Positions 1 to 64,000 of a DNA stretch of 64,000 bases are shown here, piece by piece. The notes under the pieces were generated by a model. That model did not search any database. It was not told where the DNA came from and saw nothing but the letters and a program-made list of their open reading frames with translations. This DNA comes from Kordia sp. (GTDB lineage Bacteria; Bacteroidota; Bacteroidia; Flavobacteriales; Flavobacteriaceae), in NCBI RefSeq assembly GCF_022447245.1, contig NZ_JAKVBC010000009.1, positions 1-64,000 of the forward strand. Direction: 5' to 3'. The first letter of the stretch is position 1. Each line of letters begins with the position of its first letter. Both the position numbers and the translations under genes were made by a program.

Positions 1-33
1 AAAACCCTTATCATAACTGATAAGGGTTTTTTT
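1..33. terminator. Bidirectional intrinsic terminator
   Basis: A perfect hairpin (AACCCTTATCA arm, four-base loop, TGATAAGGGTT arm) is followed by seven T on the plus strand and preceded by A on the other. It probably ends a gene lying left of the window. Confidence 0.75.
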
Positions 34-421
34 GTGTGAGAAATTTAAGAATTTAACTTCTAATCCTTCATGCCTTCCAACTTACTAATGCTGAAGAATA
101 CTTATTTTTAGTAATAGTAAATTGTTTTTTTTTACAATCGGTATTACTTTTTTTAGATGATCATTATAGTTGCTAGATATCATAAAGATTAGTCATAATA
201 CAATATTCATGGTAATATACGCCTAACTTAGAAAGTTCCTATGGTGTATAAATCTAAGAGTGATTCACTTAGATAAATTGAAAAAAATTGAATATTCAAT
301 CAATAAGAGTTTCCTGTAAAAAGAAATGTATCAAATATTTGGAGCTTGTGAATAAATTTGAGCTCCATGTTAGCCTATTTTTGTTTCAATAGATAGAGAA
401 TAACAGTATTTATAATATAGT
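34..421. other. Intergenic stretch, no gene seen
   Basis: About 390 AT-rich bases lie between the edge terminator and the end of the minus-strand operon. I see no convincing coding frame. A hairpin with 12-bp arms (AAACCTCTTGAG / CTCAAGAGGTTT) follows at 422-452 but has no clear U tract, so it may be a processing or stabilising stem rather than a terminator. Confidence 0.5.
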
Positions 422-459
422 AAACCTCTTGAGAGATCAACTCAAGAGGTTTGTGAAAC

Positions 460-497
460 AAAAAATAGAAGCTTATTATTTTACAATAAGCTTTTTG
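460..497 (-). terminator. Terminator overlapping the stop codon of the T9SS-sorted protein
   Basis: On the minus strand the arms AAGCTTATT and AATAAGCTT flank the stop codon of the 476-1300 gene and are followed by CTATTTTTTG. The stem therefore includes the last coding codons. It is the likely 3' end of the three-gene operon running from 4200. Confidence 0.6.
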
Positions 498-1300
498 GTA
501 GTCTTACTATTATTAGACGTTATGTTAACAAGGTATAAACCAGATGCAATATTGCTTACGTCTATAGTGTTGTCTGCAGATAATTGCATTGCAATCTGTT
601 TTCCTGCATTATCAAATACTTCTATCTCAATATTTTTTATGTCAGTAGGAAGTACTATTTGTACAATATCACTTGCTGGATTCGGATATAAAGATAAAGT
701 AGACAATTCATTTTCTTCTTCAACAGATAAAGTATTAAAGTCAAATGTACTCATACCTGATACTGCCGCTGCATTAGGATCAACAACATTTACAAACTGA
801 GCCATTCCATTATCTATCATATCTGCCTGCATAAAAGATTTTAAAGGCGTAACTGTAGTAGCTAATGCTGAGTTATTTTCTAATATCCTCATTTCTCCAG
901 ATGTTGGACTTCCATTTACTGTAAAGGTAAACATATTAGAGTTGGTAGCTGCGGAAGGAGCTGGTAAAGCAGCTGGACTACCTAAAGTCTCAGTAACTAA
1001 ATATCCATCAATAGCCACTTGTCCTATGGCAGTTCCATCAAAGAGCGTTGCACTCGCAGCACTCCCTAATGAAGTTGCAGAACCTGTATCAATTGTTACA
1101 CCGTCAGGAAGGATTATGGTAAAACCATAACTCTGTACCGAAGTAGCAAAGTTATTAGAGCTTGTATTTGGTACAGCTTGTACTGTAAAGCTATATCCTC
1201 CATTATGTTGTAATGTATATGTGTAGCCATCTTGTGCTTTTAGCTGTATAGCTAGAAGAAAGATAAAGCTTGTGATCAATATTTTTATTGTATTTTTCAT
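476..1300 (-). CDS. T9SS type A sorting domain protein, secreted, unknown function
   Basis: 274 aa. It has an N-terminal signal peptide (MKNTIKILITSFIFLLAIQLKAQ is the exported leader). The middle is Ser/Thr/Ala-rich without a recognised catalytic motif. The last ~75 residues are a type A T9SS C-terminal domain: LYPNPASD, then VFDNAGKQI, then GLYLVNI and a basic tail KKLIVK. The family role of this domain is export through the type IX system and surface attachment. It is the last gene of the operon starting at 4200, four bases after the repeat protein, so it is probably co-expressed with it. Function beyond surface display is unknown. Confidence 0.85.
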   Translation of the reverse strand: MKNTIKILITSFIFLLAIQLKAQDGYTYTLQHNGGYSFTVQAVPNTSSNNFATSVQSYGFTIILPDGVTIDTGSATSLGSAASATLFDGTAIGQVAIDGYLVTETLGSPAALPAPSAATNSNMFTFTVNGSPTSGEMRILENNSALATTVTPLKSFMQADMIDNGMAQFVNVVDPNAAAVSGMSTFDFNTLSVEEENELSTLSLYPNPASDIVQIVLPTDIKNIEIEVFDNAGKQIAMQLSADNTIDVSNIASGLYLVNITSNNSKTTKKLIVK

Positions 1301-1304
1301 AAGA

Positions 1305-2726
1305 TTAGTTTTCTGGTAATTGTTCTTGAATTTGATATGTACTAAAGTTTAGGAAATTGCCTGGATGCGCTAATACATTTTGTAATAGAATAGGTGTATC
1401 AGGTGTTGTTCCAGTGTACTGTGTACCTCCATCCATATTTATATCATGTACATTATATCCATTTATTACATAGGTAGGGAAATTTAAAAAGTCCCCAGGA
1501 TCATTTAATACTTCTGAAAGTATACTTGGAGAGTCAGGTGTTGTACCTGAATATTGTACAATAGTATCTCCATTTGCATTTCCAGCCCATAAAGCCATAT
1601 CACCGCTTCCCAACTGTACTCTTGAATTAGTACCAAATACAGCAGTAGAGTTTGTGGTAAAATCTACATTTGCTGAAGGTGCTACAGATAATGATCTCGT
1701 AGCTTGTGTCATCACACCTAAATGATTTCTATGTTTTACAGTTATAAAGTAATTACCTGTAACACCTCTTAAGATAACATCAGATGTCCCATCTAAGGCA
1801 ACAATATCTCCATCACGTTGTACTAAGGCAGATGTGCCATCAATAACTAATGTATTATCTGCGCTACTTCTGATTTCAATCCACACCCAGTCAACAATAT
1901 TATCAGCAGGCGCACCTACTCCAGAAATTCCACCATTATTAAATACATTGGAGTCTGTTATCATATCTGCTGGATCATAAGGACTGATTTTAGGAATCAA
2001 ATTCCCTAAACGTAAATTATCATTCATTAAATCATCATCATCCGGGTTTAAGATAGGTCCTTGCAAGAATACCGCTGCTCGTACTCTTAAATCTACAATT
2101 TGGTTTGGATCTAAGAAACCGTTAAATTGATCAACATCAAATCCGTCACCATTGCTACCTTCGTATAATACCGTAAGTGATATATTGTCTAATGTAGTCG
2201 CTGTTAGAGCAGTAATGTCAAACCCATCACCATTACTACCTTCGTACAATACTGTCAGTGATGTATTATCGAGTGTAATTGCATCTAATGTATCTAGGTC
2301 AAATCCATCACCGTTACTTCCTTCATACAACACTGCAAGCGATGTATTATCTAGTGTGGTGGCGGCGAGTAATCTATTTGAAAACCCATCACCATTACTT
2401 CCTTCATACAATACTGTAAGCGATGTATTTTCAAGTGTAGTAGCGGCTTGAAGTCTGCTCGAGAATCCATCACCATTGCTTCCATCATATAATATTGCAA
2501 GTGAAGTATTATCAAGTGTAATAGCAGATAGTGTTCTGTTAGAGAACCCATCACCATTACTACCTTCATATAGTACTTCAAGTGAAAGATTAGTGAGTGT
2601 GATAGATGATCTACTTTCTAGGTCAAAACCATCACCATTCGATCCTTCAAACTGAGCAGCAACTTGTATACTATACAGGAGAGAAATAGACAATAAGAAA
2701 AGAATTCTTTTTTTCATCTCCTTCAT
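1305..2726 (-). CDS. Secreted protein with seven GSNGDGF repeats
   Basis: 473 aa with a signal peptide (MKKRILFLLSISLLYSIQVAAQ). Residues ~25-205 hold seven copies of a 27-residue unit containing TLDNTSLxVLYEGSNGDGF; the 81-bp period is exact in the DNA. The Asp/Asn/Gly-rich core looks like a calcium-binding or beta-roll type turn, but that is inference. The C-terminal ~270 residues are a beta-rich region with NDNLRLGNLIP and ending in short duplicated segments (TPDSPSILSEVLNDPGDFLNF and TPDTPILLQNVLAHPGNFLNF, only part of each cited). No T9SS tail is visible. Start: the ATG at 2726 is one base from the upstream stop; an ATG at 2717 follows a GGAG and is an equally good start. Middle gene of the 4200-476 operon. 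Confidence 0.75.
   Translation of the reverse strand: MKEMKKRILFLLSISLLYSIQVAAQFEGSNGDGFDLESRSSITLTNLSLEVLYEGSNGDGFSNRTLSAITLDNTSLAILYDGSNGDGFSSRLQAATTLENTSLTVLYEGSNGDGFSNRLLAATTLDNTSLAVLYEGSNGDGFDLDTLDAITLDNTSLTVLYEGSNGDGFDITALTATTLDNISLTVLYEGSNGDGFDVDQFNGFLDPNQIVDLRVRAAVFLQGPILNPDDDDLMNDNLRLGNLIPKISPYDPADMITDSNVFNNGGISGVGAPADNIVDWVWIEIRSSADNTLVIDGTSALVQRDGDIVALDGTSDVILRGVTGNYFITVKHRNHLGVMTQATRSLSVAPSANVDFTTNSTAVFGTNSRVQLGSGDMALWAGNANGDTIVQYSGTTPDSPSILSEVLNDPGDFLNFPTYVINGYNVHDINMDGGTQYTGTTPDTPILLQNVLAHPGNFLNFSTYQIQEQLPEN
2140..2660 (-). repeat. 81-bp tandem repeat array coding GSNGDGF units
   Basis: Seven copies of a segment encoding GSNGDGF recur every 81 bases (TCACCATT cores near 2147, 2228, 2309, 2390, 2471, 2552 and 2633). 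They are all in frame and are diverged between copies, so the array is not a very recent expansion. Confidence 0.9.
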
Positions 2727-2727
2727 C

Positions 2728-4200
2728 TTATGGTGCAGTTCTTACAGCTCTAAATCCTAAACGGTTATTTCCAATAGCAATTACTGTTGCTCCATCAAAT
2801 CTATCAGAAACTCTAATGAAGTTGGATGAATTTAACCAACTTCCTCCTCTAAAACCATATCCGTCTCCTGTACTGTTATTTGGCCAGTTGGCTACAGTAC
2901 CATTTCCAGTAGAACTGATAATTCCATTTCCATGAATACCTGTAAAGCTACGTCCTTGAGAAGTACCTACTGTGACACAACGCTCGTATAAGTTTCCAGA
3001 CATTTCCATGATTCCATAGTACGTTCCACCAGTTTCTTCACGGTTGTTATTGATAGCACTCGCTGCAAAGATTCCGTTACGTAATGGTCCATCAATAGTT
3101 ACATTTGTAGTTGCATAGCTTGCATTTCCTGTATTTGTTTCTGGATTGGTAATTCGCTCACTTGAAAAACCAGAGTTTACTAAATTGTATGCGTTAGAAC
3201 CAATATTAGCACTTCCCCAGGCAAATTCTCCTGATTTTGGTAATACAGGTCCGCGACATGCTTTTTCGTATTCTAATTCCGTCATTGGGCGCATTCCTAC
3301 CCAATCCATGTAGGCATTTATATCTGCTGGACTTAAATAACTGATGGGTCTATCGGGAGCAGAAGTTGTAGCACTTGCAGAGCCTCCTGTCCATGATATC
3401 GTATTTCTATCAATCTCCGAATCACTATTTTTGTGTGAAGCATCGGTAACGTCTCTATTTGTTTTTTGTATTTCAGTTAAACTGTTAAAGAATCCCAGCC
3501 ATTGAGCTTCACTTACTTCATACTTCATACAGTAAAAATCATTATATCCTTTTGGCCAGGAAGCACCTAAAGTTCCAGCTTGGTCTCCACCATTAATATT
3601 GTCTCCTGTGTAATATAAGCTTCCAGCTGTATTCGCAATTGTAATAGCATTTTCAGAAGTTACCTGATAAGAAGAAGTAGTTGCAAATCCTCCTGAATAG
3701 AATTTGTTTGATTCGTTACCAGTAGTTCCTCCCAAGTAAAAAGAACCTTCTGGTACGTATACCATTTCAATAGCAAATACTTGAATATCTATAATGTCAT
3801 CAGTATCTAAAGAGCCAATGTTCCAGCGTAATTGTGTATTTTGGAAGTTTACGCTTCCACTTCCGTCTGCAGATCTATAAATAAAAGCTCCCATACCATC
3901 AATTGTTACATCTAAAGTTGAGCCTGGTGCAGCTACTGAATTTGCTTGACTTACAATACCATGTAACCAACTTCCGTTATTTACTCTGTATTTGATAAAT
4001 ACCCAGGCTGCGTCCCAGTTAGATGGACCTGAGCTGATTCTCCATGAATTTTCCCAAAAAAGATCAAATTCTACATGTACCCAGTTTGAAGCTTCGTTCA
4101 AATTTTCAAGTGATATGTTATTCACTTGAATATTATTTGCCTTTGTCGAAGTGCTAAAGGCAAAGAAAATTAGCATTAAGAATAGTGTAAATTTTTTCAT
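2728..4200 (-). CDS. Formylglycine-generating-enzyme-like (SUMF1 fold) secreted protein
   Basis: 490 aa with signal peptide (MKKFTLFLMLIFFAFSTSTKA). Residues ~30-140 form a beta-rich N-terminal domain. From ~143 (MVYVPEGSFYLGG) to the end is the SUMF1/FGE-sulfatase fold: FYCMKYEVSEAQWLGF, RPMTELEYEKACRG, GNLYERCVT, FRGGSWLN, and LGFRAVRTAP. In this superfamily Bacteroidota members are often non-enzymatic, C-type-lectin-like surface proteins; the paired cysteines of true FGE are not evident. It is the first gene of a three-gene surface operon with the repeat protein directly downstream. Role unknown; binding or structural function is more likely than sulfatase activation. Confidence 0.8.
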   Translation of the reverse strand: MKKFTLFLMLIFFAFSTSTKANNIQVNNISLENLNEASNWVHVEFDLFWENSWRISSGPSNWDAAWVFIKYRVNNGSWLHGIVSQANSVAAPGSTLDVTIDGMGAFIYRSADGSGSVNFQNTQLRWNIGSLDTDDIIDIQVFAIEMVYVPEGSFYLGGTTGNESNKFYSGGFATTSSYQVTSENAITIANTAGSLYYTGDNINGGDQAGTLGASWPKGYNDFYCMKYEVSEAQWLGFFNSLTEIQKTNRDVTDASHKNSDSEIDRNTISWTGGSASATTSAPDRPISYLSPADINAYMDWVGMRPMTELEYEKACRGPVLPKSGEFAWGSANIGSNAYNLVNSGFSSERITNPETNTGNASYATTNVTIDGPLRNGIFAASAINNNREETGGTYYGIMEMSGNLYERCVTVGTSQGRSFTGIHGNGIISSTGNGTVANWPNNSTGDGYGFRGGSWLNSSNFIRVSDRFDGATVIAIGNNRLGFRAVRTAP

Positions 4201-4533
4201 TACTTTGATTTTGATTGTTAGTATTTAGATAAATTGTATGTGTAATCTTGTAGCATTCATATGATATATTCTTGACTATCAAAATTTGGGGTAAGTCTAA
4301 TATCGATTCAAATATATGTGAAGAAAAAGTTAAGAAGTGCAGTTTTTGTATAAATGGAAGCAAATGTTGTATAGATTGTTTTTGCGAAAAAAAAGATGAA
4401 AAAAAGTGAAAATCCCCTTGTTTGTTAACTATTTAAGAAACTAAACCGCATATACATATTTTTGAACCAATGATACGAACAACGTCAGAAATTAACCCGA
4501 AAAGTGTACCTTTAGGCTATAAAATTAACCCTT
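4201..4533. promoter_or_regulatory. Divergent intergenic region between surface operon and LytTR system
   Basis: 333 AT-rich bases separate the start of the minus-strand operon from the plus-strand regulator. It must contain both promoters. A TACCTTTA near 4508 resembles the TAnnTTTG -7 box but has no clear -33 TTG. No other gene is seen. Confidence 0.4.
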
Positions 4534-5271
4534 ATGCTAAAAGCAATTTTAATAGATGACGAGCCAAAAGCCCTGGAAAGCCTTTCCTGGGAATTGGATA
4601 ATTTTAGCGATGAGATAGAAATACTCGCTAAGTTTACTGATCCAGAGGAAGCATTGACCTATATAGAGCGAACTCCCTGTGATTGCCTTTTTTTAGATAT
4701 TGAAATGCCTACCATGGACGGGTTTCAGTTTTTAAACCGACTGAAAACTAAAGACTTTGCCGTAATTATCACCACTGCTTACAATGAATATGCTATCAAA
4801 GCCTTAAAAGAAGAGGCTATTGATTATTTATTAAAACCCATAGATATGGATGATTTGAAAGTAGCTATTTCTAAAGTAAAAAAATATATTTCTAGAAACG
4901 ATGTTTCCACTGAAAAATTTGAACGTATTCTATCTGATTACAATAGACGATTTAATAAAAAACGAATTACAATCAATACAGATGGAAAACTCATTTTTCT
5001 AGATTTAGATGACTTACTTTTCGCAGAATCTGATGGAAATTATAGTACATTGTATTTGACAAATTCAAAGAAAATAGTACTTACAAAAAAACTGAAAGAA
5101 GTCAATGCCATGTTGCCAGATGAACGATTTTTTAGAATTCACAATTCATATATTGTCAATTTAGACAAAATCAAAGAGTTTATAAAATCTGATGGTTACG
5201 TCATTTTGGTTTCTAATCATAAAATACCAATCTCAAGACAACGTAAAGCCGCGTTCTTGGAAAAATTATAA
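4534..5271 (+). CDS. LytTR-family response regulator
   Basis: 245 aa. The receiver domain occupies ~1-120 with the acidic pocket LIDDEPKA, the phospho-acceptor Asp in CLFLDIEMP, Thr in IITTAY and Lys in LLKPID. A LytTR DNA-binding domain follows at ~145-245 (LLFAESDGNYSTLYL, FFRIHNSYIVNL, VILVSNHKIPISR). Two-component output regulator, expected to be controlled by the TPR histidine kinase that starts 16 bases downstream. Its divergent neighbour is the surface operon, a possible target but unproven. Confidence 0.93.
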   Translation: MLKAILIDDEPKALESLSWELDNFSDEIEILAKFTDPEEALTYIERTPCDCLFLDIEMPTMDGFQFLNRLKTKDFAVIITTAYNEYAIKALKEEAIDYLLKPIDMDDLKVAISKVKKYISRNDVSTEKFERILSDYNRRFNKKRITINTDGKLIFLDLDDLLFAESDGNYSTLYLTNSKKIVLTKKLKEVNAMLPDERFFRIHNSYIVNLDKIKEFIKSDGYVILVSNHKIPISRQRKAAFLEKL

Positions 5272-5287
5272 AGAAAATTTAAAATGT

Positions 5288-7219
5288 ATGTACCAATTAC
5301 TTAAGAATGCATTGTTCATTCTTTTTCTCTCCTTATCTGCCGTTAGCTTTTCGCAAAGTACCGATGCTACTTTTGTGGAAGTTGCCAATGCACTTTTACA
5401 AGAGAAACCAAAAGAATATGGTGTTCTCGATATAAAGTTAAAGAGATACAAAAGAGATTCACTTCAGCTTCAACAGCTTATAGGTTTATATAAAGAGAAG
5501 AAGTATTTAGAAGGAGAGAGTTATGCATTGAATGCGATGGGTGAGTATTGTCGAAATACTTCGCAGTATGCCAAAGCAATATCATTTCACGAAAGTGCTT
5601 TAGCGGTAGCTGAACGTGCTAATAACAAACAACTTCATGTGCGGTCACTCAATATGTTAGGTGTTGTGTATCGTAGACTTGAAGATATTCGAAAAGCGTT
5701 AGATTACCATCAAGAAGCGTTGGTATTAGCAGAAAGTATCGAAGATCAAACAGATGTTGTAAAAAAGAGTATTGCCGTTTCCCTGAATAGTATGGGAAAT
5801 ATTTATTTGGTCTTAGAGCAATACGATTTGGCAGTACAACGCTTTAAGAAATCTATGAAGATTGAAGAAAGTGTTGGGAATAAATTAGGTTTGGCAATTA
5901 ATTATCATAATATAGGCTATGCTAAAGAAGCTACAGGAGATTTAGAAGGAGCTCTTGTTGATTATAAAGAATCCTTACATTATAATAATGAGATTGACTC
6001 TGATTTGGGACGCCTTATTTGTAAATCAACTATTGGTAGGATTTACATTCAACAAAAGGAATATCAAAAAGCAGTCAAAATGATCACTTCTGCTTTGGAG
6101 ATTGGAAAAGGATTGCGTGATAATTTTCATCTTTCTGGCGTGTATCTTAATTTGGGTTGGGTACATATTGAATTGGAAAACTATAAACTAGCACAAACGT
6201 ATTTGAATGAAAGCTTGACTTTATCTAAAGAGTTTAATTTAAAAAGTGCTGTTGCAGAAACGTATATGCATTTGTCTACATTGTCCAAAAGGCAAGGAAA
6301 ATTTGAAGAGGCTTTATCTTTTAGAGAGCAATCCTACGAACTGAGTGAAAAGATTCGAAATGATCAAAATTTTAGATATGTGAATGACTTGATTGTTAAG
6401 AATGATCAAGAACGTTACAGTCAAAAAATTGAAAACCTAGAAAAAGAAAATGCTACCGTAAAGCAAACGTTGAAACGAAACAAAAGCATTTGGATTACAA
6501 GTAGTGTTGTATTTGCGTTTTTGGCCATCATGATTTACATATTGTACAGACAACGTTTATTGAATAATGAGAAGGAAATTTTGACGCTAGAGCAAGACAT
6601 GTTACGCAGTCAGATGAATCCGCATTTTGTCTTTAATTCGTTAAACTCAATCAAACAATATATTATTAGTAATGAGCAAAAAAATGCTGTTCATTACTTA
6701 AATAAATTTGCAAAACTAATTCGTAAAATATTAGATGCTTCTCGTGTAAAAGTAGTGTCGTTGAGCGACGAATTGGAAACGATGGACTTATATATGAGTA
6801 TTGAAAATATTCGCTTCTCTAACGAGATTAATTTCGAAGTATTAGTGGATGAAGATATTGATCTTGATCAAATAAAGATTCCATCATTGGTATTGCAACC
6901 TTTCTTAGAAAATGCGCTTTGGCATGGATTATCGTCCAAAAAAGGAGAAAAAAATATAAAATTATCTGTCAAGAAAACCCAAGATGATTTTGTTACAATT
7001 GCTATTGAAGACAACGGAATTGGTCGTGAGGCAGCACAGAAAATCGCAGCCAATAAAATCGTAAAACGAAAATCTATCGGAATTACACTAACCAAAAACC
7101 GTTTGTCAAACTTCGTAAAAGACTTCAAAAACAGCTTCACTGTTCATTTTATGGACTTAAAAGATCAATATGAAAATCCAAGAGGAACGGAAGTTGTGCT
7201 AAATATTCCATTGCGATAG
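5288..7219 (+). CDS. TPR-repeat sensor histidine kinase (LytS/His_kinase type)
   Basis: About 643 aa from the ATG at 5288, chosen because it opens directly onto a signal peptide (MYQLLKNALFILFLSLS). A longer frame reaches back into the regulator gene. Residues ~60-370 hold tetratricopeptide repeats (for example ALDYHQEALVLAE, LAINYHNIGYAKEATGDLEG). A coiled linker and one membrane helix (SIWITSSVVFAFLAIMIYIL) precede the His_kinase domain with the phospho-acceptor His in SQMNPHFVFNSLNSIKQYI and an HATPase region (LQPFLENALWHGL, IEDNGIGREAA). The TPR part should be periplasmic. Partner of the LytTR regulator upstream. Confidence 0.92.
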   Translation: MYQLLKNALFILFLSLSAVSFSQSTDATFVEVANALLQEKPKEYGVLDIKLKRYKRDSLQLQQLIGLYKEKKYLEGESYALNAMGEYCRNTSQYAKAISFHESALAVAERANNKQLHVRSLNMLGVVYRRLEDIRKALDYHQEALVLAESIEDQTDVVKKSIAVSLNSMGNIYLVLEQYDLAVQRFKKSMKIEESVGNKLGLAINYHNIGYAKEATGDLEGALVDYKESLHYNNEIDSDLGRLICKSTIGRIYIQQKEYQKAVKMITSALEIGKGLRDNFHLSGVYLNLGWVHIELENYKLAQTYLNESLTLSKEFNLKSAVAETYMHLSTLSKRQGKFEEALSFREQSYELSEKIRNDQNFRYVNDLIVKNDQERYSQKIENLEKENATVKQTLKRNKSIWITSSVVFAFLAIMIYILYRQRLLNNEKEILTLEQDMLRSQMNPHFVFNSLNSIKQYIISNEQKNAVHYLNKFAKLIRKILDASRVKVVSLSDELETMDLYMSIENIRFSNEINFEVLVDEDIDLDQIKIPSLVLQPFLENALWHGLSSKKGEKNIKLSVKKTQDDFVTIAIEDNGIGREAAQKIAANKIVKRKSIGITLTKNRLSNFVKDFKNSFTVHFMDLKDQYENPRGTEVVLNIPLR

Positions 7220-7273
7220 TTTTTATTCATTGCGAGAAATTTTGTTTTGAATTGTATTCATTTTACTAGCTAT

Positions 7274-7543
7274 CTATGCTTCCTGAGATTTAATCTTTTC
7301 TGGGGCAGCTTGTTGCATGCTATTTATTTGATCATAATAAGTTGTATCTGAGTTTGGAGTACTATGGTTTTCTTCTTTTTGTTGATTCACTTGATTTTCT
7401 AACTTTTCTAATAATGGCTTGAGTGTTTCCATTGCTTTTTGTACAACTTTCTTTTAAAGACGAGCTATGATTGCATCTTCATGCTTGATGAGTAATTGTA
7501 GTAAATCATCAGGGATGTTGTTCTCTTCTTTTATATTTGACAT
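7274..7543 (-). pseudogene. Small hypothetical protein gene interrupted by an in-frame TAA
   Basis: A 90-codon frame from ATG at 7543 to TAG at 7274 is interrupted once, at codon 30 (TAA, 7456-7454). Before the stop it reads MSNIKEENNIPDDLLQLLIK then HEDAIIARL; after it, KKVVQKAMETLKPLLEKLE and a Gln/Glu-rich tail, helical and continuous in character. A Glu at the stop (GAA to TAA) would fit the charged helix. It was not captured as one ORF because of the stop. No family recognised. It lies convergent with the histidine kinase. Confidence 0.6.
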
Positions 7544-7638
7544 GATTGTATAGTTTTGGTTAGGTTAAAATAATACATTAAATGTAGCATAAAAATCAAG
7601 AAATATTATTCATGTTGCTGATAGTGAGTTTTTTAAAT

Positions 7639-7668
7639 GAAAAAAGCGAGCTATCGCCCGCTTTTAAA
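7639..7668. terminator. Terminator at the 3' end of the long minus-strand gene run
   Basis: The arms AAAAGCGAGC and GCCCGCTTTT (one mismatch) lie just beyond the stop of the 7684-9330 gene, with A and T runs on both sides. It probably ends the long minus-strand transcript and may work in both directions. Confidence 0.6.
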
Positions 7669-7683
7669 AGTATTTATTGATGT

Positions 7684-9330
7684 TTATTTTTCTAAAGAAT
7701 CTTTCACAATACTGTCTTTTACAACAGTTATAGAATCTTTTACAACTTCTTCTGTACGTTTTCTACTTGGATAAATATCTGAATCCGATAAGTTTTCGGT
7801 CATTTTCCATGTTTCTCCCAATTGATTTACAATTTGTTCATTCCATTTGGAAGGATGTTTGGCATCAATCCAAACTACATCTTTATAGGAAACGTCTACC
7901 AATGCTAAATCTGGTGTAGAACCTCCATCAAACTGATTGCTGTTTTCTCGTTTTGCCGCAATAGTACTAAGCATGAACAAACGTCTTTTTCCAGCGATGT
8001 CTCTAATAAATGGTCTAAATTCAACGGGTTTATTTACATTCCAGTCATACTCTTTGCGCGATTCCATTACTTTAGCCGGCATTGCAGAAACTCCTGCCAA
8101 ACCTTCTTTTTTATTAGCGTGGTTGTAATAATACACTTTATCACTTCCGTCAGCAGGAATAAAAACACTGATAGATAAACCTGTACGTTCATTTCCAATA
8201 GGTTCTAAACCAAACCAATGATATAAACCATCGTATGCATCATTTGCAGAACCAGTAAATTTAAAGTCAGTTACAAATGGTTGTTGATTTTGATCTTCTT
8301 TTAAATCTGGAATTTTCACTGCAGTTTTCTTATTCCAAGGTAATGGATCTGTAAACCCGCCTAAAAACATCATTGATTTTGCACGGATACGTGATACTTT
8401 TTCAGATAAAGTATTTTGACGTGTTAAGTACGGGTATTTTTGAACATCTTCCGCGGGAATAAATGTTCCTTTACCAATTAACAAACGCTCCATATAATCT
8501 CCAAAATCATGATCTCCAGTTTCTACTACCATTACGCCGCCAAACGTTGGATATGGGAAAAAGAAACCATTCCATTTAATCAAGCTTACAACCTGAACCC
8601 ATTTTCCTTGATCGTTTTTCATGTAGTAAGCTTCATGTGGTTCATAATTGAACAATTGCCAAGGGTTAAAACGTTGTACAACTGCGTTGTATGTATTTCT
8701 ACTAAACGCTAACGATTCTCCAATGGAAAACGTTGCTTCAATTCTATTTTCGTTTGAAAATCGAGGAGAAGGTGAGGTACTTGATACTGAAAATAATTCT
8801 TCAATATTATCTTTTGTACGTTGAATAAAATAATCTTTTGAAGGTTGTACCGCCATGGTCCATTGATTGCGATCGTCTACACGAACCAATTGTGGTGGCG
8901 AAACTTCTTGGGTTTCAGTAATTGATTCATATGCCATTGTTTTGATATTGTTGTAGGGCTGAATACGTTCGTTTCTACTCAAAGGTAGTTCTGCGATTTC
9001 TTGCAGTTTCATACTATTGTATACATTGTACGTTTGCATGTATTCATACATACCCATTGTAAATAAAATAATATAAATTAATGATACTGAAGCCAGCGTT
9101 AAAAAAACTTTCAATAGTTTCTTAGGTGTGCTGACTGTTCTTCGAAACGATCGGATTCCGAAGTATAATATTGCACCGAACACTAATAATACAGACAAAT
9201 ACTTTCTTAAAAAGAGTAAAAACGGTTGGTAATCATCTCTTAAAATAAAAAGTGCACAAAAAAGGATCAATCCTACAAGAATGAGAATGATTTTTTGTTT
9301 TGTTCCACGGTTCCAAAATCTTTTTAGCAT
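7684..9330 (-). CDS. Large membrane-anchored protein of unknown function
   Basis: 548 aa. Three hydrophobic helices lie in the first ~110 residues (IILILVGLILFCALFIL, YLSVLLVFGAILYFGI, VFLTLASVSLIYIILFTMGM), followed by ~430 soluble residues that should face one compartment. That region is rich in aromatic residues (NAVVQRFNPWQLFNYEPHEAYY, IKWNGFFFPYPTFGGVMVVE) and includes a Lys/Glu-rich tail. No catalytic motif or family is recognised. It is the last gene of the minus-strand run that includes the AAA+ ATPase, six bases after the 9336-9872 gene, so it is probably part of the same machine or pathway. Confidence 0.7.
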   Translation of the reverse strand: MLKRFWNRGTKQKIILILVGLILFCALFILRDDYQPFLLFLRKYLSVLLVFGAILYFGIRSFRRTVSTPKKLLKVFLTLASVSLIYIILFTMGMYEYMQTYNVYNSMKLQEIAELPLSRNERIQPYNNIKTMAYESITETQEVSPPQLVRVDDRNQWTMAVQPSKDYFIQRTKDNIEELFSVSSTSPSPRFSNENRIEATFSIGESLAFSRNTYNAVVQRFNPWQLFNYEPHEAYYMKNDQGKWVQVVSLIKWNGFFFPYPTFGGVMVVETGDHDFGDYMERLLIGKGTFIPAEDVQKYPYLTRQNTLSEKVSRIRAKSMMFLGGFTDPLPWNKKTAVKIPDLKEDQNQQPFVTDFKFTGSANDAYDGLYHWFGLEPIGNERTGLSISVFIPADGSDKVYYYNHANKKEGLAGVSAMPAKVMESRKEYDWNVNKPVEFRPFIRDIAGKRRLFMLSTIAAKRENSNQFDGGSTPDLALVDVSYKDVVWIDAKHPSKWNEQIVNQLGETWKMTENLSDSDIYPSRKRTEEVVKDSITVVKDSIVKDSLEK

Positions 9331-9335
9331 AGTTC

Positions 9336-9872
9336 TTATTTTAATAATCCTTTATCTTTTAAACGTTCTCTAGCACTCTTTTTTGGTGCTTCAGGTTCTT
9401 TGGTAGTTTCTTCTTTTGTATCTGTCTTTTTATCATTAGAAAAGCTTTCGGCAGCTTCTTGTCCTTTTTCTTTAATGTCGTCAATAATTTCTTTGCCTGT
9501 ATCAACTACTTTATCAATAATTTCTTCTGATTTATCTTTAACACTGATCATAAAATTTGCTAAATAAATTCCGATCATAATCCCAATCAATGCTGATACA
9601 TATTGATATTGTATTCCTATACTTTGTACAAAAGGTAGAAATAATACAACAACCAGTACAAGAAGAAGAAAGATATTTATATAGATAAATCTTGGCATAA
9701 AACTTTGTTCTACAATGAATCCTTTCTTGCTATTTGCTGGCAATTGCAATTCTTTAGAATTAAAAAGTCTATTAAAAAATCTATACAGTTTATTGTTTTT
9801 AGATTCTAGCCAATAGATGCTAATTCCAAAAACAACGCTAGCTGCAAATACAATAAATTCCAATATGTTCAT
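9336..9872 (-). CDS. Small membrane protein with charged tail, unknown function
   Basis: 178 aa from the ATG at 9872, which overlaps the preceding gene's stop by four bases (ATGA); this coupling decides the start over a longer frame. It has membrane helices near the N-terminus (ILEFIVFAASVVFGISIYWL), then FIYINIFLLLVLVVVLFLPF and VSALIGIMIGIYLANFMI, followed by an amphipathic stretch (SEEIIDKVVDTGKEIIDDIK) and a Lys/Glu-rich cytoplasmic tail. No family recognised. Translationally coupled to the DUF6638-like gene. Confidence 0.7.
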   Translation of the reverse strand: MNILEFIVFAASVVFGISIYWLESKNNKLYRFFNRLFNSKELQLPANSKKGFIVEQSFMPRFIYINIFLLLVLVVVLFLPFVQSIGIQYQYVSALIGIMIGIYLANFMISVKDKSEEIIDKVVDTGKEIIDDIKEKGQEAAESFSNDKKTDTKEETTKEPEAPKKSARERLKDKGLLK

Positions 9873-11116
9873 GAGTTCCAGGTGTTTTGTTTTATTAATT
9901 TGATGACCCAATCTTGATAGGAGCTATCCCAATTGTTAAATTCGGTATAAAAAGTTTCTTTATCATACCAATACAAGAAAAGCGGATCTTTATAGGTGGC
10001 AGTTTTTACAATAAGTTTCCAAATGAGCTCTTGTAATTTTACAGGAATATCTGGAGAAGGGATTTGAATACAAGCAAGTATTTCTGGTGTCAATCCACCA
10101 TCAATCGCTAATGCATTTGGATCTTTTGCTTTTAATTGTAAGCGATCTAAAATCATGAGTTGCTTACGTGTGCTTGCATCCAAACGATTCAAATAGCGCT
10201 TATATACGTTTGAATTTTCTATGATATCACTTAAAGAATGTGTAGCATCTTTGAGGTGTGATAAGAAAATAGTTTTTTTGACACGTTCAAAATATCCAAT
10301 AGTATCACTTTGTTCAGGATCTAAAATCAGCATTTTTTCGGCGGCCAATGCGCTAAAAAAACGTTCATCACTAATATGAAATGATTTCGTACTACTAGAC
10401 GTTTTGACTTTGTCAGCTTCTTCTTTGTTTTCAAAAATTAAAATGTTTTTGCCACTGTCTTGCTTTCTAATCACATACACACCACCAAAAGCTCTGGTGT
10501 AAAATGAAGTCGTCAAAAAATTCATACGATCCATTTTTAGTGTACGCGATCGTAAATCGCCGTGTTTTCTGGCAGAAGCTAAAATTTTTAAATGTAAGCT
10601 TTCTTCTAAAAAATTATCTTCTTCATTAAACTCTTTAATCAGTTTTAATTGTTGTTGTTGTATGTTGTACAAATCATCAATAATAGTAAAATCAACCGAG
10701 ATTTGATTATATTTCAATAAATCTTCAGGTTCATAAAAAGCATCGATATACTGATCTAAATCTACACAAATAGCGGCATCACGTGTAATGTCTTTTATAA
10801 TGTGTTTTTGCTTTTTAAATATGTGATGCATAATGTCTTTATCAAAACTATGAAAAGGCGAATATGCAGGTTTGTCATTTTGTTTTGGTGAAAGAATGAT
10901 AGCGTTTGGATTGGCTTCTCCTGAATTTAAGTACAAAAAATCATTTTTTTCATCGGCAATTTCAGGACTCCATCCCATAGCATCAATATGGAAACTACTC
11001 AGTTGTGTAGGAGCAGTTCCTATAAAAGAGAGACATTTATTATAACGTTCCACCAAAGCACCTGTAACAGGAACTAAGGCAGCGCCAAATAATTCAGATC
11101 GTTTTAGTTTTTCCAT
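9869..11116 (-). CDS. Probable DUF6638 family protein
   Basis: 415 aa, soluble, no signal peptide. The opening (MEKLKRSELFGAALVPVTG, ALVERYNKCLSFIG) and FHIDAMGWSPEIADE / DFLYLNSGEANPNAIIL recall, from memory, the uncharacterised DUF6638 family; that assignment needs a profile search. No catalytic motif is visible. It ends in WVIKLIKQNTWNS. The gene overlaps the small membrane protein by four bases and lies two genes downstream of the signal-peptidase-like gene, within the AAA+ run. Confidence 0.65.
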   Translation of the reverse strand: MEKLKRSELFGAALVPVTGALVERYNKCLSFIGTAPTQLSSFHIDAMGWSPEIADEKNDFLYLNSGEANPNAIILSPKQNDKPAYSPFHSFDKDIMHHIFKKQKHIIKDITRDAAICVDLDQYIDAFYEPEDLLKYNQISVDFTIIDDLYNIQQQQLKLIKEFNEEDNFLEESLHLKILASARKHGDLRSRTLKMDRMNFLTTSFYTRAFGGVYVIRKQDSGKNILIFENKEEADKVKTSSSTKSFHISDERFFSALAAEKMLILDPEQSDTIGYFERVKKTIFLSHLKDATHSLSDIIENSNVYKRYLNRLDASTRKQLMILDRLQLKAKDPNALAIDGGLTPEILACIQIPSPDIPVKLQELIWKLIVKTATYKDPLFLYWYDKETFYTEFNNWDSSYQDWVIKLIKQNTWNS

Positions 11117-11452
11117 GTGTTAATTTAATTCACCTTTTTCCAAAAATAAGGTATCTCTTGCTAAGATACTTTATAAGTAGCTGATTTTTGTTGCTTGTTA
11201 CAGCGAATACATTGTGCAATTTAAAATTCTTGACGAAAAATGATGCTCTAAAGTAGAAAAATATAGCTTTTTTAGCTAATCTGCATAAAAATGGGTTTCC
11301 AGTTTTTTTATAGTCGTAATTTCAATAATTTCGACCTGTAATTGTTGAATCTAGAGTAGGTGCAGTTTTTTGAAGCTGTGTTGCAAAATATCTTTGGAGC
11401 ATATTAATTATTAAAACATGAAATATAAATGTACATAGGAAAAATAACTGTT
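11117..11452. other. Intergenic gap inside the minus-strand run
   Basis: 336 bases with no credible frame on either strand. It could hold an internal promoter for the DUF6638-like gene and its two downstream neighbours. No clear TAnnTTTG box was found by eye. Confidence 0.4.
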
Positions 11453-12094
11453 TCATACTTTTTTTTGATGGTTTATATAATCTTGTGTTTCAGGAATGAT
11501 TCGTTGCCATTCACTATACGAAATAGAAGCAATATTGGAGGCTTTTAGTTCGGATATACAACGTTTCAGCAGTGGATATATAATTTCATATTTGGGCATT
11601 TTTAAAGCATAAGATTTTTTGATGATGATACTATTGATATGCCAAGAAATATCTTTTTCACTATATTTTCGAATCATACGATATATGAATTCATTTTCAA
11701 TATACTCATTGTTTCGCTTAGGATCAAAGATTACTTGAATGTTAATCCATTTGCTATGTTGAAAATCGTCATATTGAGCGTGCATCAAAACAGTATAGTC
11801 ATCAATTTGTCCTAAAAGATAGCTATCTTCTAATATGCGAAATCGATGTTTTTCTATAAATAGTTGAAAAAGTTTTTTCTTTATTTTTTTACGCCCATGT
11901 CTTCTGTGTAATTTTGGTTGAAGCCAATACAATAAAGGAGCTAATAGAATAGTAACGATTAGTGGAACTAACAATCCTATTCCTATTTTTTCTACCCAAG
12001 GTAATGATTCGTCGGGGAAAATTGCTGTTAGTGATGGTGCAAGACAAACGAAATAGGTTAACAAAAAGTATTTTAAGAAGTTTCCTCTTTTCAT
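11453..12094 (-). CDS. Two-helix membrane protein, unknown function
   Basis: 213 aa. Two N-terminal membrane helices (YFLLTYFVCLAPSLTAIF and IGIGLLVPLIVTILLAPLLYWL) are followed by a basic patch (RRHGRKKIKKK) and a cytoplasmic domain of about 150 residues (KHRFRILEDSYLLGQIDDYTV, KWINIQVIFDP). The basic patch after helix two predicts a cytoplasmic C-terminus. No family is recognised. It starts 15 bases after the signal-peptidase-like gene and is probably co-transcribed with it. Confidence 0.65.
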   Translation of the reverse strand: MKRGNFLKYFLLTYFVCLAPSLTAIFPDESLPWVEKIGIGLLVPLIVTILLAPLLYWLQPKLHRRHGRKKIKKKLFQLFIEKHRFRILEDSYLLGQIDDYTVLMHAQYDDFQHSKWINIQVIFDPKRNNEYIENEFIYRMIRKYSEKDISWHINSIIIKKSYALKMPKYEIIYPLLKRCISELKASNIASISYSEWQRIIPETQDYINHQKKV

Positions 12095-12108
12095 TCAGAA
12101 TCGATCGT

Positions 12109-12789
12109 TTAAAAAGTTGTCCAAAGTACTCCTGTGACATCATTACGATCAATAAGCCCATTGAAACGACTATCCATACAATTATCTCGATTGTCGCCAA
12201 GCACAAAAACTTTTCCTTCTGGAATAATCAAAGGTCCAAAATGATCTTTATTCCATTTTTGTTGATATGCGTTTTGAATTTCTGGGTGTATACGATTGAT
12301 AGGAGTTACCAACCTCGCTTTTTTCAATTTACATCTACGAGCAAGTTTATCTTCTATATGAGCTATATAGGTATTTCGACCTTCTTTTTTATTTATTAAG
12401 AAGAGTTCTGTATTGGTGTATGGTAATGATTTGGTCTCTTGTTCCGTTAAAATATAAGAATGTTTTAAGCTGTATGCTTCATCAAAGTTTTTTCCATTCA
12501 CAAATAGAGTTCCTTTAATAATTTGAATTGTATCGTTTTCTATGCCACACAATCGATGCATCCAAGTAGCTTTGCCAAGTAAAGCATCGTTAAAATTATA
12601 CGTGATAAAGTCGCCTCGTTTTGGAGTGATAAGGTTAGAAGCTAAAGTATATGAACCATGTTTAATGTTGGGTTCGTTACTAGAAGTCGGAATTGAATAT
12701 GCAACTAGGATTCCTGAAAATTTTAATACATGATAAAAAATTACAAGACCAACAAGAATGTATAGCGTGATTTTTAGTTTTTTATTCAA
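12109..12789 (-). CDS. S26 family signal peptidase with Ser-His-like active site
   Basis: 226 aa. One N-terminal membrane helix (ITLYILVGLVIFYHVLKF) is followed by the S26 catalytic Ser region (PTSSNEPNIKHGSYTLAS). The second catalytic region reads WMHRLCGIENDTIQI: where bacterial signal peptidase I has a general-base Lys (KRxxGxPGD), this protein has His, as in the Sec11/SipW type. The C-terminal signature GDNRDNCMDSRFNG matches signal peptidase I. It should cleave exported substrates at the membrane, possibly a dedicated set. It sits in the AAA+ run, five bases after an NTF2-like gene. Likely a specialised paralogue rather than the housekeeping LepB. Confidence 0.82.
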   Translation of the reverse strand: MNKKLKITLYILVGLVIFYHVLKFSGILVAYSIPTSSNEPNIKHGSYTLASNLITPKRGDFITYNFNDALLGKATWMHRLCGIENDTIQIIKGTLFVNGKNFDEAYSLKHSYILTEQETKSLPYTNTELFLINKKEGRNTYIAHIEDKLARRCKLKKARLVTPINRIHPEIQNAYQQKWNKDHFGPLIIPEGKVFVLGDNRDNCMDSRFNGLIDRNDVTGVLWTTF

Positions 12790-12794
12790 AACCG

Positions 12795-13190
12795 TTAGCG
12801 TTTAATATAATATACTTCTGCAATTTTTTGATCTTTCACTACATACATTACTACAAATTCTTTCGGTGTTCCTCCTTTTTTATAGATTACTTTTTCTTGA
12901 TCAATGATTGTATTTCCAGAAACAATTCGTTTTTCAATAAAGCTATATAACTCAGGTGTGTTTTCGAAGAATTTCCCATAGCGCTCAATCAATTTTTCTT
13001 TTCCTTCATAACGTAGTTTTTTTGGAAAGTCATATACCTTAATGTCATCACTGAACAAGGCTGCATAAGCATCTATATCATGCGCATTGTATGTTTCCAT
13101 TTGTTTTTGTGCTATAATTTTTATCTCAGTATTTTCTTGTGCCGTAGCAAAAGAAGTCAGAAATAGAAACAAGAAAAATAGTTTTTTCAT
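12795..13190 (-). CDS. Secreted NTF2-like (SnoaL-type) protein, copy 2
   Basis: 131 aa with signal peptide (MKKLFFLFLFLTSFATAQ). The mature part has the NTF2-like fold pattern: QKQMETYNAHDIDAYAALFSDDIKVYDFP, then YGKFFENTPELYSFIEKRIV, then IIDQEKVIYKKGG and FVVMYVVKDQKIAEVYYIKR (quoted in pieces). Such small periplasmic proteins bind small hydrophobic ligands or act as enzymes; no catalytic residues are evident. It is a tandem paralogue of the gene 16 bases upstream (13207-13614). Confidence 0.78.
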   Translation of the reverse strand: MKKLFFLFLFLTSFATAQENTEIKIIAQKQMETYNAHDIDAYAALFSDDIKVYDFPKKLRYEGKEKLIERYGKFFENTPELYSFIEKRIVSGNTIIDQEKVIYKKGGTPKEFVVMYVVKDQKIAEVYYIKR

Positions 13191-13206
13191 GGTAGATTGG
13201 TTTATG

Positions 13207-13614
13207 TTATTGTGGACGCTTTAGAAAATTTACTTCTTTGATTTTATCATTTTCAACCTTATACATAACAATATATTCTAGAAAAGGTTGCTCTTTTTGA
13301 AACTGAACGTTTTCTTGAAAAATTACAATGTTACCTGTCACTATTTTACTTTCAATTTCGCAATATAAATCAGGATTTTTTCTAAATAGGTCCCCAAAAA
13401 GTTCACGTAGTTGCTTTTTTCCTTTTAAAAATTCTTGTTTTGGGAAGTTGTAAAATGTTACATTATCAGTAAACGTTGCCGCGAAAGCATCAATATCTTT
13501 AGCATTGTATGCAACGATTTGCTTTTGCACTATAATTTCAGCTTTATTTTGTTTTTGTGCTTGAATACCCAAAAAAGGTGTTAATATCAACAGTAAAATA
13601 ATAATTTTCCTCAT
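13207..13614 (-). CDS. Secreted NTF2-like (SnoaL-type) protein, copy 1
   Basis: 135 aa, signal peptide (MRKIIILLLILTPFLGIQAQ). It shares the scheme VAYNAKDIDAFAATFTDNV, FLKGKKQLRELFGDLFRKN, IVIFQENVQF and YIVMYKVENDKIKEVNFLKR with the next gene, so the two are a tandem duplication. It starts two bases after the AAA+ gene ends (13617), implying co-translation with the ATPase operon. Function unknown. Confidence 0.78.
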   Translation of the reverse strand: MRKIIILLLILTPFLGIQAQKQNKAEIIVQKQIVAYNAKDIDAFAATFTDNVTFYNFPKQEFLKGKKQLRELFGDLFRKNPDLYCEIESKIVTGNIVIFQENVQFQKEQPFLEYIVMYKVENDKIKEVNFLKRPQ

Positions 13615-13616
13615 GG

Positions 13617-15581
13617 CTAATTCAATCCTTCTTCAAAACGACTGCGCGCTTCGGTTCCAATTTTCATTTGCATGATTTGCTGTTCTACTTTACGTGAGAA
13701 ATCAGTATCTGCAATGGTAGCAACATTGTCTAAATAACGAATTACTTCTTGCTTACGGATTTCAGCAAAGTTGAGTCCTTTCATATTAGATTTCATGAGT
13801 TCCTTTAACATTCCCAATTTGGTGTCATAATCTTTTTGGAAATATAACTCCGGATTTTCAAACCAATCGTCTTCCAAATTAAAGTCTGTCAAACGTAATG
13901 AAATGGCACTTTGAATGTTTCGAATATCTCTGGAAGAGAAAAACGGAAATTCTTTCTGAACTTCACTATATAAAGTTGAGTAGAAAACATGATCGGTAAA
14001 TGCATTGTTTTCCAAAGTTTCATTAAAGATTCTTTTGATTTTATCATCTTCTGGCTCAGTAATGTTTCCTAAAATTTCACCAGCACTATTTGCTAAAGTT
14101 TGATCGCTTAAATATTGATAAGAAGGATGATCCTTCATAGAAACAAATCCAGGTAAGGTCTTCTCAATTTTCGACCACCAAATATAATCTTGATCTAAGA
14201 AATCTTGCTCAGTACGGGCACCATCAATTTTAAAACGCCCTTGAATTCTAGAAATTACCGCTTTGTCTAATTGTTCAGGTAAGTTTGTAAATAATCCAAT
14301 AGAACTGTTTCCGTGATTTACAGCATACGCACCTTCTGTATAACGTAAAAATACACCAATCACTTCTTTTACACCGGCAGAAACGCCTTGTGCAGTACGT
14401 TCTTGTAAATTATTTTCAGCATCATCAATAGGTGCAAAGATCAATCGTGATGGATCTTGCATAGGTTTCATCCATTGTACCATTTTTTCTGCCGATCCAC
14501 CTTGAAAGGTAGAAACAACCGTATCTGGCATTGGATGAAATAAGAATGGAATGTCCAAATGATCGCAGTGTTCTTTTAGCATTGTAGCTATGGCAGCAAT
14601 CAACATACTTTTTCCTGTTCCTGGAATTCCATATCCCATAAATACAGGCATAAAACCACCGAGTTCTTGAAATGGATTTCTTTTGGTAGCTATGTCGTAA
14701 CTCATCAAACGTTCAACCAAACGCTTGGCAAAGTGTTTTGCGTCTTTGTTACCAACAATTTGCTCAAAACGAATCGGATTGAATTCCACACTTTTGGTGC
14801 TTCCAGTAAAAATGGTGTCCCAACCTGCAATAGAAAAATCAGAATCTTCTAATTGATATGTTCTGTCTGTAATAACTTCAGTATGATCTAAGGCACCTTT
14901 ACGTTGAATAATTTCATCTAAATAGGCTTCAAAGTACATCACTGTAAAGTCAATCACGTCTTGTTCAGAGTTGATCAAATTCGGATGATTCATGTATTTG
15001 TCATAGTAAAACAACTGGCATGAAATTCCCTTTGTAGGAGATAACAAAGAAACTTCCGGAATACCTGCAAATTTGTTTCCCATCACGGTATTTTCTTCCG
15101 AAGCTTTTTCTTTGAGTTTAGAAACAACATAATACGCCAAACTGAACAACATAAATGCAGTTGCTGTTTGCTGTTTAGATTCGTATTCTTTGCGTTGATC
15201 TGCTGAAAGTCCAGCTCTTTTTTCATGAAGAATAGACAAACCTGACGAATCGTAGTAACTATCGCGAATCCATAAACCAATGGCAATAGCCTCCTGTAAG
15301 TTGAACAGTGTTTCATTGAGCGAAAGTGGTAAAGCAACAGAATCTGGTAACAAGCGTTTTTTAAGACTCAAGATGGTTTTAGAAATTGAAATGGCGTTTC
15401 CGTCAGCATTTCCCTTGGCTTTGGATAGATATAATAAAATATCTTCCTGTTCTTTATTGCCGTCTCTACTTCGTGCTTTATAACCTTGTTTCCATTGGGC
15501 ACTTTTAATGAATGAAGAAGCTTCTTCACGTAAAATGGTCAATTCTGTTTTTTTGATAGGAAATGTCGGTTGTTTTTCCAT
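13617..15581 (-). CDS. AAA+ family ATPase, unknown cellular role
   Basis: 654 aa. A ~300-residue N-terminal helical region precedes the AAA+ core. The Walker A is GYGIPGTGKS at ~316-325. The Walker B is unusual: RLIFAPIDDAE at ~379-389, Asp-Asp where most AAA+ have Asp-Glu. A sensor-1-like segment (IGLFTNLPEQLD, ~428-439) and an arginine segment (VISRIQGRF) follow. The C-terminal ~200 residues are helical and specific to this protein. It is expected to remodel a protein substrate with ATP. Neighbours (coiled-coil protein, helical 353-aa protein, membrane proteins) suggest one functional unit. I cannot tie it to a named system. Confidence 0.82.
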   Translation of the reverse strand: MEKQPTFPIKKTELTILREEASSFIKSAQWKQGYKARSRDGNKEQEDILLYLSKAKGNADGNAISISKTILSLKKRLLPDSVALPLSLNETLFNLQEAIAIGLWIRDSYYDSSGLSILHEKRAGLSADQRKEYESKQQTATAFMLFSLAYYVVSKLKEKASEENTVMGNKFAGIPEVSLLSPTKGISCQLFYYDKYMNHPNLINSEQDVIDFTVMYFEAYLDEIIQRKGALDHTEVITDRTYQLEDSDFSIAGWDTIFTGSTKSVEFNPIRFEQIVGNKDAKHFAKRLVERLMSYDIATKRNPFQELGGFMPVFMGYGIPGTGKSMLIAAIATMLKEHCDHLDIPFLFHPMPDTVVSTFQGGSAEKMVQWMKPMQDPSRLIFAPIDDAENNLQERTAQGVSAGVKEVIGVFLRYTEGAYAVNHGNSSIGLFTNLPEQLDKAVISRIQGRFKIDGARTEQDFLDQDYIWWSKIEKTLPGFVSMKDHPSYQYLSDQTLANSAGEILGNITEPEDDKIKRIFNETLENNAFTDHVFYSTLYSEVQKEFPFFSSRDIRNIQSAISLRLTDFNLEDDWFENPELYFQKDYDTKLGMLKELMKSNMKGLNFAEIRKQEVIRYLDNVATIADTDFSRKVEQQIMQMKIGTEARSRFEEGLN

Positions 15582-15725
15582 GTATGTTTTGTTATTTGTT
15601 TATCTGTTGAATTGTCAATTCGTCAATTTATTTTTTTACTTATGTTGATCTATTTGCTTGTCAATTTGCTATTTGTCAATTCGTTTTTTCAAACTAAGGA
15701 CACTAGCGAAGTCGAAGTGTTGGCT
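15582..15725. other. Intergenic segment with short TGTCAATT repeats
   Basis: Between the AAA+ gene and its upstream neighbour, the motif TGTCAATT(C/T)G recurs several times within 15613-15690. A palindrome-like element with arms ACACT and AGTGT (15700-15720) abuts the stop of the 353-aa gene. A similar ACACT/AGTGT element lies at 43507-43528, so it belongs to a dispersed family. Confidence 0.55.
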
Positions 15726-16787
15726 TTATAATTCAGGTAACTCTTCTACTTCAAAAGGTTCATGATGCAGGTGAATAATAGTGTTTGGAATTTTCCCATA
15801 CAATAACTGAATGACTCTGTGTGGCGCTAAAATGTATTTGTGCGTAGTTACATCTCCCCAAACTTGAATCTCCTGCTTTTTAAATGATAGCAAATCATTG
15901 CTCACTTTTGATGAGTTTACTGAATTGATCGTTTCTACTGTAGTTGTTAGTGAAAATGAATTCAATTTGACATCTTTTGCAGCGATGGCTTGCAATAAAG
16001 CTTGTGTTATTTCATGATCATCTTTAGAAAATATACTGTGTAAAATTCCCAAATCAACACGTTTTATTTTACGCGGATGTACATTCTTTAGTCGTTTGTC
16101 AATCATATACGCCATATTGGATAAATCTTGATAACGATCGGCACAATCTTTTATGGTATCGTAAATTTCTTGTTCTACATCTTCGTCATGCTTATAGTCA
16201 AAATACATAAAGCAAATAAACGGCCTGTTAAGTGCTACATCATAGAAAGCCCAGTCGAGCACATAAGTTGCAAACGTACTTTTTGTCTTTTTGATTTTTC
16301 CTAAAACAAACTTTTTGAATATTTTCTCTTCCTGAATTCTATTGTAATACAGCGAAGAAGAAGCTTCAAACAAATCGCGTTTGCTCACATGTTGCTTTTG
16401 CACCATTAACTGATGAATAAACTTTTCTTTGAATTCGCTTGCATCAGGTAATTTGGCTTTAAACTCTTCTTTCAAATCCAAATCGTTGTGAATGTAGCGC
16501 AATTCTAAATAGTTTGGAAAACCAGATTCGGTCAAATCTACCTTCATTTGTTCTTCATCAAAACGATATTTCAATTGCATTACTCGCAACGAAAATGCCA
16601 AGCGTTTGCAATAGTTTTCTAAAGCTTTTAGTTCTTCTTTGGTGCAAATTCGATAATGATTCCATTCCACCAAATTAATCTCAAATTCATCCAAAACATG
16701 CATCACCATTCGGTAATACAAATCATATTGCGCGTCCGATTCTAGTGCAGCAGAATCTAAAGGTGTTGTGATATCGTTTATAGACAT
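15726..16787 (-). CDS. Soluble protein of AAA+ operon, unknown function
   Basis: 353 aa, no signal peptide, mostly helical: YYRMVMHVLDEFEINLVEWN, then TKEELKALENYCKRLAFSLR, QEEKIFKKFVLGKIKKTKST, and a central FICFMYFDYKHDEDVEQEIY. The C-terminus has EIQVWGDVTTHKYILAPHRV and an acidic end. No family is recognised. Its position between the coiled-coil gene and the AAA+ gene suggests a partner or adaptor of the ATPase; that is inference from context only. Confidence 0.7.
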   Translation of the reverse strand: MSINDITTPLDSAALESDAQYDLYYRMVMHVLDEFEINLVEWNHYRICTKEELKALENYCKRLAFSLRVMQLKYRFDEEQMKVDLTESGFPNYLELRYIHNDLDLKEEFKAKLPDASEFKEKFIHQLMVQKQHVSKRDLFEASSSLYYNRIQEEKIFKKFVLGKIKKTKSTFATYVLDWAFYDVALNRPFICFMYFDYKHDEDVEQEIYDTIKDCADRYQDLSNMAYMIDKRLKNVHPRKIKRVDLGILHSIFSKDDHEITQALLQAIAAKDVKLNSFSLTTTVETINSVNSSKVSNDLLSFKKQEIQVWGDVTTHKYILAPHRVIQLLYGKIPNTIIHLHHEPFEVEELPEL

Positions 16788-17117
16788 TAAAACAAAATTA
16801 TATACGTAATTACTCGATAATCGAGCTTCAAATGTTTCGACGCTTGCGTCAATTTTTTTTAGTCGTTTTTTATAAACGGCTTCGCGAATGTTCCTCGAAG
16901 TAGATAACTATTTTTTGGCATGTCCGCAATACGGTCAGGCTTTCAGCTATATCTTTTTAATACAATCATTACGAGATGCATTTTGAAGTGGTATCAAAAT
17001 CTCCTAAAAAAGAACCAGATTCCTTCGTCGCAAACTCCTCGTAATGACGTTTCAATTGTTAAAAAGGATGCCGCTTCTATCCTTCATGCAACATCGATTA
17101 CTATGTAGTGTTTAGAA
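16788..17117. other. Gap with an inverted-repeat (REP-like) element
   Basis: 330 bases between two operon members with no convincing gene. Much of it is taken up by an inverted-repeat element (16964-17049) of a dispersed family. The part 16825-16915 (ATTACTCGATAATCGAG and similar) also contains short palindromes. Confidence 0.6.
16964..17049. repeat. Dispersed inverted-repeat element, CATTACGAG type, copy 1
   Basis: Terminal arms CATTACGAG (16967-16975) and CTCGTAATG (17038-17046) flank a core containing CCTTCGTCGC. Related elements at 48778-48908 and 50766-50849 share the ends and the ATTGCTTCGTC-like core. This resembles the widespread bacterial REP-type repeat beginning GTCATTGCGAG. Confidence 0.8.
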
Positions 17118-18506
17118 TTAACCTAACAAGTCATCAGAACCACCACCATCATTTGACGGTGCAGAATTTCCTCCGCCACCTTCGTTTCCAGTTGGAGTGT
17201 TGTCGTTTCCGCCAGCATCTCCTGTAGATGGGTTTTCGTTGTTTCTATAATATTCTTCGAATAATTCTTTCATGTCAATTCCGTAACGATCAGCAAAGTT
17301 CTTGCGGATTTCAACATCCTTTTCACGAATTTCCTGTAACGATTCAGCATAACTGCTGTAAATACCTTTCATTACTTTTTCGTGTACAGGAATATTTTCC
17401 ATCATATCTTGACGTGCTTTTGAACTTGCTGTGTACATTGCAGCTAGCGTTTCTCCAATTTTTTCATCAGTTTTTACACCTAAGTGTTCTAAGATTGCAG
17501 CAAACTCTTGATCTGTACGCGCTTTTAATGCAACTACATAACCATCGTAATAACGAATTCTTTCTTCTGTATCCGATTTTAGTTTTGCTCTATGCGTTTG
17601 TAAGTTGCTACGTAAAGATGTTAATACTTTGATGGTTAAGTTATGCTTGTGAACAAAACTGTCTTTACTTGCAGCCAACGTAATGTAAGCCGTTCGTAAA
17701 CCATCTAATTCTTCAACTTTTTGCTCAAGCTTTGTAATTTTAGCCAATGCTTCCGAATATTCAGGCGATTGCTTGTCTACAATTTCTTCTATTTCTTGAC
17801 GTGCCTGACTCAACAATGCTTTTTGTTTTTCAAGTTCAGTTTCTGTCTCTTCTTTCTTTTCTAAAGCTTTCGTGTGATTTTTACTTGCTTCTACAATAGC
17901 GTCTTGTAGTCTGTCCTCAACCTCTTTGATTTCAACCTCACGATCTTTCAAACGTTTTACGGCAGCCTGACTTTTAAATGAAAGTTCTTTCAACAAGGTT
18001 TCTGTATCAGAACTTTCAATACGCTTTTGAAACATTTCTTTTGCCTTTGAATCTGCAAACTTCCTGTCTTTTTCAGCTTGTCCTAACTCTTCTTTTTCTC
18101 TTTTAATTCTAGACTTTCGACCCCAAAGGTTATTCCACCATGTATCTGGCTTATCTAAAGCAGCTTGGTATTCTACTTTGGCTTTATCCAATTCTTTTTG
18201 AGCATCATCAATAACGCGTTGTTCTTCATCGTTTAATGTTGAAAAGCGTTCAAATATGATTCCTACTTCGTCTTGATAATCTGTTAAATCTTTAATGGCA
18301 TCGAGAAGTGATGTACGATCTTTTTCAGCCATATCCACCACATTATCCAACGTTGCATTCAATATCTTTTGGCGTACTTCGGGACTATCTTCTTGGGCAA
18401 GCTTCGACTTCATTTGGTCGATTGCTTTTCCCCAATCTACTTTGTCATTAGATTTTTGTTTTTGTTCTGCTCCTGAAGTTTCTAGTAAATCAAAATCGTC
18501 AGCCAT
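17118..18506 (-). CDS. Long coiled-coil protein, unknown function
   Basis: 462 aa, cytoplasmic by lack of signal or helix. Residues ~90-330 are strongly heptad-like and charged (IDDAQKELDKAKVEYQAALD, KALEKKEETETELEKQKALL, VEIKEVEDRLQDAIVEASKN). The region ~330-430 is helical (MMENIPVHEKVMKGIYSSYA), and the tail is Gly/Asn/Ser-rich, ending GGGSDDLLG. The architecture loosely recalls TelA-like helical proteins, but I see no diagnostic motif. It is the first gene of the run leading to the AAA+ ATPase, suggesting a scaffold or substrate of that ATPase. Confidence 0.72.
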   Translation of the reverse strand: MADDFDLLETSGAEQKQKSNDKVDWGKAIDQMKSKLAQEDSPEVRQKILNATLDNVVDMAEKDRTSLLDAIKDLTDYQDEVGIIFERFSTLNDEEQRVIDDAQKELDKAKVEYQAALDKPDTWWNNLWGRKSRIKREKEELGQAEKDRKFADSKAKEMFQKRIESSDTETLLKELSFKSQAAVKRLKDREVEIKEVEDRLQDAIVEASKNHTKALEKKEETETELEKQKALLSQARQEIEEIVDKQSPEYSEALAKITKLEQKVEELDGLRTAYITLAASKDSFVHKHNLTIKVLTSLRSNLQTHRAKLKSDTEERIRYYDGYVVALKARTDQEFAAILEHLGVKTDEKIGETLAAMYTASSKARQDMMENIPVHEKVMKGIYSSYAESLQEIREKDVEIRKNFADRYGIDMKELFEEYYRNNENPSTGDAGGNDNTPTGNEGGGGNSAPSNDGGGSDDLLG

Positions 18507-18944
18507 ATACTTAAGTGGTTTTTATTAATGAATGTATTTTTTTGTCGTTTGTTTTTAGTACTAGTTCTTTGAAACGTATCCTACTAAATGCGTAAAAAAA
18601 CGTTTTTGAAACTAGCATTTAAATATAAAGAATTTAACAGTAATATCTGTCTATTTTTTTTCGAGTTGTTACAGGTTGAAATTAAAAAAATGAATTTACG
18701 GGTTATTTTGTAGTATTTTTTGGGAATTACGCTTTTTTTCAAGCTTATTATGAGGCTTAATTTCGCTTCAACTTTCAATACATTTGGATAAGATGACGTA
18801 ATGCTTCTGGGTTTGAAAGAAAATACTTTAAAATATTGTTTGGTTAAGCTCCTTGATACTAAGGATTTAAAAATACGCATTATTAAGTATTGTTTTGAGC
18901 TAGTTTTTGAAGAATATTTATAAAACCCTAAAAAAATTAACTAA
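18507..18944. other. Intergenic region upstream of the AAA+ gene run
   Basis: 438 bases with very low GC and no supported gene. Minus-strand frames here lack a family signal and start codon context. It must contain the promoter for the run starting at 18506; no confident TAnnTTTG/TTG pair was identified. Confidence 0.4.
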
Positions 18945-19076
18945 ATGAAACCAGCAAAGACAACTATTCAAATCGGTAATCAATTTAAAGAAGTAGAAAT
19001 TTTTTATGATGAAGTAAAAGAATCCCAGTTGAACATTGCCATCGATAACAATCAGGTTACTGTTTCTCAAGAATGA
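18945..19076 (+). CDS. Possible 43-aa small protein
   Basis: A 44-codon frame with ATG at 18945 and TGA at 19074-19076, preceded by AAAAAAATTAACTAA. It reads MKPAKTTIQIGNQFKEVEIF, then YDEVKESQLNIAIDNNQVTVSQE, with alternating charged and hydrophobic residues as in a small beta-rich domain. It is too short for family assignment. It could equally be a degraded fragment of a larger gene. Confidence 0.4.
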   Translation: MKPAKTTIQIGNQFKEVEIFYDEVKESQLNIAIDNNQVTVSQE

Positions 19077-19172
19077 GAGTACTTGTTTATTGACTTCCCG
19101 ATTTTGGTATTGCAATAGAGAAAATTTTGGCACCTTTCTTGATGAAGTTTGGCAACGTTAAAATCAAACTCT

Positions 19173-19979
19173 ATGAAATTAAAAACTTTACTATCTTTAC
19201 TTGTATGCTACTTTGTTTTGAGTGTAAGTCATGCGCAAGGAAAATTGAACAGAGCTAAAGACGACCTTTCGGGAAGCAGCTCTTCTACTAGCAGTAATTC
19301 GCGTTCTTGGAATGATGATGACGATGATTGGGGAGATGATGATGGCTTCAACTTTTTTGAAGGTGTTTTTTTTGAAATAGCTTATCATGCAACTATCGGG
19401 ATTCTTATCGGTGATGGGGAAAAACGTTATTTTCATAAATATCCGTATTCTCATGGTTCACATGGAGAATATGCGTATCCAGAAGATAATGTTCCTATGA
19501 AAACAGGACAATTAATTTTGTCAAATACGTTTTTCACTAGCGGGAAACAATTCTATGGAAATGATGTAAAATTAAATTATCGCTTTGTACCCTTAGCTGG
19601 AATTGAAGTCAATCATTTGCATTTTTTTGAAGAGAACCCAAAAAGTGAGTTAGGGGTTAGCTCTTTTATGTTTAATTACTATAGAGTTCGCGAACAATAT
19701 GTAACTGCTTTTTGGGGAGTAGGAGCTACACATGTTGGCAATGGAGTAGATGAAACAGGTTTTACATACCAAGTAGGCGTAGATGTGTATTTGCATCAAC
19801 CTATTAGTATAACTGCTTTGTGGAAACAGAGTTTTATCAACGATTCTACTATCGATGAATTAAAACTAAATGCACGATATCATCTCAAGCGTTTTTCTGT
19901 TCATGGAGGATACAATCGTTACAAGCTAGGATCTGTACGAATTAATGCTTTAAGTTTTGGAGTAGATTATCGTTTTTAG
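19173..19979 (+). CDS. Exported protein with acidic linker and beta-rich C-terminus
   Basis: 268 aa from the ATG at 19173, which opens on a signal peptide (MKLKTLLSLLVCYFVLSVS...AQ); a TTG 24 bases earlier gives an unlikely longer form. After the leader is a Ser/Asn patch and an Asp run (NDDDDDWGDDDGF), then a region of alternating aromatic strands (NDVKLNYRFVPLAGIEV, FTYQVGVDVYLHQPISITAL, INALSFGVDYRF). The terminal Phe and strand pattern suggest a small outer-membrane beta-barrel. No specific family recognised. Confidence 0.72.
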   Translation: MKLKTLLSLLVCYFVLSVSHAQGKLNRAKDDLSGSSSSTSSNSRSWNDDDDDWGDDDGFNFFEGVFFEIAYHATIGILIGDGEKRYFHKYPYSHGSHGEYAYPEDNVPMKTGQLILSNTFFTSGKQFYGNDVKLNYRFVPLAGIEVNHLHFFEENPKSELGVSSFMFNYYRVREQYVTAFWGVGATHVGNGVDETGFTYQVGVDVYLHQPISITALWKQSFINDSTIDELKLNARYHLKRFSVHGGYNRYKLGSVRINALSFGVDYRF

Positions 19980-19992
19980 ATAAAACTTATAC

Positions 19993-21261
19993 TCACTCAA
20001 TAACTAAACTTTTTAAGAATGCATCCAGTGCTTTCAATGACTGCGGATAAATGTCTTCGCAAGTATCTAATATGAGTACGTATTGAATGTTTTCGTCAAA
20101 GCGATGAAAGCTAGATTTTACTTGATAAACTTCGAGTGTTTCATTCGTACTGTCTTGATCTTTAAAAGGAAAATTTTGTGCAGCTTCTAATTGCAAGCCT
20201 GGATATGTTGGTTTGGGTCTTTCTAATGCCACAAAATTAAAATGTCCGCCTCCAATGTGTGTATACATTTCTTTATTGATGATTTCATAAGCTTCGGAAG
20301 GTTGTAAACTGTCAAATCGATTTGTTGCTATTTTGTCTGGATACTTTCCAACAAATCTATTCGCATACTGTTTGATGTCTTCAATTCCGTCTGCAACATG
20401 AATCATAAGCATAATGGTATAGTCAATTGGAACGTCTTTGTCATTTAGTTCAGCTTTAGGGCTTAAAACCACCACAGCAGTACGTTTGTTATATTTAGAA
20501 ATATTCCAATTCCATGTAGAATCAACGGTAAAACGAACTCCTAAAGCTTTGCTGATAAATGTATTTTTAGCGCCATTGGGTTGATAGTCCCAAAGTTCTT
20601 GGGGCTTATACTCTTTAGCAGCATCGGGCGTTTTAATTTTTTCTTTTAAAGCATTGCGAAGCACTTCATCAATGGGGCTTGGAGTGCCTAATTTTGTAGC
20701 AATATCTAATGATTTTTGAGTATGACTAAACATGCCGGATAAATAAGAAGCAAATGTATAATCGTGCCAAAATGCTGTTTACCGAATATTTGGATTTAGT
20801 TTTTCTGCTTTGAAGAAATTAAGCATAGATTCTTTAGGTTTTGACGAATGTGCATAATGATTTCCTAAAAACCAATACGATATATAATTTGAGGTGTCGA
20901 GTGCAATTGCTTTTTGAAAAGCACTTTCTGCAATTGGAAATTGCTCGTCATCGTTTAAATTGTACCTATAATGTGAAATGGTTCCCGTAAGCAACCATTC
21001 GTCTATATTTTGTGCTTTCTTTGCAGATGCTTCTTGAATCTTTTTTAATCGTTCTAAGCTTTCTTCTCTGCTAATATCATACGTCCAAGTTTCTGACCAA
21101 TGATTAAATGCTTCTTGATGTTTTAAAACAAAATCTAAATCCTCTTGAATCAAACTAAGGTAACTAATATTCTTCAAATTAATCACATTAATATTGGAGA
21201 AAGCTGGAGTACTACATAAAATGGTAAAAAGTAGAAAGCAGCGAAAATATATTTTCATCAT
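19993..21261 (-). pseudogene. TPR-like exported protein gene with an in-frame TAA
   Basis: A 423-codon frame from ATG at 21261 to 19993 contains one TAA (20781-20779). Before the stop there are a signal peptide (MMKIYFRCFLLFTILCSTPA) and a TPR-like region (FPIAESAFQKAIALDTSNYI, MLNFFKAEKLNPNIR). After it, the frame runs on at once as TAFWHDYTFASYLSGMFSHT and a ~250-residue domain with FISKALGVRFTVDSTWNWNI. The second part has no start codon of its own until 20733 and no leader, so the two halves look like one broken gene. Family not recognised; a Glu, Gln or Lys codon could have occupied the stop. Confidence 0.7.
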
Positions 21262-21302
21262 GGTTTTATTGTAAATGTTCCTCCTAAAGTACTTTTTTGT
21301 AT

Positions 21303-21344
21303 GACATAAAAAAAGTGCATTTCAAAAAAATGCACTTTCTTTTA
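21303..21344. terminator. Terminator between TPR-like gene and acyl-CoA dehydrogenase
   Basis: Arms AAAGTGCATTT and AAATGCACTTT with a short A-rich loop, A run on the left and T-rich right side. It lies between two minus-strand genes and would end the acyl-CoA dehydrogenase transcript. Confidence 0.75.
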
Positions 21345-21366
21345 TATAATGTATGTTATTTTGAGT

Positions 21367-22509
21367 CTATTCTCTGATAACGCCTCTTGAAATTACGATT
21401 TTTTGGATTTCAGAAGTTCCTTCGTAAATCTGAGTAATCTTGGCATCACGCATCAAACGTTCTACATGGTATTCTTTTACGAAACCATTTCCACCGTGAA
21501 CTTGAACAGCTTCTACAGTGGTTTCCATTGCTACCTTAGAAGCATATAATTTTGCCATGGCGCTCGACATGTCGTAGTTATTACCTTGGTCTTTATCCCA
21601 ACCAGCTTTCATTACTAAATGACGCGCTGCTGTGATTTCCGTGTACATATCAGCTAATTTGAAAGCAATAGCTTGGTGATTGCAAATTTCAGTTCCAAAT
21701 GCTTTACGCTCTTTCGAATATTTTAAAGCCAATTCATAAGCTCCAGAAGCAATTCCTAGGGCTTGTGCAGCAATTCCAATACGTCCACCAGAAAGAGTTT
21801 TCATAGCAAACTTAAATCCGAAACCATCTTCACCAATTCTATTTTCTTTAGGAACTTTTACATCATTAAATTGTAATGTATGTGTATCACTTCCGCGGAT
21901 TCCTAATTTATCCTCTTTTGGGCCAATATCAAAACCAGGAGTTCCTTTTTCTACGATAAACGCGTTGATTCCTCTGTGTCCTTTATCTTTATCTGTTTGA
22001 GCAATTACTAAGTATACATCAGCACGTCCACCACTTGTAATCCAGTTTTTTGTACCATTAATTACATAATGATCGCCCATGTCAATCGCTGTAGTTCTTT
22101 GTGAAGTTGCATCACTTCCAGCTTCAGGCTCACTCAAACAAAAAGCACCAACATTTTCTCCAGTAGCTAACTTTGTTAAATATTTTTGCTTCTGCGCTTC
22201 AGATCCATAGGCTTCTAAACCATAACAAACTAATGAGTTATTTACAGATACAATTACAGAAGCAGAAGCATCAATCTTAGATAATTCTTCCATAATTAAA
22301 ATGTAAGAAATCGTGTCCATTCCACTTCCTCCATATTTCGGATCTACCATAATTCCCATAAAACCTAATTCGCCCATTTTACGAACCAACTCATTTGGAA
22401 ACTCTTGTTTATTATCGCGTTCAATTACTTCAGGAAGTAATTCCGTTCTTGCAAAATCTCTCGCTGCATCACGAATCATGATGTGTTCCTCTGTAAGATT
22501 AAAATCCAT
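21367..22509 (-). CDS. Acyl-CoA dehydrogenase
   Basis: 380 aa from the ATG at 22509 (MDFNLTEEHIMIRDAARDFA). A longer frame to 22551 is rejected because it would run into the promoter. FAD-dependent alpha,beta-dehydrogenation of acyl-CoA in fatty-acid or branched amino-acid breakdown. Motifs: CLSEPEAGSDATS (FAD/substrate loop), NGTKNWITSGG, and the catalytic Glu in QIYEGTSEIQKIVISRGVI near the C-terminus. Size fits the short-chain/butyryl type. It is transcribed alone, with a terminator at 21303-21344, and is divergent from anmK. Confidence 0.93.
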   Translation of the reverse strand: MDFNLTEEHIMIRDAARDFARTELLPEVIERDNKQEFPNELVRKMGELGFMGIMVDPKYGGSGMDTISYILIMEELSKIDASASVIVSVNNSLVCYGLEAYGSEAQKQKYLTKLATGENVGAFCLSEPEAGSDATSQRTTAIDMGDHYVINGTKNWITSGGRADVYLVIAQTDKDKGHRGINAFIVEKGTPGFDIGPKEDKLGIRGSDTHTLQFNDVKVPKENRIGEDGFGFKFAMKTLSGGRIGIAAQALGIASGAYELALKYSKERKAFGTEICNHQAIAFKLADMYTEITAARHLVMKAGWDKDQGNNYDMSSAMAKLYASKVAMETTVEAVQVHGGNGFVKEYHVERLMRDAKITQIYEGTSEIQKIVISRGVIRE

Positions 22510-22541
22510 AATCGTATATTGTATTAGAAAATTTTTAAAAA

Positions 22542-22579
22542 AGTCGCACAAAGATAATTCTAAAATAGCAGATTTTCAA
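22542..22579 (-). promoter_or_regulatory. Bacteroidota promoter for acyl-CoA dehydrogenase
   Basis: On the minus strand a TTG (22579-22577) is followed by 20 bases and TATCTTTG (22556-22549), matching the -33 TTG and -7 TAnnTTTG pattern. Transcription would start near 22542, 33 bases before the ATG at 22509. It supports that start. Confidence 0.7.
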
Positions 22580-22682
22580 TAATAAGCGGTTATTTTTAAG
22601 AATTCTTAATTTATCTATGTGTAAATTATGAATCTTGTTAGAAAGTGAATTTAAAATGACAAATTTTGAATACATTTACAAT

Positions 22683-23738
22683 ATGAGTCTGTACAAAGTG
22701 ATTGGTGTCATGTCGGGAACTTCCCTCGACGGAATTGATCTTGCCTATATACATTTCGAAAAAACAACACGCTGGAAATTTGAAATTCTGGTAGCAGAAA
22801 CGATTCCATATCATAAAAAAATACAAGCAAAACTTCAAGAAGCTATTGGTTTTAACAACAAGGATTTAGGAGAGTTTGATGTTGGTTATACAGAACATTT
22901 GGCAAAAGTTATCAATGCATTTATAAAAAAATATGCGATTGCTGAAATAGATGCTGTGTGCTCGCATGGACATACGATTTTGCATCAACCAGAAAAAGGA
23001 ATTACATACCAAATTGGCAATCTGGAGATTTTAGCAAAATTAATTCAACAGAAAGTAGTGTGTGATTTTAGAGTCCAAGATGTGGAACTTGGCGGACAAG
23101 GAGCTCCATTAGTTCCGATTGGAGATGAATTGTTGTTTTCCGAATATGACTATTGTTTGAATTTGGGTGGATTTGCAAATGTATCTTTTCATAAAGAAGG
23201 AAAACGAATTGCGTATGACATTTGTCCCGTAAACATTGTGTTGAATAAATATGCCAAACAATTAGGGGTTGATTATGATAATAAAGGAAAACTGGCTAAA
23301 TCTGGAAATTATTTATTAAGTTTAGGTGAGGAATTACACAATCTACCATATTACAAACAGAAACCTCCAAAATCCTTGGGATTGGAATGGGTTCAAGAAG
23401 AAATTTTTCCACGATTAGAATCGGCTAAAAGAAAAGAGATTGATTTGTTGCGGACGTTTACAGAGCATGTGGCAAGGCAATTAGCAAAAAACTTTACAAT
23501 TAGATCAAAGGTTTTAGTCACTGGTGGAGGCGCATACAACGATTATTTGCTAGAAAGAATTAAATATCATAAAGAACTCGATTTGGTAAAACCTGTCAAC
23601 GAATTAGTAGAATATAAAGAGGCACTTATCTTTGGTTTTTTAGGTGTATTACGCTTGCGGAATGAGGTAAATTGTCTGAAAAGTGTTACAGGTGCATCCA
23701 AAGATCACGGTTCGGGAAAAATTTACAATTATCATTAA
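22683..23738 (+). CDS. anmK: Anhydro-N-acetylmuramic acid kinase
   Basis: 351 aa from the ATG at 22683 (MSLYKVIGVMSGTSLDGIDL), a hallmark opening of AnmK; upstream in-frame ATGs would add a non-family extension. The enzyme phosphorylates and opens 1,6-anhydro-MurNAc in peptidoglycan recycling. Other motifs: CSHGHTILHQPE, VCDFRVQDVELGGQGAPLVP (phosphate/sugar site), NLGGFANVS and VLVTGGGAYN. Full family length. Next to an acyl-CoA dehydrogenase and an amino-acid dehydrogenase, with no obvious operon. Confidence 0.95.
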   Translation: MSLYKVIGVMSGTSLDGIDLAYIHFEKTTRWKFEILVAETIPYHKKIQAKLQEAIGFNNKDLGEFDVGYTEHLAKVINAFIKKYAIAEIDAVCSHGHTILHQPEKGITYQIGNLEILAKLIQQKVVCDFRVQDVELGGQGAPLVPIGDELLFSEYDYCLNLGGFANVSFHKEGKRIAYDICPVNIVLNKYAKQLGVDYDNKGKLAKSGNYLLSLGEELHNLPYYKQKPPKSLGLEWVQEEIFPRLESAKRKEIDLLRTFTEHVARQLAKNFTIRSKVLVTGGGAYNDYLLERIKYHKELDLVKPVNELVEYKEALIFGFLGVLRLRNEVNCLKSVTGASKDHGSGKIYNYH

Positions 23739-23782
23739 GTTAAATTGTCTTAAATGTATGCTTCTAAGAAGCGAACAATTTT

Positions 23783-23790
23783 TATATTTG
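23783..23790 (+). promoter_or_regulatory. -7 box TATATTTG upstream of amino-acid dehydrogenase
   Basis: A TATATTTG at this position fits the TAnnTTTG -7 element about 40 bases before the TTG start at 23830. The only TTG upstream is too far for a -33 element, so this is a partial match. Confidence 0.45.
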
Positions 23791-23829
23791 CTGGAATACA
23801 AACTATTATAGTACACAAAATACATATAC

Positions 23830-25056
23830 TTGAAAGAATTACTTAAAATATACGAAAACAAAGCACCTGAGATTGTTTTTAACTGGAAAGATCCGGAAAC
23901 AGACGCGGAAGGTTGGACAGTTATCAACTCACTACGCGGAGGTGCTGCAGGAGGCGGAACACGCATGCGCAAAGGATTAGACATGAATGAAGTGCTGTCG
24001 TTAGCAAAAACGATGGAAGTTAAATTTACAGTGTCAGGACCTGCTATCGGAGGTGCGAAATCTGGAATCAATTTTGATCCACATGACCCAAGAAAAAGCG
24101 GTGTGTTAAAGCGTTGGTACAAAGCAGTAGCGCCTTTATTAAAAAGTTACTACGGAACTGGAGGAGATTTGAATGTTGATGAAATTCACGAAGTAATTCC
24201 AATCACAGTAGACAGTGGAGTTTGGCATCCGCAAGAAGGTGTTTTTAATGGACATTTTAAACCAACAGAAGCAGATAAAATAAACAGAATCGGACAATTG
24301 CGTTTAGGAGTTATCAAAGTGATAGAAAGTCCAGTGTTTTCTCCTGATGTTTCTCGTAAATATACAGTCGCTGATATGATTACAGGTTTCGGAGTAGCCG
24401 AAGCTGCACGTCATTTTTATGATATTTATGGTGGATCTATCAAAGGAAAACGAGCTATTGTTCAAGGTTTTGGAAATGTTGGAGCAGCAGCAGCGTATTA
24501 CCTATCGCAAATGGGGGCAAAAGTAGTTGGAATCATCGACCGAGTTGGAGGTGTGATCAATGAAGAAGGATTTTCTCATGAAGAAATCAAGGAATTTTTC
24601 TTGAACAAAGATGGAAATACACTGGTGGCAAATAACATGATTTCTTTTGAAGAAATGAACCAACGCATTTGGGAGTTACCAACAGAAATCTTTGCACCAT
24701 GTGCGGCATCACGATTAATTACGCAAGAACAGATAGATAAAATGATCGATACTGGATTGGAAGTAATTACCTGTGGAGCAAATGTGCCGTTTGCAGACAA
24801 GGAAATCTTTTTTGGACCAATCATGGAGCATACAGATCAAAAAGTGAGTTTAATTCCAGATTTTATCTCAAACTGTGGAATGGCACGCGTTTTTGCCTAT
24901 TTTATGGAACGTAGAGTTTCTATGACTGATGAAGCTATCTTTGAAGATACTTCTAAAATCATCAAAAAAGCATTACAAAATACATTCAAGAAAAATGCTT
25001 CAAAAGTAGATGTAAGTAAAACTGCTTTTGAAATTGCATTAAAAGAATTAGTCTAA
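23830..25056 (+). CDS. Glu/Leu/Phe/Val dehydrogenase
   Basis: 408 aa. Oxidative deamination of an amino acid with NAD(P). The substrate site is seen in RGGAAGGGTRMRKGLD and GPAIGGAKSGINFDPHDP (catalytic Lys in GGAKSG) and YGTGGDLNVDE. The Rossmann domain has IVQGFGNVGAAAAYYLSQMG, and the C-terminal domain SNCGMARVFAYFM. The start is TTG: no ATG or GTG precedes the conserved KELLKIYENKAPEIVF opening. The product is shorter than hexameric GDH (~450), closer to leucine/phenylalanine dehydrogenase. Downstream NhaD starts 22 bases later. Confidence 0.9.
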   Translation: MKELLKIYENKAPEIVFNWKDPETDAEGWTVINSLRGGAAGGGTRMRKGLDMNEVLSLAKTMEVKFTVSGPAIGGAKSGINFDPHDPRKSGVLKRWYKAVAPLLKSYYGTGGDLNVDEIHEVIPITVDSGVWHPQEGVFNGHFKPTEADKINRIGQLRLGVIKVIESPVFSPDVSRKYTVADMITGFGVAEAARHFYDIYGGSIKGKRAIVQGFGNVGAAAAYYLSQMGAKVVGIIDRVGGVINEEGFSHEEIKEFFLNKDGNTLVANNMISFEEMNQRIWELPTEIFAPCAASRLITQEQIDKMIDTGLEVITCGANVPFADKEIFFGPIMEHTDQKVSLIPDFISNCGMARVFAYFMERRVSMTDEAIFEDTSKIIKKALQNTFKKNASKVDVSKTAFEIALKELV

Positions 25057-25077
25057 CCATCAACTTAAAATACAGAA

Positions 25078-26496
25078 ATGGAATCAGCAATAATAGCCGT
25101 ATTTGTCTTAGGATATTTAGCGATAACCTTAGAGCATAATTTAAAAATTGACAAGCTTATTCCCGCATTAGCCATGATGGCAATTTGTTGGGCATTCGTC
25201 GCTTTCGGAATCGAAGATTTTCAAAATTGGTTTGACTCTGGAGCACATGCATTAGTCGGTGGAGAAGGCGGTTTTGGAGAGCTCGCCAAACCTGAAAAGA
25301 TGCACATGATGGAAGAAGGATTGTTGCATCACTTAGGGAAAACCGCAGAAATACTGGTATTCTTACTTGGAGCAATGACGATTGTAGAGATTATTGATTA
25401 TTTCAATGGTTTTGCTACAATCAAAGGCTTCATTAAAACCCGAAGTAAAAAGCGTGTCCTTTGGATTTTTGCATTTTTAGCATTCATCTTATCAGCTATT
25501 ATTGATAACCTTACGGCAACTATTGTACTGATTTCAATTTTACAAAAAATTATCTCTGATAGAAACATTCGTATTTGGTATGCAGGTTTAATTATTATTG
25601 CAGCAAATGCAGGTGGAGCATGGTCGCCAATTGGAGATGTAACAACAACTATGTTGTGGATTGGAGATAAAGTATCTACAGGAAAACTATTTGGTTACTT
25701 ATTCTTACCATCTTTATTATGTATGATCGTGCCAACATTTATTGCTTCTTTCTTAAAGCCATTTCAGGGAAGTTTGCCAGAAGAAGAAGGTGTTGAAGAA
25801 AATAAGCCACACCGTTTTGGGCCAACAATGTTATACTTAGGATTATCTGCAATTATTTTTGTGCCAATTTTTAAAGTAGTAACACATTTACCCCCTTATG
25901 TAGGGATGATGTTGTCATTGTCGGTAGTGGCAATATTTGCAGAAATGTATAGTAATTCAAAATTCACGATGGCAGTTGTAGGTGCTAATGAAGGTCATGA
26001 GCATGAAGAAGCTGGATCTACACATCACAGTCCTGTGCATCATTCTTTATCAAAAATTGAATTGCCAAGTATCTTGTTCTTTTTAGGAATATTAATGGCA
26101 GTAGCAGCATTAGAATCTTTAGGCTTGCTATTTGGTTTTGCTGATTGGTTAAAGACAGCTACGCCAGGATTAGGAACAGAAATGGATCCTAACGGGGTTT
26201 CAGATTTAGTAGTAATGGCATTAGGAGTTGGATCGGCAGTAATTGATAATGTACCCTTAGTAGCAGCTAGTTTGGGAATGTTTACAGAACCATTAGATCA
26301 TCAATTATGGCACTTTATAGCTTTTGCAGCAGGAACTGGAGGAAGTATGTTAATTATTGGTTCGGCGGCAGGAGTAGTTGCTATGGGAATGGAAAAAATA
26401 GATTTTTTCTGGTATCTCAAAAAAATATCTTGGTTAGCCTTTATCGGATTCCTTGTTGGTTCGGTAGCTTTCATGATAATACGAACCTTATTTTAA
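25078..26496 (+). CDS. nhaD: NhaD-type sodium:proton antiporter
   Basis: 472 aa with about 12 hydrophobic helices. Na+ extrusion in exchange for protons at the inner membrane. Motifs: LSAIIDNLTATIVLISIL, AGGAWSPIGDVTTTMLWI and the second half's VGSAVIDNVPLVAASLGMF, with conserved Asp-Asn pairs in broken helices, typical of the ion transporter superfamily. A His-rich cytoplasmic loop (HEHEEAGSTHHSPVHHSL) lies near residue 310. It is 22 bases after the amino-acid dehydrogenase, so co-transcription is possible. Confidence 0.92.
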   Translation: MESAIIAVFVLGYLAITLEHNLKIDKLIPALAMMAICWAFVAFGIEDFQNWFDSGAHALVGGEGGFGELAKPEKMHMMEEGLLHHLGKTAEILVFLLGAMTIVEIIDYFNGFATIKGFIKTRSKKRVLWIFAFLAFILSAIIDNLTATIVLISILQKIISDRNIRIWYAGLIIIAANAGGAWSPIGDVTTTMLWIGDKVSTGKLFGYLFLPSLLCMIVPTFIASFLKPFQGSLPEEEGVEENKPHRFGPTMLYLGLSAIIFVPIFKVVTHLPPYVGMMLSLSVVAIFAEMYSNSKFTMAVVGANEGHEHEEAGSTHHSPVHHSLSKIELPSILFFLGILMAVAALESLGLLFGFADWLKTATPGLGTEMDPNGVSDLVVMALGVGSAVIDNVPLVAASLGMFTEPLDHQLWHFIAFAAGTGGSMLIIGSAAGVVAMGMEKIDFFWYLKKISWLAFIGFLVGSVAFMIIRTLF

Positions 26497-26560
26497 GTCT
26501 GTAACGAGTATACTTAATTAACAAAAACACCGTTATTATAGTCTAAATCAAAAAACAACT

Positions 26561-27247
26561 ATGTTATTATTTCAAACCCCAACAACACCTGTTGAAGATC
26601 CAGAAAGCCAAGAAAAAACCTTTTCTATTATTCAATTAATCATTGATGGAGGAATAGGGAGTGTTATCATTATTAGTGTGCTTTTAGTATTGCTTGCAGT
26701 AGCTTTATATATTTATTTTGAACGTACATTTGCTATTAAATCAGCGTCTAAAATTGATAAGAATTTTATGAATCAAATTCGGGATAATGTCTCTGCTGGA
26801 AAACTAGATGCAGCCAAGATGTTATGTGCACAAACAGATTCACCAGTAGCAAGATTGACCGAAAAAGGAATTTCTCGAATAGGGAAGCCGCTGGAAGATA
26901 TTAATAAGGCTATTGAAAATGCAGGAACATTAGAAGTATATAAACTAGAAAAGAATGTAAGTATTCTAGCAACCGTAGCAGGTGCGGCACCAATGATAGG
27001 GTTTTTAGGAACTGTAATTGGTATGATTATCGCTTTCCAAGAAATGGCAACCAGTGGTGGTCAGGCAGAAATGGGATCATTGGCAGAAGGTATTTATACA
27101 GCAATGACAACAACGGTTGCTGGTTTAGTAGTGGGAATTATTGCGTATATTGGGTACAATCACTTGGTTGTGAAGACGGACAAAGTGGTGCATCAAATGG
27201 AAGCAAATGCAGTAGACTTCTTAGATTTATTAAATGAACCTGTATAA
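26561..27247 (+). CDS. exbB: MotA/TolQ/ExbB proton channel protein
   Basis: 228 aa. Three membrane helices: IGSVIIISVLLVLLAVALYI, then VSILATVAGAAPMIGFLGTV and MTTTVAGLVVGIIAYIGYN. The TolQ/ExbB signature lies in GAAPMIGFLGTVIGMIIAFQ. It energises TonB-dependent uptake with ExbD. First gene of an exbB-exbD-exbD2-tonB operon; exbD starts nine bases later. Confidence 0.93.
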   Translation: MLLFQTPTTPVEDPESQEKTFSIIQLIIDGGIGSVIIISVLLVLLAVALYIYFERTFAIKSASKIDKNFMNQIRDNVSAGKLDAAKMLCAQTDSPVARLTEKGISRIGKPLEDINKAIENAGTLEVYKLEKNVSILATVAGAAPMIGFLGTVIGMIIAFQEMATSGGQAEMGSLAEGIYTAMTTTVAGLVVGIIAYIGYNHLVVKTDKVVHQMEANAVDFLDLLNEPV

Positions 27248-27256
27248 TAAAGTTCT

Positions 27257-27643
27257 ATGAAGTTAAGAGGTAGAAATAAAGTAAGTCCAGAATTTAGCAT
27301 GTCGTCCATGACAGATATTGTATTCTTGTTATTGGTATTCTTCATGTTGACTTCTAACTCACCAAATGCACTTGATTTACTCTTACCAAAAGCAAAGGGG
27401 AAATCAACAAATACACAGAATGTTTCGGTTAGTATAAAGAAAAACCTCCAAGTGTATATTGATGCAGACCGAGTCAGAGAAGGGCAAATAGAATCAAAAT
27501 TGAAAGCAAAATTAGCAGGGCAAGAAGCGCCAACCATTATATTGAGAGCTGAAGAAGGTGTTCCTATTGAAAAAGCTGTAAATATTATGGATATCGCTAA
27601 TAAGAACAAATATAAAATCATTCTAGCTGTTCGACCTCAATAA
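27257..27643 (+). CDS. exbD: Biopolymer transporter ExbD
   Basis: 128 aa. The N-terminal SPEFSMSSMTDIVFLLLVFF carries the essential membrane Asp in MTDIVFLLLVFFML, followed by the periplasmic domain (VYIDADRVREGQIESKLKA, IILRAEEGVPIEKAVNIMDI). Partner of ExbB in proton-motive-force transduction. Its last base overlaps the ATG of the next ExbD-like gene (27643), showing translational coupling. Confidence 0.93.
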   Translation: MKLRGRNKVSPEFSMSSMTDIVFLLLVFFMLTSNSPNALDLLLPKAKGKSTNTQNVSVSIKKNLQVYIDADRVREGQIESKLKAKLAGQEAPTIILRAEEGVPIEKAVNIMDIANKNKYKIILAVRPQ

Positions 27644-28030
27644 TGAGTTTGCTTGAAACGAGGAATAAAAAATTTAATTTACCCTTCGTTTTTATTGCAG
27701 GTGTAATTTTTCTTTTAGGATTGGCATATTTTGCAAATTATTTAGAAAATTTATCTCAAAAAAACATAACAAATGTTGAGGTTAAGTATACAGGAGATGA
27801 AAAAAGAATAAAAATTCAAGTTCAAGAAAATGCAACTATTCTTCTAGATGGAACGAGAATTGATGCAACTCAACTTGAAGAGATACTAAAAAATACAATT
27901 TGACGGTTATGCAAATCCAGTCATTAGTATAGAAGTGGTAGAGAATGTTTCGATATCAAACACTATCAATATCATGGAGATTGCAAGAAAAAATAACTAT
28001 AAAGTCATTCTTGAAGAAGCATCAAAATAA
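27643..28030 (+). pseudogene. ExbD-like paralogue with a one-base frameshift
   Basis: The frame opens MSLLETRNKKFNLPFVFIAG with one membrane helix and runs to a stop at 27903. From ~27890 the next frame continues with FDGYANPVISIEVVENV and INIMEIARKNNYKVILEEASK to TAA 28028-28030, matching the ExbD periplasmic end (compare VNIMDIANKNKYKIILAV in the gene before). The shift lies in an A6 run (27888-27893); five A would restore LEEILKIQFDGY. The helix lacks the typical membrane Asp, so this is a divergent ExbD copy. It is either a recent one-base insertion or an assembly error. Confidence 0.75.
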
Positions 28031-28036
28031 AGCATT

Positions 28037-28924
28037 ATGTCAGTATTTGATACAGAGCACAAACGAAAATCGGCAACAATAACTACAGTATTGATGGTTA
28101 TATTATTAATACTAATGTTCATATTTGGTAAAACATATATGGATCCGCCTATTGAAAGTGGAATTGCTGTAAACTTTGGAAATACAGATACAGGAAGAGG
28201 TGAAGTAGAAACACAGAAAAATCCAAAACCCGTAGCAAAAACTTCAGAACCTGAGGTGGTAGAGGAACCTGAGGAAACAGAACCTGTAGAAGAAACACAG
28301 CCTGATACATCATCAGAAGAAGTAATAACGCAAGATTCTGAAGAAGCTATTGCGATGAAAAAGGCGGAAGAAGAAAAGAAGCGTAAAGCGGACGAAGAAG
28401 CTAAAAAGAAGGCAGAAGAAGAGCGTATTGCAAAAGCAAAAGCGGAAGCAGAAGCAAAAAAGAAAGCTGAGGAAGCTAGAAAAAAAGCTGAGTTTGATGC
28501 ATTGACAAAAGACTTAAATAGCGATGGTGGAACTGGTAGTGATGATGGAGAAGGAGAAGGTCCAGGAGATGGAGATGGAAACAAAGGGCATCCTGACGGA
28601 GATCCGTATGCGGCAAGTTATTATGGGCAACCAGGTTCAGGAGACGGCGGTGCAGGTGGTTATGGTTTGCGTGGAAGAAGCAAGTTAAGTGGCCAAGCTG
28701 TTCAGCAAGAATGTAATGAATATGGGAGAGTGGTAGTGCAAATTGAAGTAGATAGAAGCGGAAAAATTATCAGTGTCAATGCTGGTGTATAAGGTTCTAC
28801 AATTACAGCACAATGCTTATTAGATGCGGCTGAGAAAACGGCTCGTACATATAGATGGAATAAAGATGATAAAGCGCCTAAAAAGCAAGTAGGGTTTATC
28901 GTTGTGAAATTCAATCCGAATTAA
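28037..28924 (+). pseudogene. TonB-family energy transducer with an in-frame TAA near its end
   Basis: The frame opens with one membrane helix (TTVLMVILLILMFIFG), a proline/glutamate linker and a long Lys/Glu/Ala-rich helix (KKKAEEERIAKAKAEAEAKK), then a Gly/Asp region and the start of the TonB C-terminal domain (GRVVVQIEVDRSGKIISVNA). A TAA at 28790-28792 cuts it at 251 aa. The same frame goes on for 43 codons, GSTITAQCLLDAAEKTARTY to VGFIVVKFNPN, which completes the domain. Homologues usually have K, R or E at the stop position (GVKG/GVRG type, from memory). The truncated product would lack the last strand needed to grip receptors. Confidence 0.8.
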
Positions 28925-28945
28925 AAAAAAGCATATCATTTTTTA

Positions 28946-30166
28946 ATGACAGATATACAAGCCTTATCATGGTTGGAAGCCCAATATGAAACTTCTTATC
29001 AAAAAAAAGGTGCTTCAAACAATTCTGAAGCTTGGGATTTAGTGAAAATAACCAAGTTTGCAGAACATTTAAAAAATCCTAATTCAGCATTTAAAAGTAT
29101 ACATGTGGCTGGAACCAATGGAAAAGGTTCTACAAGTCACATGATTGCTTCCATATTACAAGAAGCAGGTTATAAAGTTGGTTTGTATACATCTCCGCAC
29201 TTAAAAGAGTTAAGAGAACGTATCCGTATCAATGGTCAAATGATTTCTGAAGATGCAACTGTTGAGTTTGTGAAAAGCTATCATCAATATATAGATTTGG
29301 AGAAACTCTCTTTCTTTGAATCAACTGTGGCGATGGCATTTCATTATTTTGCTCAACAAGAAGTGGATATTGCAGTGATTGAAGTAGGTATGGGTGGTCG
29401 TTTGGATTCTACGAATATCATTATGCCGGAAGTAAGTGTTATTACCAATATAGGTTTTGATCATGTGCAATTTTTAGGAAATACATTGTCTAAAATTGCA
29501 GCTGAGAAAGCTGGAATTATCAAGAGTCATATTCCGGTAGTAGTTGGCGAATATCATGAAGAAACGTTTCCTGTTTTTGTTGAAATAGCTGAGAATATGA
29601 ATTCAGAGTTATATCTCGCAGAAAAAACGATACAGCAATACTATCAAACAGATCTTTTAGGTGATTATCAGCAGAAAAATTACAAATCTGCAGTACAAGC
29701 TATTCGGTTGCTAAAAGGCTTTCAAATAGAAGAAAAACATATTAAAAATGGGTTATTGAATGTAATTTCTAATACAAATCTGCAAGGAAGATGGCAAGTC
29801 TTAGCAAATCACCCAAAAACAATTTGTGATACGGCGCATAACAAGGAAGGTTTGCAAATAGTAATGGAGCAATTGCAAAAAGAAAATTTTCAGCAATTAC
29901 ATATTGTGTTTGGAGTTGTAACTGATAAAAATCTAGAAGAAATATTTCCGTTATTTCCAGAAAATGCAATTTATTATTTCTGTAGTCCAAAAATAGAGCG
30001 CGCACTAAATGTTTCAGAATTACAGCAAAAAGCAGCAGTGTATGATTTAAAAGGGAGTGTATATGGTTCTGTTTCAGAAGCCTATATGACTGCGCAAACA
30101 AAAGCTACGAGTGATGATCTTATATACATTGGCGGAAGTACATTTGTCGCAGCAGAAATACTTTGA
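28946..30166 (+). CDS. folC: Folylpolyglutamate synthase / dihydrofolate synthase
   Basis: 406 aa. Mur-ligase superfamily enzyme adding glutamate to dihydropteroate and folates. Motifs: the ATP loop IHVAGTNGKGSTSHMIASIL, YTSPHLKELRERIRING, VIEVGMGGRLDSTN, VITNIGFDHVQFLGNTL and the His/Asp in ICDTAHNKEGL. Full length for FolC. It starts 22 bases after the tonB frame. Confidence 0.95.
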   Translation: MTDIQALSWLEAQYETSYQKKGASNNSEAWDLVKITKFAEHLKNPNSAFKSIHVAGTNGKGSTSHMIASILQEAGYKVGLYTSPHLKELRERIRINGQMISEDATVEFVKSYHQYIDLEKLSFFESTVAMAFHYFAQQEVDIAVIEVGMGGRLDSTNIIMPEVSVITNIGFDHVQFLGNTLSKIAAEKAGIIKSHIPVVVGEYHEETFPVFVEIAENMNSELYLAEKTIQQYYQTDLLGDYQQKNYKSAVQAIRLLKGFQIEEKHIKNGLLNVISNTNLQGRWQVLANHPKTICDTAHNKEGLQIVMEQLQKENFQQLHIVFGVVTDKNLEEIFPLFPENAIYYFCSPKIERALNVSELQQKAAVYDLKGSVYGSVSEAYMTAQTKATSDDLIYIGGSTFVAAEIL

Positions 30167-30184
30167 AATTTTTATGTTTAAATT

Positions 30185-30214
30185 TTGCTAGATATAAAAT
30201 CTATTTTATATTTG
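30185..30214 (+). promoter_or_regulatory. Promoter of tRNA-Val
   Basis: TTG at 30185-30187, 19-base spacer, then TATATTTG at 30207-30214: a near-perfect Bacteroidota -33/-7 pair. The tRNA begins 20 bases after the -7 box. Confidence 0.8.
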
Positions 30215-30233
30215 CATCCGCATTAAGCAATAA

Positions 30234-30308
30234 GGGTGATTAGCTCAGTTGGTTCAGAGCACCTGCCTTACAAGCAGGGGGTCACTGGTTCGAATCCAGT
30301 ATTACCCA
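30234..30308 (+). tRNA. tRNA-Val (anticodon UAC)
   Basis: 75-nt cloverleaf. The acceptor stem GGGTGAT pairs with ATTACCC (one G-T). The anticodon stem CCTGC/GCAGG encloses CTTACAA with anticodon TAC. The T arm has GGTTCGAATCC. The 3' CCA is not fully encoded (CCACA), and a terminator hairpin follows directly. Confidence 0.96.
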
Positions 30309-30309
30309 C

Positions 30310-30346
30310 AAAAAAAAGCTTCTTATTACAAGAAGCTTTTTTTAGT
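30310..30346. terminator. Terminator after tRNA-Val
   Basis: Arms AAAAGCTTCTT and AAGAAGCTTTT with loop ATTAC, then a T run; symmetric, so it also ends the convergent murF transcript. Confidence 0.85.
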
Positions 30347-30363
30347 TTATATCGGTTGGGATG

Positions 30364-31635
30364 TTATAGTAAATCTAAAATTCGTTCCAAAGCCATTCCA
30401 CGCGAACCCTTTATTAGCAAAGTGCTATTTTGTATTTCTGGAAAATGACCTTTTAAAGATTCGAATGTATTGTGAATACTAATATTAGAATGTTTGCTTT
30501 CGGTAACTCCAAAATTTTCTCCTATTAAATAAATATGATCAATTGCTAACGAACCTGCATATTCATTTATAAACTGATGTTCTTCGGCGGCGCTTTCTCC
30601 AAGTTCAAACATGTCGCCTAAAAAAGCAATTTTAGTTGTGTCTGTTAAGTTTGAAAAATTATCTAAAGCAGCTTTCATGCTTGTAGGATTCGCGTTGTAC
30701 GCATCTAAAATAATTTTATTAGAGTTTTTATGTTTAATTTGTGATCGGTTGTTAGAGGGGATATAAGTTTCAATAGCAGCTTTTATTTGTGAAAGCGTTA
30801 CATTGAAATATGTTCCGATGGCGATAGCTGCAGCTATATTTGAAAAGTTATAGCTGCCGATTAATTGACTTTGTATTTCTATGTTATTTACGATAGCTTT
30901 TACCATTGGATTTGCGTTTAAGAAACGGATAGTAAGTGCATGTGTGTCTGAACTTCCAAACGTGTAATTCTTTGCGTCTCGGGTTCTTTCTACTTGTTTA
31001 GGGTCATCTCCATTCACAAAAATAAGTTTGTCATTAGCTTTTAGATGATCGTAGAGTTCGCTTTTTCCTTTAATAACACCTTCAACACTGCCAAAACCTT
31101 CTAAATGCGCTTTTCCGAAATTTGTAATATATCCATAATCAGGTTCGGCAATGTTGCTTAAAAACTCAATTTCTTTTTGATGATTTGCGCCCATTTCTAC
31201 GATTCCAATCTCGGTTTTGGATGTCATGGAAAGTAGTGTAAGTGGAACACCTATATGATTGTTTAAATTGCCTTTTGTGGCAGTGGTTTTATATTTTAGA
31301 GAAAGCACTGCATTGATGAGTTCTTTTGTAGTGGTTTTTCCATTACTTCCTGTGAGACTTATGATAGGAGTGTTTAATTGCTTACGATGATGATTGGCTA
31401 GTTTTTGGAGTGTTTCTAAAACGTTTTCTACAAGAATAGTATGTGTTTTTAGTTCGTATTCTTTTTCATCGATTATGGCGTACACAGCTCCTTTCTCTAA
31501 GGCGTCTTTTGCGTATTTATTTCCATTGAAGTTTTCTCCTTTTAATGCGAAGAAAATACAGTTAGGGGCGATGTTTCTTGAATCAGTCGAAACTGTCGGG
31601 TATTTTTGAAATATAGAATATAATTCTTTGATCAT
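30364..31635 (-). CDS. murF: UDP-MurNAc-tripeptide:D-alanyl-D-alanine ligase
   Basis: 423 aa, a little short of many MurF proteins (~450). It adds D-Ala-D-Ala to UDP-MurNAc-tripeptide, the last cytoplasmic peptidoglycan precursor step. Motifs: STDSRNIAPNCIFFALKGEN (uridine site), ISLTGSNGKTTTKELI (ATP loop), EMGANHQKEIEFL, IILDAYNANPTSMKAALDNF and FLGDMFELGESA. Downstream of gldJ on the same strand, as in other flavobacteria, but separated from it by a terminator at 31664-31696. Confidence 0.95.
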   Translation of the reverse strand: MIKELYSIFQKYPTVSTDSRNIAPNCIFFALKGENFNGNKYAKDALEKGAVYAIIDEKEYELKTHTILVENVLETLQKLANHHRKQLNTPIISLTGSNGKTTTKELINAVLSLKYKTTATKGNLNNHIGVPLTLLSMTSKTEIGIVEMGANHQKEIEFLSNIAEPDYGYITNFGKAHLEGFGSVEGVIKGKSELYDHLKANDKLIFVNGDDPKQVERTRDAKNYTFGSSDTHALTIRFLNANPMVKAIVNNIEIQSQLIGSYNFSNIAAAIAIGTYFNVTLSQIKAAIETYIPSNNRSQIKHKNSNKIILDAYNANPTSMKAALDNFSNLTDTTKIAFLGDMFELGESAAEEHQFINEYAGSLAIDHIYLIGENFGVTESKHSNISIHNTFESLKGHFPEIQNSTLLIKGSRGMALERILDLL

Positions 31636-31663
31636 TTATGCGTAATTAAATAAAGTTAAAACG

Positions 31664-31696
31664 AAAAAAAGCCCTGATATGGTCAGGGCTTTTTTT
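31664..31696. terminator. Terminator of gldJ
   Basis: Arms AAAAAAAGCCCTGA and TCAGGGCTTTTTTT with a five-base loop; strong and symmetric. It lies between the gldJ stop and the murF start. Confidence 0.88.
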
Positions 31697-31716
31697 AATA
31701 CACAAAAGTGTGTTTA

Positions 31717-33395
31717 TTATTTTCTTGGACTCTTTCTTCCTTGCGCTTTTGAACCTACTCTTGACATTGCAAATCTAAATCCGATGTAAGAAGTTGCCAT
31801 GTATTCAGGGAAAGCTCTTCTTTGTGCAGGGTCAATCCAGTATGCTCTATCTTTCCATGAACCACCTTTGTAAACTCTGACGTTGTCATCAATTAAAGTA
31901 GTTCTTGTGTTAGATTTGTCATACTTTCTTAACATTCCAGTTGAATCAGAAGATACAACGTGCTTTGGAGCATTATACATTCGTTTCGCATCCATTTTTC
32001 CATTTTCAGCATCTTCTTCGTTAAATAAGTCAAAGTATCTTGAAGAAGAAACATCACCATCGCGATAGTTTCTGTTGTCAGACTTGTCAAAGTTAGTTCT
32101 CAAATATGTTTCATTTTCATTAACTGGAACTTGTGCTAATTGACCAGGAAGGTTTCTTGGCATAATTCGTCCATTTGCTAAGGTATCTTGAACCATTGTT
32201 TCAGTTGTTACAATCTCAGCTTTGCCTTCTTGGTTGATTTTGTTTTTAGTGTAAACGTTACCACGATAGTAATTGAAGTCACTTGCTTCGTCATCTACAA
32301 TTGGACGATAAACATCAGAGACCCATTCTGCAACATTTCCTGCCATATCATATAACCCAAAATCATTTGGTGGGTATGACTTTACACGAGCAGTTATATC
32401 CGCACCATCATCAGACCATCCAGCATTTCCACGATAATCACCCTTTGAATTCTTAAAGTTTTCTAACTGATCTCCACGTCTTTTTCTGTTTCCACTTCTT
32501 GTGAATTCACCTTTCCATGGATATTTTTTTCTACCACGTACGTTGTTATACTCTCTTAATCCATCTAAACCTTTAGCTGCATATTCCCATTCAGCTTCTG
32601 TTGGTAAACGGTATTCTGGTAAAATAACCCCAGAAGTACGTTTAGCGTATACGTTTTTATCTACGTCTGCAGAATCTTTTTTCTTATTTGATTTTTCTGC
32701 AATCCTTCCTCTGTACTCGTCAATCTTACCACCGTACGTTTTTGTAGGGTCGGTTAAATATGCTTCTGTACTGAATGTGCTTTCAGGATTTAAGCTATCA
32801 ACAGACTTTGCTCCTTTGGCAATATATCCTTCGCGTTCTAATACAGCTTCGTTAACTCTATCAGTTCTCCACTGGCAGAACTGTACAGCTTGAATCCAGT
32901 TTACACCAACTACAGGATATTCAGCATATCCAGGATGTCTTAAGTAGTTAGTAGTCATTGTTTCGTTAAATCCTAAACGATTTCTCCAAACCAATGTGTC
33001 TGGCAATGCACCAGTATAAATGTTTCTGTAGTTTTCTTCTTCTGGAGGGAAAACAGTTTTTGTCCAATATAAGTACTCTGTGTACATTAAATTAGTAACT
33101 TCTGTTTCATCCTGTAGAATGACTGTACGTGTTGTTGGTTTGGGGTATTGTTCCAATCGTGCATAGGGTCATCCTGAGTTTTTCCCATTGTAAAAGTTCC
33201 ACCTTCCACAAATACTAATCCAGGAGCAGTTTCCTGATCTTTGTATTTTGTGTTGGCTGTGAATCCTCCATCTTTACCATCAATACGCCAGCCTGTGGCT
33301 TTTGAAGTATTATTTGATGATGATCTTTTACAGCTAAAAAATCCTAGTGACACTACTGCGACAAGTAGCATAATTCTTAATGTTCGCTTTTTCAT
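31717..33395 (-). pseudogene. gldJ: Gliding motility lipoprotein GldJ, one-base frameshift
   Basis: Opens with a lipoprotein leader (MKKRTLRIMLLVAVVSLGFF, lipobox Cys SCKRSS) from the ATG at 33395. The SUMF1-like domain starts with GLVFVEGGTFTMGKTQDDP and HVQSFY. There the frame breaks (near 33112-33115), and the rest continues in the next frame as DETEVTNLMYTEYLYW through VGVNWIQAVQFCQWRTDRVN, YRLPTEAEWEYAAKGL, DMAGNVAEWVSDVYRP to FRFAMSRVGSKAQ. One missing base (for example TACCAG to TACAG) explains it. GldJ stabilises the T9SS ring with GldK and is required for gliding, so a true null would be non-motile. Sequencing error is a strong alternative. Confidence 0.9.
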
Positions 33396-33421
33396 AGTCA
33401 AGACTTGAGTATTGAAAATTT

Positions 33422-33458
33422 TAGGTTTGCAATATAGCAATTAAAGGTAAAATATCAA
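33422..33458 (-). promoter_or_regulatory. Promoter of gldJ
   Basis: On the minus strand TTG (33458-33456), a 19-base spacer, and TATATTGC (33436-33429), one mismatch from TAnnTTTG. Transcription would begin near 33422, 27 bases before the ATG at 33395. Confidence 0.55.
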
Positions 33459-33620
33459 GATTAATTTCAAAAATTAATGTGACATGCCACTTCAATTATA
33501 AATATCATATAGTTTTGATATAACGACCACAGTTGTTATTTATTATTCTTAATTTTGTTTTTTTTAAAAAACAGCTAAAACATTGAATAATATTTCAATG
33601 TATTTATCGTTAAAGATGCA

Positions 33621-36600
33621 ATGAAAAAAACTCTTACTTTTTTATTAGGACTCCTTTTTTTAAGTGCTAATGCGCAAAACAAGCACTTTGATTTGACGTG
33701 GAGTGATGCACCAAAAGAATTTTCAAAGGAAAATTCGTCTGTGAAATTGCCAACATTTAATCAAGAATATTTTGTTAGCAATGACGATGGTACGATTAGT
33801 TTTATAGCACAATGGGATGATGATCGTTTTGTGAATAAGAATTCTATGCAGATTGAAAATGTAGTGTATGGAACTATCTCAAATCAAAACTTAGGTGAAA
33901 TTGATACACAAAGATTGCCAACATCACTTCAGTCAAAAATTGTAAATTCTGGTGCCAGAGGAAAAAATGCACACATATTGATTGTGTCTCCTTTAATTAG
34001 AGAAAACGGGGTGGTTAAAAAAGTGCTCAGTTTCGATGTTAGCTATACATTTTTAGCTAGAAGACCGAATATCAGAACTAAAAACAACACTACAATTACA
34101 AGTTCAGTACTTGCTAGTGGTAACTTTTATAAATTTTCGGTAGTTGAATCCGGGATTTACAGATTAGATGCTAATTTTTTAAACCAAGTAGGTTTAAATA
34201 CAGGAAGTATTGATCCAAGAAAAATAAAAATTTATGGAAATGGAGGAAGAATGATTCCTCACAGAAATTCTGAGAATGAATATTATGATGTTACTGAAAA
34301 CGCAATTACAGTTTTTGGTGAAGAAGATGGAGAGTTTAATGCACAAGATTATATCTTATTTTATGCAGAAGGAAACGATGTGTTTAATCAAGACAGTCAA
34401 ACACATATCAACGCATATTCTGATAAAACCTATTACTTTATTACCGCAGATGGTACAGAAGACGGGAAACGAATTCCGGAAGCAGTACAGCCGACAGCAG
34501 CGCCTGATATAACTATTACAACGTATGACGATTATCAGTTTCACGAAGTAGATAACGTAAATATTGTAAAGCTTGGAAGAAGATGGTTTGGTGACGTATT
34601 TAATATTGAAACAGAACGTACTTTTAATTTTACATTGCCGAATTTAGTTACTTCTGAACCTGTTCGTATTGGTATAAAGCCTGCGGCAATTTCTAATGGT
34701 ATTACAAACATGAATACCATTATTAATGGACAGCCAGCAGAAAATATCAATGGACAACCTGCATTTAATTTTACATTCCCACAAATCAATGATTCAAGAT
34801 TAGCAACAGAACACAATGTAAGTGGTGTACCTGCTAATAGAAATGGATTAATCATAGATGATGTAAATCTAAGTTCTAACGATTTAAATATTACATTGAA
34901 TTATCAAAATAATGGAATTGCAGGTTCTATTGCATATTTAGATTATATCTCAGTGGAATCAAGGCGTACACTGATGGGAATTGATGATCAATTCAAATTC
35001 AAATATAATGATGCTCGAAATATTGTAGGAACTGGAGAATTTGTCATTTCAAATGCTACAAAAGTTTATGAAGTTTGGGATATTACAGACATCTGGAATG
35101 TAACAAAAGTGACAAACACTGATGCTTCGGTAATTTTCTCTTTCAAAGCACCTATGGGAGAAATTAGACAATATATTGCTGGAGATACTTCTCGATTTTT
35201 AATTCCAACCATTGAACCGAATAATCAAGTGCCAAATCAAGATTTAAAAGGATCTATTTTTGCAAATGGCGATGTGGAATACATTATTATTTCTCCTGAA
35301 AATTTAGCTTCTCAAGCAGAGCGTATTGCAGAATTTCACCGAGGAAACTCAGGAATGAATGCGCAAGTAGTAACACTTAAAAATATTTACAACGAGTTTA
35401 ATACTGGAAATCCAGATATTGGAGCTATTCGTAATTTCCTAAAGTATGTATACGACAATGCTACGGTACCAGAAAATCGCCTAAAATATGTGTGTTTCTT
35501 TGGCGATGCCTCGTATGATTATAAAAATAGAGTGCAAGGAAATACCAATATTGTTCCTGTTTTTCAAGCGTATGATAGTTTTAACTTGACGAGCGGTTTT
35601 ATGACTGATGATTTCTATGGAATGATGGACGATGATGAAGGGACAATGGCTGTGACTGATCGTTTAGATATCGCATTAGGAAGAATGTTAGTGCTTGATC
35701 CAAATCAGGCAAAAAACATTGTAGATAAAACTTTAGTATACTACAGTAAAGAGGCTTTTGGCCGTTGGAGAAATACCGTAACGATTGTTTCTGATGATGC
35801 AGAAAACAACTCAGATAAAGACTTAGAAGTTGATTTAGATGCTCTTGGAGATGTAATATCCACCGAGAAGCCATTTATCAACATCTCAAAAATACATTCA
35901 GATGCCTTTCAGCAGCAATCATCAGCAGCTGGTGAGCGTTATCCAGAAGTAAATGAGGCAATCAAAGATAATATTGCATTAGGATCTTTAGTAGTTAACT
36001 ATTTTGGTCATGGTGGCGAAGATGGACTTGCTGGAGAACGAATTTTTGAAAAAGGAGATTCGCAAGAATTAGCGAATGATTGTCGCCTTCCTTTATTTAT
36101 TACCATCACTTGTGAATATACACGTTTTGATAATCCTTTGCGTGAAACCGCAGGAGAATTCATGTTTTGGAATGAAGGCGGAGGAGCAGTTTCGCTGCTT
36201 ACGACAACTCGACAAATATTCCAAAATGTTGGAGTAAGTATCAATGAATTGCTGGCAAGATATCTATTTTCGTATGGCTCCAATGAATATGAACCAGTGT
36301 CAGAAGCGTTACGTTTAACAAAGAACTTAGTAACGACTACCAACAAAAGAACGGTTTTCTTTATTGGAGATCCAGCAATGAAATTGGCAATTCCAAGACC
36401 AAGAGTAAATCTTACTGCTATCAATGATGTGCCAATTACACAACCTACAGATACACTCAAAGCGTTGAGTAGAGTAAAAATGGCGGGTAACATTACAGAC
36501 GACGCAGGAAACTTAATGAATACCTATAACGGAACTGTTTTTTCAACGATTTATGATAAAAATATTCAGCGTCAGACCTTAGCAAATGACTTTCCTTTTG

Positions 36601-37496
36601 TGATGGACTTTGAAACGCTAGGAGAAATTATCTTTAGAGGAAAAGCAGAAGTTGTGGAAGGTGAATTTGAATTTGAATTTGTAGTACCGCGAGATATTAC
36701 AATTCCTGTTGGGAATGGTCGTATCAGTTTCTATGCAGAAAAAGAAGGTGTTTTAGAAGATCATACAGGGTATAATGATAGTTTTAAGGTTGGAGAACTC
36801 AATGAAGATGCGCCTGAAGACAATGATGCACCAGTAATTAACCTATTCTTGAATGATGAAAGTTTTGTTTCGGGAGGAATCACTAATGAATCCCCTTTCT
36901 TATTAGCCAAACTATCAGATGCTAATGGAATCAATACGGCAAGTGGAATTGGTCATGACATTGTTGCTATTTTAGATGGAGATGAAGTCAATCCAATTGT
37001 TTTAAACGATTATTACGAAACCGAATTAAACGATTACACGCGTGGAACAGTGAAATTTCCATTGCGTGATTTAGAAGAAGGAACACATACATTATCACTC
37101 AAAGCGTGGGATGTATATAACAATTCTTCAACAACAGAAATACAGTTTACAGTTTTCAATGAAAACAACTCACTCACTATTACGAATGTGTTAAATTATC
37201 CAAATCCTTTTGTAAGTTATACAGAATTTTGGTTCAATCACAATAGTTCCAATGAACTTGATATAATGATTCAGATTTTTACAGTTTCTGGAAAAGTAGT
37301 ACGTACTTTAGTAGGCAAAACTAATGCAGGTGCTAGTAGTAAAGATTTTAGCTCATTGTCAAGAGATATTGTCTGGGATGGAAAAGATGATTTTGGCGAT
37401 AAATTAGCAAAAGGAGTCTACGTATACAAGATTACCGTAAAATCTCCGTTAACTAATCAGAAAGTTGAAAAATTTGAAAAACTTGTAATACTATAA
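33621..37496 (+). CDS. porU: T9SS C-terminal signal peptidase PorU
   Basis: 1291 aa with signal peptide (MKKTLTFLLGLLFLSANAQ). A large N-terminal beta region is followed by a gingipain-type C25 peptidase domain: VCFFGDASYDYKNR, the catalytic His in VVNYFGHGGEDGLAGER and Cys in LFITITCEYTRFDNPLRE, then VFFIGDPAMKLAIP. Ig-like modules and a C-terminal T9SS-type end (VLNYPNPFVSYTEFWFNHN, LAKGVYVYKI) complete it. PorU removes the sorting domain from type IX substrates and attaches them to the surface. It acts with PorV, encoded 38 bases downstream. Confidence 0.95.
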   Translation: MKKTLTFLLGLLFLSANAQNKHFDLTWSDAPKEFSKENSSVKLPTFNQEYFVSNDDGTISFIAQWDDDRFVNKNSMQIENVVYGTISNQNLGEIDTQRLPTSLQSKIVNSGARGKNAHILIVSPLIRENGVVKKVLSFDVSYTFLARRPNIRTKNNTTITSSVLASGNFYKFSVVESGIYRLDANFLNQVGLNTGSIDPRKIKIYGNGGRMIPHRNSENEYYDVTENAITVFGEEDGEFNAQDYILFYAEGNDVFNQDSQTHINAYSDKTYYFITADGTEDGKRIPEAVQPTAAPDITITTYDDYQFHEVDNVNIVKLGRRWFGDVFNIETERTFNFTLPNLVTSEPVRIGIKPAAISNGITNMNTIINGQPAENINGQPAFNFTFPQINDSRLATEHNVSGVPANRNGLIIDDVNLSSNDLNITLNYQNNGIAGSIAYLDYISVESRRTLMGIDDQFKFKYNDARNIVGTGEFVISNATKVYEVWDITDIWNVTKVTNTDASVIFSFKAPMGEIRQYIAGDTSRFLIPTIEPNNQVPNQDLKGSIFANGDVEYIIISPENLASQAERIAEFHRGNSGMNAQVVTLKNIYNEFNTGNPDIGAIRNFLKYVYDNATVPENRLKYVCFFGDASYDYKNRVQGNTNIVPVFQAYDSFNLTSGFMTDDFYGMMDDDEGTMAVTDRLDIALGRMLVLDPNQAKNIVDKTLVYYSKEAFGRWRNTVTIVSDDAENNSDKDLEVDLDALGDVISTEKPFINISKIHSDAFQQQSSAAGERYPEVNEAIKDNIALGSLVVNYFGHGGEDGLAGERIFEKGDSQELANDCRLPLFITITCEYTRFDNPLRETAGEFMFWNEGGGAVSLLTTTRQIFQNVGVSINELLARYLFSYGSNEYEPVSEALRLTKNLVTTTNKRTVFFIGDPAMKLAIPRPRVNLTAINDVPITQPTDTLKALSRVKMAGNITDDAGNLMNTYNGTVFSTIYDKNIQRQTLANDFPFVMDFETLGEIIFRGKAEVVEGEFEFEFVVPRDITIPVGNGRISFYAEKEGVLEDHTGYNDSFKVGELNEDAPEDNDAPVINLFLNDESFVSGGITNESPFLLAKLSDANGINTASGIGHDIVAILDGDEVNPIVLNDYYETELNDYTRGTVKFPLRDLEEGTHTLSLKAWDVYNNSSTTEIQFTVFNENNSLTITNVLNYPNPFVSYTEFWFNHNSSNELDIMIQIFTVSGKVVRTLVGKTNAGASSKDFSSLSRDIVWDGKDDFGDKLAKGVYVYKITVKSPLTNQKVEKFEKLVIL

Positions 37497-37534
37497 ATAA
37501 AAACTATATTTGTTAAAATTTAACTGAATTCTGA

Positions 37535-38776
37535 ATGAAAAAGATATTTTTATCCTTATTTATTTTAATCCCATTGGGAATGATTGCACAAACTACAGTT
37601 GTGAATCCAAATGATACTAGAGTAATAACAACAGGAGTTCCTTTCTTATTAATTACGCCAGACGCAAGAGCAGCTGGAATGGGAGAATTAGGAGTAGCTA
37701 CATCTCCAGACACTTACTCACAACAATGGAATCCAGCAAAATATGCTTTTGCAAATGAACAAATTGGAGTCGGAATCAGTTATACGCCCTATTTGAGCGA
37801 CTTAGTAAATGATATATTTCTAGGAAACTTAACATTTTACAACAGAATTAGTGAAAGAAGCGCTTGGTCTGCAAGTATAAAGTACTTCAGTTTGGGAGAA
37901 ATTGAAATTATTACGCAACAACAAGCGGACATAGGAAACTTTACACCGTTAATTGAAAGACCTAACGAATTAGCAATTGATGCGTCATATGCATTACGTT
38001 TAAGTGATCAATTCTCTATGTCGGTAACAGGTCGTTTCTTACGTTCTGACTTGAAATTGCAATCGCAACCAGATGTAGAAGCCAATGCAGCGAGTACATT
38101 TGCAGTAGATATTGCTGGTTACTATCAATCAGAAGAAACTGCATATGATAGTTTCAACGGACGTTGGAGAGCAGGATTCAATATCTCAAACTTGGGTCCA
38201 AAACTAAAATATGACGAATTAGGTCAAGAAAACTTCTTACCTACGCAATTAAAATTAGGAGGTGGATTTGACTTCATCTTTGACGAATACAACAAATTAG
38301 CAGTAAGTGTTGAAGTAAACAAATTGTTAGTGCCAACACCACCAAAACTCGGATTTGTTGATTTAGATGATGATGGAAATCAAGATACAGACGATTTGTC
38401 TACACCTGACGTAAATGAAAATGAGCCAACAATCATTGTAGAAGGTCAAGATGATGACGTAAGTTTTGTTTCTGGAATCTTCCAATCATTTGGAGATGCG
38501 CCAGGAGGTTTCAGTGAAGAATTAAAAGAATTTACCTATGCTTTAGGAGCTGAATACTGGTATCAAGATTCATTTGCATTACGTGCAGGATACTTTAATG
38601 AAAGTGAAATCAAAGGAGCTAGAAAATTCTTTACGCTTGGAGCAGGATTCAAATACAGTGCAGTAAAAATTGATGTATCATATCTATTCTCTGCATCTAA
38701 AGTTCGTAATCCATTAGAGAATACATTGCGTTTTTCTTTAACATTTAACTTAGGAGATACCTACGACGAATTATAA
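37535..38776 (+). CDS. porV: T9SS outer-membrane channel protein PorV (LptO)
   Basis: 413 aa, signal peptide (MKKIFLSLFILIPLGMIAQT). FadL-like beta-barrel with the PorV opening VPFLLITPDARAAGMGELGV and SPDTYSQQWNPAKYAF. Strands end in RFSLTFNLGDTYDEL. PorV shuttles type IX cargo from the translocon to PorU. It lies 38 bases after porU, and the pair is the standard flavobacterial arrangement. A terminator follows at 38800. Confidence 0.95.
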   Translation: MKKIFLSLFILIPLGMIAQTTVVNPNDTRVITTGVPFLLITPDARAAGMGELGVATSPDTYSQQWNPAKYAFANEQIGVGISYTPYLSDLVNDIFLGNLTFYNRISERSAWSASIKYFSLGEIEIITQQQADIGNFTPLIERPNELAIDASYALRLSDQFSMSVTGRFLRSDLKLQSQPDVEANAASTFAVDIAGYYQSEETAYDSFNGRWRAGFNISNLGPKLKYDELGQENFLPTQLKLGGGFDFIFDEYNKLAVSVEVNKLLVPTPPKLGFVDLDDDGNQDTDDLSTPDVNENEPTIIVEGQDDDVSFVSGIFQSFGDAPGGFSEELKEFTYALGAEYWYQDSFALRAGYFNESEIKGARKFFTLGAGFKYSAVKIDVSYLFSASKVRNPLENTLRFSLTFNLGDTYDEL

Positions 38777-38799
38777 AATTCATCACATAAAAATATCAC

Positions 38800-38833
38800 A
38801 AAAACCTTTCAAACTATTTGGAAGGTTTTTTTG
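38800..38833 (+). terminator. Terminator after porU-porV
   Basis: Arms AAAACCTT and AAGGTTTT around a 13-base loop, with a T run; ends the porUV transcript. Confidence 0.7.
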
Positions 38834-39042
38834 TTTCTACAAGACTTTAAACCTCGCAAAAAAATAAACTTTCAAAAAACAAATCCAAAATTCAAGAACT
38901 TAAACATTAGTAAAAATAGAATCCAATGCCTATTACCTAAAACCAAATGCCAGAATTGAAGGCAATTCCATAAATAATCACTATATTTCTAAGCTGATTT
39001 GATCTGAATGGATCAACACATGATAAAGAAAATAAATTTCAC

Positions 39043-39525
39043 ATGCAGGAAATAAAAATTACAGCAACACTTACGTGTTACGATCATATAGAGGAACTTC
39101 CTCAAAATATACAAAAGCTAATGGAGCATGCAGTAGAAGCTCGTAAAAAAGCCTATGCACCATACTCTAAATTTAGAGTGGGAGCAGCATTGCTATTAGA
39201 AAATGGAGTTGTTGTTACGGGAAGTAATCAAGAAAATGCAGCCTATCCATCTGGATTATGTGCAGAACGTGTTGCTATCTTTCACGCGGGAGCACAATAT
39301 CCAAATGTTAAAATCCAGCAGATAGCCATTACAGCCACTTCGGACAATCATATCAATAAAACACCAATTCCACCATGTGGCGCATGTAGACAATCGATTG
39401 CAGAGTATGAAATGCGTCAAGATGAAGCGATCGAAATTTACTTTATGGGCGCAGAAGGAAAAATCATGAAATCAAATTCCTTAAAAGATTTATTGCCGTT
39501 AGTTTTTGATAAATCGTATTTATAA
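39043..39525 (+). CDS. cdd: Cytidine deaminase
   Basis: 160 aa. Deaminates cytidine/deoxycytidine in pyrimidine salvage. Zinc site motifs: NQENAAYPSGLCAERVAIF (Cys and Glu of the CAE motif) and PIPPCGACRQSIAEY (two Cys). KAYAPYSKFRVGAALLLENG is the family opening. Normal length. Between porV and pdhA as in related genomes. Confidence 0.95.
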   Translation: MQEIKITATLTCYDHIEELPQNIQKLMEHAVEARKKAYAPYSKFRVGAALLLENGVVVTGSNQENAAYPSGLCAERVAIFHAGAQYPNVKIQQIAITATSDNHINKTPIPPCGACRQSIAEYEMRQDEAIEIYFMGAEGKIMKSNSLKDLLPLVFDKSYL

Positions 39526-39595
39526 AGTTTGAAAAAAAAGCGAATTATTTAAGAATATACGATCAAAAAAAGGTTTGTTGATAACTTTACTTTTT

Positions 39596-39611
39596 TCGAA
39601 AACGTTATCGA
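39596..39611. promoter_or_regulatory. 16-bp palindrome upstream of pdhA, possible operator
   Basis: TCGAAAACGTTATCGA: outer TCGA arms and central AACGTT form a near-perfect palindrome, the shape of a LacI/GalR-family or similar operator. It lies about 66 bases before a TATTTTTG -7-like box (39677-39684) and 167 bases before pdhA. Confidence 0.45.
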
Positions 39612-39676
39612 AAGAATAAATCATGTTAAAAGAGCGATAATTTGCTATTACATTTTTTCACTTCTCATTAAAATAG

Positions 39677-39684
39677 TATTTTTG
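39677..39684 (+). promoter_or_regulatory. -7-like box upstream of pdhA
   Basis: TATTTTTG fits TAnnTTTG; no TTG at the right spacing, so a partial promoter match. The leader to pdhA would be ~85 bases. Confidence 0.4.
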
Positions 39685-39777
39685 TTAATCGTATATCGAA
39701 CAAACAACAACAAATAATAAACCCTAAAATGGTTTTTCGGTTTTCAAAAAATCACAAAACCAACCAATTTGAAATAA

Positions 39778-40776
39778 ATGGAAAAAATCACTAAAGAAGT
39801 ATACCTCAAGTGGTACGAGGATATGTTATTTTGGAGAAAATTTGAGGATAAACTTGCTGCCGTATACATTCAGCAAAAAGTACGTGGATTTCTTCACTTA
39901 TACAATGGTCAGGAAGCTGTGTTAGCAGGATCATTACACGCAATGGATTTGTCAAAAGATAAGATGATTACTGCCTACAGGAATCACGTACAACCAATCG
40001 GTATGGGCGTTGATCCAAAAAGAGTGATGGCAGAATTATATGGAAAAGCTACCGGGACATCACAAGGTTTGGGAGGTTCTATGCACATTTTCGCACCAGA
40101 CAAAGGGTTTTATGGTGGTCATGGAATTGTAGGAGGGCAAATTCCTTTAGGAGCTGGACTTGCTTTTGCAGACAAATATTTTAAAAGAGAAGCAGTAACT
40201 TTATGTTATATGGGTGATGGAGCGGTTCGTCAAGGTTCATTGCATGAAACTTTTAACATGGCAATGAACTGGAAACTTCCTGTAGTATTCATTTGTGAAA
40301 ACAATGGATACGCAATGGGAACTTCTGTTGAAAGAACAGCAAACCATACAGATATTTGGAAACTTGGGCAAGGATATGAAATGCCTTGCGGACCTGTAGA
40401 TGGGATGAATCCAGTAAAAGTTGCAGAAGCTGTAAGTGAAGCTATAGAAAGAGCTAGACGTGGTGATGGACCAACATTCTTAGAAATGAAAACCTACCGT
40501 TACAGAGGACACTCAATGTCTGATGCACAAAAATATAGAACAAAAGACGAAGTAGCTGAATACAAAAAAATAGATCCTATTACGCAAGTAAAGGATATTA
40601 TCTTAGAGAAAAAATACGCTACAGAAGATGAAATCGCAGAAATGGACAAGCGAGTGAAAGCTTTAGTAAAAGAATGTGAAAAATTTGCTGAAGAATCTCC
40701 ATATCCAGAAAAAAATGTAATGTACGATACCGTATACGAACAAGAAGATTATCCATTTTTACCTCATAAATTATAA
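39778..40776 (+). CDS. pdhA: Pyruvate dehydrogenase E1 component, alpha subunit
   Basis: 332 aa. Thiamine-diphosphate decarboxylase part of pyruvate dehydrogenase. Motifs: GFLHLYNGQEAVLAG, TAYRNHVQPIGMGV, the TPP-binding GDGAVRQGSLHETFNMAMNW and ENNGYAMGTSVERT, and the phosphorylation-loop-like YRYRGHSMSDAQKYRTKDE. Full length for the alpha subunit. Followed after six bases by pdhC. The E1 beta gene is not adjacent. Confidence 0.95.
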   Translation: MEKITKEVYLKWYEDMLFWRKFEDKLAAVYIQQKVRGFLHLYNGQEAVLAGSLHAMDLSKDKMITAYRNHVQPIGMGVDPKRVMAELYGKATGTSQGLGGSMHIFAPDKGFYGGHGIVGGQIPLGAGLAFADKYFKREAVTLCYMGDGAVRQGSLHETFNMAMNWKLPVVFICENNGYAMGTSVERTANHTDIWKLGQGYEMPCGPVDGMNPVKVAEAVSEAIERARRGDGPTFLEMKTYRYRGHSMSDAQKYRTKDEVAEYKKIDPITQVKDIILEKKYATEDEIAEMDKRVKALVKECEKFAEESPYPEKNVMYDTVYEQEDYPFLPHKL

Positions 40777-40782
40777 TAAAAC

Positions 40783-42426
40783 ATGGCGGAAATTATAAAT
40801 ATGCCGAGACTAAGTGACACCATGGAAGAAGGTGTTGTGGCATCATGGTTAAAACAAGTAGGTGATAAAGTTGAAGAAGGTGACATTCTCGCAGAGATTG
40901 AAACTGATAAAGCAACAATGGAATTTGAATCTTTCCATGAAGGAACGTTACTTTACATTGGAGTTCAAGAAGGAGAAACAGCACCAGTTGATTCATTATT
41001 AGCCATTATTGGTGATGCAGGAGAAAATGTAGATGCCTTGGTAAAAGGTGGAGCAGCTCCACAAAAACAGATAGAAGCAAAAGAAGAAGTTAAGCAAATA
41101 GAAGCACCAAAAGCTAGCCTTGAAAAAGTAGAAATGCCAGCGGGAGCAATCGTAGTAACAATGCCACGATTAAGCGATACCATGGAAGAAGGAACTGTTG
41201 CTTCTTGGTTAAAACAAGTTGGTGACAATGTAGAAGAAGGAGATATTCTTGCCGAAATTGAAACAGATAAGGCTACAATGGAGTTTGAATCTTTCAATGA
41301 AGGAACATTACTATACATTGGAGTTAGAGAAGGAGAAACAGCACCCGTAGATAGCGTTTTAGCAATTATTGGAAAAGAAGGAACTGATGTTGATACGGTT
41401 CTCAAAGCAGCAGCTTCAGGAGAATCTTCTACAAATGAAAGTACTCCAGAAGCGGGAAAAGAAACAGTAGAAGCAAAAACAGAAGCGCCAAAAGCAGTTT
41501 CTGGAAACGCATCTTCAAATGGTAGAATCATTGCTTCACCATTAGCAAAGAAAATTGCAGCAGACAAAGGAATTGATCTTTCACAAGTACAAGGAACAGG
41601 AGATCACGGACGTATCATAAAGCGTGATGTGGAAAACTTTACGCCAGCAGCGACTGCAGCTCCAGCTCCAGCAGTAAAGACTTCAAGTCCTGCTCCAGCA
41701 GCAAAAGAACCTGTAGCAGTAACTCCATTTGTGCCAGCAGGAGAAGAAAGCAGCGAAGAAGTGAAAAACTCACAAATGCGTAAAACAATTGCACGTCGTT
41801 TAGGAGAATCTAAATTCTCAGCGCCACATTACTACTTAACAGTAGAATTGGACATGGACAATGCAATCGCTTCTAGAAAAACAATTAATACAATTCCAGA
41901 TATCAAAGTGTCATTCAATGATATGATCGTAAAAGCCTGTGCAATGGCATTGCGTAAACATCCGCAAGTAAATACTACTTGGAATGATACTACTACAGAA
42001 TATCACAAACATATTCATGTTGGTGTAGCCGTAGCAGTTGACGAAGGATTGTTAGTTCCTGTATTAAAATTTGCAGACCAAATGAGTTTAACTACCATTG
42101 GTGGAAAAGTACGTGAATTGGCAGGAAAAGCTAGAAATAAAAAGATTTCTCCAGCTGAAATGGAAGGAAGTACATTCACTATTTCAAACTTAGGAATGTT
42201 TGGAATCTTAGAGTTTACTTCAATCATCAATCAGCCAAACTCAGCAATCTTATCTGTAGGAACTATTGTTCAAAAACCAGTAGTGAAAAACGGAGAAATT
42301 GTAGTTGGAAATACAATGAAAGTAACATTAGCCTGCGACCACAGAACAGTAGACGGCGCAACAGGAGCACAATTTTTACAAACTTTAAAACAGTACGTAG
42401 AAAATCCTGTGACAATGTTAGCATAA
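40783..42426 (+). CDS. pdhC: Pyruvate dehydrogenase E2, dihydrolipoamide acetyltransferase
   Basis: 547 aa. Two lipoyl domains (~1-80 and ~125-205), each with the lipoylated Lys in EIETDKATMEFESF, joined by Ala/Glu/Lys-rich linkers. A peripheral subunit-binding domain follows (IIASPLAKKIAADKGIDLSQ). The catalytic domain (~325-547) carries the His in LACDHRTVDGATGAQFL. Transfers acetyl from lipoamide to CoA. Directly after pdhA, with a strong terminator downstream. Confidence 0.96.
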   Translation: MAEIINMPRLSDTMEEGVVASWLKQVGDKVEEGDILAEIETDKATMEFESFHEGTLLYIGVQEGETAPVDSLLAIIGDAGENVDALVKGGAAPQKQIEAKEEVKQIEAPKASLEKVEMPAGAIVVTMPRLSDTMEEGTVASWLKQVGDNVEEGDILAEIETDKATMEFESFNEGTLLYIGVREGETAPVDSVLAIIGKEGTDVDTVLKAAASGESSTNESTPEAGKETVEAKTEAPKAVSGNASSNGRIIASPLAKKIAADKGIDLSQVQGTGDHGRIIKRDVENFTPAATAAPAPAVKTSSPAPAAKEPVAVTPFVPAGEESSEEVKNSQMRKTIARRLGESKFSAPHYYLTVELDMDNAIASRKTINTIPDIKVSFNDMIVKACAMALRKHPQVNTTWNDTTTEYHKHIHVGVAVAVDEGLLVPVLKFADQMSLTTIGGKVRELAGKARNKKISPAEMEGSTFTISNLGMFGILEFTSIINQPNSAILSVGTIVQKPVVKNGEIVVGNTMKVTLACDHRTVDGATGAQFLQTLKQYVENPVTMLA

Positions 42427-42441
42427 TCATAAATCACATCG

Positions 42442-42468
42442 AAAATCCCACGAAAGTGGGATTTTTTG
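42442..42468 (+). terminator. Terminator of pdhA-pdhC
   Basis: Arms AAAATCCCAC and GTGGGATTTT with a GAAA tetraloop and a T run; strong. Confidence 0.9.
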
Positions 42469-42499
42469 TTTACATTCATCATCAATCAAAAAAATACTC

Positions 42500-43449
42500 A
42501 TGAAACATTTAAAAAACATACTTGCTATTTGTCTTGTTTCACTTGTTATCTTCTCGTGTAAAACCAAAGAAGTAGTTATAGAAGCGCAAGAAGTAGACGA
42601 TATTGTAACCTATTTGGCTTCTGATGAGTTGGAAGGAAGAGATACGGGAAGTGAAGGAATTGAAAAAGCGGCTACCTATATTGAAAATTACTTTAAAGAC
42701 TTAGGTGTAAAGCCTTTTTTAATACGGATCGTGATAATTTTGAGGTAAAAGGAAAGAAAGCGTTTAATGTAATTGGATACTTAGAAGGAAACAATACAAG
42801 CCTAAAAAATGAATATGTAATCTTAGGAGCGCATTACGACCATATTGGATTTGCCGAGGAAGTAGATGGTGACAAGATTGCCAATGGAGCCAATGATAAT
42901 GCTGCAGGTGTAGGAACTGTAATGGCAATGGCAAAATACTTTGCCAAAACGAAAAGCAACAAAAGAAGCATTTTATTCACCTTATTTTCTGCTGAAGAAA
43001 AAGGATTGTTAGGATCAAAATACTTAGCTGAAACTTTAAAAAAGGAAGATTTAAATTTATACTTAATGTTAAATTTTGAAATGGTCGGAGTTCCTTTAAT
43101 AAACAAAGATTATGTAGCATATGCTAGTGGATATGAAAGATCGAATCTTGCTGAAAAAATGAATGAATATGCAGGGAAGAAAATTGTAGGATTCTTTCCA
43201 AAAGTAAAAGAGTATCAACTATTCTACAGATCTGATAACTACCCATTCTTCAAAGAATTCAAGGTGCCTAGTCACACATTCTGCACATTTGACTTCACTA
43301 ATTTTGATCATTATCATAAAGTAGGAGATGAGGCAGATATTATGGATTTTGAGCACATGGCAAATTTTGTAAATACATTTCTCCCAGCAGTAAAACAGGT
43401 AATAAATACGGAGACACAGGAAATTAAAATGAATCCTGATACGAAGTAA
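42500..43449 (+). pseudogene. M28 family metallopeptidase lipoprotein, one-base frameshift
   Basis: Lipoprotein leader (MKHLKNILAICLVSLVIFSC, then KTKE) and an N-terminal segment (VTYLASDELEGRDTGSEG) typical of secreted M28 aminopeptidases. The frame breaks in a T6 run (42715-42720); seven T would give GVKPFFNT and join the next frame. There the zinc site follows: VILGAHYDHIG, the Asp in NGANDNAAGVGT, FTLFSAEEKGLLGSKYLA, and NFDHYHKVGDEADIMDFEHM. Product expected: surface or periplasmic aminopeptidase. A homopolymer error or real decay is equally consistent. Confidence 0.85.
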
Positions 43450-43499
43450 TTATTTCATTTTATGAGTATCTGATTATACAATTTAAACCAAAAAAATAC

Positions 43500-43534
43500 T
43501 TCAAGTACACTTAGCAAAGTCAAAGTGTATCGAG
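43500..43534. repeat. Short ACACT/AGTGT palindromic element, copy 2
   Basis: ACACT (43507-43511) and AGTGT (43524-43528) flank TAGCAAAGTCAA, much like the copy at 15700-15720 (TAGCGAAGTCGA core). Such cores resemble a common REP-type element CACTTCGACTTCGCTCAGTG. Confidence 0.5.
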
Positions 43535-43556
43535 AAATACCAGAAAAAAAATAAAA

Positions 43557-44237
43557 ATGAAAAACGTCATCATCACAGGAACAAGCCGCGGAATTGGTTT
43601 TGAACTCGTACATTTATTTGCCAATGCAGGATATAATGTCTTGGCGTTATCGCGAAATGAAAAACCAATTTCAAATCTCACCTATGATAATATTACCTCT
43701 TTTGCTTTCGATTTATGCAAGCCAGAAGATTACGGTAGAGTTACAGATTTTGTGAAAGAAAACTGGAGACGAGTTGATATTGTAATCCACAATGCGGGTT
43801 CATTACTTAACAGACCATTTGCAGAAACCACTATGGAAGATTTCGAATGGATTTACAAAGTAAATGTATTTGGTGTCGCAGAATTGAGTCGTGTACTATT
43901 ACCATATATGGTTTCGGGAAGTCATGTTGTAACCATAAGTTATATGGGAGGAATTCAAGGAAGTATGAAATTCCCAGGATTGGCAGCCTACAGCTCTTCT
44001 AAAGGTGCTGTAATTACTTTGGTAGAATTATTGGCAGAAGAACACAAAGAACAAGGAATCGCTTTCAATGTGCTTGCTTTAGGTGCCGTGCAAACTGAAA
44101 TGTTAGAAGAAGCTTTTCCGGGGTACAAAGCTCCATTATCAGCGTTGGAAATGGCAGAATACATTTATGACTTCTCATTGAACGGAAACAAATACTACAA
44201 CGGTAAAATAATGCAGGTTTCGAGTTCTACACCTTGA
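43557..44237 (+). CDS. SDR family oxidoreductase
   Basis: 226 aa. Short-chain dehydrogenase with NAD(P) motif VIITGTSRGIGFELVHLF, NAG motif VIHNAGSLLN, and catalytic Ser, Tyr and Lys (VTISYMGGIQG, YSSSKGAVITLVELLAEE). The substrate is not predictable. The gene stands alone between an M28 peptidase and a YceI-like gene. Confidence 0.9.
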   Translation: MKNVIITGTSRGIGFELVHLFANAGYNVLALSRNEKPISNLTYDNITSFAFDLCKPEDYGRVTDFVKENWRRVDIVIHNAGSLLNRPFAETTMEDFEWIYKVNVFGVAELSRVLLPYMVSGSHVVTISYMGGIQGSMKFPGLAAYSSSKGAVITLVELLAEEHKEQGIAFNVLALGAVQTEMLEEAFPGYKAPLSALEMAEYIYDFSLNGNKYYNGKIMQVSSSTP

Positions 44238-44339
44238 TTTTAAGTGTGTAAAACTACTTTTTGACACTTTTTTTACATTTGATTGACATATGGAATAGGC
44301 GATTCAGTCTATATTCGTTGAAATGTAAAAAATAAAATC

Positions 44340-45008
44340 ATGAAGAAAGTCAGAAACATCGTGTTATCATTAATTGTATTAATAACTGTATTAGTAGTTA
44401 GTGGTTACACAAAAAGTGAATCAAATACGGAACAAAAAGAACATCTTTCTTCAATAGAAAATAAAGAACAACAGACCATAAATCTATTTGTTACACACGG
44501 GCACTGCAGTACACCATTTGCTGGAAATGTAAGTAATCTTCAATTGAATCTGTATGCCGGTAGTGAACTAAAAAATCCCATAGAAGATATGGATCTTTCG
44601 TTTGAAGTAGATCCAAATACATTTAATGTTTGCAGATCTGAAGAATTAACTCAAAGTATTAGAAGACCTGGTTTATTTGTTGGAGAACAGAACGAAAAAA
44701 TCACCTTTATATCTACAAATGTATATACGATGGGATTGGACTGGTATGAAGTAAATGGTAAAATGTCTATAAAAGGAATTGAAAAAGAGGTGAAGTTTTT
44801 TGTAACAGGCATACGTGATCCAAAAGAAATTATGGCAAGTTCTTTAGTGTTAAGCGGTCAAGTAAACTTATTCGATTGGGGTATTGACTATGACAAAATT
44901 GTAAATGGAAAATCGGATGCAGTGTCTACAAAATTATTGTATTTAAATATGAAAATTGATACACAAAAGTATCAAACCTCATTTGTAACTGTGAATATGA
45001 AGCAGTAG
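44340..45008 (+). CDS. YceI-like exported lipid-binding protein
   Basis: 222 aa with an N-terminal hydrophobic leader (IVLSLIVLITVLVVSGY). The mature part has the YceI-like pattern: FVTHGHCSTPFAGNVSNLQL, ISFEVDPNTF-like strand (LSFEVDPNTFNVCRSEELTQ), FVGEQNEKITFISTNVY, MSIKGIEKEVKFFVTG and LFDWGID. YceI proteins bind isoprenoid or lipid-like molecules in a lipocalin-type barrel. The last ~30 bases overlap the 3' end of the convergent gene at 44979. Confidence 0.78.
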   Translation: MKKVRNIVLSLIVLITVLVVSGYTKSESNTEQKEHLSSIENKEQQTINLFVTHGHCSTPFAGNVSNLQLNLYAGSELKNPIEDMDLSFEVDPNTFNVCRSEELTQSIRRPGLFVGEQNEKITFISTNVYTMGLDWYEVNGKMSIKGIEKEVKFFVTGIRDPKEIMASSLVLSGQVNLFDWGIDYDKIVNGKSDAVSTKLLYLNMKIDTQKYQTSFVTVNMKQ

Positions 45009-45404
45009 AAATTTATATTTTTCTAAAAAAGGAGGAATAAATTGCGAGCCACTTCCATCATGTAATATCTCATCAATGACAATGCAAGTCATGAGAATTT
45101 CAGCATGATTTTCATTTTCTTTGATGTCAACGCTATAACTATCGCGAAAAGTAAATAATTTTTTACTAATAGTTGCTACTTCACGGTTATTTCGCATAAA
45201 CGAAAATTCGTGTCCCCAAAAAGAGCCTTCAATAGCATAGTCATTAGATCCGGGAATGTCTAAGGTCAATTTCTTTTTAAACCAACTCCATGAGTAAGTG
45301 TTATCAAAAGCAATTCGCTCATAAAACCATCATAGAATTCCGTATCTATCGACATAATATATATCAGAATTTCCTTTTCTATAAATAAGAAAAAAAGAAT
45401 GCAT
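44979..45404 (-). pseudogene. LURP-one/Tubby-like protein gene with an in-frame TGA
   Basis: A 142-codon frame from ATG at 45404 carries TGA at codon 25 (45332-45330). Before it: MHSFFLIYRKGNSDIYYVDR, YGIL; after it: WFYERIAFDNTYSWSWFKKK, LTLDIPGSNDYAIEGSFWGH, EFSFMRNNREVATISKKLF, DSYSVDIKENENHAEILM. The pattern is that of LURP-one-related (Tubby C-terminal-like) barrel proteins. A Gly codon (GGA to TGA) at the stop would fit. Without the stop, the gene is continuous from its start. Without the leading part, no good start codon exists. Confidence 0.65.
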
Positions 45405-45424
45405 TTAAAAATCATCCAAACTAA

Positions 45425-45453
45425 AAAAAGGAAGCTAATTTAGCTTCCTTTCA
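45425..45453. terminator. Terminator of thioredoxin gene
   Basis: Arms AAAGGAAGCTA and TAGCTTCCTTT, A run on the left and T-rich right; downstream of the minus-strand thioredoxin stop. Confidence 0.8.
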
Positions 45454-45474
45454 TAATTTTTATATGTAATAGAA

Positions 45475-46221
45475 TTACATTTCTTCAATAATTTTTTCAA
45501 TCAACTCTGTGGTTGAAGTATATGCAAGGCCTTCTTTTTTAGCAATATCAATTGCTTGTTTGGCTCTCTTTAATGCTTTGTTATAATTCCCTGTTTTATA
45601 TAATAATGCTGCATGTGTATCTACATTATAATAGTTTTTTTCTAGCTCAATAGAACGTTCTACAGCCTTGATGGATCTTAGTAAAATCTTCACATTATCT
45701 TGTGTTTTATAAGCATTCCAAGCTAGAGAATTCAGTTTAGAAGAAGAGTTCCAAATTGAATCAATATTTGCTTGACTAAAATCATTTACATCAAAACTAT
45801 TGCCATCTGTTTCCGTAGATTCGATGACTGTTTCTTCTATTTCAACTTCACTTTTCATGTATTTTTTAATCAAACCTTCCATACGCACTTTACTCATCGC
45901 TCCTTCAATTTGTTCTAAATTAGAGCTGTTTTTAATGAATAAATACGTTGGCATAGCGGAAATTTCTAAAGCGTCATCTACCTGACTTTTATCTACGTCA
46001 ATCTTATAAAAATCAACGCGATCTTTGTATTTGGCATCCAACTCTTTCATAATTGGATCCATACGTTTACAAGGTCCACACCAAGTTGCATAAAAATCTA
46101 ACACTATCAATCGATCATTGTTTACGAGTAGCTTTGATTCAGCATCATCGTCAGATAGCTCAGTTTGCGCAAAGGAGGGAATTGCAAAGCAAAGCATCAA
46201 TAAAAGCAATACTTTTTTCAT
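45475..46221 (-). CDS. Exported thioredoxin-fold protein with C-terminal TPR-like region
   Basis: 248 aa from the ATG at 46221 (MKKVLLLLMLCFAIPSFAQ, signal peptide); an upstream ATG adds 11 residues. The thioredoxin domain (~25-120) has the redox motif FYATWCGPCKRMDPIMKEL and cis-Pro region ISAMPTYLFIK. The ~100-residue C-terminus is helical and TPR-like (AALLYKTGNYNKALKRAKQA). A periplasmic disulfide reductase or isomerase-type role is expected. It is divergent from the ferritin-like/MNIO cluster and could serve its thiol chemistry, but that is only proximity. Confidence 0.88.
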   Translation of the reverse strand: MKKVLLLLMLCFAIPSFAQTELSDDDAESKLLVNNDRLIVLDFYATWCGPCKRMDPIMKELDAKYKDRVDFYKIDVDKSQVDDALEISAMPTYLFIKNSSNLEQIEGAMSKVRMEGLIKKYMKSEVEIEETVIESTETDGNSFDVNDFSQANIDSIWNSSSKLNSLAWNAYKTQDNVKILLRSIKAVERSIELEKNYYNVDTHAALLYKTGNYNKALKRAKQAIDIAKKEGLAYTSTTELIEKIIEEM

Positions 46222-46445
46222 AAGAATAAATTTAATTTGTTTTAAATGTAACATAAAAAAATCATGCCAAAAAATTTTATTAATTATTTTGGTGATTAGA
46301 TATTTTCTTAAATATCAAACGATTAATTATTATTTGAATTGTATCTAAATTAGGTTCGTATGTGTGAATTACGTAATTCTACTTGGCTTTTTTGAAAAAA
46401 CATCCGTTAAATTTATGGATACCATATAACAAAACTAACCACATT

Positions 46446-47948
46446 ATGAATGGATTACTCTTTCAGTTACCTAAAACGGTAACTAAGTCAAATCTCAAAC
46501 AAGCAATGCAACAAGCTATTGAAATTGAGATTGCTACGATTCCCGTCTACTTATACACCTATTATTCCATAAACAGAGTTCCTTGTCAGTCTGGTATAGA
46601 AACCCAAATTCTAGCAGACATGAAGGCAACTCAAAAAGGAAAGAAAAACAGAAAAACGGATGCGCAATTGCAAGAAGCAGCACAACAGTTAGCTTTGGAT
46701 ATCATGGTTTTTGCCAACAAAGCAGGCGCATTGATTATGAGTGTTGCCGTAGAAGAAATGTTACACATGTCATTATCTTCAAATATTAAAAATGCATTAA
46801 AGCCTCCGTATGGTGGTACTCCAGAATTGGTCGGAAAAACACCAAAAGTTTGGCCAGCATATTTGCCAGGACACATCCCTGGATTTCCAATTAATCGAGG
46901 GAAATTAAACAAAGAACAATTACATGCTTTCCTATTAATTGAAAGTCCATTACCATTTACAGGCGGAAAAGAAAAAGGGAATGCCATTGAATACACAACA
47001 ATTGGAGCATATTATGATATGATTATAAAGTGTATAAATGACGAGTTAAAAGACTCTGATTTTAATGGTGATGCTCCACAATTGGTGCCTGGGAAAGGAT
47101 ATTATGCGCAAAATAATATCGATACAGTATATTACGATAAAGATCATAAAGCACAGTTTCCAAATGATGAACACAGTGGTGGATTGATTCATGTAAAGGA
47201 TAAAAAATCTGCAGTGTATGCGATGGACGAAATTGTTGAACAAGGAGAAGGTGCAAGTTTCGAAATAAATATTGACGGAAAAAAAGATAAAATAGTAGGC
47301 GATCATTTAACACCTACTGGAGAAGTTGTGTGTCCATTATTCCCTTTAGGAAGCGGAATGACAAATCCGTTAGATTATGATGATCATGAGGCTGACCATG
47401 AATTATCGCATTTTGATAAATTCTTAGAAGTGTACTGTACGATTGAACGTAAAAATCACGAATTAAATACTTTTCTAAACACGAAAGATTTTGACTTTAC
47501 GAAATACTTTGTAAGAGACCTTCCAACCAATCCAAGCACTTCTGATTATCCAAAAGCAATTCAAGATGTTTCCAATCTAACGAATGCAATTTATACATAC
47601 ATCTTTGTGATGGCAGAAGCATGTTATAAAACTGCTGGTCATAAACAATATGAAATCTTTATGTTTGGAATTCACAAATCTATGATTTGGTTATTAGACA
47701 ATTTGTGTGGGACAATGGCAAAATTAAATTATACAGATAGTCATGGTCAAACGCAAAATGTTGCGGCAACTCTAGAGGATTACAATTTTGATCCTTCATC
47801 AAGTCCAAAATCTCAAATAATCGACTTAGCAGGAATTGCTATAGCATCAAGTTCTATAGTCTCTCAAGGCTTATTAGATAGAATTAAAGACCTGCCAGAT
47901 GTGCCTTTAGAAGCTTATTTAGTTGAAAACAATAAAGGGATTATGTAA
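46446..47948 (+). CDS. Ferritin-like protein of the VioB/PF12902 type, cluster gene 1
   Basis: 500 aa from the ATG at 46446 (MNGLLFQLPKTVTKSNLKQA); a longer frame begins upstream but does not add family sequence. Residues ~15-200 form the ferritin-like domain: AIEIEIATIPVYLYTYYSI and VEEMLHMSLSSNIKNAL, with Glu-x-x-His type diiron ligands. A second helical region follows (HELSHFDKFLEVYCTIE, GHKQYEIFMFGIHKSMIWL). The family includes the iminophenyl-pyruvate dimer synthase of violacein biosynthesis, but here it heads a cluster with a Cys-rich protein and a DUF692 enzyme. A role in oxidation or metal handling of the Cys-rich product is inference. Confidence 0.82.
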   Translation: MNGLLFQLPKTVTKSNLKQAMQQAIEIEIATIPVYLYTYYSINRVPCQSGIETQILADMKATQKGKKNRKTDAQLQEAAQQLALDIMVFANKAGALIMSVAVEEMLHMSLSSNIKNALKPPYGGTPELVGKTPKVWPAYLPGHIPGFPINRGKLNKEQLHAFLLIESPLPFTGGKEKGNAIEYTTIGAYYDMIIKCINDELKDSDFNGDAPQLVPGKGYYAQNNIDTVYYDKDHKAQFPNDEHSGGLIHVKDKKSAVYAMDEIVEQGEGASFEINIDGKKDKIVGDHLTPTGEVVCPLFPLGSGMTNPLDYDDHEADHELSHFDKFLEVYCTIERKNHELNTFLNTKDFDFTKYFVRDLPTNPSTSDYPKAIQDVSNLTNAIYTYIFVMAEACYKTAGHKQYEIFMFGIHKSMIWLLDNLCGTMAKLNYTDSHGQTQNVAATLEDYNFDPSSSPKSQIIDLAGIAIASSSIVSQGLLDRIKDLPDVPLEAYLVENNKGIM

Positions 47949-47966
47949 TTTAAAAAGTGTAAAAAA

Positions 47967-48758
47967 ATGAAAGATTTTAAATATAGCGCATTAAACAGTT
48001 GCGGAGCAAATAGTTGTAGCAAATCAAGTTCGAGCGGACCTAATAATTGCGGAAGCAGTAGTGGCGCATCAAATGGATGTGGAAGCAGTGGAAGTAGTGG
48101 TTCAAATGGTTGTGGAAGTAGCGGAGGATCTTCTAACGGTTGTGGAGGCTCAAGTACACCATCAAAACAAAAAGACATTGCAGTGCCTTTAGAATTGCAT
48201 GCATGTATGGGATTAAACGCTTGTAAAGGGCATGATCGCTTTGGAACCAATGGTTGTGCTGGTTCTGGATATTGTGCAACCCAAGTTCATAGTTGTCATA
48301 CTTTAAACAATTGCCGTGGTCAAGGTGGTTGTGGATTGTATGGAGATACCGAAGAGCAATGCCGCCCTGGAGCCAATGACTGTGCATGGCAAGGAAGTTG
48401 TGGAACACCAATTCCTGCAGAACGTTTTATTACCCAAGGACCAAATAAAGGAAGAAGTGTGTGGCAGTTGGCTCGCAAGCTTTTTGAAGAGCGCATGGAT
48501 AAATCGCGTAGAACGGTAAAAGATGCACCTTTTCAATATGGACCGCCAATCAAATGGTTGCGTGCAAACGGAAGAGGAGAATCTTGTGGAAGTAGTGGAG
48601 ATAAATATTGTTCTTTTGGATTAAACAACCCAGAGAAAAGCGCCAATGAATTTTGTCTAGAAAGCAGTAAAGAAATCAACAATACGCTTGAAAATTGCGG
48701 TTGTGATGATGATAAAAAGAAAAAGAAATCCTCAAAGAAGAAAGCTGCTAAAAAGTAA
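47967..48758 (+). CDS. Cys-rich candidate precursor protein, cluster gene 2
   Basis: 263 aa with 21 Cys and no signal peptide. Residues ~1-65 are Ser/Gly/Asn low complexity with periodic NGCGSSG units. Residues ~75-150 hold a Cys core spaced mainly CX5C or CX6C: HACMGLNACKG, GCAGSGYCATQ, CHTLNNCRGQGGCG, CRPGANDCAWQGSC. A non-Cys region follows (SVWQLARKLFEERMDKSRRT, VKDAPFQYGPPIKWLR), then four-five Cys (ESCGSSGDKYCSFG, ENCGCDDD) and a Lys-rich tail. It stands directly before a DUF692 (MNIO) enzyme and DUF2063 partner, so it is the natural substrate of that pair: MNIO enzymes modify Cys in peptides. Much longer than known precursors (~50-100 aa). Confidence 0.82.
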   Translation: MKDFKYSALNSCGANSCSKSSSSGPNNCGSSSGASNGCGSSGSSGSNGCGSSGGSSNGCGGSSTPSKQKDIAVPLELHACMGLNACKGHDRFGTNGCAGSGYCATQVHSCHTLNNCRGQGGCGLYGDTEEQCRPGANDCAWQGSCGTPIPAERFITQGPNKGRSVWQLARKLFEERMDKSRRTVKDAPFQYGPPIKWLRANGRGESCGSSGDKYCSFGLNNPEKSANEFCLESSKEINNTLENCGCDDDKKKKKSSKKKAAKK

Positions 48759-48777
48759 ATAGTAGTATAATATAATA

Positions 48778-48908
48778 CGTCATTGCGAGAATTTTGCGCA
48801 TTGAGCGAATGTGAAATGCAAAATTCGTGGTAATCTGTGAGTTTCAAAAACATTACATTTTTTTGATATAAACAGATTGCTTCGTCTTACTTCTTCGCAA
48901 TGACGTAT
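48778..48908. repeat. Dispersed inverted-repeat element, copy 2, inside the MNIO cluster
   Basis: Ends CGTCATTGCGAG and CGCAATGACG flank ~110 bases with AGATTGCTTCGTC. It belongs to the family of copies at 16964-17049 and 50766-50849. It separates the Cys-rich gene from the MNIO gene and is able to form a long stem in the transcript, which could set unequal expression of the substrate and enzymes. Confidence 0.8.
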
Positions 48909-48936
48909 TAAAAAAGCAAAAGTAGCCAACAAAATA

Positions 48937-49869
48937 ATGAAACAAAAAGTACAAGAACTTCCCGATTTAGGCTTAGGATTAGGGCTGCGTGGAGAACATT
49001 TCAATCATATACTAGAACATCGGCCAGCGGTAGATTGGTTTGAAATTATTTCCGAGAACTTTATGGATTCTGGTGGACGACCACGTTATGTGTTGGATCA
49101 AATTGCAGAAAAGTATCCAATTGTTATGCACGGCGTTTCTATGTCAATTGGTAGTACAGATCCATTGAATTTTGAATATCTAAAAGGCTTAAAAAAACTA
49201 GCTGATGAAATCAATCCGAAGTGGATCAGTGATCATTTGTGTTGGACAGGTGTATTGAGTCTTAACTCGCACGATTTATTACCTGTAGTTTTAAATGAAG
49301 AAAGTCTGCAACTCATAACTACTAAAATAAAACAAGTACAAGACTATCTAGAACGCCCGTTAATTCTAGAAAACCCAAGTACCTATTTAACCTTTCAGCA
49401 ATCTACTATTCCTGAATGGCAGTTTTTAAAATACATGGTTGAAGAAACGAATTGTGGCTTATTACTCGATGTAAATAATGTGTATGTGTCTTCGTTTAAC
49501 AATGAATTTGATCCTATTGAATATATAGAAGGTTTGCCATTCGAAAGTATTGTACAAATGCATTTAGCAGGACATCAGCATAATGGCGATCATATCATTG
49601 ATACACATGATAGTCCTGTGGTAGATCCTGTCTGGGAATTATTCAGTTTGGCTTGGGAACGCACTGGTGGAACATCAACTTTATTGGAATGGGACGGAAA
49701 TATTCCAGAATTTGATGTTTGTCATGAAGAATTGCTCAAAGCGAAAAACTATATGGATGGTTTCAAAAAACAATTTGTAAGGTCTGAAGCTATTCAGAAA
49801 GATGAGCAAATGGTTTCCAATCCGATAGATTTTTTAGTGTCGAATGTAGCGAAAGATTTTGTAGAGTAA
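48937..49869 (+). CDS. DUF692 / MNIO family peptide-modifying enzyme, cluster gene 3
   Basis: 310 aa, TIM-barrel multinuclear non-haem iron oxidative enzyme. Motifs in order: GLGLGLRGEHFNHIL, DWFEIISENFMDSGGRP, metal-ligand His in VMHGVSMSIGSTDPLN, WISDHLCWTG, LENPSTYLTF, GLLLDVNNVYVSS, VQMHLAGHQHNGDHIIDTHD and LEWDGNIPEF. Known family members oxidise Cys to oxazolone, thiooxazole or related groups, often with a partner such as MbnC or DUF2063. Start ATG 48937 follows the repeat. Its stop overlaps the ATG of the DUF2063 gene (TAATG). Confidence 0.93.
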   Translation: MKQKVQELPDLGLGLGLRGEHFNHILEHRPAVDWFEIISENFMDSGGRPRYVLDQIAEKYPIVMHGVSMSIGSTDPLNFEYLKGLKKLADEINPKWISDHLCWTGVLSLNSHDLLPVVLNEESLQLITTKIKQVQDYLERPLILENPSTYLTFQQSTIPEWQFLKYMVEETNCGLLLDVNNVYVSSFNNEFDPIEYIEGLPFESIVQMHLAGHQHNGDHIIDTHDSPVVDPVWELFSLAWERTGGTSTLLEWDGNIPEFDVCHEELLKAKNYMDGFKKQFVRSEAIQKDEQMVSNPIDFLVSNVAKDFVE

Positions 49870-50687
49870 TGGAGATTAAAAGAGATACAGCAAGTGAAGT
49901 AGCAGCAAAAACATTTTCAGAAATTCAACACTGGATGCAACATCAATTAATGCATCCACAATTTGGAGGTGATTGTGAAACGTATGTGAAATCTACTTCC
50001 AAACTTTCCGCCAAACAACATTTACAAATTTATCAACGTAGTTATATTGCACGATTGCGCGATTGTATGGAAGCGCAATTTCCAGCTTTAAAACATGCTT
50101 TAGGAAGACCGTTATTTTTACAATTTACCGATTTGTATTTGCTAGAATATCCTTCCAAAAGCTACACTTTAGGTGATTTGGGACAATCTTTTGGGAAATT
50201 TCTAGTAGAAACACGTCCAGACAAAGATGCTGAGGTTAAAGAATCATGGCCAGATTTTATGATAGAATTGGCAGACTTTGAATTTTTAGTCAATACGAGT
50301 TTCGATGAAAAAGCAGATGAAAATTACCAAAAAGCAACATCAAAAACGAACGAAGAGGAATTGGAATTAGTTCCAGTATTTCACTTGTTAAAACATGACT
50401 TTCCCATCAGCTCTTATTACAAAGCCGCAGTAAATGATCGCAATCCAGAATTGCCATTTGCAGAAGAAAGCTATTCTGCATTATTACGTCATAATTACAG
50501 ATTGGGACTTTTTGAAATATATCCTATTCAATATCAATTCTTGATGAAATTCAAAACAACAAAATCTATAAGTAGCGCAAAGCAGTTTCTAATAGATCAA
50601 TTCAATATTGATAAGAAAGAACTCGAAAGTCATTGGCAACAATGGAAAGCAAAATGGTTGGAAGAAGGTTTTTTCATCAAGAAATAA
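49869..50687 (+). CDS. DUF2063 (PF09836) partner protein, cluster gene 4
   Basis: 272 aa. N-terminal DUF2063 domain: IQHWMQHQLMHPQFGGDCET, LSAKQHLQIYQRSYIARLRD, CMEAQFPALKHALGRPLFLQ, followed by YLLEYPSKSYTLGDLGQSFG and a C-terminal helical region. In characterised pairs this type of protein binds the leader peptide and escorts it to the MNIO. Stop/start overlap with the MNIO gene shows translational coupling. Last gene of the cluster; repeat copy 3 follows. Confidence 0.9.
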   Translation: MEIKRDTASEVAAKTFSEIQHWMQHQLMHPQFGGDCETYVKSTSKLSAKQHLQIYQRSYIARLRDCMEAQFPALKHALGRPLFLQFTDLYLLEYPSKSYTLGDLGQSFGKFLVETRPDKDAEVKESWPDFMIELADFEFLVNTSFDEKADENYQKATSKTNEEELELVPVFHLLKHDFPISSYYKAAVNDRNPELPFAEESYSALLRHNYRLGLFEIYPIQYQFLMKFKTTKSISSAKQFLIDQFNIDKKELESHWQQWKAKWLEEGFFIKK

Positions 50688-50765
50688 TGAATTGACATTA
50701 AAAGCACAAATCGTCAGATTGATTGGTGAATCTTAGATTCGTTGTATCGAGATTTACTATGAATT

Positions 50766-50849
50766 GTCATTACGAGGAGGGAAAAACGAAGTAGTCTTTA
50801 CAATTAAGAAGCAGATTACCACAAGTTTTCGAAACTTTCACAATGACAT
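50766..50849. repeat. Dispersed inverted-repeat element, copy 3
   Basis: CATTACGAG (50768-50776) and CAATGACA (50841-50848) ends with GAAGTAGTC and GCAGATTACC inside; shares ends and core words with the copies at 16964-17049 and 48778-48908. It follows the DUF2063 gene. Confidence 0.7.
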
Positions 50850-50868
50850 TTCTAACAAGTTTAAAAAT

Positions 50869-51444
50869 CTAATGATCTAAACCTTCAAAGCTAAAAGAAG
50901 TATTTACTTTAATTGCGCCATCAATCAAAATTGTAGCACGCTTTATCACTACGAGAACACTATCTTTTTGCTTGTATTTTGAATTTATTAAAGAAGTGTA
51001 ATATATCTTTTGGGTAATAATGCTATCATTTTGTGATTGCATTTCACCAGAAAATTTTAAGTCTTCGATTGCAATCGTTTTGATAGAATCCGAAAGCGCC
51101 GTATTAAACTTATTAGAATCCGCCAATTGTTCTTTAATCGTTTCTGCAAATTCAGGATGTTTTGTCGCTAAAAGTTGAGCTTCATAATTGTCTTGTAATT
51201 TAGTTGAAATTTCAGCATTTAAGTCCTTTACATCAAAATTGGAAGTGCTGAACTTGAAACTTTCGCTGTTAAGCTTATCGTCCAAATCAGATAACCCATT
51301 TCCATCAAAACGATCTTTATCAATTGTATATCGATACGAATTAGAATCTTCTGTGGGAGACGGTGCATTCTCAGATTTAGAAGAAAATTGGTTGCATGAA
51401 ATACACAATAAGAAACCGAATATGTACAATAGCTTTTTCATCAT
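50869..51444 (-). CDS. Lipoprotein of unknown function
   Basis: 191 aa. Lipoprotein leader (MMKKLLYIFGFLLCISC, lipobox Cys at ~17) followed by a Ser/Asn-rich linker and a domain with EAQLLATKHPEFAETIKEQL, then DSIITQKIYYTSLINSKYKQ and DSVLVVIKRATILIDGAIKV. No family recognised. It overlaps the stop/start of the preceding gene by four bases (51441-51444), so the two are translationally coupled. Confidence 0.72.
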   Translation of the reverse strand: MMKKLLYIFGFLLCISCNQFSSKSENAPSPTEDSNSYRYTIDKDRFDGNGLSDLDDKLNSESFKFSTSNFDVKDLNAEISTKLQDNYEAQLLATKHPEFAETIKEQLADSNKFNTALSDSIKTIAIEDLKFSGEMQSQNDSIITQKIYYTSLINSKYKQKDSVLVVIKRATILIDGAIKVNTSFSFEGLDH

Positions 51445-52352
51445 TGAATCATAAATTTAAGTTTCACAATCTTATTGTTTGCATAGACTTTATCCAAAAT
51501 CTGCATCTTTTTTAAACTACTTGTTGGAATGGTTAATAAATTGATAAATTCCTTTTTAGTATACATTTCAATCCCCAAATTATTTTTAAAAACACGGTAA
51601 ATTTGTGCTTTCTCAGCAATCAATCCATTCAATTGTGCGCGACGCCTTTGCCAATCATCTTTATTGCCATTTGCATAATATAAAAGCATTAACGCATAAT
51701 CGTCTGTTTGTAATTGTACATTTTTATGCGAACTCGAATTGATATGTCGCAGAATGGTATCTGTTTTATGATAAGGCGATTTGACAACAAACTTTAATTG
51801 CTTTTCAGAAGTTGCATACGTAAAACAACCCAAACTATCAGTTTTAAAATACAAAGAAGATTCATTCTCTCGAATCACTTCAATATCTAATGAAATTTTT
51901 GTAATTGCTGCTCGTTGATCGGCATCCGTAAAACAAAATGTAAAAGTATTTTCAGATGGGTATAAGCTATATACGCCAAACGCAAGTAATGGAAGTAATA
52001 AGAATAACCAAATTAATTTTGGAAAACGCTTAGTGCTTTTTTCAATTTCAGTTCCCGCTTCAACTTCTCCACCTTGTTGTACAAAATCATTCCAATTCTC
52101 ATAACCAACATATACACTTAATAAGTTAAGCATGTCAATACGTGGCAACTTTTCAGCATCATTCTTAATATAGGTGTAAAACCATTTTTCACTAATGCTT
52201 CCTTTTGTTTTACTACGTAAATCTTCTTGAAAATCTGCAATGGTACTTCCTTTCCACTCACGAATATCGCTTGAAGCCGAGTGCGAAGCAAGAAAAGTAG
52301 CAGCAATTTGTTGTTTTAAACGTAAAAAGTGATATGTTTTATCTGTGTTCAA
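51441..52352 (-). CDS. Single-pass membrane protein with cytoplasmic N-domain
   Basis: 303 aa. The N-terminal ~90 residues are cytoplasmic (ISEKWFYTYIKNDAEKLPRI, YVGYENWNDFVQQ), the shape of a helical domain often seen before the membrane helix in Bacteroidota proteins. A helix follows (LIWLFLLLPLLAFGVYSL, ~112-130). The periplasmic part (~135-303) includes CFTDADQRAAITKI and YTKKEFINLLTIPTSSLKKM. No family is certain. The architecture is like a signal-transducing membrane protein, paired with the lipoprotein downstream. Divergent from the DUF4349 gene. Confidence 0.68.
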   Translation of the reverse strand: MNTDKTYHFLRLKQQIAATFLASHSASSDIREWKGSTIADFQEDLRSKTKGSISEKWFYTYIKNDAEKLPRIDMLNLLSVYVGYENWNDFVQQGGEVEAGTEIEKSTKRFPKLIWLFLLLPLLAFGVYSLYPSENTFTFCFTDADQRAAITKISLDIEVIRENESSLYFKTDSLGCFTYATSEKQLKFVVKSPYHKTDTILRHINSSSHKNVQLQTDDYALMLLYYANGNKDDWQRRRAQLNGLIAEKAQIYRVFKNNLGIEMYTKKEFINLLTIPTSSLKKMQILDKVYANNKIVKLKFMIQ

Positions 52353-52486
52353 TTAAAATGTAAAAATCAGATAATCAGTTATTTGTATTTTGTAAAATAA
52401 TTTACAAAGCCATTACAAGTTATTTACAAAGCTTCTTGTAGAAACTCCGATAGGTTTGTATTCGTAATCCTTAAAAATATAAAATT

Positions 52487-53416
52487 ATGAATGCAAATAC
52501 ATTAAAACAAGCAGTAAAATCTACACTATATATTTTTCTAGTATTAATTTATATATCCTGTAATGGAAATAGTTCTGATGCTTTTAAAGAACAACTTACG
52601 TTAGAAAATGTAGATTTAAAAAATGATTATGATGGAGTAGAAGATAATGCTCCAACTACATATAAATATGATGCAGATTTTAAAGGAAAAGATAAAGGCT
52701 TTGCATATACACAACCTAAAACAGATCAAACTTTATCTTCAAACATTCCAAGCAATTTAAAAATTATCAAAACCGCAAGTACGCGTTATAAAGTAAAAAA
52801 TATTGAACAAGCACTTGTAAATATTAAGCAAATGATGAATTTACATGGAGGTTATATTTCTGAATTGCGGTATGATAACAATTACAACGAAAAGAAAAAT
52901 AGATTCACGATAAAAATTCCAAAAGAAAATTTTGATACAGTTTTGGATGGTATTCAAAAATTTGCTGAACAAACCGATTATGTAAACATTTCAACAACTG
53001 ATGTTACCGAAAAATACTTAGATGCACAAACACGTTTACAAACAAAGCTAGAAGTAAAAGAGCGTCTGGAAGCTGTATTACGTAAAAATGCAAAAACAGT
53101 CAAAGACATTCTGGCAACAGAAAACCAATTGCGCGTTATTCAAGAAGAAATTGAAGTGGTACAAGGAAAATTAAAATACATGAGCAATAGAGTTGCATTC
53201 AGTACAATACAAGTTGAGATTTATGAAACTATCGAGTACAAAGAACAGCCAGTTGCTTATAAAAAAGGATTTGGCACTAAACTTAAAGAAAGTTTATTGA
53301 CAGGTTGGAATTTTATTCAAGAGCTATTGTTAGGAATTTTATCAATATGGCCAATTGTAATACTAGTTGTTGTTGGATTGATCTTTTTAAGAAGATGGAG
53401 AAAACTTAGAAAATAA
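52487..53416 (+). CDS. DUF4349 domain lipoprotein with C-terminal membrane helix
   Basis: 309 aa. Lipobox in IFLVLIYISCNGNSS (Cys ~25). The DUF4349 domain is KIIKTASTRYKVKNIEQALV, LHGGYISELRYDNNYNEKKN, FTIKIPKENFDTVLDGIQKF, VTEKYLDAQTRLQTKLEVKE and IQVEIYETIEYKE, with a coiled-coil central part. A membrane helix (IWPIVILVVVGLIFL) and basic tail end it, a family trait. Function unknown; envelope-associated. A stem at 53438-53472 follows. Confidence 0.85.
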   Translation: MNANTLKQAVKSTLYIFLVLIYISCNGNSSDAFKEQLTLENVDLKNDYDGVEDNAPTTYKYDADFKGKDKGFAYTQPKTDQTLSSNIPSNLKIIKTASTRYKVKNIEQALVNIKQMMNLHGGYISELRYDNNYNEKKNRFTIKIPKENFDTVLDGIQKFAEQTDYVNISTTDVTEKYLDAQTRLQTKLEVKERLEAVLRKNAKTVKDILATENQLRVIQEEIEVVQGKLKYMSNRVAFSTIQVEIYETIEYKEQPVAYKKGFGTKLKESLLTGWNFIQELLLGILSIWPIVILVVVGLIFLRRWRKLRK

Positions 53417-53437
53417 AATCTAAGAAACTACAATCAC

Positions 53438-53472
53438 AAACTGACGGTTCTAATTCCCGAAATCGTCAGTTT
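53438..53472. terminator. Stem-loop after DUF4349 gene
   Basis: Arms AAACTGACG and CGTCAGTTT with a 17-base loop. Its right arm ends at the base before the ATG at 53473, so that ATG is an unlikely start for the next gene. Confidence 0.6.
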
Positions 53473-53526
53473 ATGAATGATTTATTGCTATTTCTTTTCA
53501 AAACAAATATGTACTTTTGTGATACC

Positions 53527-54126
53527 GTGAAAGAAATCTTAGCCAAATACATTCCTGAACGCGCTGTTGATCCTACTTTTGAACTCATAAAGACGCATCA
53601 GGTACATTTAAAAATTGTAAATCAGCGTGTCACACGACATGGAGATTACCGTAGAATGCCTGATGGAAGGCACATGATTACCGTAAATGCAGGTGAAAAC
53701 AAATACCGCTTTTTTGTGACCTTGATTCATGAAATAGCACATTTAGTTGCTTACGAAAAATATGGACATGCCATAAAACCTCATGGAATAGAGTGGAAGC
53801 GAACCTTTCAACAATTGATGCTACCATTTATCAATCCGCAAGTATTTCCAACAAAGATTTTACCAGTTGTCGCTAATCATTTTAAAAACCCAAAAGCTAG
53901 TAGTGATACAGATGCAAAGTTTGCATTAGCTTTAAAACAATATGATCCAGAAAATGACAAACATTATGTTTTTGAAATTCCGCTAGGAAGTACGTTCCGA
54001 TTGCATAATGGAAAAATATTTCAACGCGGAAACAAGCGTGTCAAACGTTACGAATGTGTGGAAATAGCTACGGGGCGTATGTATCTATTCAATCCAAATG
54101 CTGAGGTAGAGTTGTTGCGGAGTTAA
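53527..54126 (+). CDS. SprT-like zinc metalloprotease domain protein
   Basis: 199 aa from the GTG at 53527 (VKEILAKYIPERAVDPTFEL), chosen because the in-frame ATG at 53473 abuts a stem-loop and the family opening begins at this position. A TACTTTTG -7-like box (53512-53519) sits just before the GTG. SprT domain with zinc motif LIHEIAHLVAYEKYGHAIKPHG (HExxH plus third His). The C-terminal region has RYECVEIATGRMYLFNPNAE. SprT proteins act on DNA-protein crosslinks in eukaryotes (Spartan); bacterial role unknown. Confidence 0.85.
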   Translation: MKEILAKYIPERAVDPTFELIKTHQVHLKIVNQRVTRHGDYRRMPDGRHMITVNAGENKYRFFVTLIHEIAHLVAYEKYGHAIKPHGIEWKRTFQQLMLPFINPQVFPTKILPVVANHFKNPKASSDTDAKFALALKQYDPENDKHYVFEIPLGSTFRLHNGKIFQRGNKRVKRYECVEIATGRMYLFNPNAEVELLRS

Positions 54127-54129
54127 ATT

Positions 54130-54585
54130 TTATTTATGATCTTTTGAATCATTAAATTGCCATAATACATTTACAATTTGCCACTTTCCATTAAGTTGTA
54201 CAATATGCATATAATCAATCCATTCATCAGCCATAAGTTTTACGGAAGCTTTTTTATCGTGAATGTCTAGAATCACAATTTCTTTTTTTGGTTTTTTTGG
54301 GAATTGATCTCCGTTTCTATTGTAAGTTGCAGCTAACAAAATCATAGCATCTCTAAGAACTTCTCTTAAATATTCTTCTCCTGTTTTTTTGTGAGTCCAG
54401 AATGTTCTTTTTAACATTCTTGGATGTGCAGATCGTTTAAATTGTTAAGGTTTTGCATTGTGTTGTGATTCAATATAATCCAATGCCGCTTGCTTTACAG
54501 CTAAGGAATCTCTTAGAGTTTGTGCATTTGATGAACTAGAAAATAAGAACATAAACGTTACAATACTGAGAAAAGCATATTTCAT
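54130..54585 (-). pseudogene. NTF2/lumazine-binding-like exported protein gene with in-frame TAA
   Basis: A 152-codon frame from the ATG at 54585 to 54130 contains TAA at codon 47 (54447-54445). Before it are a signal peptide (MKYAFLSIVTFMFLFSSSSN) and the family opening (KQAALDYIESQHNAKP). After it: QFKRSAHPRMLKRTFWTHKK, DAMILLAATYNRNG, DEWIDYMHIVQLNGKWQIVN. This is the putative lumazine-binding/NTF2-like family, whose members read PEQ or PER here (from memory), so Glu (GAA) is the expected residue. A downstream ATG at 54417 would give a product without signal and first helix. Confidence 0.8.
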
Positions 54586-54750
54586 GATGTGTATTTTAAA
54601 AGAGAAATAGTTAAGATACTTTTTTTTAAAAAAAACTAAGTGCTTTTATGATACACCTATGTTATAAAGCCGTTAATAATTTACAGTTTTGTTATTTTTT
54701 TCAGCAATCTGTATTATATTGCTTACATAATCAAAAACCTACCACGAATA

Positions 54751-55836
54751 TTGACGACAATGAACAAGAATTATTATGCAATTCTCATGGCTGGCGGTGT
54801 TGGATCGCGTTTTTGGCCAGTAAGTACTTCAAGTTTTCCAAAGCAGTTTCACGACATGTTAGGAACAGGAGAAACACTTATTCAAAAAACATTTCATAGA
54901 CTATCGAAGTTAATTCCAAAAGAAAACATCTACATTCTTACGAATGAAAAATACAACGATCTCGTTTTAGAGCAATTGCCAGAGGCGACACAAAAGCAAG
55001 TGGTTTTAGAACCTGCAATGCGAAATACTGCACCATGTATTTTATATGCTTCACTCAAAATTCAGAAAGAGAATCCAGATGCAGTCATGGTAGTTGCACC
55101 AAGCGATCATTGGATTGAAGATGAAACTGCTTTTATCAATAATTTACAAGCTTCATTTGACAAGTGTGAACAACAAAATGTACTGATGACTTTAGGAATT
55201 CAGCCTACGTTTGCCAATACTGGATATGGATATATCAATTTTGAAAAAAGTGAAAGTACAATTAAAAAAGTACATAAATTTACGGAAAAGCCCGATTATG
55301 ATACTGCAAAACAATTTTTAGCAAGTGGAAATTATTTGTGGAATGCAGGAATTTTTATTTGGAGTGTAAAAACGATTGTAACATCTTTCCAACAATTTCA
55401 ACCAACACTTTACAAACTATTTGAAGAAGGAGTTTCAGTTTATAATACTGACTCTTAAGATGATTTTATTCGAGATAACTATGCGAAGGCAGAAAATATC
55501 TCAATTGATTATGCAATCATGGAATACGCCACACATGTATATGTATTGCCAGCTACGTTTGATTGGAATGATTTGGGAACTTGGGGAAGTTTGTATGACA
55601 AATTGGATAAAGAGGAAAACCGTAATGCGATAGTCAATGCAAAACCTATATTGCAAGAAGCTAGTGGAAACATGATCCGAACCACGAACAAAAAAGTAGT
55701 GGTAATTGATGGATTAAATGATTATATTGTCGTTGATAAAGAAGATGTTTTGCTCATTTATCCAAAAGCAAAAGAGCAAGATATTAAGAGAGTTTTACAA
55801 AAAGTCAAAGATACCTTTGGTGAAAATTATGGATAA
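54751..55836 (+). pseudogene. manC: Mannose-1-phosphate guanylyltransferase with an in-frame TAA
   Basis: A 362-codon frame with TAA at codon 236 (55456-55458). Before it: the nucleotidyl transferase domain YAILMAGGVGSRFWPVSTSS, VLEPAMRNTAPCILYASL, VVAPSDHWIED, KFTEKPDYDTAKQF and NYLWNAGIFIWSVKTI. After it, in frame: DDFIRDNYAKAENISIDYAI, MEYATHVYVLPATFDWNDLG, TWGSLYDKLDKEENRNA and the C-terminal hexapeptide-like segment to ENYG. The full enzyme makes GDP-mannose from Man-1-P and GTP. The stop lies where Glu or Gln could stand (DS-x-DDFI). The truncated protein would lack the dimer/metal-site portion. Confidence 0.88.
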
Positions 55837-55841
55837 TAGGC

Positions 55842-57332
55842 ATGAGTACAGAAGGCGAAAATAAATTCAATTTTACAGAAGATGAACCGGCAACACCAAG
55901 CGCTGGAACACCAGTTGTAGATGACCCAAAAGGATTGTGGGAAGGTTTTAAGCGTTTTATACAAAATCTTTTAGATATTCGTGATGACGTTGATAAAGAT
56001 CAAACCATTGAAGATGTAAAAAAGGATATCCCATTTAGAGGAGCTACCACGTGGATTTTAATCTGTTCCATCTTTATTGCATCAGTTGGTTTAAATGCCA
56101 ATTCAACCGCAGTAGTCATTGGAGCCATGTTAATATCTCCATTAATGGGGCCAATTTTGGGTATGGGAATGTCGATCGCCATTAATGATATTGATACACT
56201 TCGTAAATCCTTAGTAAACTTTGGAGTGATGGTTGTGATCAGTATTTTAACAGCCTTTTTGTTCTTTGAATTTTTTCCTTTGCAGGAAGATAATTCAGAA
56301 TTGTTAGCGAGAACCAAGCCTGATATTCGAGACGTACTGATAGCCTTTTTTGGTGGTTTGGCATTGATCATTGCTAGAACGAAAAAAGGAACCATCGCTT
56401 CTGTGATCTTTGGTGTGGCAATTGCAACAGCATTAATGCCTCCATTGTGTACCGTTGGTTTTGGGCTTGCAAAAGGAGGAACGCAAGGTTTGGGGTATGC
56501 AAGTGGAGCAATATACCTATTTATCATTAATACCATTTTTATTGCATTGGCAACTTTTTTAGTGTTAAAAGTATTGCGTTTTCCAATGTTAAAATATGCG
56601 AATTCTGCGAAAAGAAAACGTATTGCACGATTGGCATCAGTCGTAGCCTTGGTAGTGATGATTCCTGCCGTATGGACTTTTTGGAATGTATTACAAGAAA
56701 CCAATATTAAAAGAGATTACAAATTATTTATAGATAAGATAGTAGCTAACGATCAGGTTTGGTTGCAAGAACGAAAAGAAGATTTAGACTTTGATAATAA
56801 AAAAATATCGTTGCATTTCAATGGAGAAGTCTCTTCAGAATTGGAAGCACAATACCGTAGTGATATTAAAAATTATGAGAGTATTAAAGATTTCGAATTA
56901 GAGATTTATGGCAACGAAAACCGAAGTGTAGATAAAATCTCGGATGCCTTGGATAGAGCTTATAAGGATTTAGATGAAAAAGAACTCGTAATTAAAGGTT
57001 TGCGAGAGAAAAATGAAAAATTAGAGTTAGAAAATCGAGATTTAAAATCTAAATTAAATTCTAATACTTCATTGCTAAAAGATAATATTGTTGCCTTTAG
57101 TACACTATCTAAAGATGCAAAAATCAAATACCGTGATCTACGACAATTTGGATATGCTAAAATGTTAAGTTCTGAAGATTTTAATACGGTAGATACCATT
57201 CCAGTAGCAGCCGTAAAATGGGACTCTGCATTGAGTGATAGTATTCAAACTGTACGAGAAGGAGAACTGAAAGCTTGGCTACGTGAAAAACTAGCACTTG
57301 ATACCTTGATTGTAGAGCGTATTCGACAGTAA
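55842..57332 (+). CDS. DUF389 family membrane protein
   Basis: 496 aa. The DUF389 core (~65-290) has 6 membrane helices with IASVGLNANSTAVVIGAMLI, SPLMGPILGMGMSIAINDID, DVLIAFFGGLALIIART and ATALMPPLCTVGFGLAKGGT. It is followed by a long charged coiled-coil (ELVIKGLREKNEKLELENRD, LKSKLNSNTSLLKDNIVAF). An acidic N-terminal tail precedes the core. Function unknown; transporter-like. It starts six bases after manC. Confidence 0.85.
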   Translation: MSTEGENKFNFTEDEPATPSAGTPVVDDPKGLWEGFKRFIQNLLDIRDDVDKDQTIEDVKKDIPFRGATTWILICSIFIASVGLNANSTAVVIGAMLISPLMGPILGMGMSIAINDIDTLRKSLVNFGVMVVISILTAFLFFEFFPLQEDNSELLARTKPDIRDVLIAFFGGLALIIARTKKGTIASVIFGVAIATALMPPLCTVGFGLAKGGTQGLGYASGAIYLFIINTIFIALATFLVLKVLRFPMLKYANSAKRKRIARLASVVALVVMIPAVWTFWNVLQETNIKRDYKLFIDKIVANDQVWLQERKEDLDFDNKKISLHFNGEVSSELEAQYRSDIKNYESIKDFELEIYGNENRSVDKISDALDRAYKDLDEKELVIKGLREKNEKLELENRDLKSKLNSNTSLLKDNIVAFSTLSKDAKIKYRDLRQFGYAKMLSSEDFNTVDTIPVAAVKWDSALSDSIQTVREGELKAWLREKLALDTLIVERIRQ

Positions 57333-57356
57333 CTAATACAAACAAAATATACATAG

Positions 57357-57387
57357 AAAGCGGACTTACTTTAGTTCGCTTTTTTTC
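57357..57387. terminator. Terminator after DUF389 gene
   Basis: Arms AAAGCGGAC and GTTCGCTTT (one mismatch), with a T run on the plus side. Confidence 0.7.
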
Positions 57388-57408
57388 TATTTATGCTTAC
57401 GATATCAA

Positions 57409-58020
57409 ATGAAAGTCAAACTATGGACCATACAAGATGAGCGCGGTTGGAATGAACTTCAAGAAAAAGGAGTCTATTCAGGGAAAAAAGAATTTGTATC
57501 TCCAGAATTTCTATTAGGCTATGATTGGTTACGTACACAAATGGAAAAGCGTATAGGAAAACCTAAACAACCAAATCAATATCCTGTTTGGGCTTGGTAT
57601 CAATCCATAGATGTAACAAGGAAAAGGCCAGATTTACGTACTTCAGGACATTTGCCAACAGGAAAAATTGGTTATCGAATTGAGTTTGAAAAAGAAGCAA
57701 AAGAAATACTGCTATCTGATTTTGTATTATGGCATTGGCCACTATGTTATCATGACTATATAGCCAATTCAGAAGAAGAAGACATTCGTTTTGAGAAAGA
57801 AAAAGAAAATCAAAATGTTCATGGTTTTCTTAGTGGTTCTCTTGAAAAATTACCGACGTCATTGCAAACGAAAATCACCCTTAGTTGGGAAAAGATTTTT
57901 GATATGGATTTTGATGTACAATATTACACAGATTCATTTGAGGAAAAGAAAATTCAAGCAACTTTTTGGGAACTCAAAAAAGAAGAAATAACTAGAGTGG
58001 ATAGATTCATTACGAGATAA
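57409..58020 (+). CDS. DUF3841 domain protein
   Basis: 203 aa, soluble. Family pattern: MKVKLWTIQDERGWNELQEK, YDWLRTQMEKRIGKP, YPVWAWYQSIDVTRKRPDLR, GYRIEFEKEAKEILLSDFVL, WHWPLCYHDYIANSEEE, LSWEKIFDMDF, IQATFWELKKEEI. DUF3841 is uncharacterised, but resembles small cytoplasmic proteins of Bacteroidota and Firmicutes; full length. Stands alone after a terminator. Confidence 0.85.
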   Translation: MKVKLWTIQDERGWNELQEKGVYSGKKEFVSPEFLLGYDWLRTQMEKRIGKPKQPNQYPVWAWYQSIDVTRKRPDLRTSGHLPTGKIGYRIEFEKEAKEILLSDFVLWHWPLCYHDYIANSEEEDIRFEKEKENQNVHGFLSGSLEKLPTSLQTKITLSWEKIFDMDFDVQYYTDSFEEKKIQATFWELKKEEITRVDRFITR

Positions 58021-58094
58021 TTCAAAATAGTCATCTGTAACACTTTACAAAAACTCAGTACAGATACTACAAGAAACCGAAAAACGTTACCACT

Positions 58095-59117
58095 ATGCTT
58101 AAAACTTCACTCATACCATTTGTTCTTATCATTTTAGCATATACTTCTTGTGATTTTACTACGAATTCCAAATCTCAGTTAGATGGTCTTTGGATAAAGA
58201 GCTACGCTCAGTTTTCGCAGAATGGTAGTTTTATCAATAGCCGTATTGATAATTATAAGTTTTTTTTAAAATTTAATGGAAATGAAGTTCGAATTGTAAA
58301 ATTTGATGGAAAAGAAACTGGAGAACCAATAGATACAATAATCAATTTTAAACAGAAGGATAATAAAATTATTTTAGAAAATGATCTAGGAAGTTTAGTT
58401 GAGATAGAAATAGCAAAAGATAGTCTAATCATGACATCTTATTATAATCAAATACATCGTAGTATCTTAAAAAAGCTACCTGAAAACTCTAAAAGAGTAC
58501 ATTGGAATCCTTCGAAGAAACAATATAAAGTTTTTTATGATGAAGGAAAAGAATATTTTGATTTTAGAAATGATTCCATACTGCATTCATTTTCAGATGG
58601 TATAGGGAGATTAATTAAAAATCATTGGAAAATAGAACATATTGACAATCATACAATTTTAGTTTTTGGCTATGATTTCGAATTGTATGATAACGGTACT
58701 TTGTTGATAGATTCATTGGTAGGAAATAAAGTGTATGCAACGGATTATACATATAGGAAAAGGCAATTTGTTTTAGAAGAGCAGAAAATTGTACATAAAA
58801 AACCAACAACGTTGCTTGGAACGTGGAAACTTATTGCAAAAGAAAATTCAGAAGCAGATACACTTAGATTACCTTATCCGATTTCTTTAAATTATTTAGA
58901 AAAAATAAACTTTTACAAAGATTCACTTTTGGTTTTTCAACCACCGTTTAGGCATGTAGATGAATGGAAGTATTATGAAAATAATAAAACGATTGTGTTA
59001 AATAAGCGAGGCAATGTGATAAAAGTGGTAAAATTAACCAAGGATAGTTTGGTGTTAAATATGGATCTTACAGAACATTATCTTATGAATAAAAAATTTA
59101 CTTTCATACGCGAATAA
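58095..59117 (+). CDS. Lipoprotein with two beta-rich (lipocalin-like) repeats
   Basis: 340 aa. Lipobox in VLIILAYTSCDFTTN (Cys ~19). Two similar halves each begin with a Leu/Trp motif: QLDGLWIKSYAQFSQNGSF and LLGTWKLIAKENSEADTL, and each has the lipocalin-like repeated strand pattern (KIILENDLGSLVEIEIAKDS; TIVLNKRGNVIKVVKLTKDS). An internal duplication is likely. Function unknown; envelope protein. Terminator-like stem follows at 59131. Confidence 0.75.
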   Translation: MLKTSLIPFVLIILAYTSCDFTTNSKSQLDGLWIKSYAQFSQNGSFINSRIDNYKFFLKFNGNEVRIVKFDGKETGEPIDTIINFKQKDNKIILENDLGSLVEIEIAKDSLIMTSYYNQIHRSILKKLPENSKRVHWNPSKKQYKVFYDEGKEYFDFRNDSILHSFSDGIGRLIKNHWKIEHIDNHTILVFGYDFELYDNGTLLIDSLVGNKVYATDYTYRKRQFVLEEQKIVHKKPTTLLGTWKLIAKENSEADTLRLPYPISLNYLEKINFYKDSLLVFQPPFRHVDEWKYYENNKTIVLNKRGNVIKVVKLTKDSLVLNMDLTEHYLMNKKFTFIRE

Positions 59118-59130
59118 AACTCAAAATATA

Positions 59131-59163
59131 TAATTGCTGCTAGTTATAAGTAGCAATTATTCT
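59131..59163. terminator. Stem between convergent genes
   Basis: Arms TAATTGCT and AGCAATTA with a 13-base loop, then TTCTTTC; a modest bidirectional terminator overlapping the ABC ATPase stop. Confidence 0.45.
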
Positions 59164-59927
59164 TTCAATTCTTTCAAATATACTTCTCGTACTTTTTTGA
59201 ATAAATCAGAAGAATATACAAAGTTAGTCACAGATTCGTTATCTGTTTTAAAGATTTCTTTGTTGGTGCCTTCCCAAGCTTTGTAACCGTTTTTTAAGAA
59301 CACAATCTTTTCACCAATCTCCATCACAGAGTTCATATCATGTGTGTTAATCACTGTGGTAATATTGTATTCGTCAGTAATTTCCTGAATCAAATTATCA
59401 ATTACAATTGCTGTTTTCGGATCTAAACCAGAGTTGGGTTCATCACAAAATAAATATTTCGGATTCATCACAATAGCACGAGCAATTGCGACACGTTTTT
59501 GCATTCCTCCAGAAGTTTCTGCCGGAAATTTATGATGTGCATCTATTAAATTTACACGCTTCAATACAAAATCCACACGATCTTGCATTTCACTCACAGA
59601 CTGATTGGTAAACATGCGCAAAGGAAACATTACATTTTCAGAAACCGTCATAGAATCAAACAAAGCACTTCCTTGAAAAACCATGCCCATTTCGGTACGC
59701 AATTCTCGTTTTTCTTTATCAGATAAGCTTTTATAATCCTTTCCATCAAACAAAATAGAACCTTCTTCAGGTGTAAATAAACCTAATAATGATTTCAAAA
59801 AAACAGTTTTTCCAGAACCACTTTGACCAATAATTAAATTGGTTTTCCCTTTGTCAAATGAGGTGCTGATTCCTTTTAAAATTTCGACACCATCAAAAGA
59901 TTTCTTTATGTTTTTTACTTCGATCAT
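59157..59927 (-). CDS. Mla-type ABC transporter ATP-binding protein
   Basis: 256 aa from the ATG at 59927 (MIEVKNIKKSFDGVEILKGI), which overlaps the permease stop by one base (TAATG). Motifs: Walker A IIGQSGSGKTVFLKSLLG, Q loop VFQGSALFDSM, signature SGGMQKRVAIARAI, Walker B YLFCDEPNSGLDP and H loop INTHDMNSVM. Closest architecture is the MlaF-type ATPase for retrograde phospholipid transport. Co-expressed with the MlaE-like permease upstream. Confidence 0.92.
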   Translation of the reverse strand: MIEVKNIKKSFDGVEILKGISTSFDKGKTNLIIGQSGSGKTVFLKSLLGLFTPEEGSILFDGKDYKSLSDKEKRELRTEMGMVFQGSALFDSMTVSENVMFPLRMFTNQSVSEMQDRVDFVLKRVNLIDAHHKFPAETSGGMQKRVAIARAIVMNPKYLFCDEPNSGLDPKTAIVIDNLIQEITDEYNITTVINTHDMNSVMEIGEKIVFLKNGYKAWEGTNKEIFKTDNESVTNFVYSSDLFKKVREVYLKELKE

Positions 59928-60664
59928 TAAGTCAGTAATAATTGTGTGATGAGGTAATTTATCAAAATAATAACAACACTCGTCCAAACGAATGAGGTCG
60001 TACTCGCTTTTCCAACTTCCAAGGCACCACCTTTCATGTAATATCCGTAAAAAGAAGGAACGGTAGCCAACACAAACGAAAATACAAAGGTTTTAATAAA
60101 CGCATAAGTTACATGGAATGGAATAAATTCGATTTGCAATCCTTGAATAAAATCTGCACTTGTGGAAAAACCTCCGTAAATAGAAGCCATCCAACCACCA
60201 AGGACACCTAAAAACATCGCAATGGTAATCACAAAAGGATATAAAGACAAAGCAACAATCTTAGGAAATACTAAGTAATTCAAAGAATTTACTCCCATAA
60301 CTTCCAAGGCATCAATTTGCTCAGTTACACGCATAGTTCCAATACTTGAAGTAATGAACGAACCTACTTTCCCTGCCATAATAATAGAGATAAATGTCGG
60401 AGCAAACTCTAAAATTACGGATTGTCGTGTGGCAAATCCAACAAGATATTTTGGAATTAAAGGATTGGTGATGTTTAAGGCAGTTTGTATCGCAACAACA
60501 CCACCCACGAAAAAGGCAATGAAACATACAATTCCCATGGAACCTATGATCAAATCGTCAATTTCTTTAAAAATAAGATTTCTTAGCATTGACCATTTGG
60601 TCATCTTACTAAATACGCTCTTTAACATCAAAAAATAGCGTCCTATATTTTCTAAGTAAATCAT
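59927..60664 (-). CDS. MlaE-type ABC transporter permease
   Basis: 245 aa, 5-6 helices. Motifs: IGSMGIVCFIAFFVGGVVAI, IVLEFAPTFISIIMAGKVGS (written VILEFAPTFISIIMAGKVGS), FITSSIGTMRVTEQIDALEV and VFSFVLATVPSFYGYYMKGG. Typical MlaE/TtgC permease for lipid movement between membranes. Substrate-binding MlaD is not in this window, as is common with scattered Mla genes. Confidence 0.92.
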   Translation of the reverse strand: MIYLENIGRYFLMLKSVFSKMTKWSMLRNLIFKEIDDLIIGSMGIVCFIAFFVGGVVAIQTALNITNPLIPKYLVGFATRQSVILEFAPTFISIIMAGKVGSFITSSIGTMRVTEQIDALEVMGVNSLNYLVFPKIVALSLYPFVITIAMFLGVLGGWMASIYGGFSTSADFIQGLQIEFIPFHVTYAFIKTFVFSFVLATVPSFYGYYMKGGALEVGKASTTSFVWTSVVIILINYLITQLLLT

Positions 60665-60803
60665 GGGCTAAAAATACATTATTCAGAGAAGCTAATAAAA
60701 TAATTATTGATTTAATGATTAGTTAAAATGTTATTTACAGTAAAACAATTACATTTGACAGATTATAATTTTACCAAACCTAAAATAAACGATAAAAACT
60801 GTC

Positions 60804-62492
60804 ATGAAAAATAGTATTCTACTTAGCGTCTTGTCTTTATTTTTTATTCAATGTATTTCTGTAAAACAGAAGGTAAAAACAACTCCTAAAACGACTACGA
60901 GTTCAACTACAGCATCTATATCAACTAAAAAAACAAAATTAGTTGTTGGAATTGTTGTTGATCAAATGCGCTATGATTATTTAACGCGTTTTGAAAATAA
61001 ATATGGAAATGGTGGTTTTATGAGAATGATCAGAGAAGGATACAACTGTAAAAACAATCATTACAATTATATCCCAACTTATACAGGTCCAGGACATGCT
61101 TCTGTATATACTGGAACAACACCAGAAAATCATGGAATTATTGCCAATAATTGGTATGATAAATTCATAAAAGGCGGAGTATACTGTGCGTCAGATGCAA
61201 GTCAATCTTCAGTTGGAGTAGAAGGACAATGGGCAGGGCAAATGTCACCACATAGAATGCTTACAACCACAGTTACAGATCAGTTACGTTTAGATACACA
61301 AAACCAAGCGAAAGTTATCGGAATTGCCATTAAAGATAGAGGTGCTATTTTGCCAGCAGGACATGCAGCAAACGGTGCATATTGGTTTTATGGAAAAGAT
61401 AAAGGAAACTGGATTACAAGTACATATTATAGAGAAGCATTGCCTACTTGGGTAAAAGAATTTAACGCGGCAGATGAAGCAGAAAAATATCTAGCTACTT
61501 GGAATACTTTATACGATATCAATACCTATACAGAAAGTGACGCGGATTTAAATTTGTATGAAGAACCATTTAAAGGAAAAGCAAAGCCTACATTTCCTTA
61601 TGATTTAAAAGCTTTGCAAACCGAAAATGGTGGATTTGACGTTTTAAAAGCAACTGCTTATGGAAATAGTTTGACTACAGATTTTGCAATTGCAGCAATA
61701 AAAGGTGAAAGTTTAGGAAAAGACAGCAATACTGATTTCTTAGCAGTAAGTTATTCAAGTACAGATTATGTTGGACATCAATTTGGCGTGAATTCCAAAG
61801 AAATTCAAGATACCTATTTACGATTAGATCAAGATTTAGAACGTTTGTTTGCAACGCTTGATGCTGAAGTAGGAAAAGGAAACTATACTATTTTTTTAAC
61901 AGCAGATCATGCAGCAGTGCACGTGCCAGCATTTTTGCAAGACATGAAAATTCCAGCAGGATATTTTGATCATGGTGCTTTAAAGAAACACTTAAAAAGT
62001 TTCCTAAATACTATGTATGGAAGTGAAAACATGATAGAGAATATTTCTAATGGACAAATATTTCTAAACTATGCAGAAATTAAACGTTTACAACTTTCTG
62101 CTACTGCTATTGAAAATGCGTTACAACGTGAATTGCTAAGCTATGATAAAATTTCTAAAGTTTATACACGAACTGCATTGATGAATAGTGAATTTACGCA
62201 TGGAATTGCAGCTTCTTTGCAACGTGGTTTTAACCAAAAACGTTCTGGAGACGTATGTTATGTGTTAGATATTGCAACTATTACTTATTCGCGCACGGGT
62301 TCTACACATGGCTCAGGATTTAACTATGATACACATGTTCCGTTACTGTTCTATGGAAATGGAATACAGCAAGGAGAAACATTACAACGAACAAAAATTA
62401 CAGATATTGCTCCAACAATTTCAGCATTATTAGAGATTTCATTTCCAAACGCTGCAACTGGCAATCCAATAGAAAGTGTCTTAAAAAATTAA
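60804..62492 (+). CDS. PafA-like alkaline phosphatase family protein
   Basis: 562 aa lipoprotein-like leader (SLFFIQCISVKQK, Cys ~18). Alkaline-phosphatase superfamily core: KLVVGIVVDQMRYDYLTRF (metal Asp), the Thr nucleophile in IPTYTGPGHASVYTGTTPEN, NHGIIANNWYD, SYSSTDYVGHQFG and ADHAAVHVP. It hydrolyses phosphate monoesters in the periplasm; PafA-type enzymes are Ca/Zn-linked and found in marine Bacteroidota. The C-terminal part (GSGFNYDTHVPLLFYGNGIQ) ends in a short tail. The stop overlaps the convergent LytTR gene by four bases. Confidence 0.9.
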   Translation: MKNSILLSVLSLFFIQCISVKQKVKTTPKTTTSSTTASISTKKTKLVVGIVVDQMRYDYLTRFENKYGNGGFMRMIREGYNCKNNHYNYIPTYTGPGHASVYTGTTPENHGIIANNWYDKFIKGGVYCASDASQSSVGVEGQWAGQMSPHRMLTTTVTDQLRLDTQNQAKVIGIAIKDRGAILPAGHAANGAYWFYGKDKGNWITSTYYREALPTWVKEFNAADEAEKYLATWNTLYDINTYTESDADLNLYEEPFKGKAKPTFPYDLKALQTENGGFDVLKATAYGNSLTTDFAIAAIKGESLGKDSNTDFLAVSYSSTDYVGHQFGVNSKEIQDTYLRLDQDLERLFATLDAEVGKGNYTIFLTADHAAVHVPAFLQDMKIPAGYFDHGALKKHLKSFLNTMYGSENMIENISNGQIFLNYAEIKRLQLSATAIENALQRELLSYDKISKVYTRTALMNSEFTHGIAASLQRGFNQKRSGDVCYVLDIATITYSRTGSTHGSGFNYDTHVPLLFYGNGIQQGETLQRTKITDIAPTISALLEISFPNAATGNPIESVLKN

Positions 62493-63238
62493 TGTTTTTT
62501 ACTATTGTAGAGTTTTAAAAAATCAATCACTTTTTTACGATTTCTAGAAGAAGTTACGATTTCTTTGTTGTCAATCATAATCATAATTCCGTCTGGAGTA
62601 AACTCTTTCACATTTCTTAAGTTGACTAAATACGATCGATGCACTCGGAAAAAATCGCTATGTTCTACCATTGTTTCTAAAGACTTTAAGTTTTTAGAAA
62701 ACAACAATTCCCTGTTGTTTCTTAAACGGATATTAGTATAACTTCCTGCTGCTTCACAATACAAAATGTTTGAAATACGAATCGTAGTATATTCGCCTTT
62801 TTCATAAATAGTAATGGATTGGTGTTTGTTTTCTAGTTGTAATTTAAACGCTTCATATTTTCGTCTATCAAAAGCGGAACGTTTTAATTCATACATGTCT
62901 AATACTTTTGTAAGCTGCACTTCATGTATAGGTTTGTTTAGGTAGTAAAAAGCAAAGTAATCCATGGCTTTTTCTTTATAGTCTAAAAAGCCTGTTGTAA
63001 AAATGACCTCAAATGTCATCTCACTTTGCAATTGATCCAATACATCAAAACCACTGCCACTGCTTAACTGTATATCTAAAAATACAAGTTCTGGATTCTT
63101 CTTTTTAATTAATGCTACTGCATCATTAGCATTTGTAGCCCAGCCAAGAATTTTTATTTTTTTGTGATTTCGGTTTAAAATAGATGTCAAATATTCCATA
63201 GAAGATTGTTCATCTTCGACGATTATTGCTTCGATCAT
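62489..63238 (-). CDS. LytTR-family response regulator
   Basis: 249 aa. Receiver domain ~1-120 (IIVEDEQSSMEYL, the phospho-acceptor Asp in LVFLDIQLSSGSGF, Thr in VIFTTGF, Lys in YLNKPI). LytTR domain ~140-245 (ILYCEAAGSYTNIRLRNN, FFRVHRSYLVNLRNV, IDNKEIVTSSRNR). No kinase gene is adjacent, so its partner is elsewhere or lost. Convergent with the phosphatase gene. Confidence 0.93.
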   Translation of the reverse strand: MIEAIIVEDEQSSMEYLTSILNRNHKKIKILGWATNANDAVALIKKKNPELVFLDIQLSSGSGFDVLDQLQSEMTFEVIFTTGFLDYKEKAMDYFAFYYLNKPIHEVQLTKVLDMYELKRSAFDRRKYEAFKLQLENKHQSITIYEKGEYTTIRISNILYCEAAGSYTNIRLRNNRELLFSKNLKSLETMVEHSDFFRVHRSYLVNLRNVKEFTPDGIMIMIDNKEIVTSSRNRKKVIDFLKLYNSKKH

Positions 63239-63358
63239 TTATATATTTTTTACTGAATAGGGAATTCTTGAAAGGTAATATTGACTAAAATACGTTTAAT
63301 TTCTGAAAAAACGTAATTTATTGTTAGAAATACGGGATAACACTTACTATTTTTCTGA

Positions 63359-64000
63359 CTAATGAATACCAAAAATACTTTTTGCTTTTCGAGTGATTTG
63401 TATACGTCGATACTTGCGAATAAAACGTTCTTGCTCAGGATTTACCATTTTTTGAGCCTTAGTTTTTTTGGCAGCAAAGAAGCCTTTCATATAGTCTAAA
63501 AATGTTTTGAAACTTTTCTTTTGAAACGCAATTTTTACTGAAGCAATGAAGGAAATCCAAAAGCCATATCCAAGTTTATAAAAAACAGCTCCATGATTTC
63601 GATGTACTTTTTGTTTATAGGTCTTTCCTGTGGGTTTTAAATGTTTTACTTGTAACGATTGATCTACAAATACTTCCCATTCATAAAAACGAGCTAAAAG
63701 TACATCAGCTGTATCCCAACCTAATGATTTTTGCAAACCACCAATTTGCTCAAAACAAGCTTTACGATAGGCTTTAAATGGTCCACGAACATGATTTTTA
63801 TCTGCAATTACTTCATAAATCCATTCTCCGTTTTTTTCAATATAAGCCAAACCGCCAGCGATTCCAATTTTTGGATTTTTTTCAAAGTGATGGCAAATTG
63901 TTTCAAAATAGTTGGTAGGTAATATAATATCGGCGTCTAACTTTACAATAATTTCAAAATTAGAATCTAAGGTTTCAAAACCTTTGTAAAAAGCCTCTAC
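63359..64000 (-). CDS. Glycosyltransferase family 2 (partial)
   Basis: At least 214 aa, open at the window edge. The visible part carries the GT-2 metal site in FEIIVKLDADIILPTNYFET, acceptor region GPFKAYRKACFEQIGGLQKS and a Trp/Asp segment GWDTADVLLARFYEWEVFVD. A basic C-terminal region with KVHRNHGAVFYKLGYGFWIS follows. It transfers a sugar, probably in envelope polysaccharide synthesis. N-terminus is outside the window. Confidence 0.82.
   Translation of the reverse strand, partial: VEAFYKGFETLDSNFEIIVKLDADIILPTNYFETICHHFEKNPKIGIAGGLAYIEKNGEWIYEVIADKNHVRGPFKAYRKACFEQIGGLQKSLGWDTADVLLARFYEWEVFVDQSLQVKHLKPTGKTYKQKVHRNHGAVFYKLGYGFWISFIASVKIAFQKKSFKTFLDYMKGFFAAKKTKAQKMVNPEQERFIRKYRRIQITRKAKSIFGIH

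Follow-up and report, generated by a model that had tools for sequence, protein, structure and literature searches.

An MNIO gene cluster of Kordia sp. links a cysteine-rich putative substrate to a ferritin-like protein

To our knowledge, the MNIO products described so far for the bufferin group are copper-binding peptides that are exported. The site of action of bufferins is the periplasm, and a 5-thiooxazole on Cys is recognized by a mass change of -4 Da and absorption at about 305 nm. This heterocycle is carried by the MNIO-PME1 products characterized in PMC13097082, and bufferins and fontiphorin have been linked to copper (PMC12452194, PMC13097082). Captophorins (fontiphorin, oxazolin, bufferins; PMC13097082) combine an MNIO, a PME1 and a Cys-rich precursor. 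A survey of 2025 (PMC12452194, Table 2) lists a further precursor group, adjamnio-I, with 122-293 aa, 8-21 Cys, no signal peptide, and a gene directly before that of the MNIO. The locus described here shares features with each of these systems, and it contains in addition a gene for a PF12902 protein, a group that includes the VioB domain and CC_0557 (PDB 3hl1).

The window is a stretch of 64,000 nucleotides of Kordia sp. (assembly GCF_022447245.1, contig NZ_JAKVBC010000009.1, positions 1 to 64,000, forward strand), to which all coordinates refer. The initial annotation had proposed four consecutive genes with a one-base overlap of the last two. All four open reading frames were indeed found on the forward strand, in the order ferritin-like, Cys-rich, MNIO and DUF2063, and the MNIO stop codon TAA (49867-49869) shares its last base with the ATG of the DUF2063 gene at 49869 (Table 1). 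The matches to PF12902, PF05114 and PF09836 were all above the gathering scores. A longer frame of the ferritin-like gene with a TTG start begins at 46383. The REP-like element between the Cys-rich gene and the MNIO gene is bordered by CGTCATTGCGAG and a copy with one mismatch in opposite orientation; it is probably no part of the four-gene system.

Table 1. Features of the four-gene locus in the window.
Feature	Position	Strand	Evidence or remark
Ferritin-like protein, PF12902, 500 aa	46446..47948	+	PF12902 E 4.9e-31
Cys-rich putative MNIO substrate, 263 aa, 21 Cys	47967..48758	+	invariant Cys, weak BufA2 similarity
Buf2-like six-Cys core, C80 to C122 (codons 80-122 of Cys-rich gene)	48204..48332	+	Cys order
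Conserved Trp/Arg helix, residues 165-179, VWQLARKLFEERMDK, Cys-rich gene	48459..48503	+	candidate C-terminal recognition element
REP-like element with inverted ends, between Cys-rich gene and MNIO	48778..48905	.	CGTCATTGCGAG repeat
MNIO (DUF692, PF05114), BufB type, 310 aa	48937..49869	+	PF05114 E 7.2e-107
DUF2063 partner (PME-type 1), 272 aa	49869..50687	+	PF09836 E 3.4e-16

The locus had been proposed to be a new MNIO-type cluster. This is justified for a ferritin-linked subtype, but not for the class of the enzyme: the MNIO, the only one found in its genome (one match), is nearest to BufB and reached 357.3 bits with the BufB profile NF050167 (cut-off 310). The polar residues H65, D99, H100, E145, N146, D178, N181, H209, D222, H224 and E251 were kept in all filled rows of the alignment (79-80 of 81), and D253 in 78 of 79. 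Position 254, which was equated by motif with the published specificity site, was Gly, Ser, Asn or Ala in 74 of 79 filled rows, and this distinguishes the family from Bufferin 2. The DUF2063 protein of the window scored 59.7 bits against PF09836 (cut-off 27.2), and a match at E<=0.001 was obtained for all 43 scanned proteins, i.e., the one of the window and 42 relatives out of 78 found. The captophorin combination of an MNIO with a PME-type 1 partner, recognized as Pfam DUF2063, was present in the same 43 of 43. Judged by these profiles, the enzyme represents a branch within the bufferin/captophorin MNIO-PME1 group rather than a new class of enzymes.

The Cys-rich protein contains exactly the 21 Cys that had been attributed to it, and five pairs of Cys show the expected CX5C spacing (80/86, 97/103, 110/116, 116/122 and 139/145). 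Eight residues, C80, C86, C103, C110, C116, C122, C139 and C145, were invariant in 81 of 81 aligned proteins. Six of them (C80 to C122) have the order of Buf2, as in the signal-bearing Buf2-like protein of L134/L010, according to a comparison made by eye. No Pfam family was matched at E<=0.1, and the score against the BufA2 profile NF050166 was 14.6 bits (cut-off 60); the similarity of the family to BufA2 is weak, with 37 of 42 members matching at E<=0.1 and a best value of 2.4e-7. Signal peptides were assessed by hydropathy only, and the N-terminal maximum of the window protein was 0.24, compared to 2.26-2.48 in three controls. Values above 2.0 were found in one of 81 proteins (L091, frame over-extended), and fewer than 11 residues precede the motif in 21 of 81. 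Because of the eight invariant Cys, six of them in Buf2 order, the score below the cut-off and the lack of a Sec-like stretch, the protein appears to be a relative of BufA2 that lacks a signal and stays in the cytosol. An ordinary bufferin was ruled out by the latter two results.

In addition to the six-Cys order, the BufB-type MNIO and the DUF2063 partner that are shared with Bufferin 2 (BufA2-BufB2-BufC2; NF050166/NF050167), two more Cys are invariant in the family and a Trp/Arg helix is conserved. W166, A169, R170 and F173 were invariant in 42 of 42 proteins, and residues 165-179 were predicted to form a helix with a local pLDDT of about 85-89, which is a candidate recognition element. Only this helix was interpreted, because confidence in the overall model is low (pLDDT 62), which counts against the explanation preferred below. 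In contrast to the captophorins described in PMC13097082, the family has no Lys-Cys repeats and no DUF2282 match; a Lys after Cys is retained mainly at C86 (68 of 81), and an Arg or Lys at C116 (71 of 81). The family is also apparently cytosolic and has a ferritin-like partner. The window protein agrees with adjamnio-I (PMC12452194) in size, number of Cys, missing signal and position before the MNIO; family members with a clear start are about 155-277 aa long, and one relative (L014) has 22 Cys. According to the main-text description in PMC12452194, the precursor family may therefore overlap adjamnio-I, although the survey lists PME-type 2 partners, whereas DUF2063 type 1 was found in 43 of 43 scanned cases, and ferritin is absent from its main text. 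The cluster is thus an exception to the published correlation of signal-less MNIO precursors with type 2 partners. The likewise MNIO-linked TIGR04222 proteins have Ser/Gly/Cys-rich stretches resembling the N-terminus of the Cys-rich protein; in PMC12452194 they are described as membrane proteins without DUF2063 partners, while the family described here has no hydrophobic N-terminal stretch.

Homologous loci were found through the Cys-rich gene, and the best 80 of 114 relatives were examined. The ferritin-like, Cys-rich and MNIO genes occurred together in all of these 80 loci, which span four bacterial phyla, and DUF2063 was also present in 78; the contigs of the other two end inside the MNIO gene. 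The order was that of the window in 75 of the best 80 of 114, and in the other five, all from actinomycetes, the ferritin-like gene follows DUF2063. A Cys-rich gene separated from its MNIO pair in relatives would have spoken against the proposed system; among the best 80 of 114 loci, it was always accompanied by both the MNIO and the ferritin-like gene. Within the phylum, a PF12902 match above the cut-off was present in only 13 of 395 genomes, and therefore its presence in 80 of 80 Cys-gene loci (best 80 of 114) is not due to chance. The ferritin-like gene is a fixed component of the cluster. The modification of cysteines in the Cys-rich protein rests on inference, and the genes could in principle be unrelated neighbors by accident, the Cys-rich protein being no MNIO substrate; the neighborhood counts contradict this, and the linkage over four phyla, the natural fusions and the eight invariant Cys make it so improbable that it can practically be set aside. 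Weak matches had been dropped from one search (4 of 11, E 3.6e-4 or worse). One of them, L010, is a Buf2-like gene with an MNIO, and the loci L011-L013 had no match to any of the four genes on either strand.

The ferritin-like protein matched PF12902 with 108.8 bits (cut-off 22.3). The suggested VioB assignment is valid at the level of the domain, but membership in the VioB family was rejected (TIGR04492, 21.8 bits, cut-off 1250). The predicted dimetal ligands E28, E104, H107, E268, E319 and H322 were identical in 80 of 81 aligned rows, the exception being the short fragment L079, and also in 60 of 60 rows of a further alignment (A4). The AF2 model (pLDDT 86.4) matched 3hl1 best (E 2.2e-6), and matches in the PDB at E<=0.001 were confined to the two chains of 3hl1, without cage ferritins, the 24- or 12-mers that store iron. 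With a profile built in this study from the cluster, which favors its members, in-cluster proteins scored 265-675 bits (fragment L079 aside) and six other PF12902 proteins at most 141 bits. Three of these six genes (L095-L097) adjoin GMC oxidoreductases, as confirmed with Pfam; for the other three (L094, L100, L103) no recognized oxidase was adjacent in the short loci seen, a point against the explanation preferred below. Further PF12902 genes adjoin a GMC oxidoreductase on a Rhizobium plasmid and a LodA/GoxA oxidase. None of the six short loci contained a match to the Cys domain. The cluster members share fold and domain with these proteins, but differ from them in their linkage or fusion to a putative MNIO substrate.

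What is new in this analysis is the natural fusion of the ferritin-like and Cys domains, which was found in 12 complete loci, 10 from bacteria and two on phage contigs. The MNIO gene follows in 12 of 12 and DUF2063 in 10 of 12, being missing from both phage loci. Two large Pseudoalteromonas replicons bear a fusion. Together with the linkage in 80 of 80 loci (best 80 of 114), the fusions bear out the proposal of a distinct subtype. In the MNIO tree one fusion locus nests within a clade of split loci, and thus the fused state changed at least twice; the base of the tree is weak (87/8) with long outgroup branches, and no claim is made that the ferritin-linked MNIOs are monophyletic. Distances from raw identities were compared for 55 non-redundant loci (79 rows with all four genes, 73 after omission of six truncated or split ones). 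The partial rank correlation was 0.57 for ferritin-like and Cys-rich proteins, compared to 0.47 (MNIO-DUF2063), 0.45 (ferritin-like-MNIO), 0.38 (ferritin-like-DUF2063), 0.08 (Cys-rich-DUF2063) and -0.31 (Cys-rich-MNIO). The plain correlation of the first pair (0.69) was lower than those of ferritin-like-DUF2063 (0.83), MNIO-DUF2063 (0.82) and ferritin-like-MNIO (0.79), so that the signal depends on the partial figures, which counts against the preferred explanation.

Enzyme and substrate are united in one protein in borosins. The fusions fit an enzyme joined to its own substrate equally well, which also weighs against the preferred explanation, and the ferritin-like protein might be a second tailoring enzyme, acting as a dimetal oxygenase or oxidase on the Cys-rich protein either ahead of the MNIO or after it. 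The conserved ligands and the partial correlation are in line with such a role, which is nevertheless considered unlikely: the six other short loci had no match to the Cys domain and several PF12902 genes adjoin GMC or LodA/GoxA oxidases, so that the fold is used without such a substrate, and outside the motifs no fixed target other than Cys can be seen.

The preferred explanation, held tentatively at somewhat less than an even chance, is that the MNIO and DUF2063 proteins form metal-binding heterocycles from cysteines of a bufferin-like protein in the cytosol, and that the product is a dedicated partner of the dimetal ferritin-like protein. The DUF2063 protein would present the Cys-rich protein to the MNIO, which would oxidize some of the conserved cysteines; 5-thiooxazoles, as they occur in bufferins and fontiphorin, would be the most likely products. 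The modified protein would stay inside the cell and would be no free metallophore. Linkage, fusions and co-divergence suggest that it forms one metal/redox unit with the ferritin-like protein and its full predicted ligand set; in the fusions, the last pair of ligands is different or poorly aligned, which counts against this. As several PF12902 genes elsewhere adjoin oxidases and some clusters add genes for flavin oxidases and ThDP enzymes, the unit might handle O2- or peroxide-dependent chemistry. LodA-type oxidases form a quinone from their own side chains and are an analogue for a more far-reaching and doubtful version, in which MNIO chemistry would build a protein-derived metal/redox center, the heterocycle-bearing Cys domain serving a ferritin-like oxidase, two-part or fused, as its cofactor subunit and not as a metallophore, in a unit spread over four bacterial phyla and phages. 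Should a signal-less substrate indeed be tied, and sometimes fused, to a dimetal ferritin-like protein, the maturation of intracellular proteins that serve in an enzyme or metal complex would be a further function of MNIOs. With the fused form, substrate, modification and metal site could be studied in single proteins, and the cluster offers a handle on PF12902 proteins outside violacein-type pathways.

In most cases the flanks extend no further than 4 to 5 kb from the core of the locus, and no near-universal further family was found among the shared neighbors of the examined loci. An Nramp metal transporter (PF01566 in L039) is encoded on the other strand in the flank of eight of 80 loci (best 80 of 114), all from Bacteroidota, among them Mucilaginibacter. 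This fits metal handling as well, and counts against the preferred explanation. A cytosolic metal buffer would combine a modified Cys-rich protein that binds Cu(I) or another metal with a ferritin-like protein that stores or oxidizes the metal or removes peroxide. The Nramp genes, the BufA2 similarity, the ferritin-like fold and the copper link of bufferins and fontiphorin (PMC12452194, PMC13097082) agree with this. It is nonetheless rather improbable, since the Nramp link is limited to one taxonomic group, bufferins are periplasmic, the ferritin-like model matched 3hl1 chains and not cage ferritins at E<=0.001, no DoxX gene was recognized among the shared neighbor families examined, and ECF-sigma-like genes are scattered (four loci). 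Phage defense was rejected (no PADLOC match for any of the four proteins), and so was an origin as plasmid cargo, as no plasmid record matched the Cys-rich protein, although a fusion is borne by the two large Pseudoalteromonas replicons. Flavin genes were present in 19 of 86 loci (21 with two matches of 30-35 bits in L014 and L086) and ThDP genes in 20 of 86; none is near the cluster of the window, a further point against the preferred explanation. THAP4/nitrobindin-like genes occurred in 20 of 86 loci, and a DUF3078 protein in eight of 80 (best 80 of 114); one member each of the Nramp, DUF3078 and sigma factor families was checked with Pfam.

Relatives of the cluster were collected by a genome scan with the Cys-protein alignment, which yielded 114 matches, and the best 80 of them were used (59 Bacteroidota, 14 Pseudomonadota, 5 Actinomycetota, 2 Acidobacteriota). 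Flavobacterium alone contributes 21 of these 80 loci, and the rows are therefore not independent. The Cys gene is accompanied by a ferritin-like gene and by an MNIO gene at every locus, and by a DUF2063 gene at 78 of the 80; the remaining two contigs stop within the MNIO gene. The order was ferritin-like, Cys, MNIO, DUF2063 at 75 loci, and Cys, MNIO, DUF2063, ferritin-like in all five actinomycetes. Judged by its closest relatives, the window belongs to a Flavobacteriaceae genome. Its MNIO is 93% identical to that of an uncultured Kordia and scores above the curated threshold for the bufferin maturase BufB; a single MNIO match and a single PF12902 match were found in the whole genome. The distribution is patchy: with the own genome counted, the cluster was present in 2 of 249 genomes of the family, and among 395 genomes of the phylum 11 had a Cys-protein match, of which seven were taken as members and four, with E values of 3.6e-4 or worse, were set aside.

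Positions of the features discussed (L and number, locus record)
Feature	Record	Position	Remark
Ferritin-like gene, PF12902	window	46446-47948	first of four in a row
Cys-rich protein gene	window	47967-48758	second; 263 aa, 21 Cys
MNIO gene	window	48937-49869	third
DUF2063 gene	window	49869-50687	fourth; 1-base overlap with MNIO
REP-like element, inverted CGTCATTGCGAG-type ends	window	48778-48905	between Cys gene and MNIO
Single REP-like end, CGTCATTGCGAG type	window	17038-17049	
Buf2-like gene and MNIO	L010 / L134	1444-2669 / 1393-2618	same place
Phage-contig fusions	L143; L144; L147	4606-7769; 4429-7422; 6460-7386	L147 fusion cut by contig edge; L143 and L144 on the same contigs as L146, L145
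RL-A/V-FPPST or RLALPPST-type tail	L122, L104, L105, L123, L124, L125, L140, L149		
Flavin-oxidase-like and ThDP-enzyme gene pairs	L055; L073; L024; L125	676-4434; 8467-11938; 1017-4465; 919-4721	
THAP4/nitrobindin-like genes	L022; L045; L125	8539-9459; 3832-4686; 4755-5870	
Nramp-family gene	L039	8659-10050	also L030, L033, L035, L036, L040, L046, L066
PF12902 genes on plasmids, beside oxidases	L151; L150	4923-8148; 4449-6098	

Co-divergence was analysed with rank correlations at 55 complete, non-redundant loci. Partial correlations of the ferritin-like protein were 0.57 with the Cys protein, 0.45 with MNIO and 0.38 with DUF2063; those of MNIO-DUF2063, Cys-DUF2063 and Cys-MNIO were 0.47, 0.08 and -0.31. 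The divergence of the Cys protein thus tracks that of the ferritin-like protein, and not that of the enzyme supposed to modify it. The plain correlations were less clear (in the same order 0.69, 0.79, 0.83, 0.82, 0.54 and 0.40). None of 1000 permutations reached the observed ferritin-Cys correlation; as permutation ignores shared ancestry, this reveals only that the genes travel jointly. The most economical explanation is a system of two layers, in which MNIO and DUF2063 would be the maturation machinery and the Cys protein and the ferritin-like protein would form the working unit.

The two latter domains also occur as one protein. Among 121 genomes of a family (f3) from the window genome's class, six have such a fusion, of 679-759 aa. 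Two more were present among 299 Pseudomonadota genomes, and another two on large replicons of Pseudoalteromonas that are deposited as plasmids (P. piscicida 2515, strain NC201). MNIO and DUF2063 follow in all these cases. The fusion L141 (genome G839) combines a canonical ferritin-like protein (362 bits) with a canonical Cys protein (176 bits). In an MNIO tree that leaves out the Pseudoalteromonas pair, its MNIO is nested within the clade of the split genes (support 99/92), while the other seven bacterial fusions group apart, together with phage fusions (100/99); therefore, at least two changes between the fused and the split state are implied. On two viral contigs the fusion and MNIO adjoin portal and terminase genes (PHROGs matches), and on a third the fusion, cut by the contig edge, lies beside apparently the same genes. 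No DUF2063 gene was found beside the viral fusions, the L143 fusion had no match in the phage record collection, and no title among the literature matches listed for phage and MNIO concerned a phage-borne MNIO. By eye, L141 is the only fusion that has counterparts of C86 and C97. The first ligands of the ferritin-like part (E, ExxH, E) do not vary among the six f3-type fusions, in which the final pair is Asp-His. A near-identical C-terminal tail is shared by f3-type fusions and Pseudomonadota relatives, and the phage copies have the related ending RLVLPPAT.

In the Cys protein, Cys 80, 86, 103, 110, 116, 122, 139 and 145 were present in all 81 sequences, from the window and the 80 loci; Cys 97, 207 and 215 were present in 76. 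The first six invariant Cys have the same order as in a signal-bearing Buf2-like protein of the same phylum (L134), but an insertion separates the second Cys from the third. Similarity to the bufferin precursor BufA2 was found for 37 of 42 members at E<=0.1 (best 2.4e-7); the window protein, at 14.6 bits, was below the required 60. The Buf2-like protein itself, encoded beside an MNIO, reached 49.4 bits, and thus the model NF050166 may miss bufferins of this phylum. A Sec-like hydrophobic stretch was absent from the Cys protein, in contrast to three bufferin-type controls. For oxazolin, as for bufferin, a second role of the signal peptide as leader has been proposed (PMC13419390). A Trp/Arg helix follows the Cys core (W166, A169, R170 and F173 invariant in 42/42; residues 165-179 in the predicted model) and is a candidate recognition element.

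The absence of export bears on a metal-buffer system, in which the modified Cys protein would bind metal and the ferritin-like protein would store or oxidise metal or remove peroxide. Chiefly for this reason it is less likely than the two-layer system, although Nramp metal transporter genes speak for it in one group: these lie downstream, on the opposite strand, in the flanks of 8 of 80 loci, all Mucilaginibacter or further Bacteroidota (PF01566 in the one member checked). Other neighbours were counted at 86 loci (the 80 and six f3 fusion loci). A flavin-oxidase-like gene was near the cluster in 19 and a ThDP-enzyme gene in 20, upstream or downstream in several arrangements and including one fusion locus. 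Pfam detected Amino_oxidase in the L073, L125 and L024 proteins but nothing in that of L055, a type which accounts for 14 of the 19; each of the three ThDP proteins examined had TPP domains. These pairs suggest a small-molecule pathway in some hosts. A THAP4/nitrobindin-like gene, of weak similarity, was near 20 of the 86 (Pfam weak in one of four, E 1.7e-4, under the cut-off). None of these three gene types was found at positions 40001-56000 of the window.

Signal-less precursors named adjamnio-I (122-293 aa, 8 to 21 Cys, PME-type 2 partners) are listed in an MNIO survey, in which the lack of a signal peptide correlates with type 2 partners (PMC12452194). Adjamnio-I may be the Cys-protein family of this cluster; however, the partners here matched PF09836 (type 1) in 43 of 43 scanned. 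By occurrence counts, "ferritin" is absent from the main texts of PMC12452194 and PMC13097082. Literature holding "MNIO" and "ferritin" was by title all medicine, nanoparticles or moths, and no link between the two appeared among the matches listed, a scope outside which subscription journals and supplements lie. At the captophorin specificity site, Lys-Cys enzymes have Phe and Cys-Lys enzymes Asp (PMC13097082). The residue matched to it by motif was Gly in 55, Ser in 10, Asn in 5, Ala in 4, Asp in 4 and Glu in 1 of 79 MNIOs, and the equivalent of the catalytic base was kept in 78.

The AF2 model of the ferritin-like protein was confident (pLDDT 86.4), and its only PDB matches at E<=0.001 were two chains of 3hl1, a Caulobacter ferritin-like protein. 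For VioB, which has 3hl1 as its best template, catalase activity with heme b has been reported (PMC9705886). The ligand set E28, E104xxH107, E268 and E319xxH322, which we infer to bind two metals, was identical in 80 of 81 rows and in 60 of 60 in alignment A4. That the ferritin-like protein is a second tailoring enzyme acting on the Cys protein is likewise less probable than the two-layer system, because PF12902 is used elsewhere without a Cys protein. In the phylum, 13 of 395 genomes had PF12902 over the cut-off, with 15 matches (seven four-gene clusters, two fusions, six elsewhere). Three of these six adjoin a GMC oxidoreductase (L095-L097), and the others (L094, L100, L103) have no recognised oxidase next to them in the 3 to 4 kb covered. 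In fungi, PF12902 genes lie near lodA-like genes, and lodA/goxA products are called quinoproteins in the title of that study (PMC4417212). In two records examined of 72 matched, a PF12902 gene lies beside a LodA/GoxA CTQ oxidase on an Azospirillum plasmid and beside a GMC oxidoreductase on a Rhizobium plasmid.
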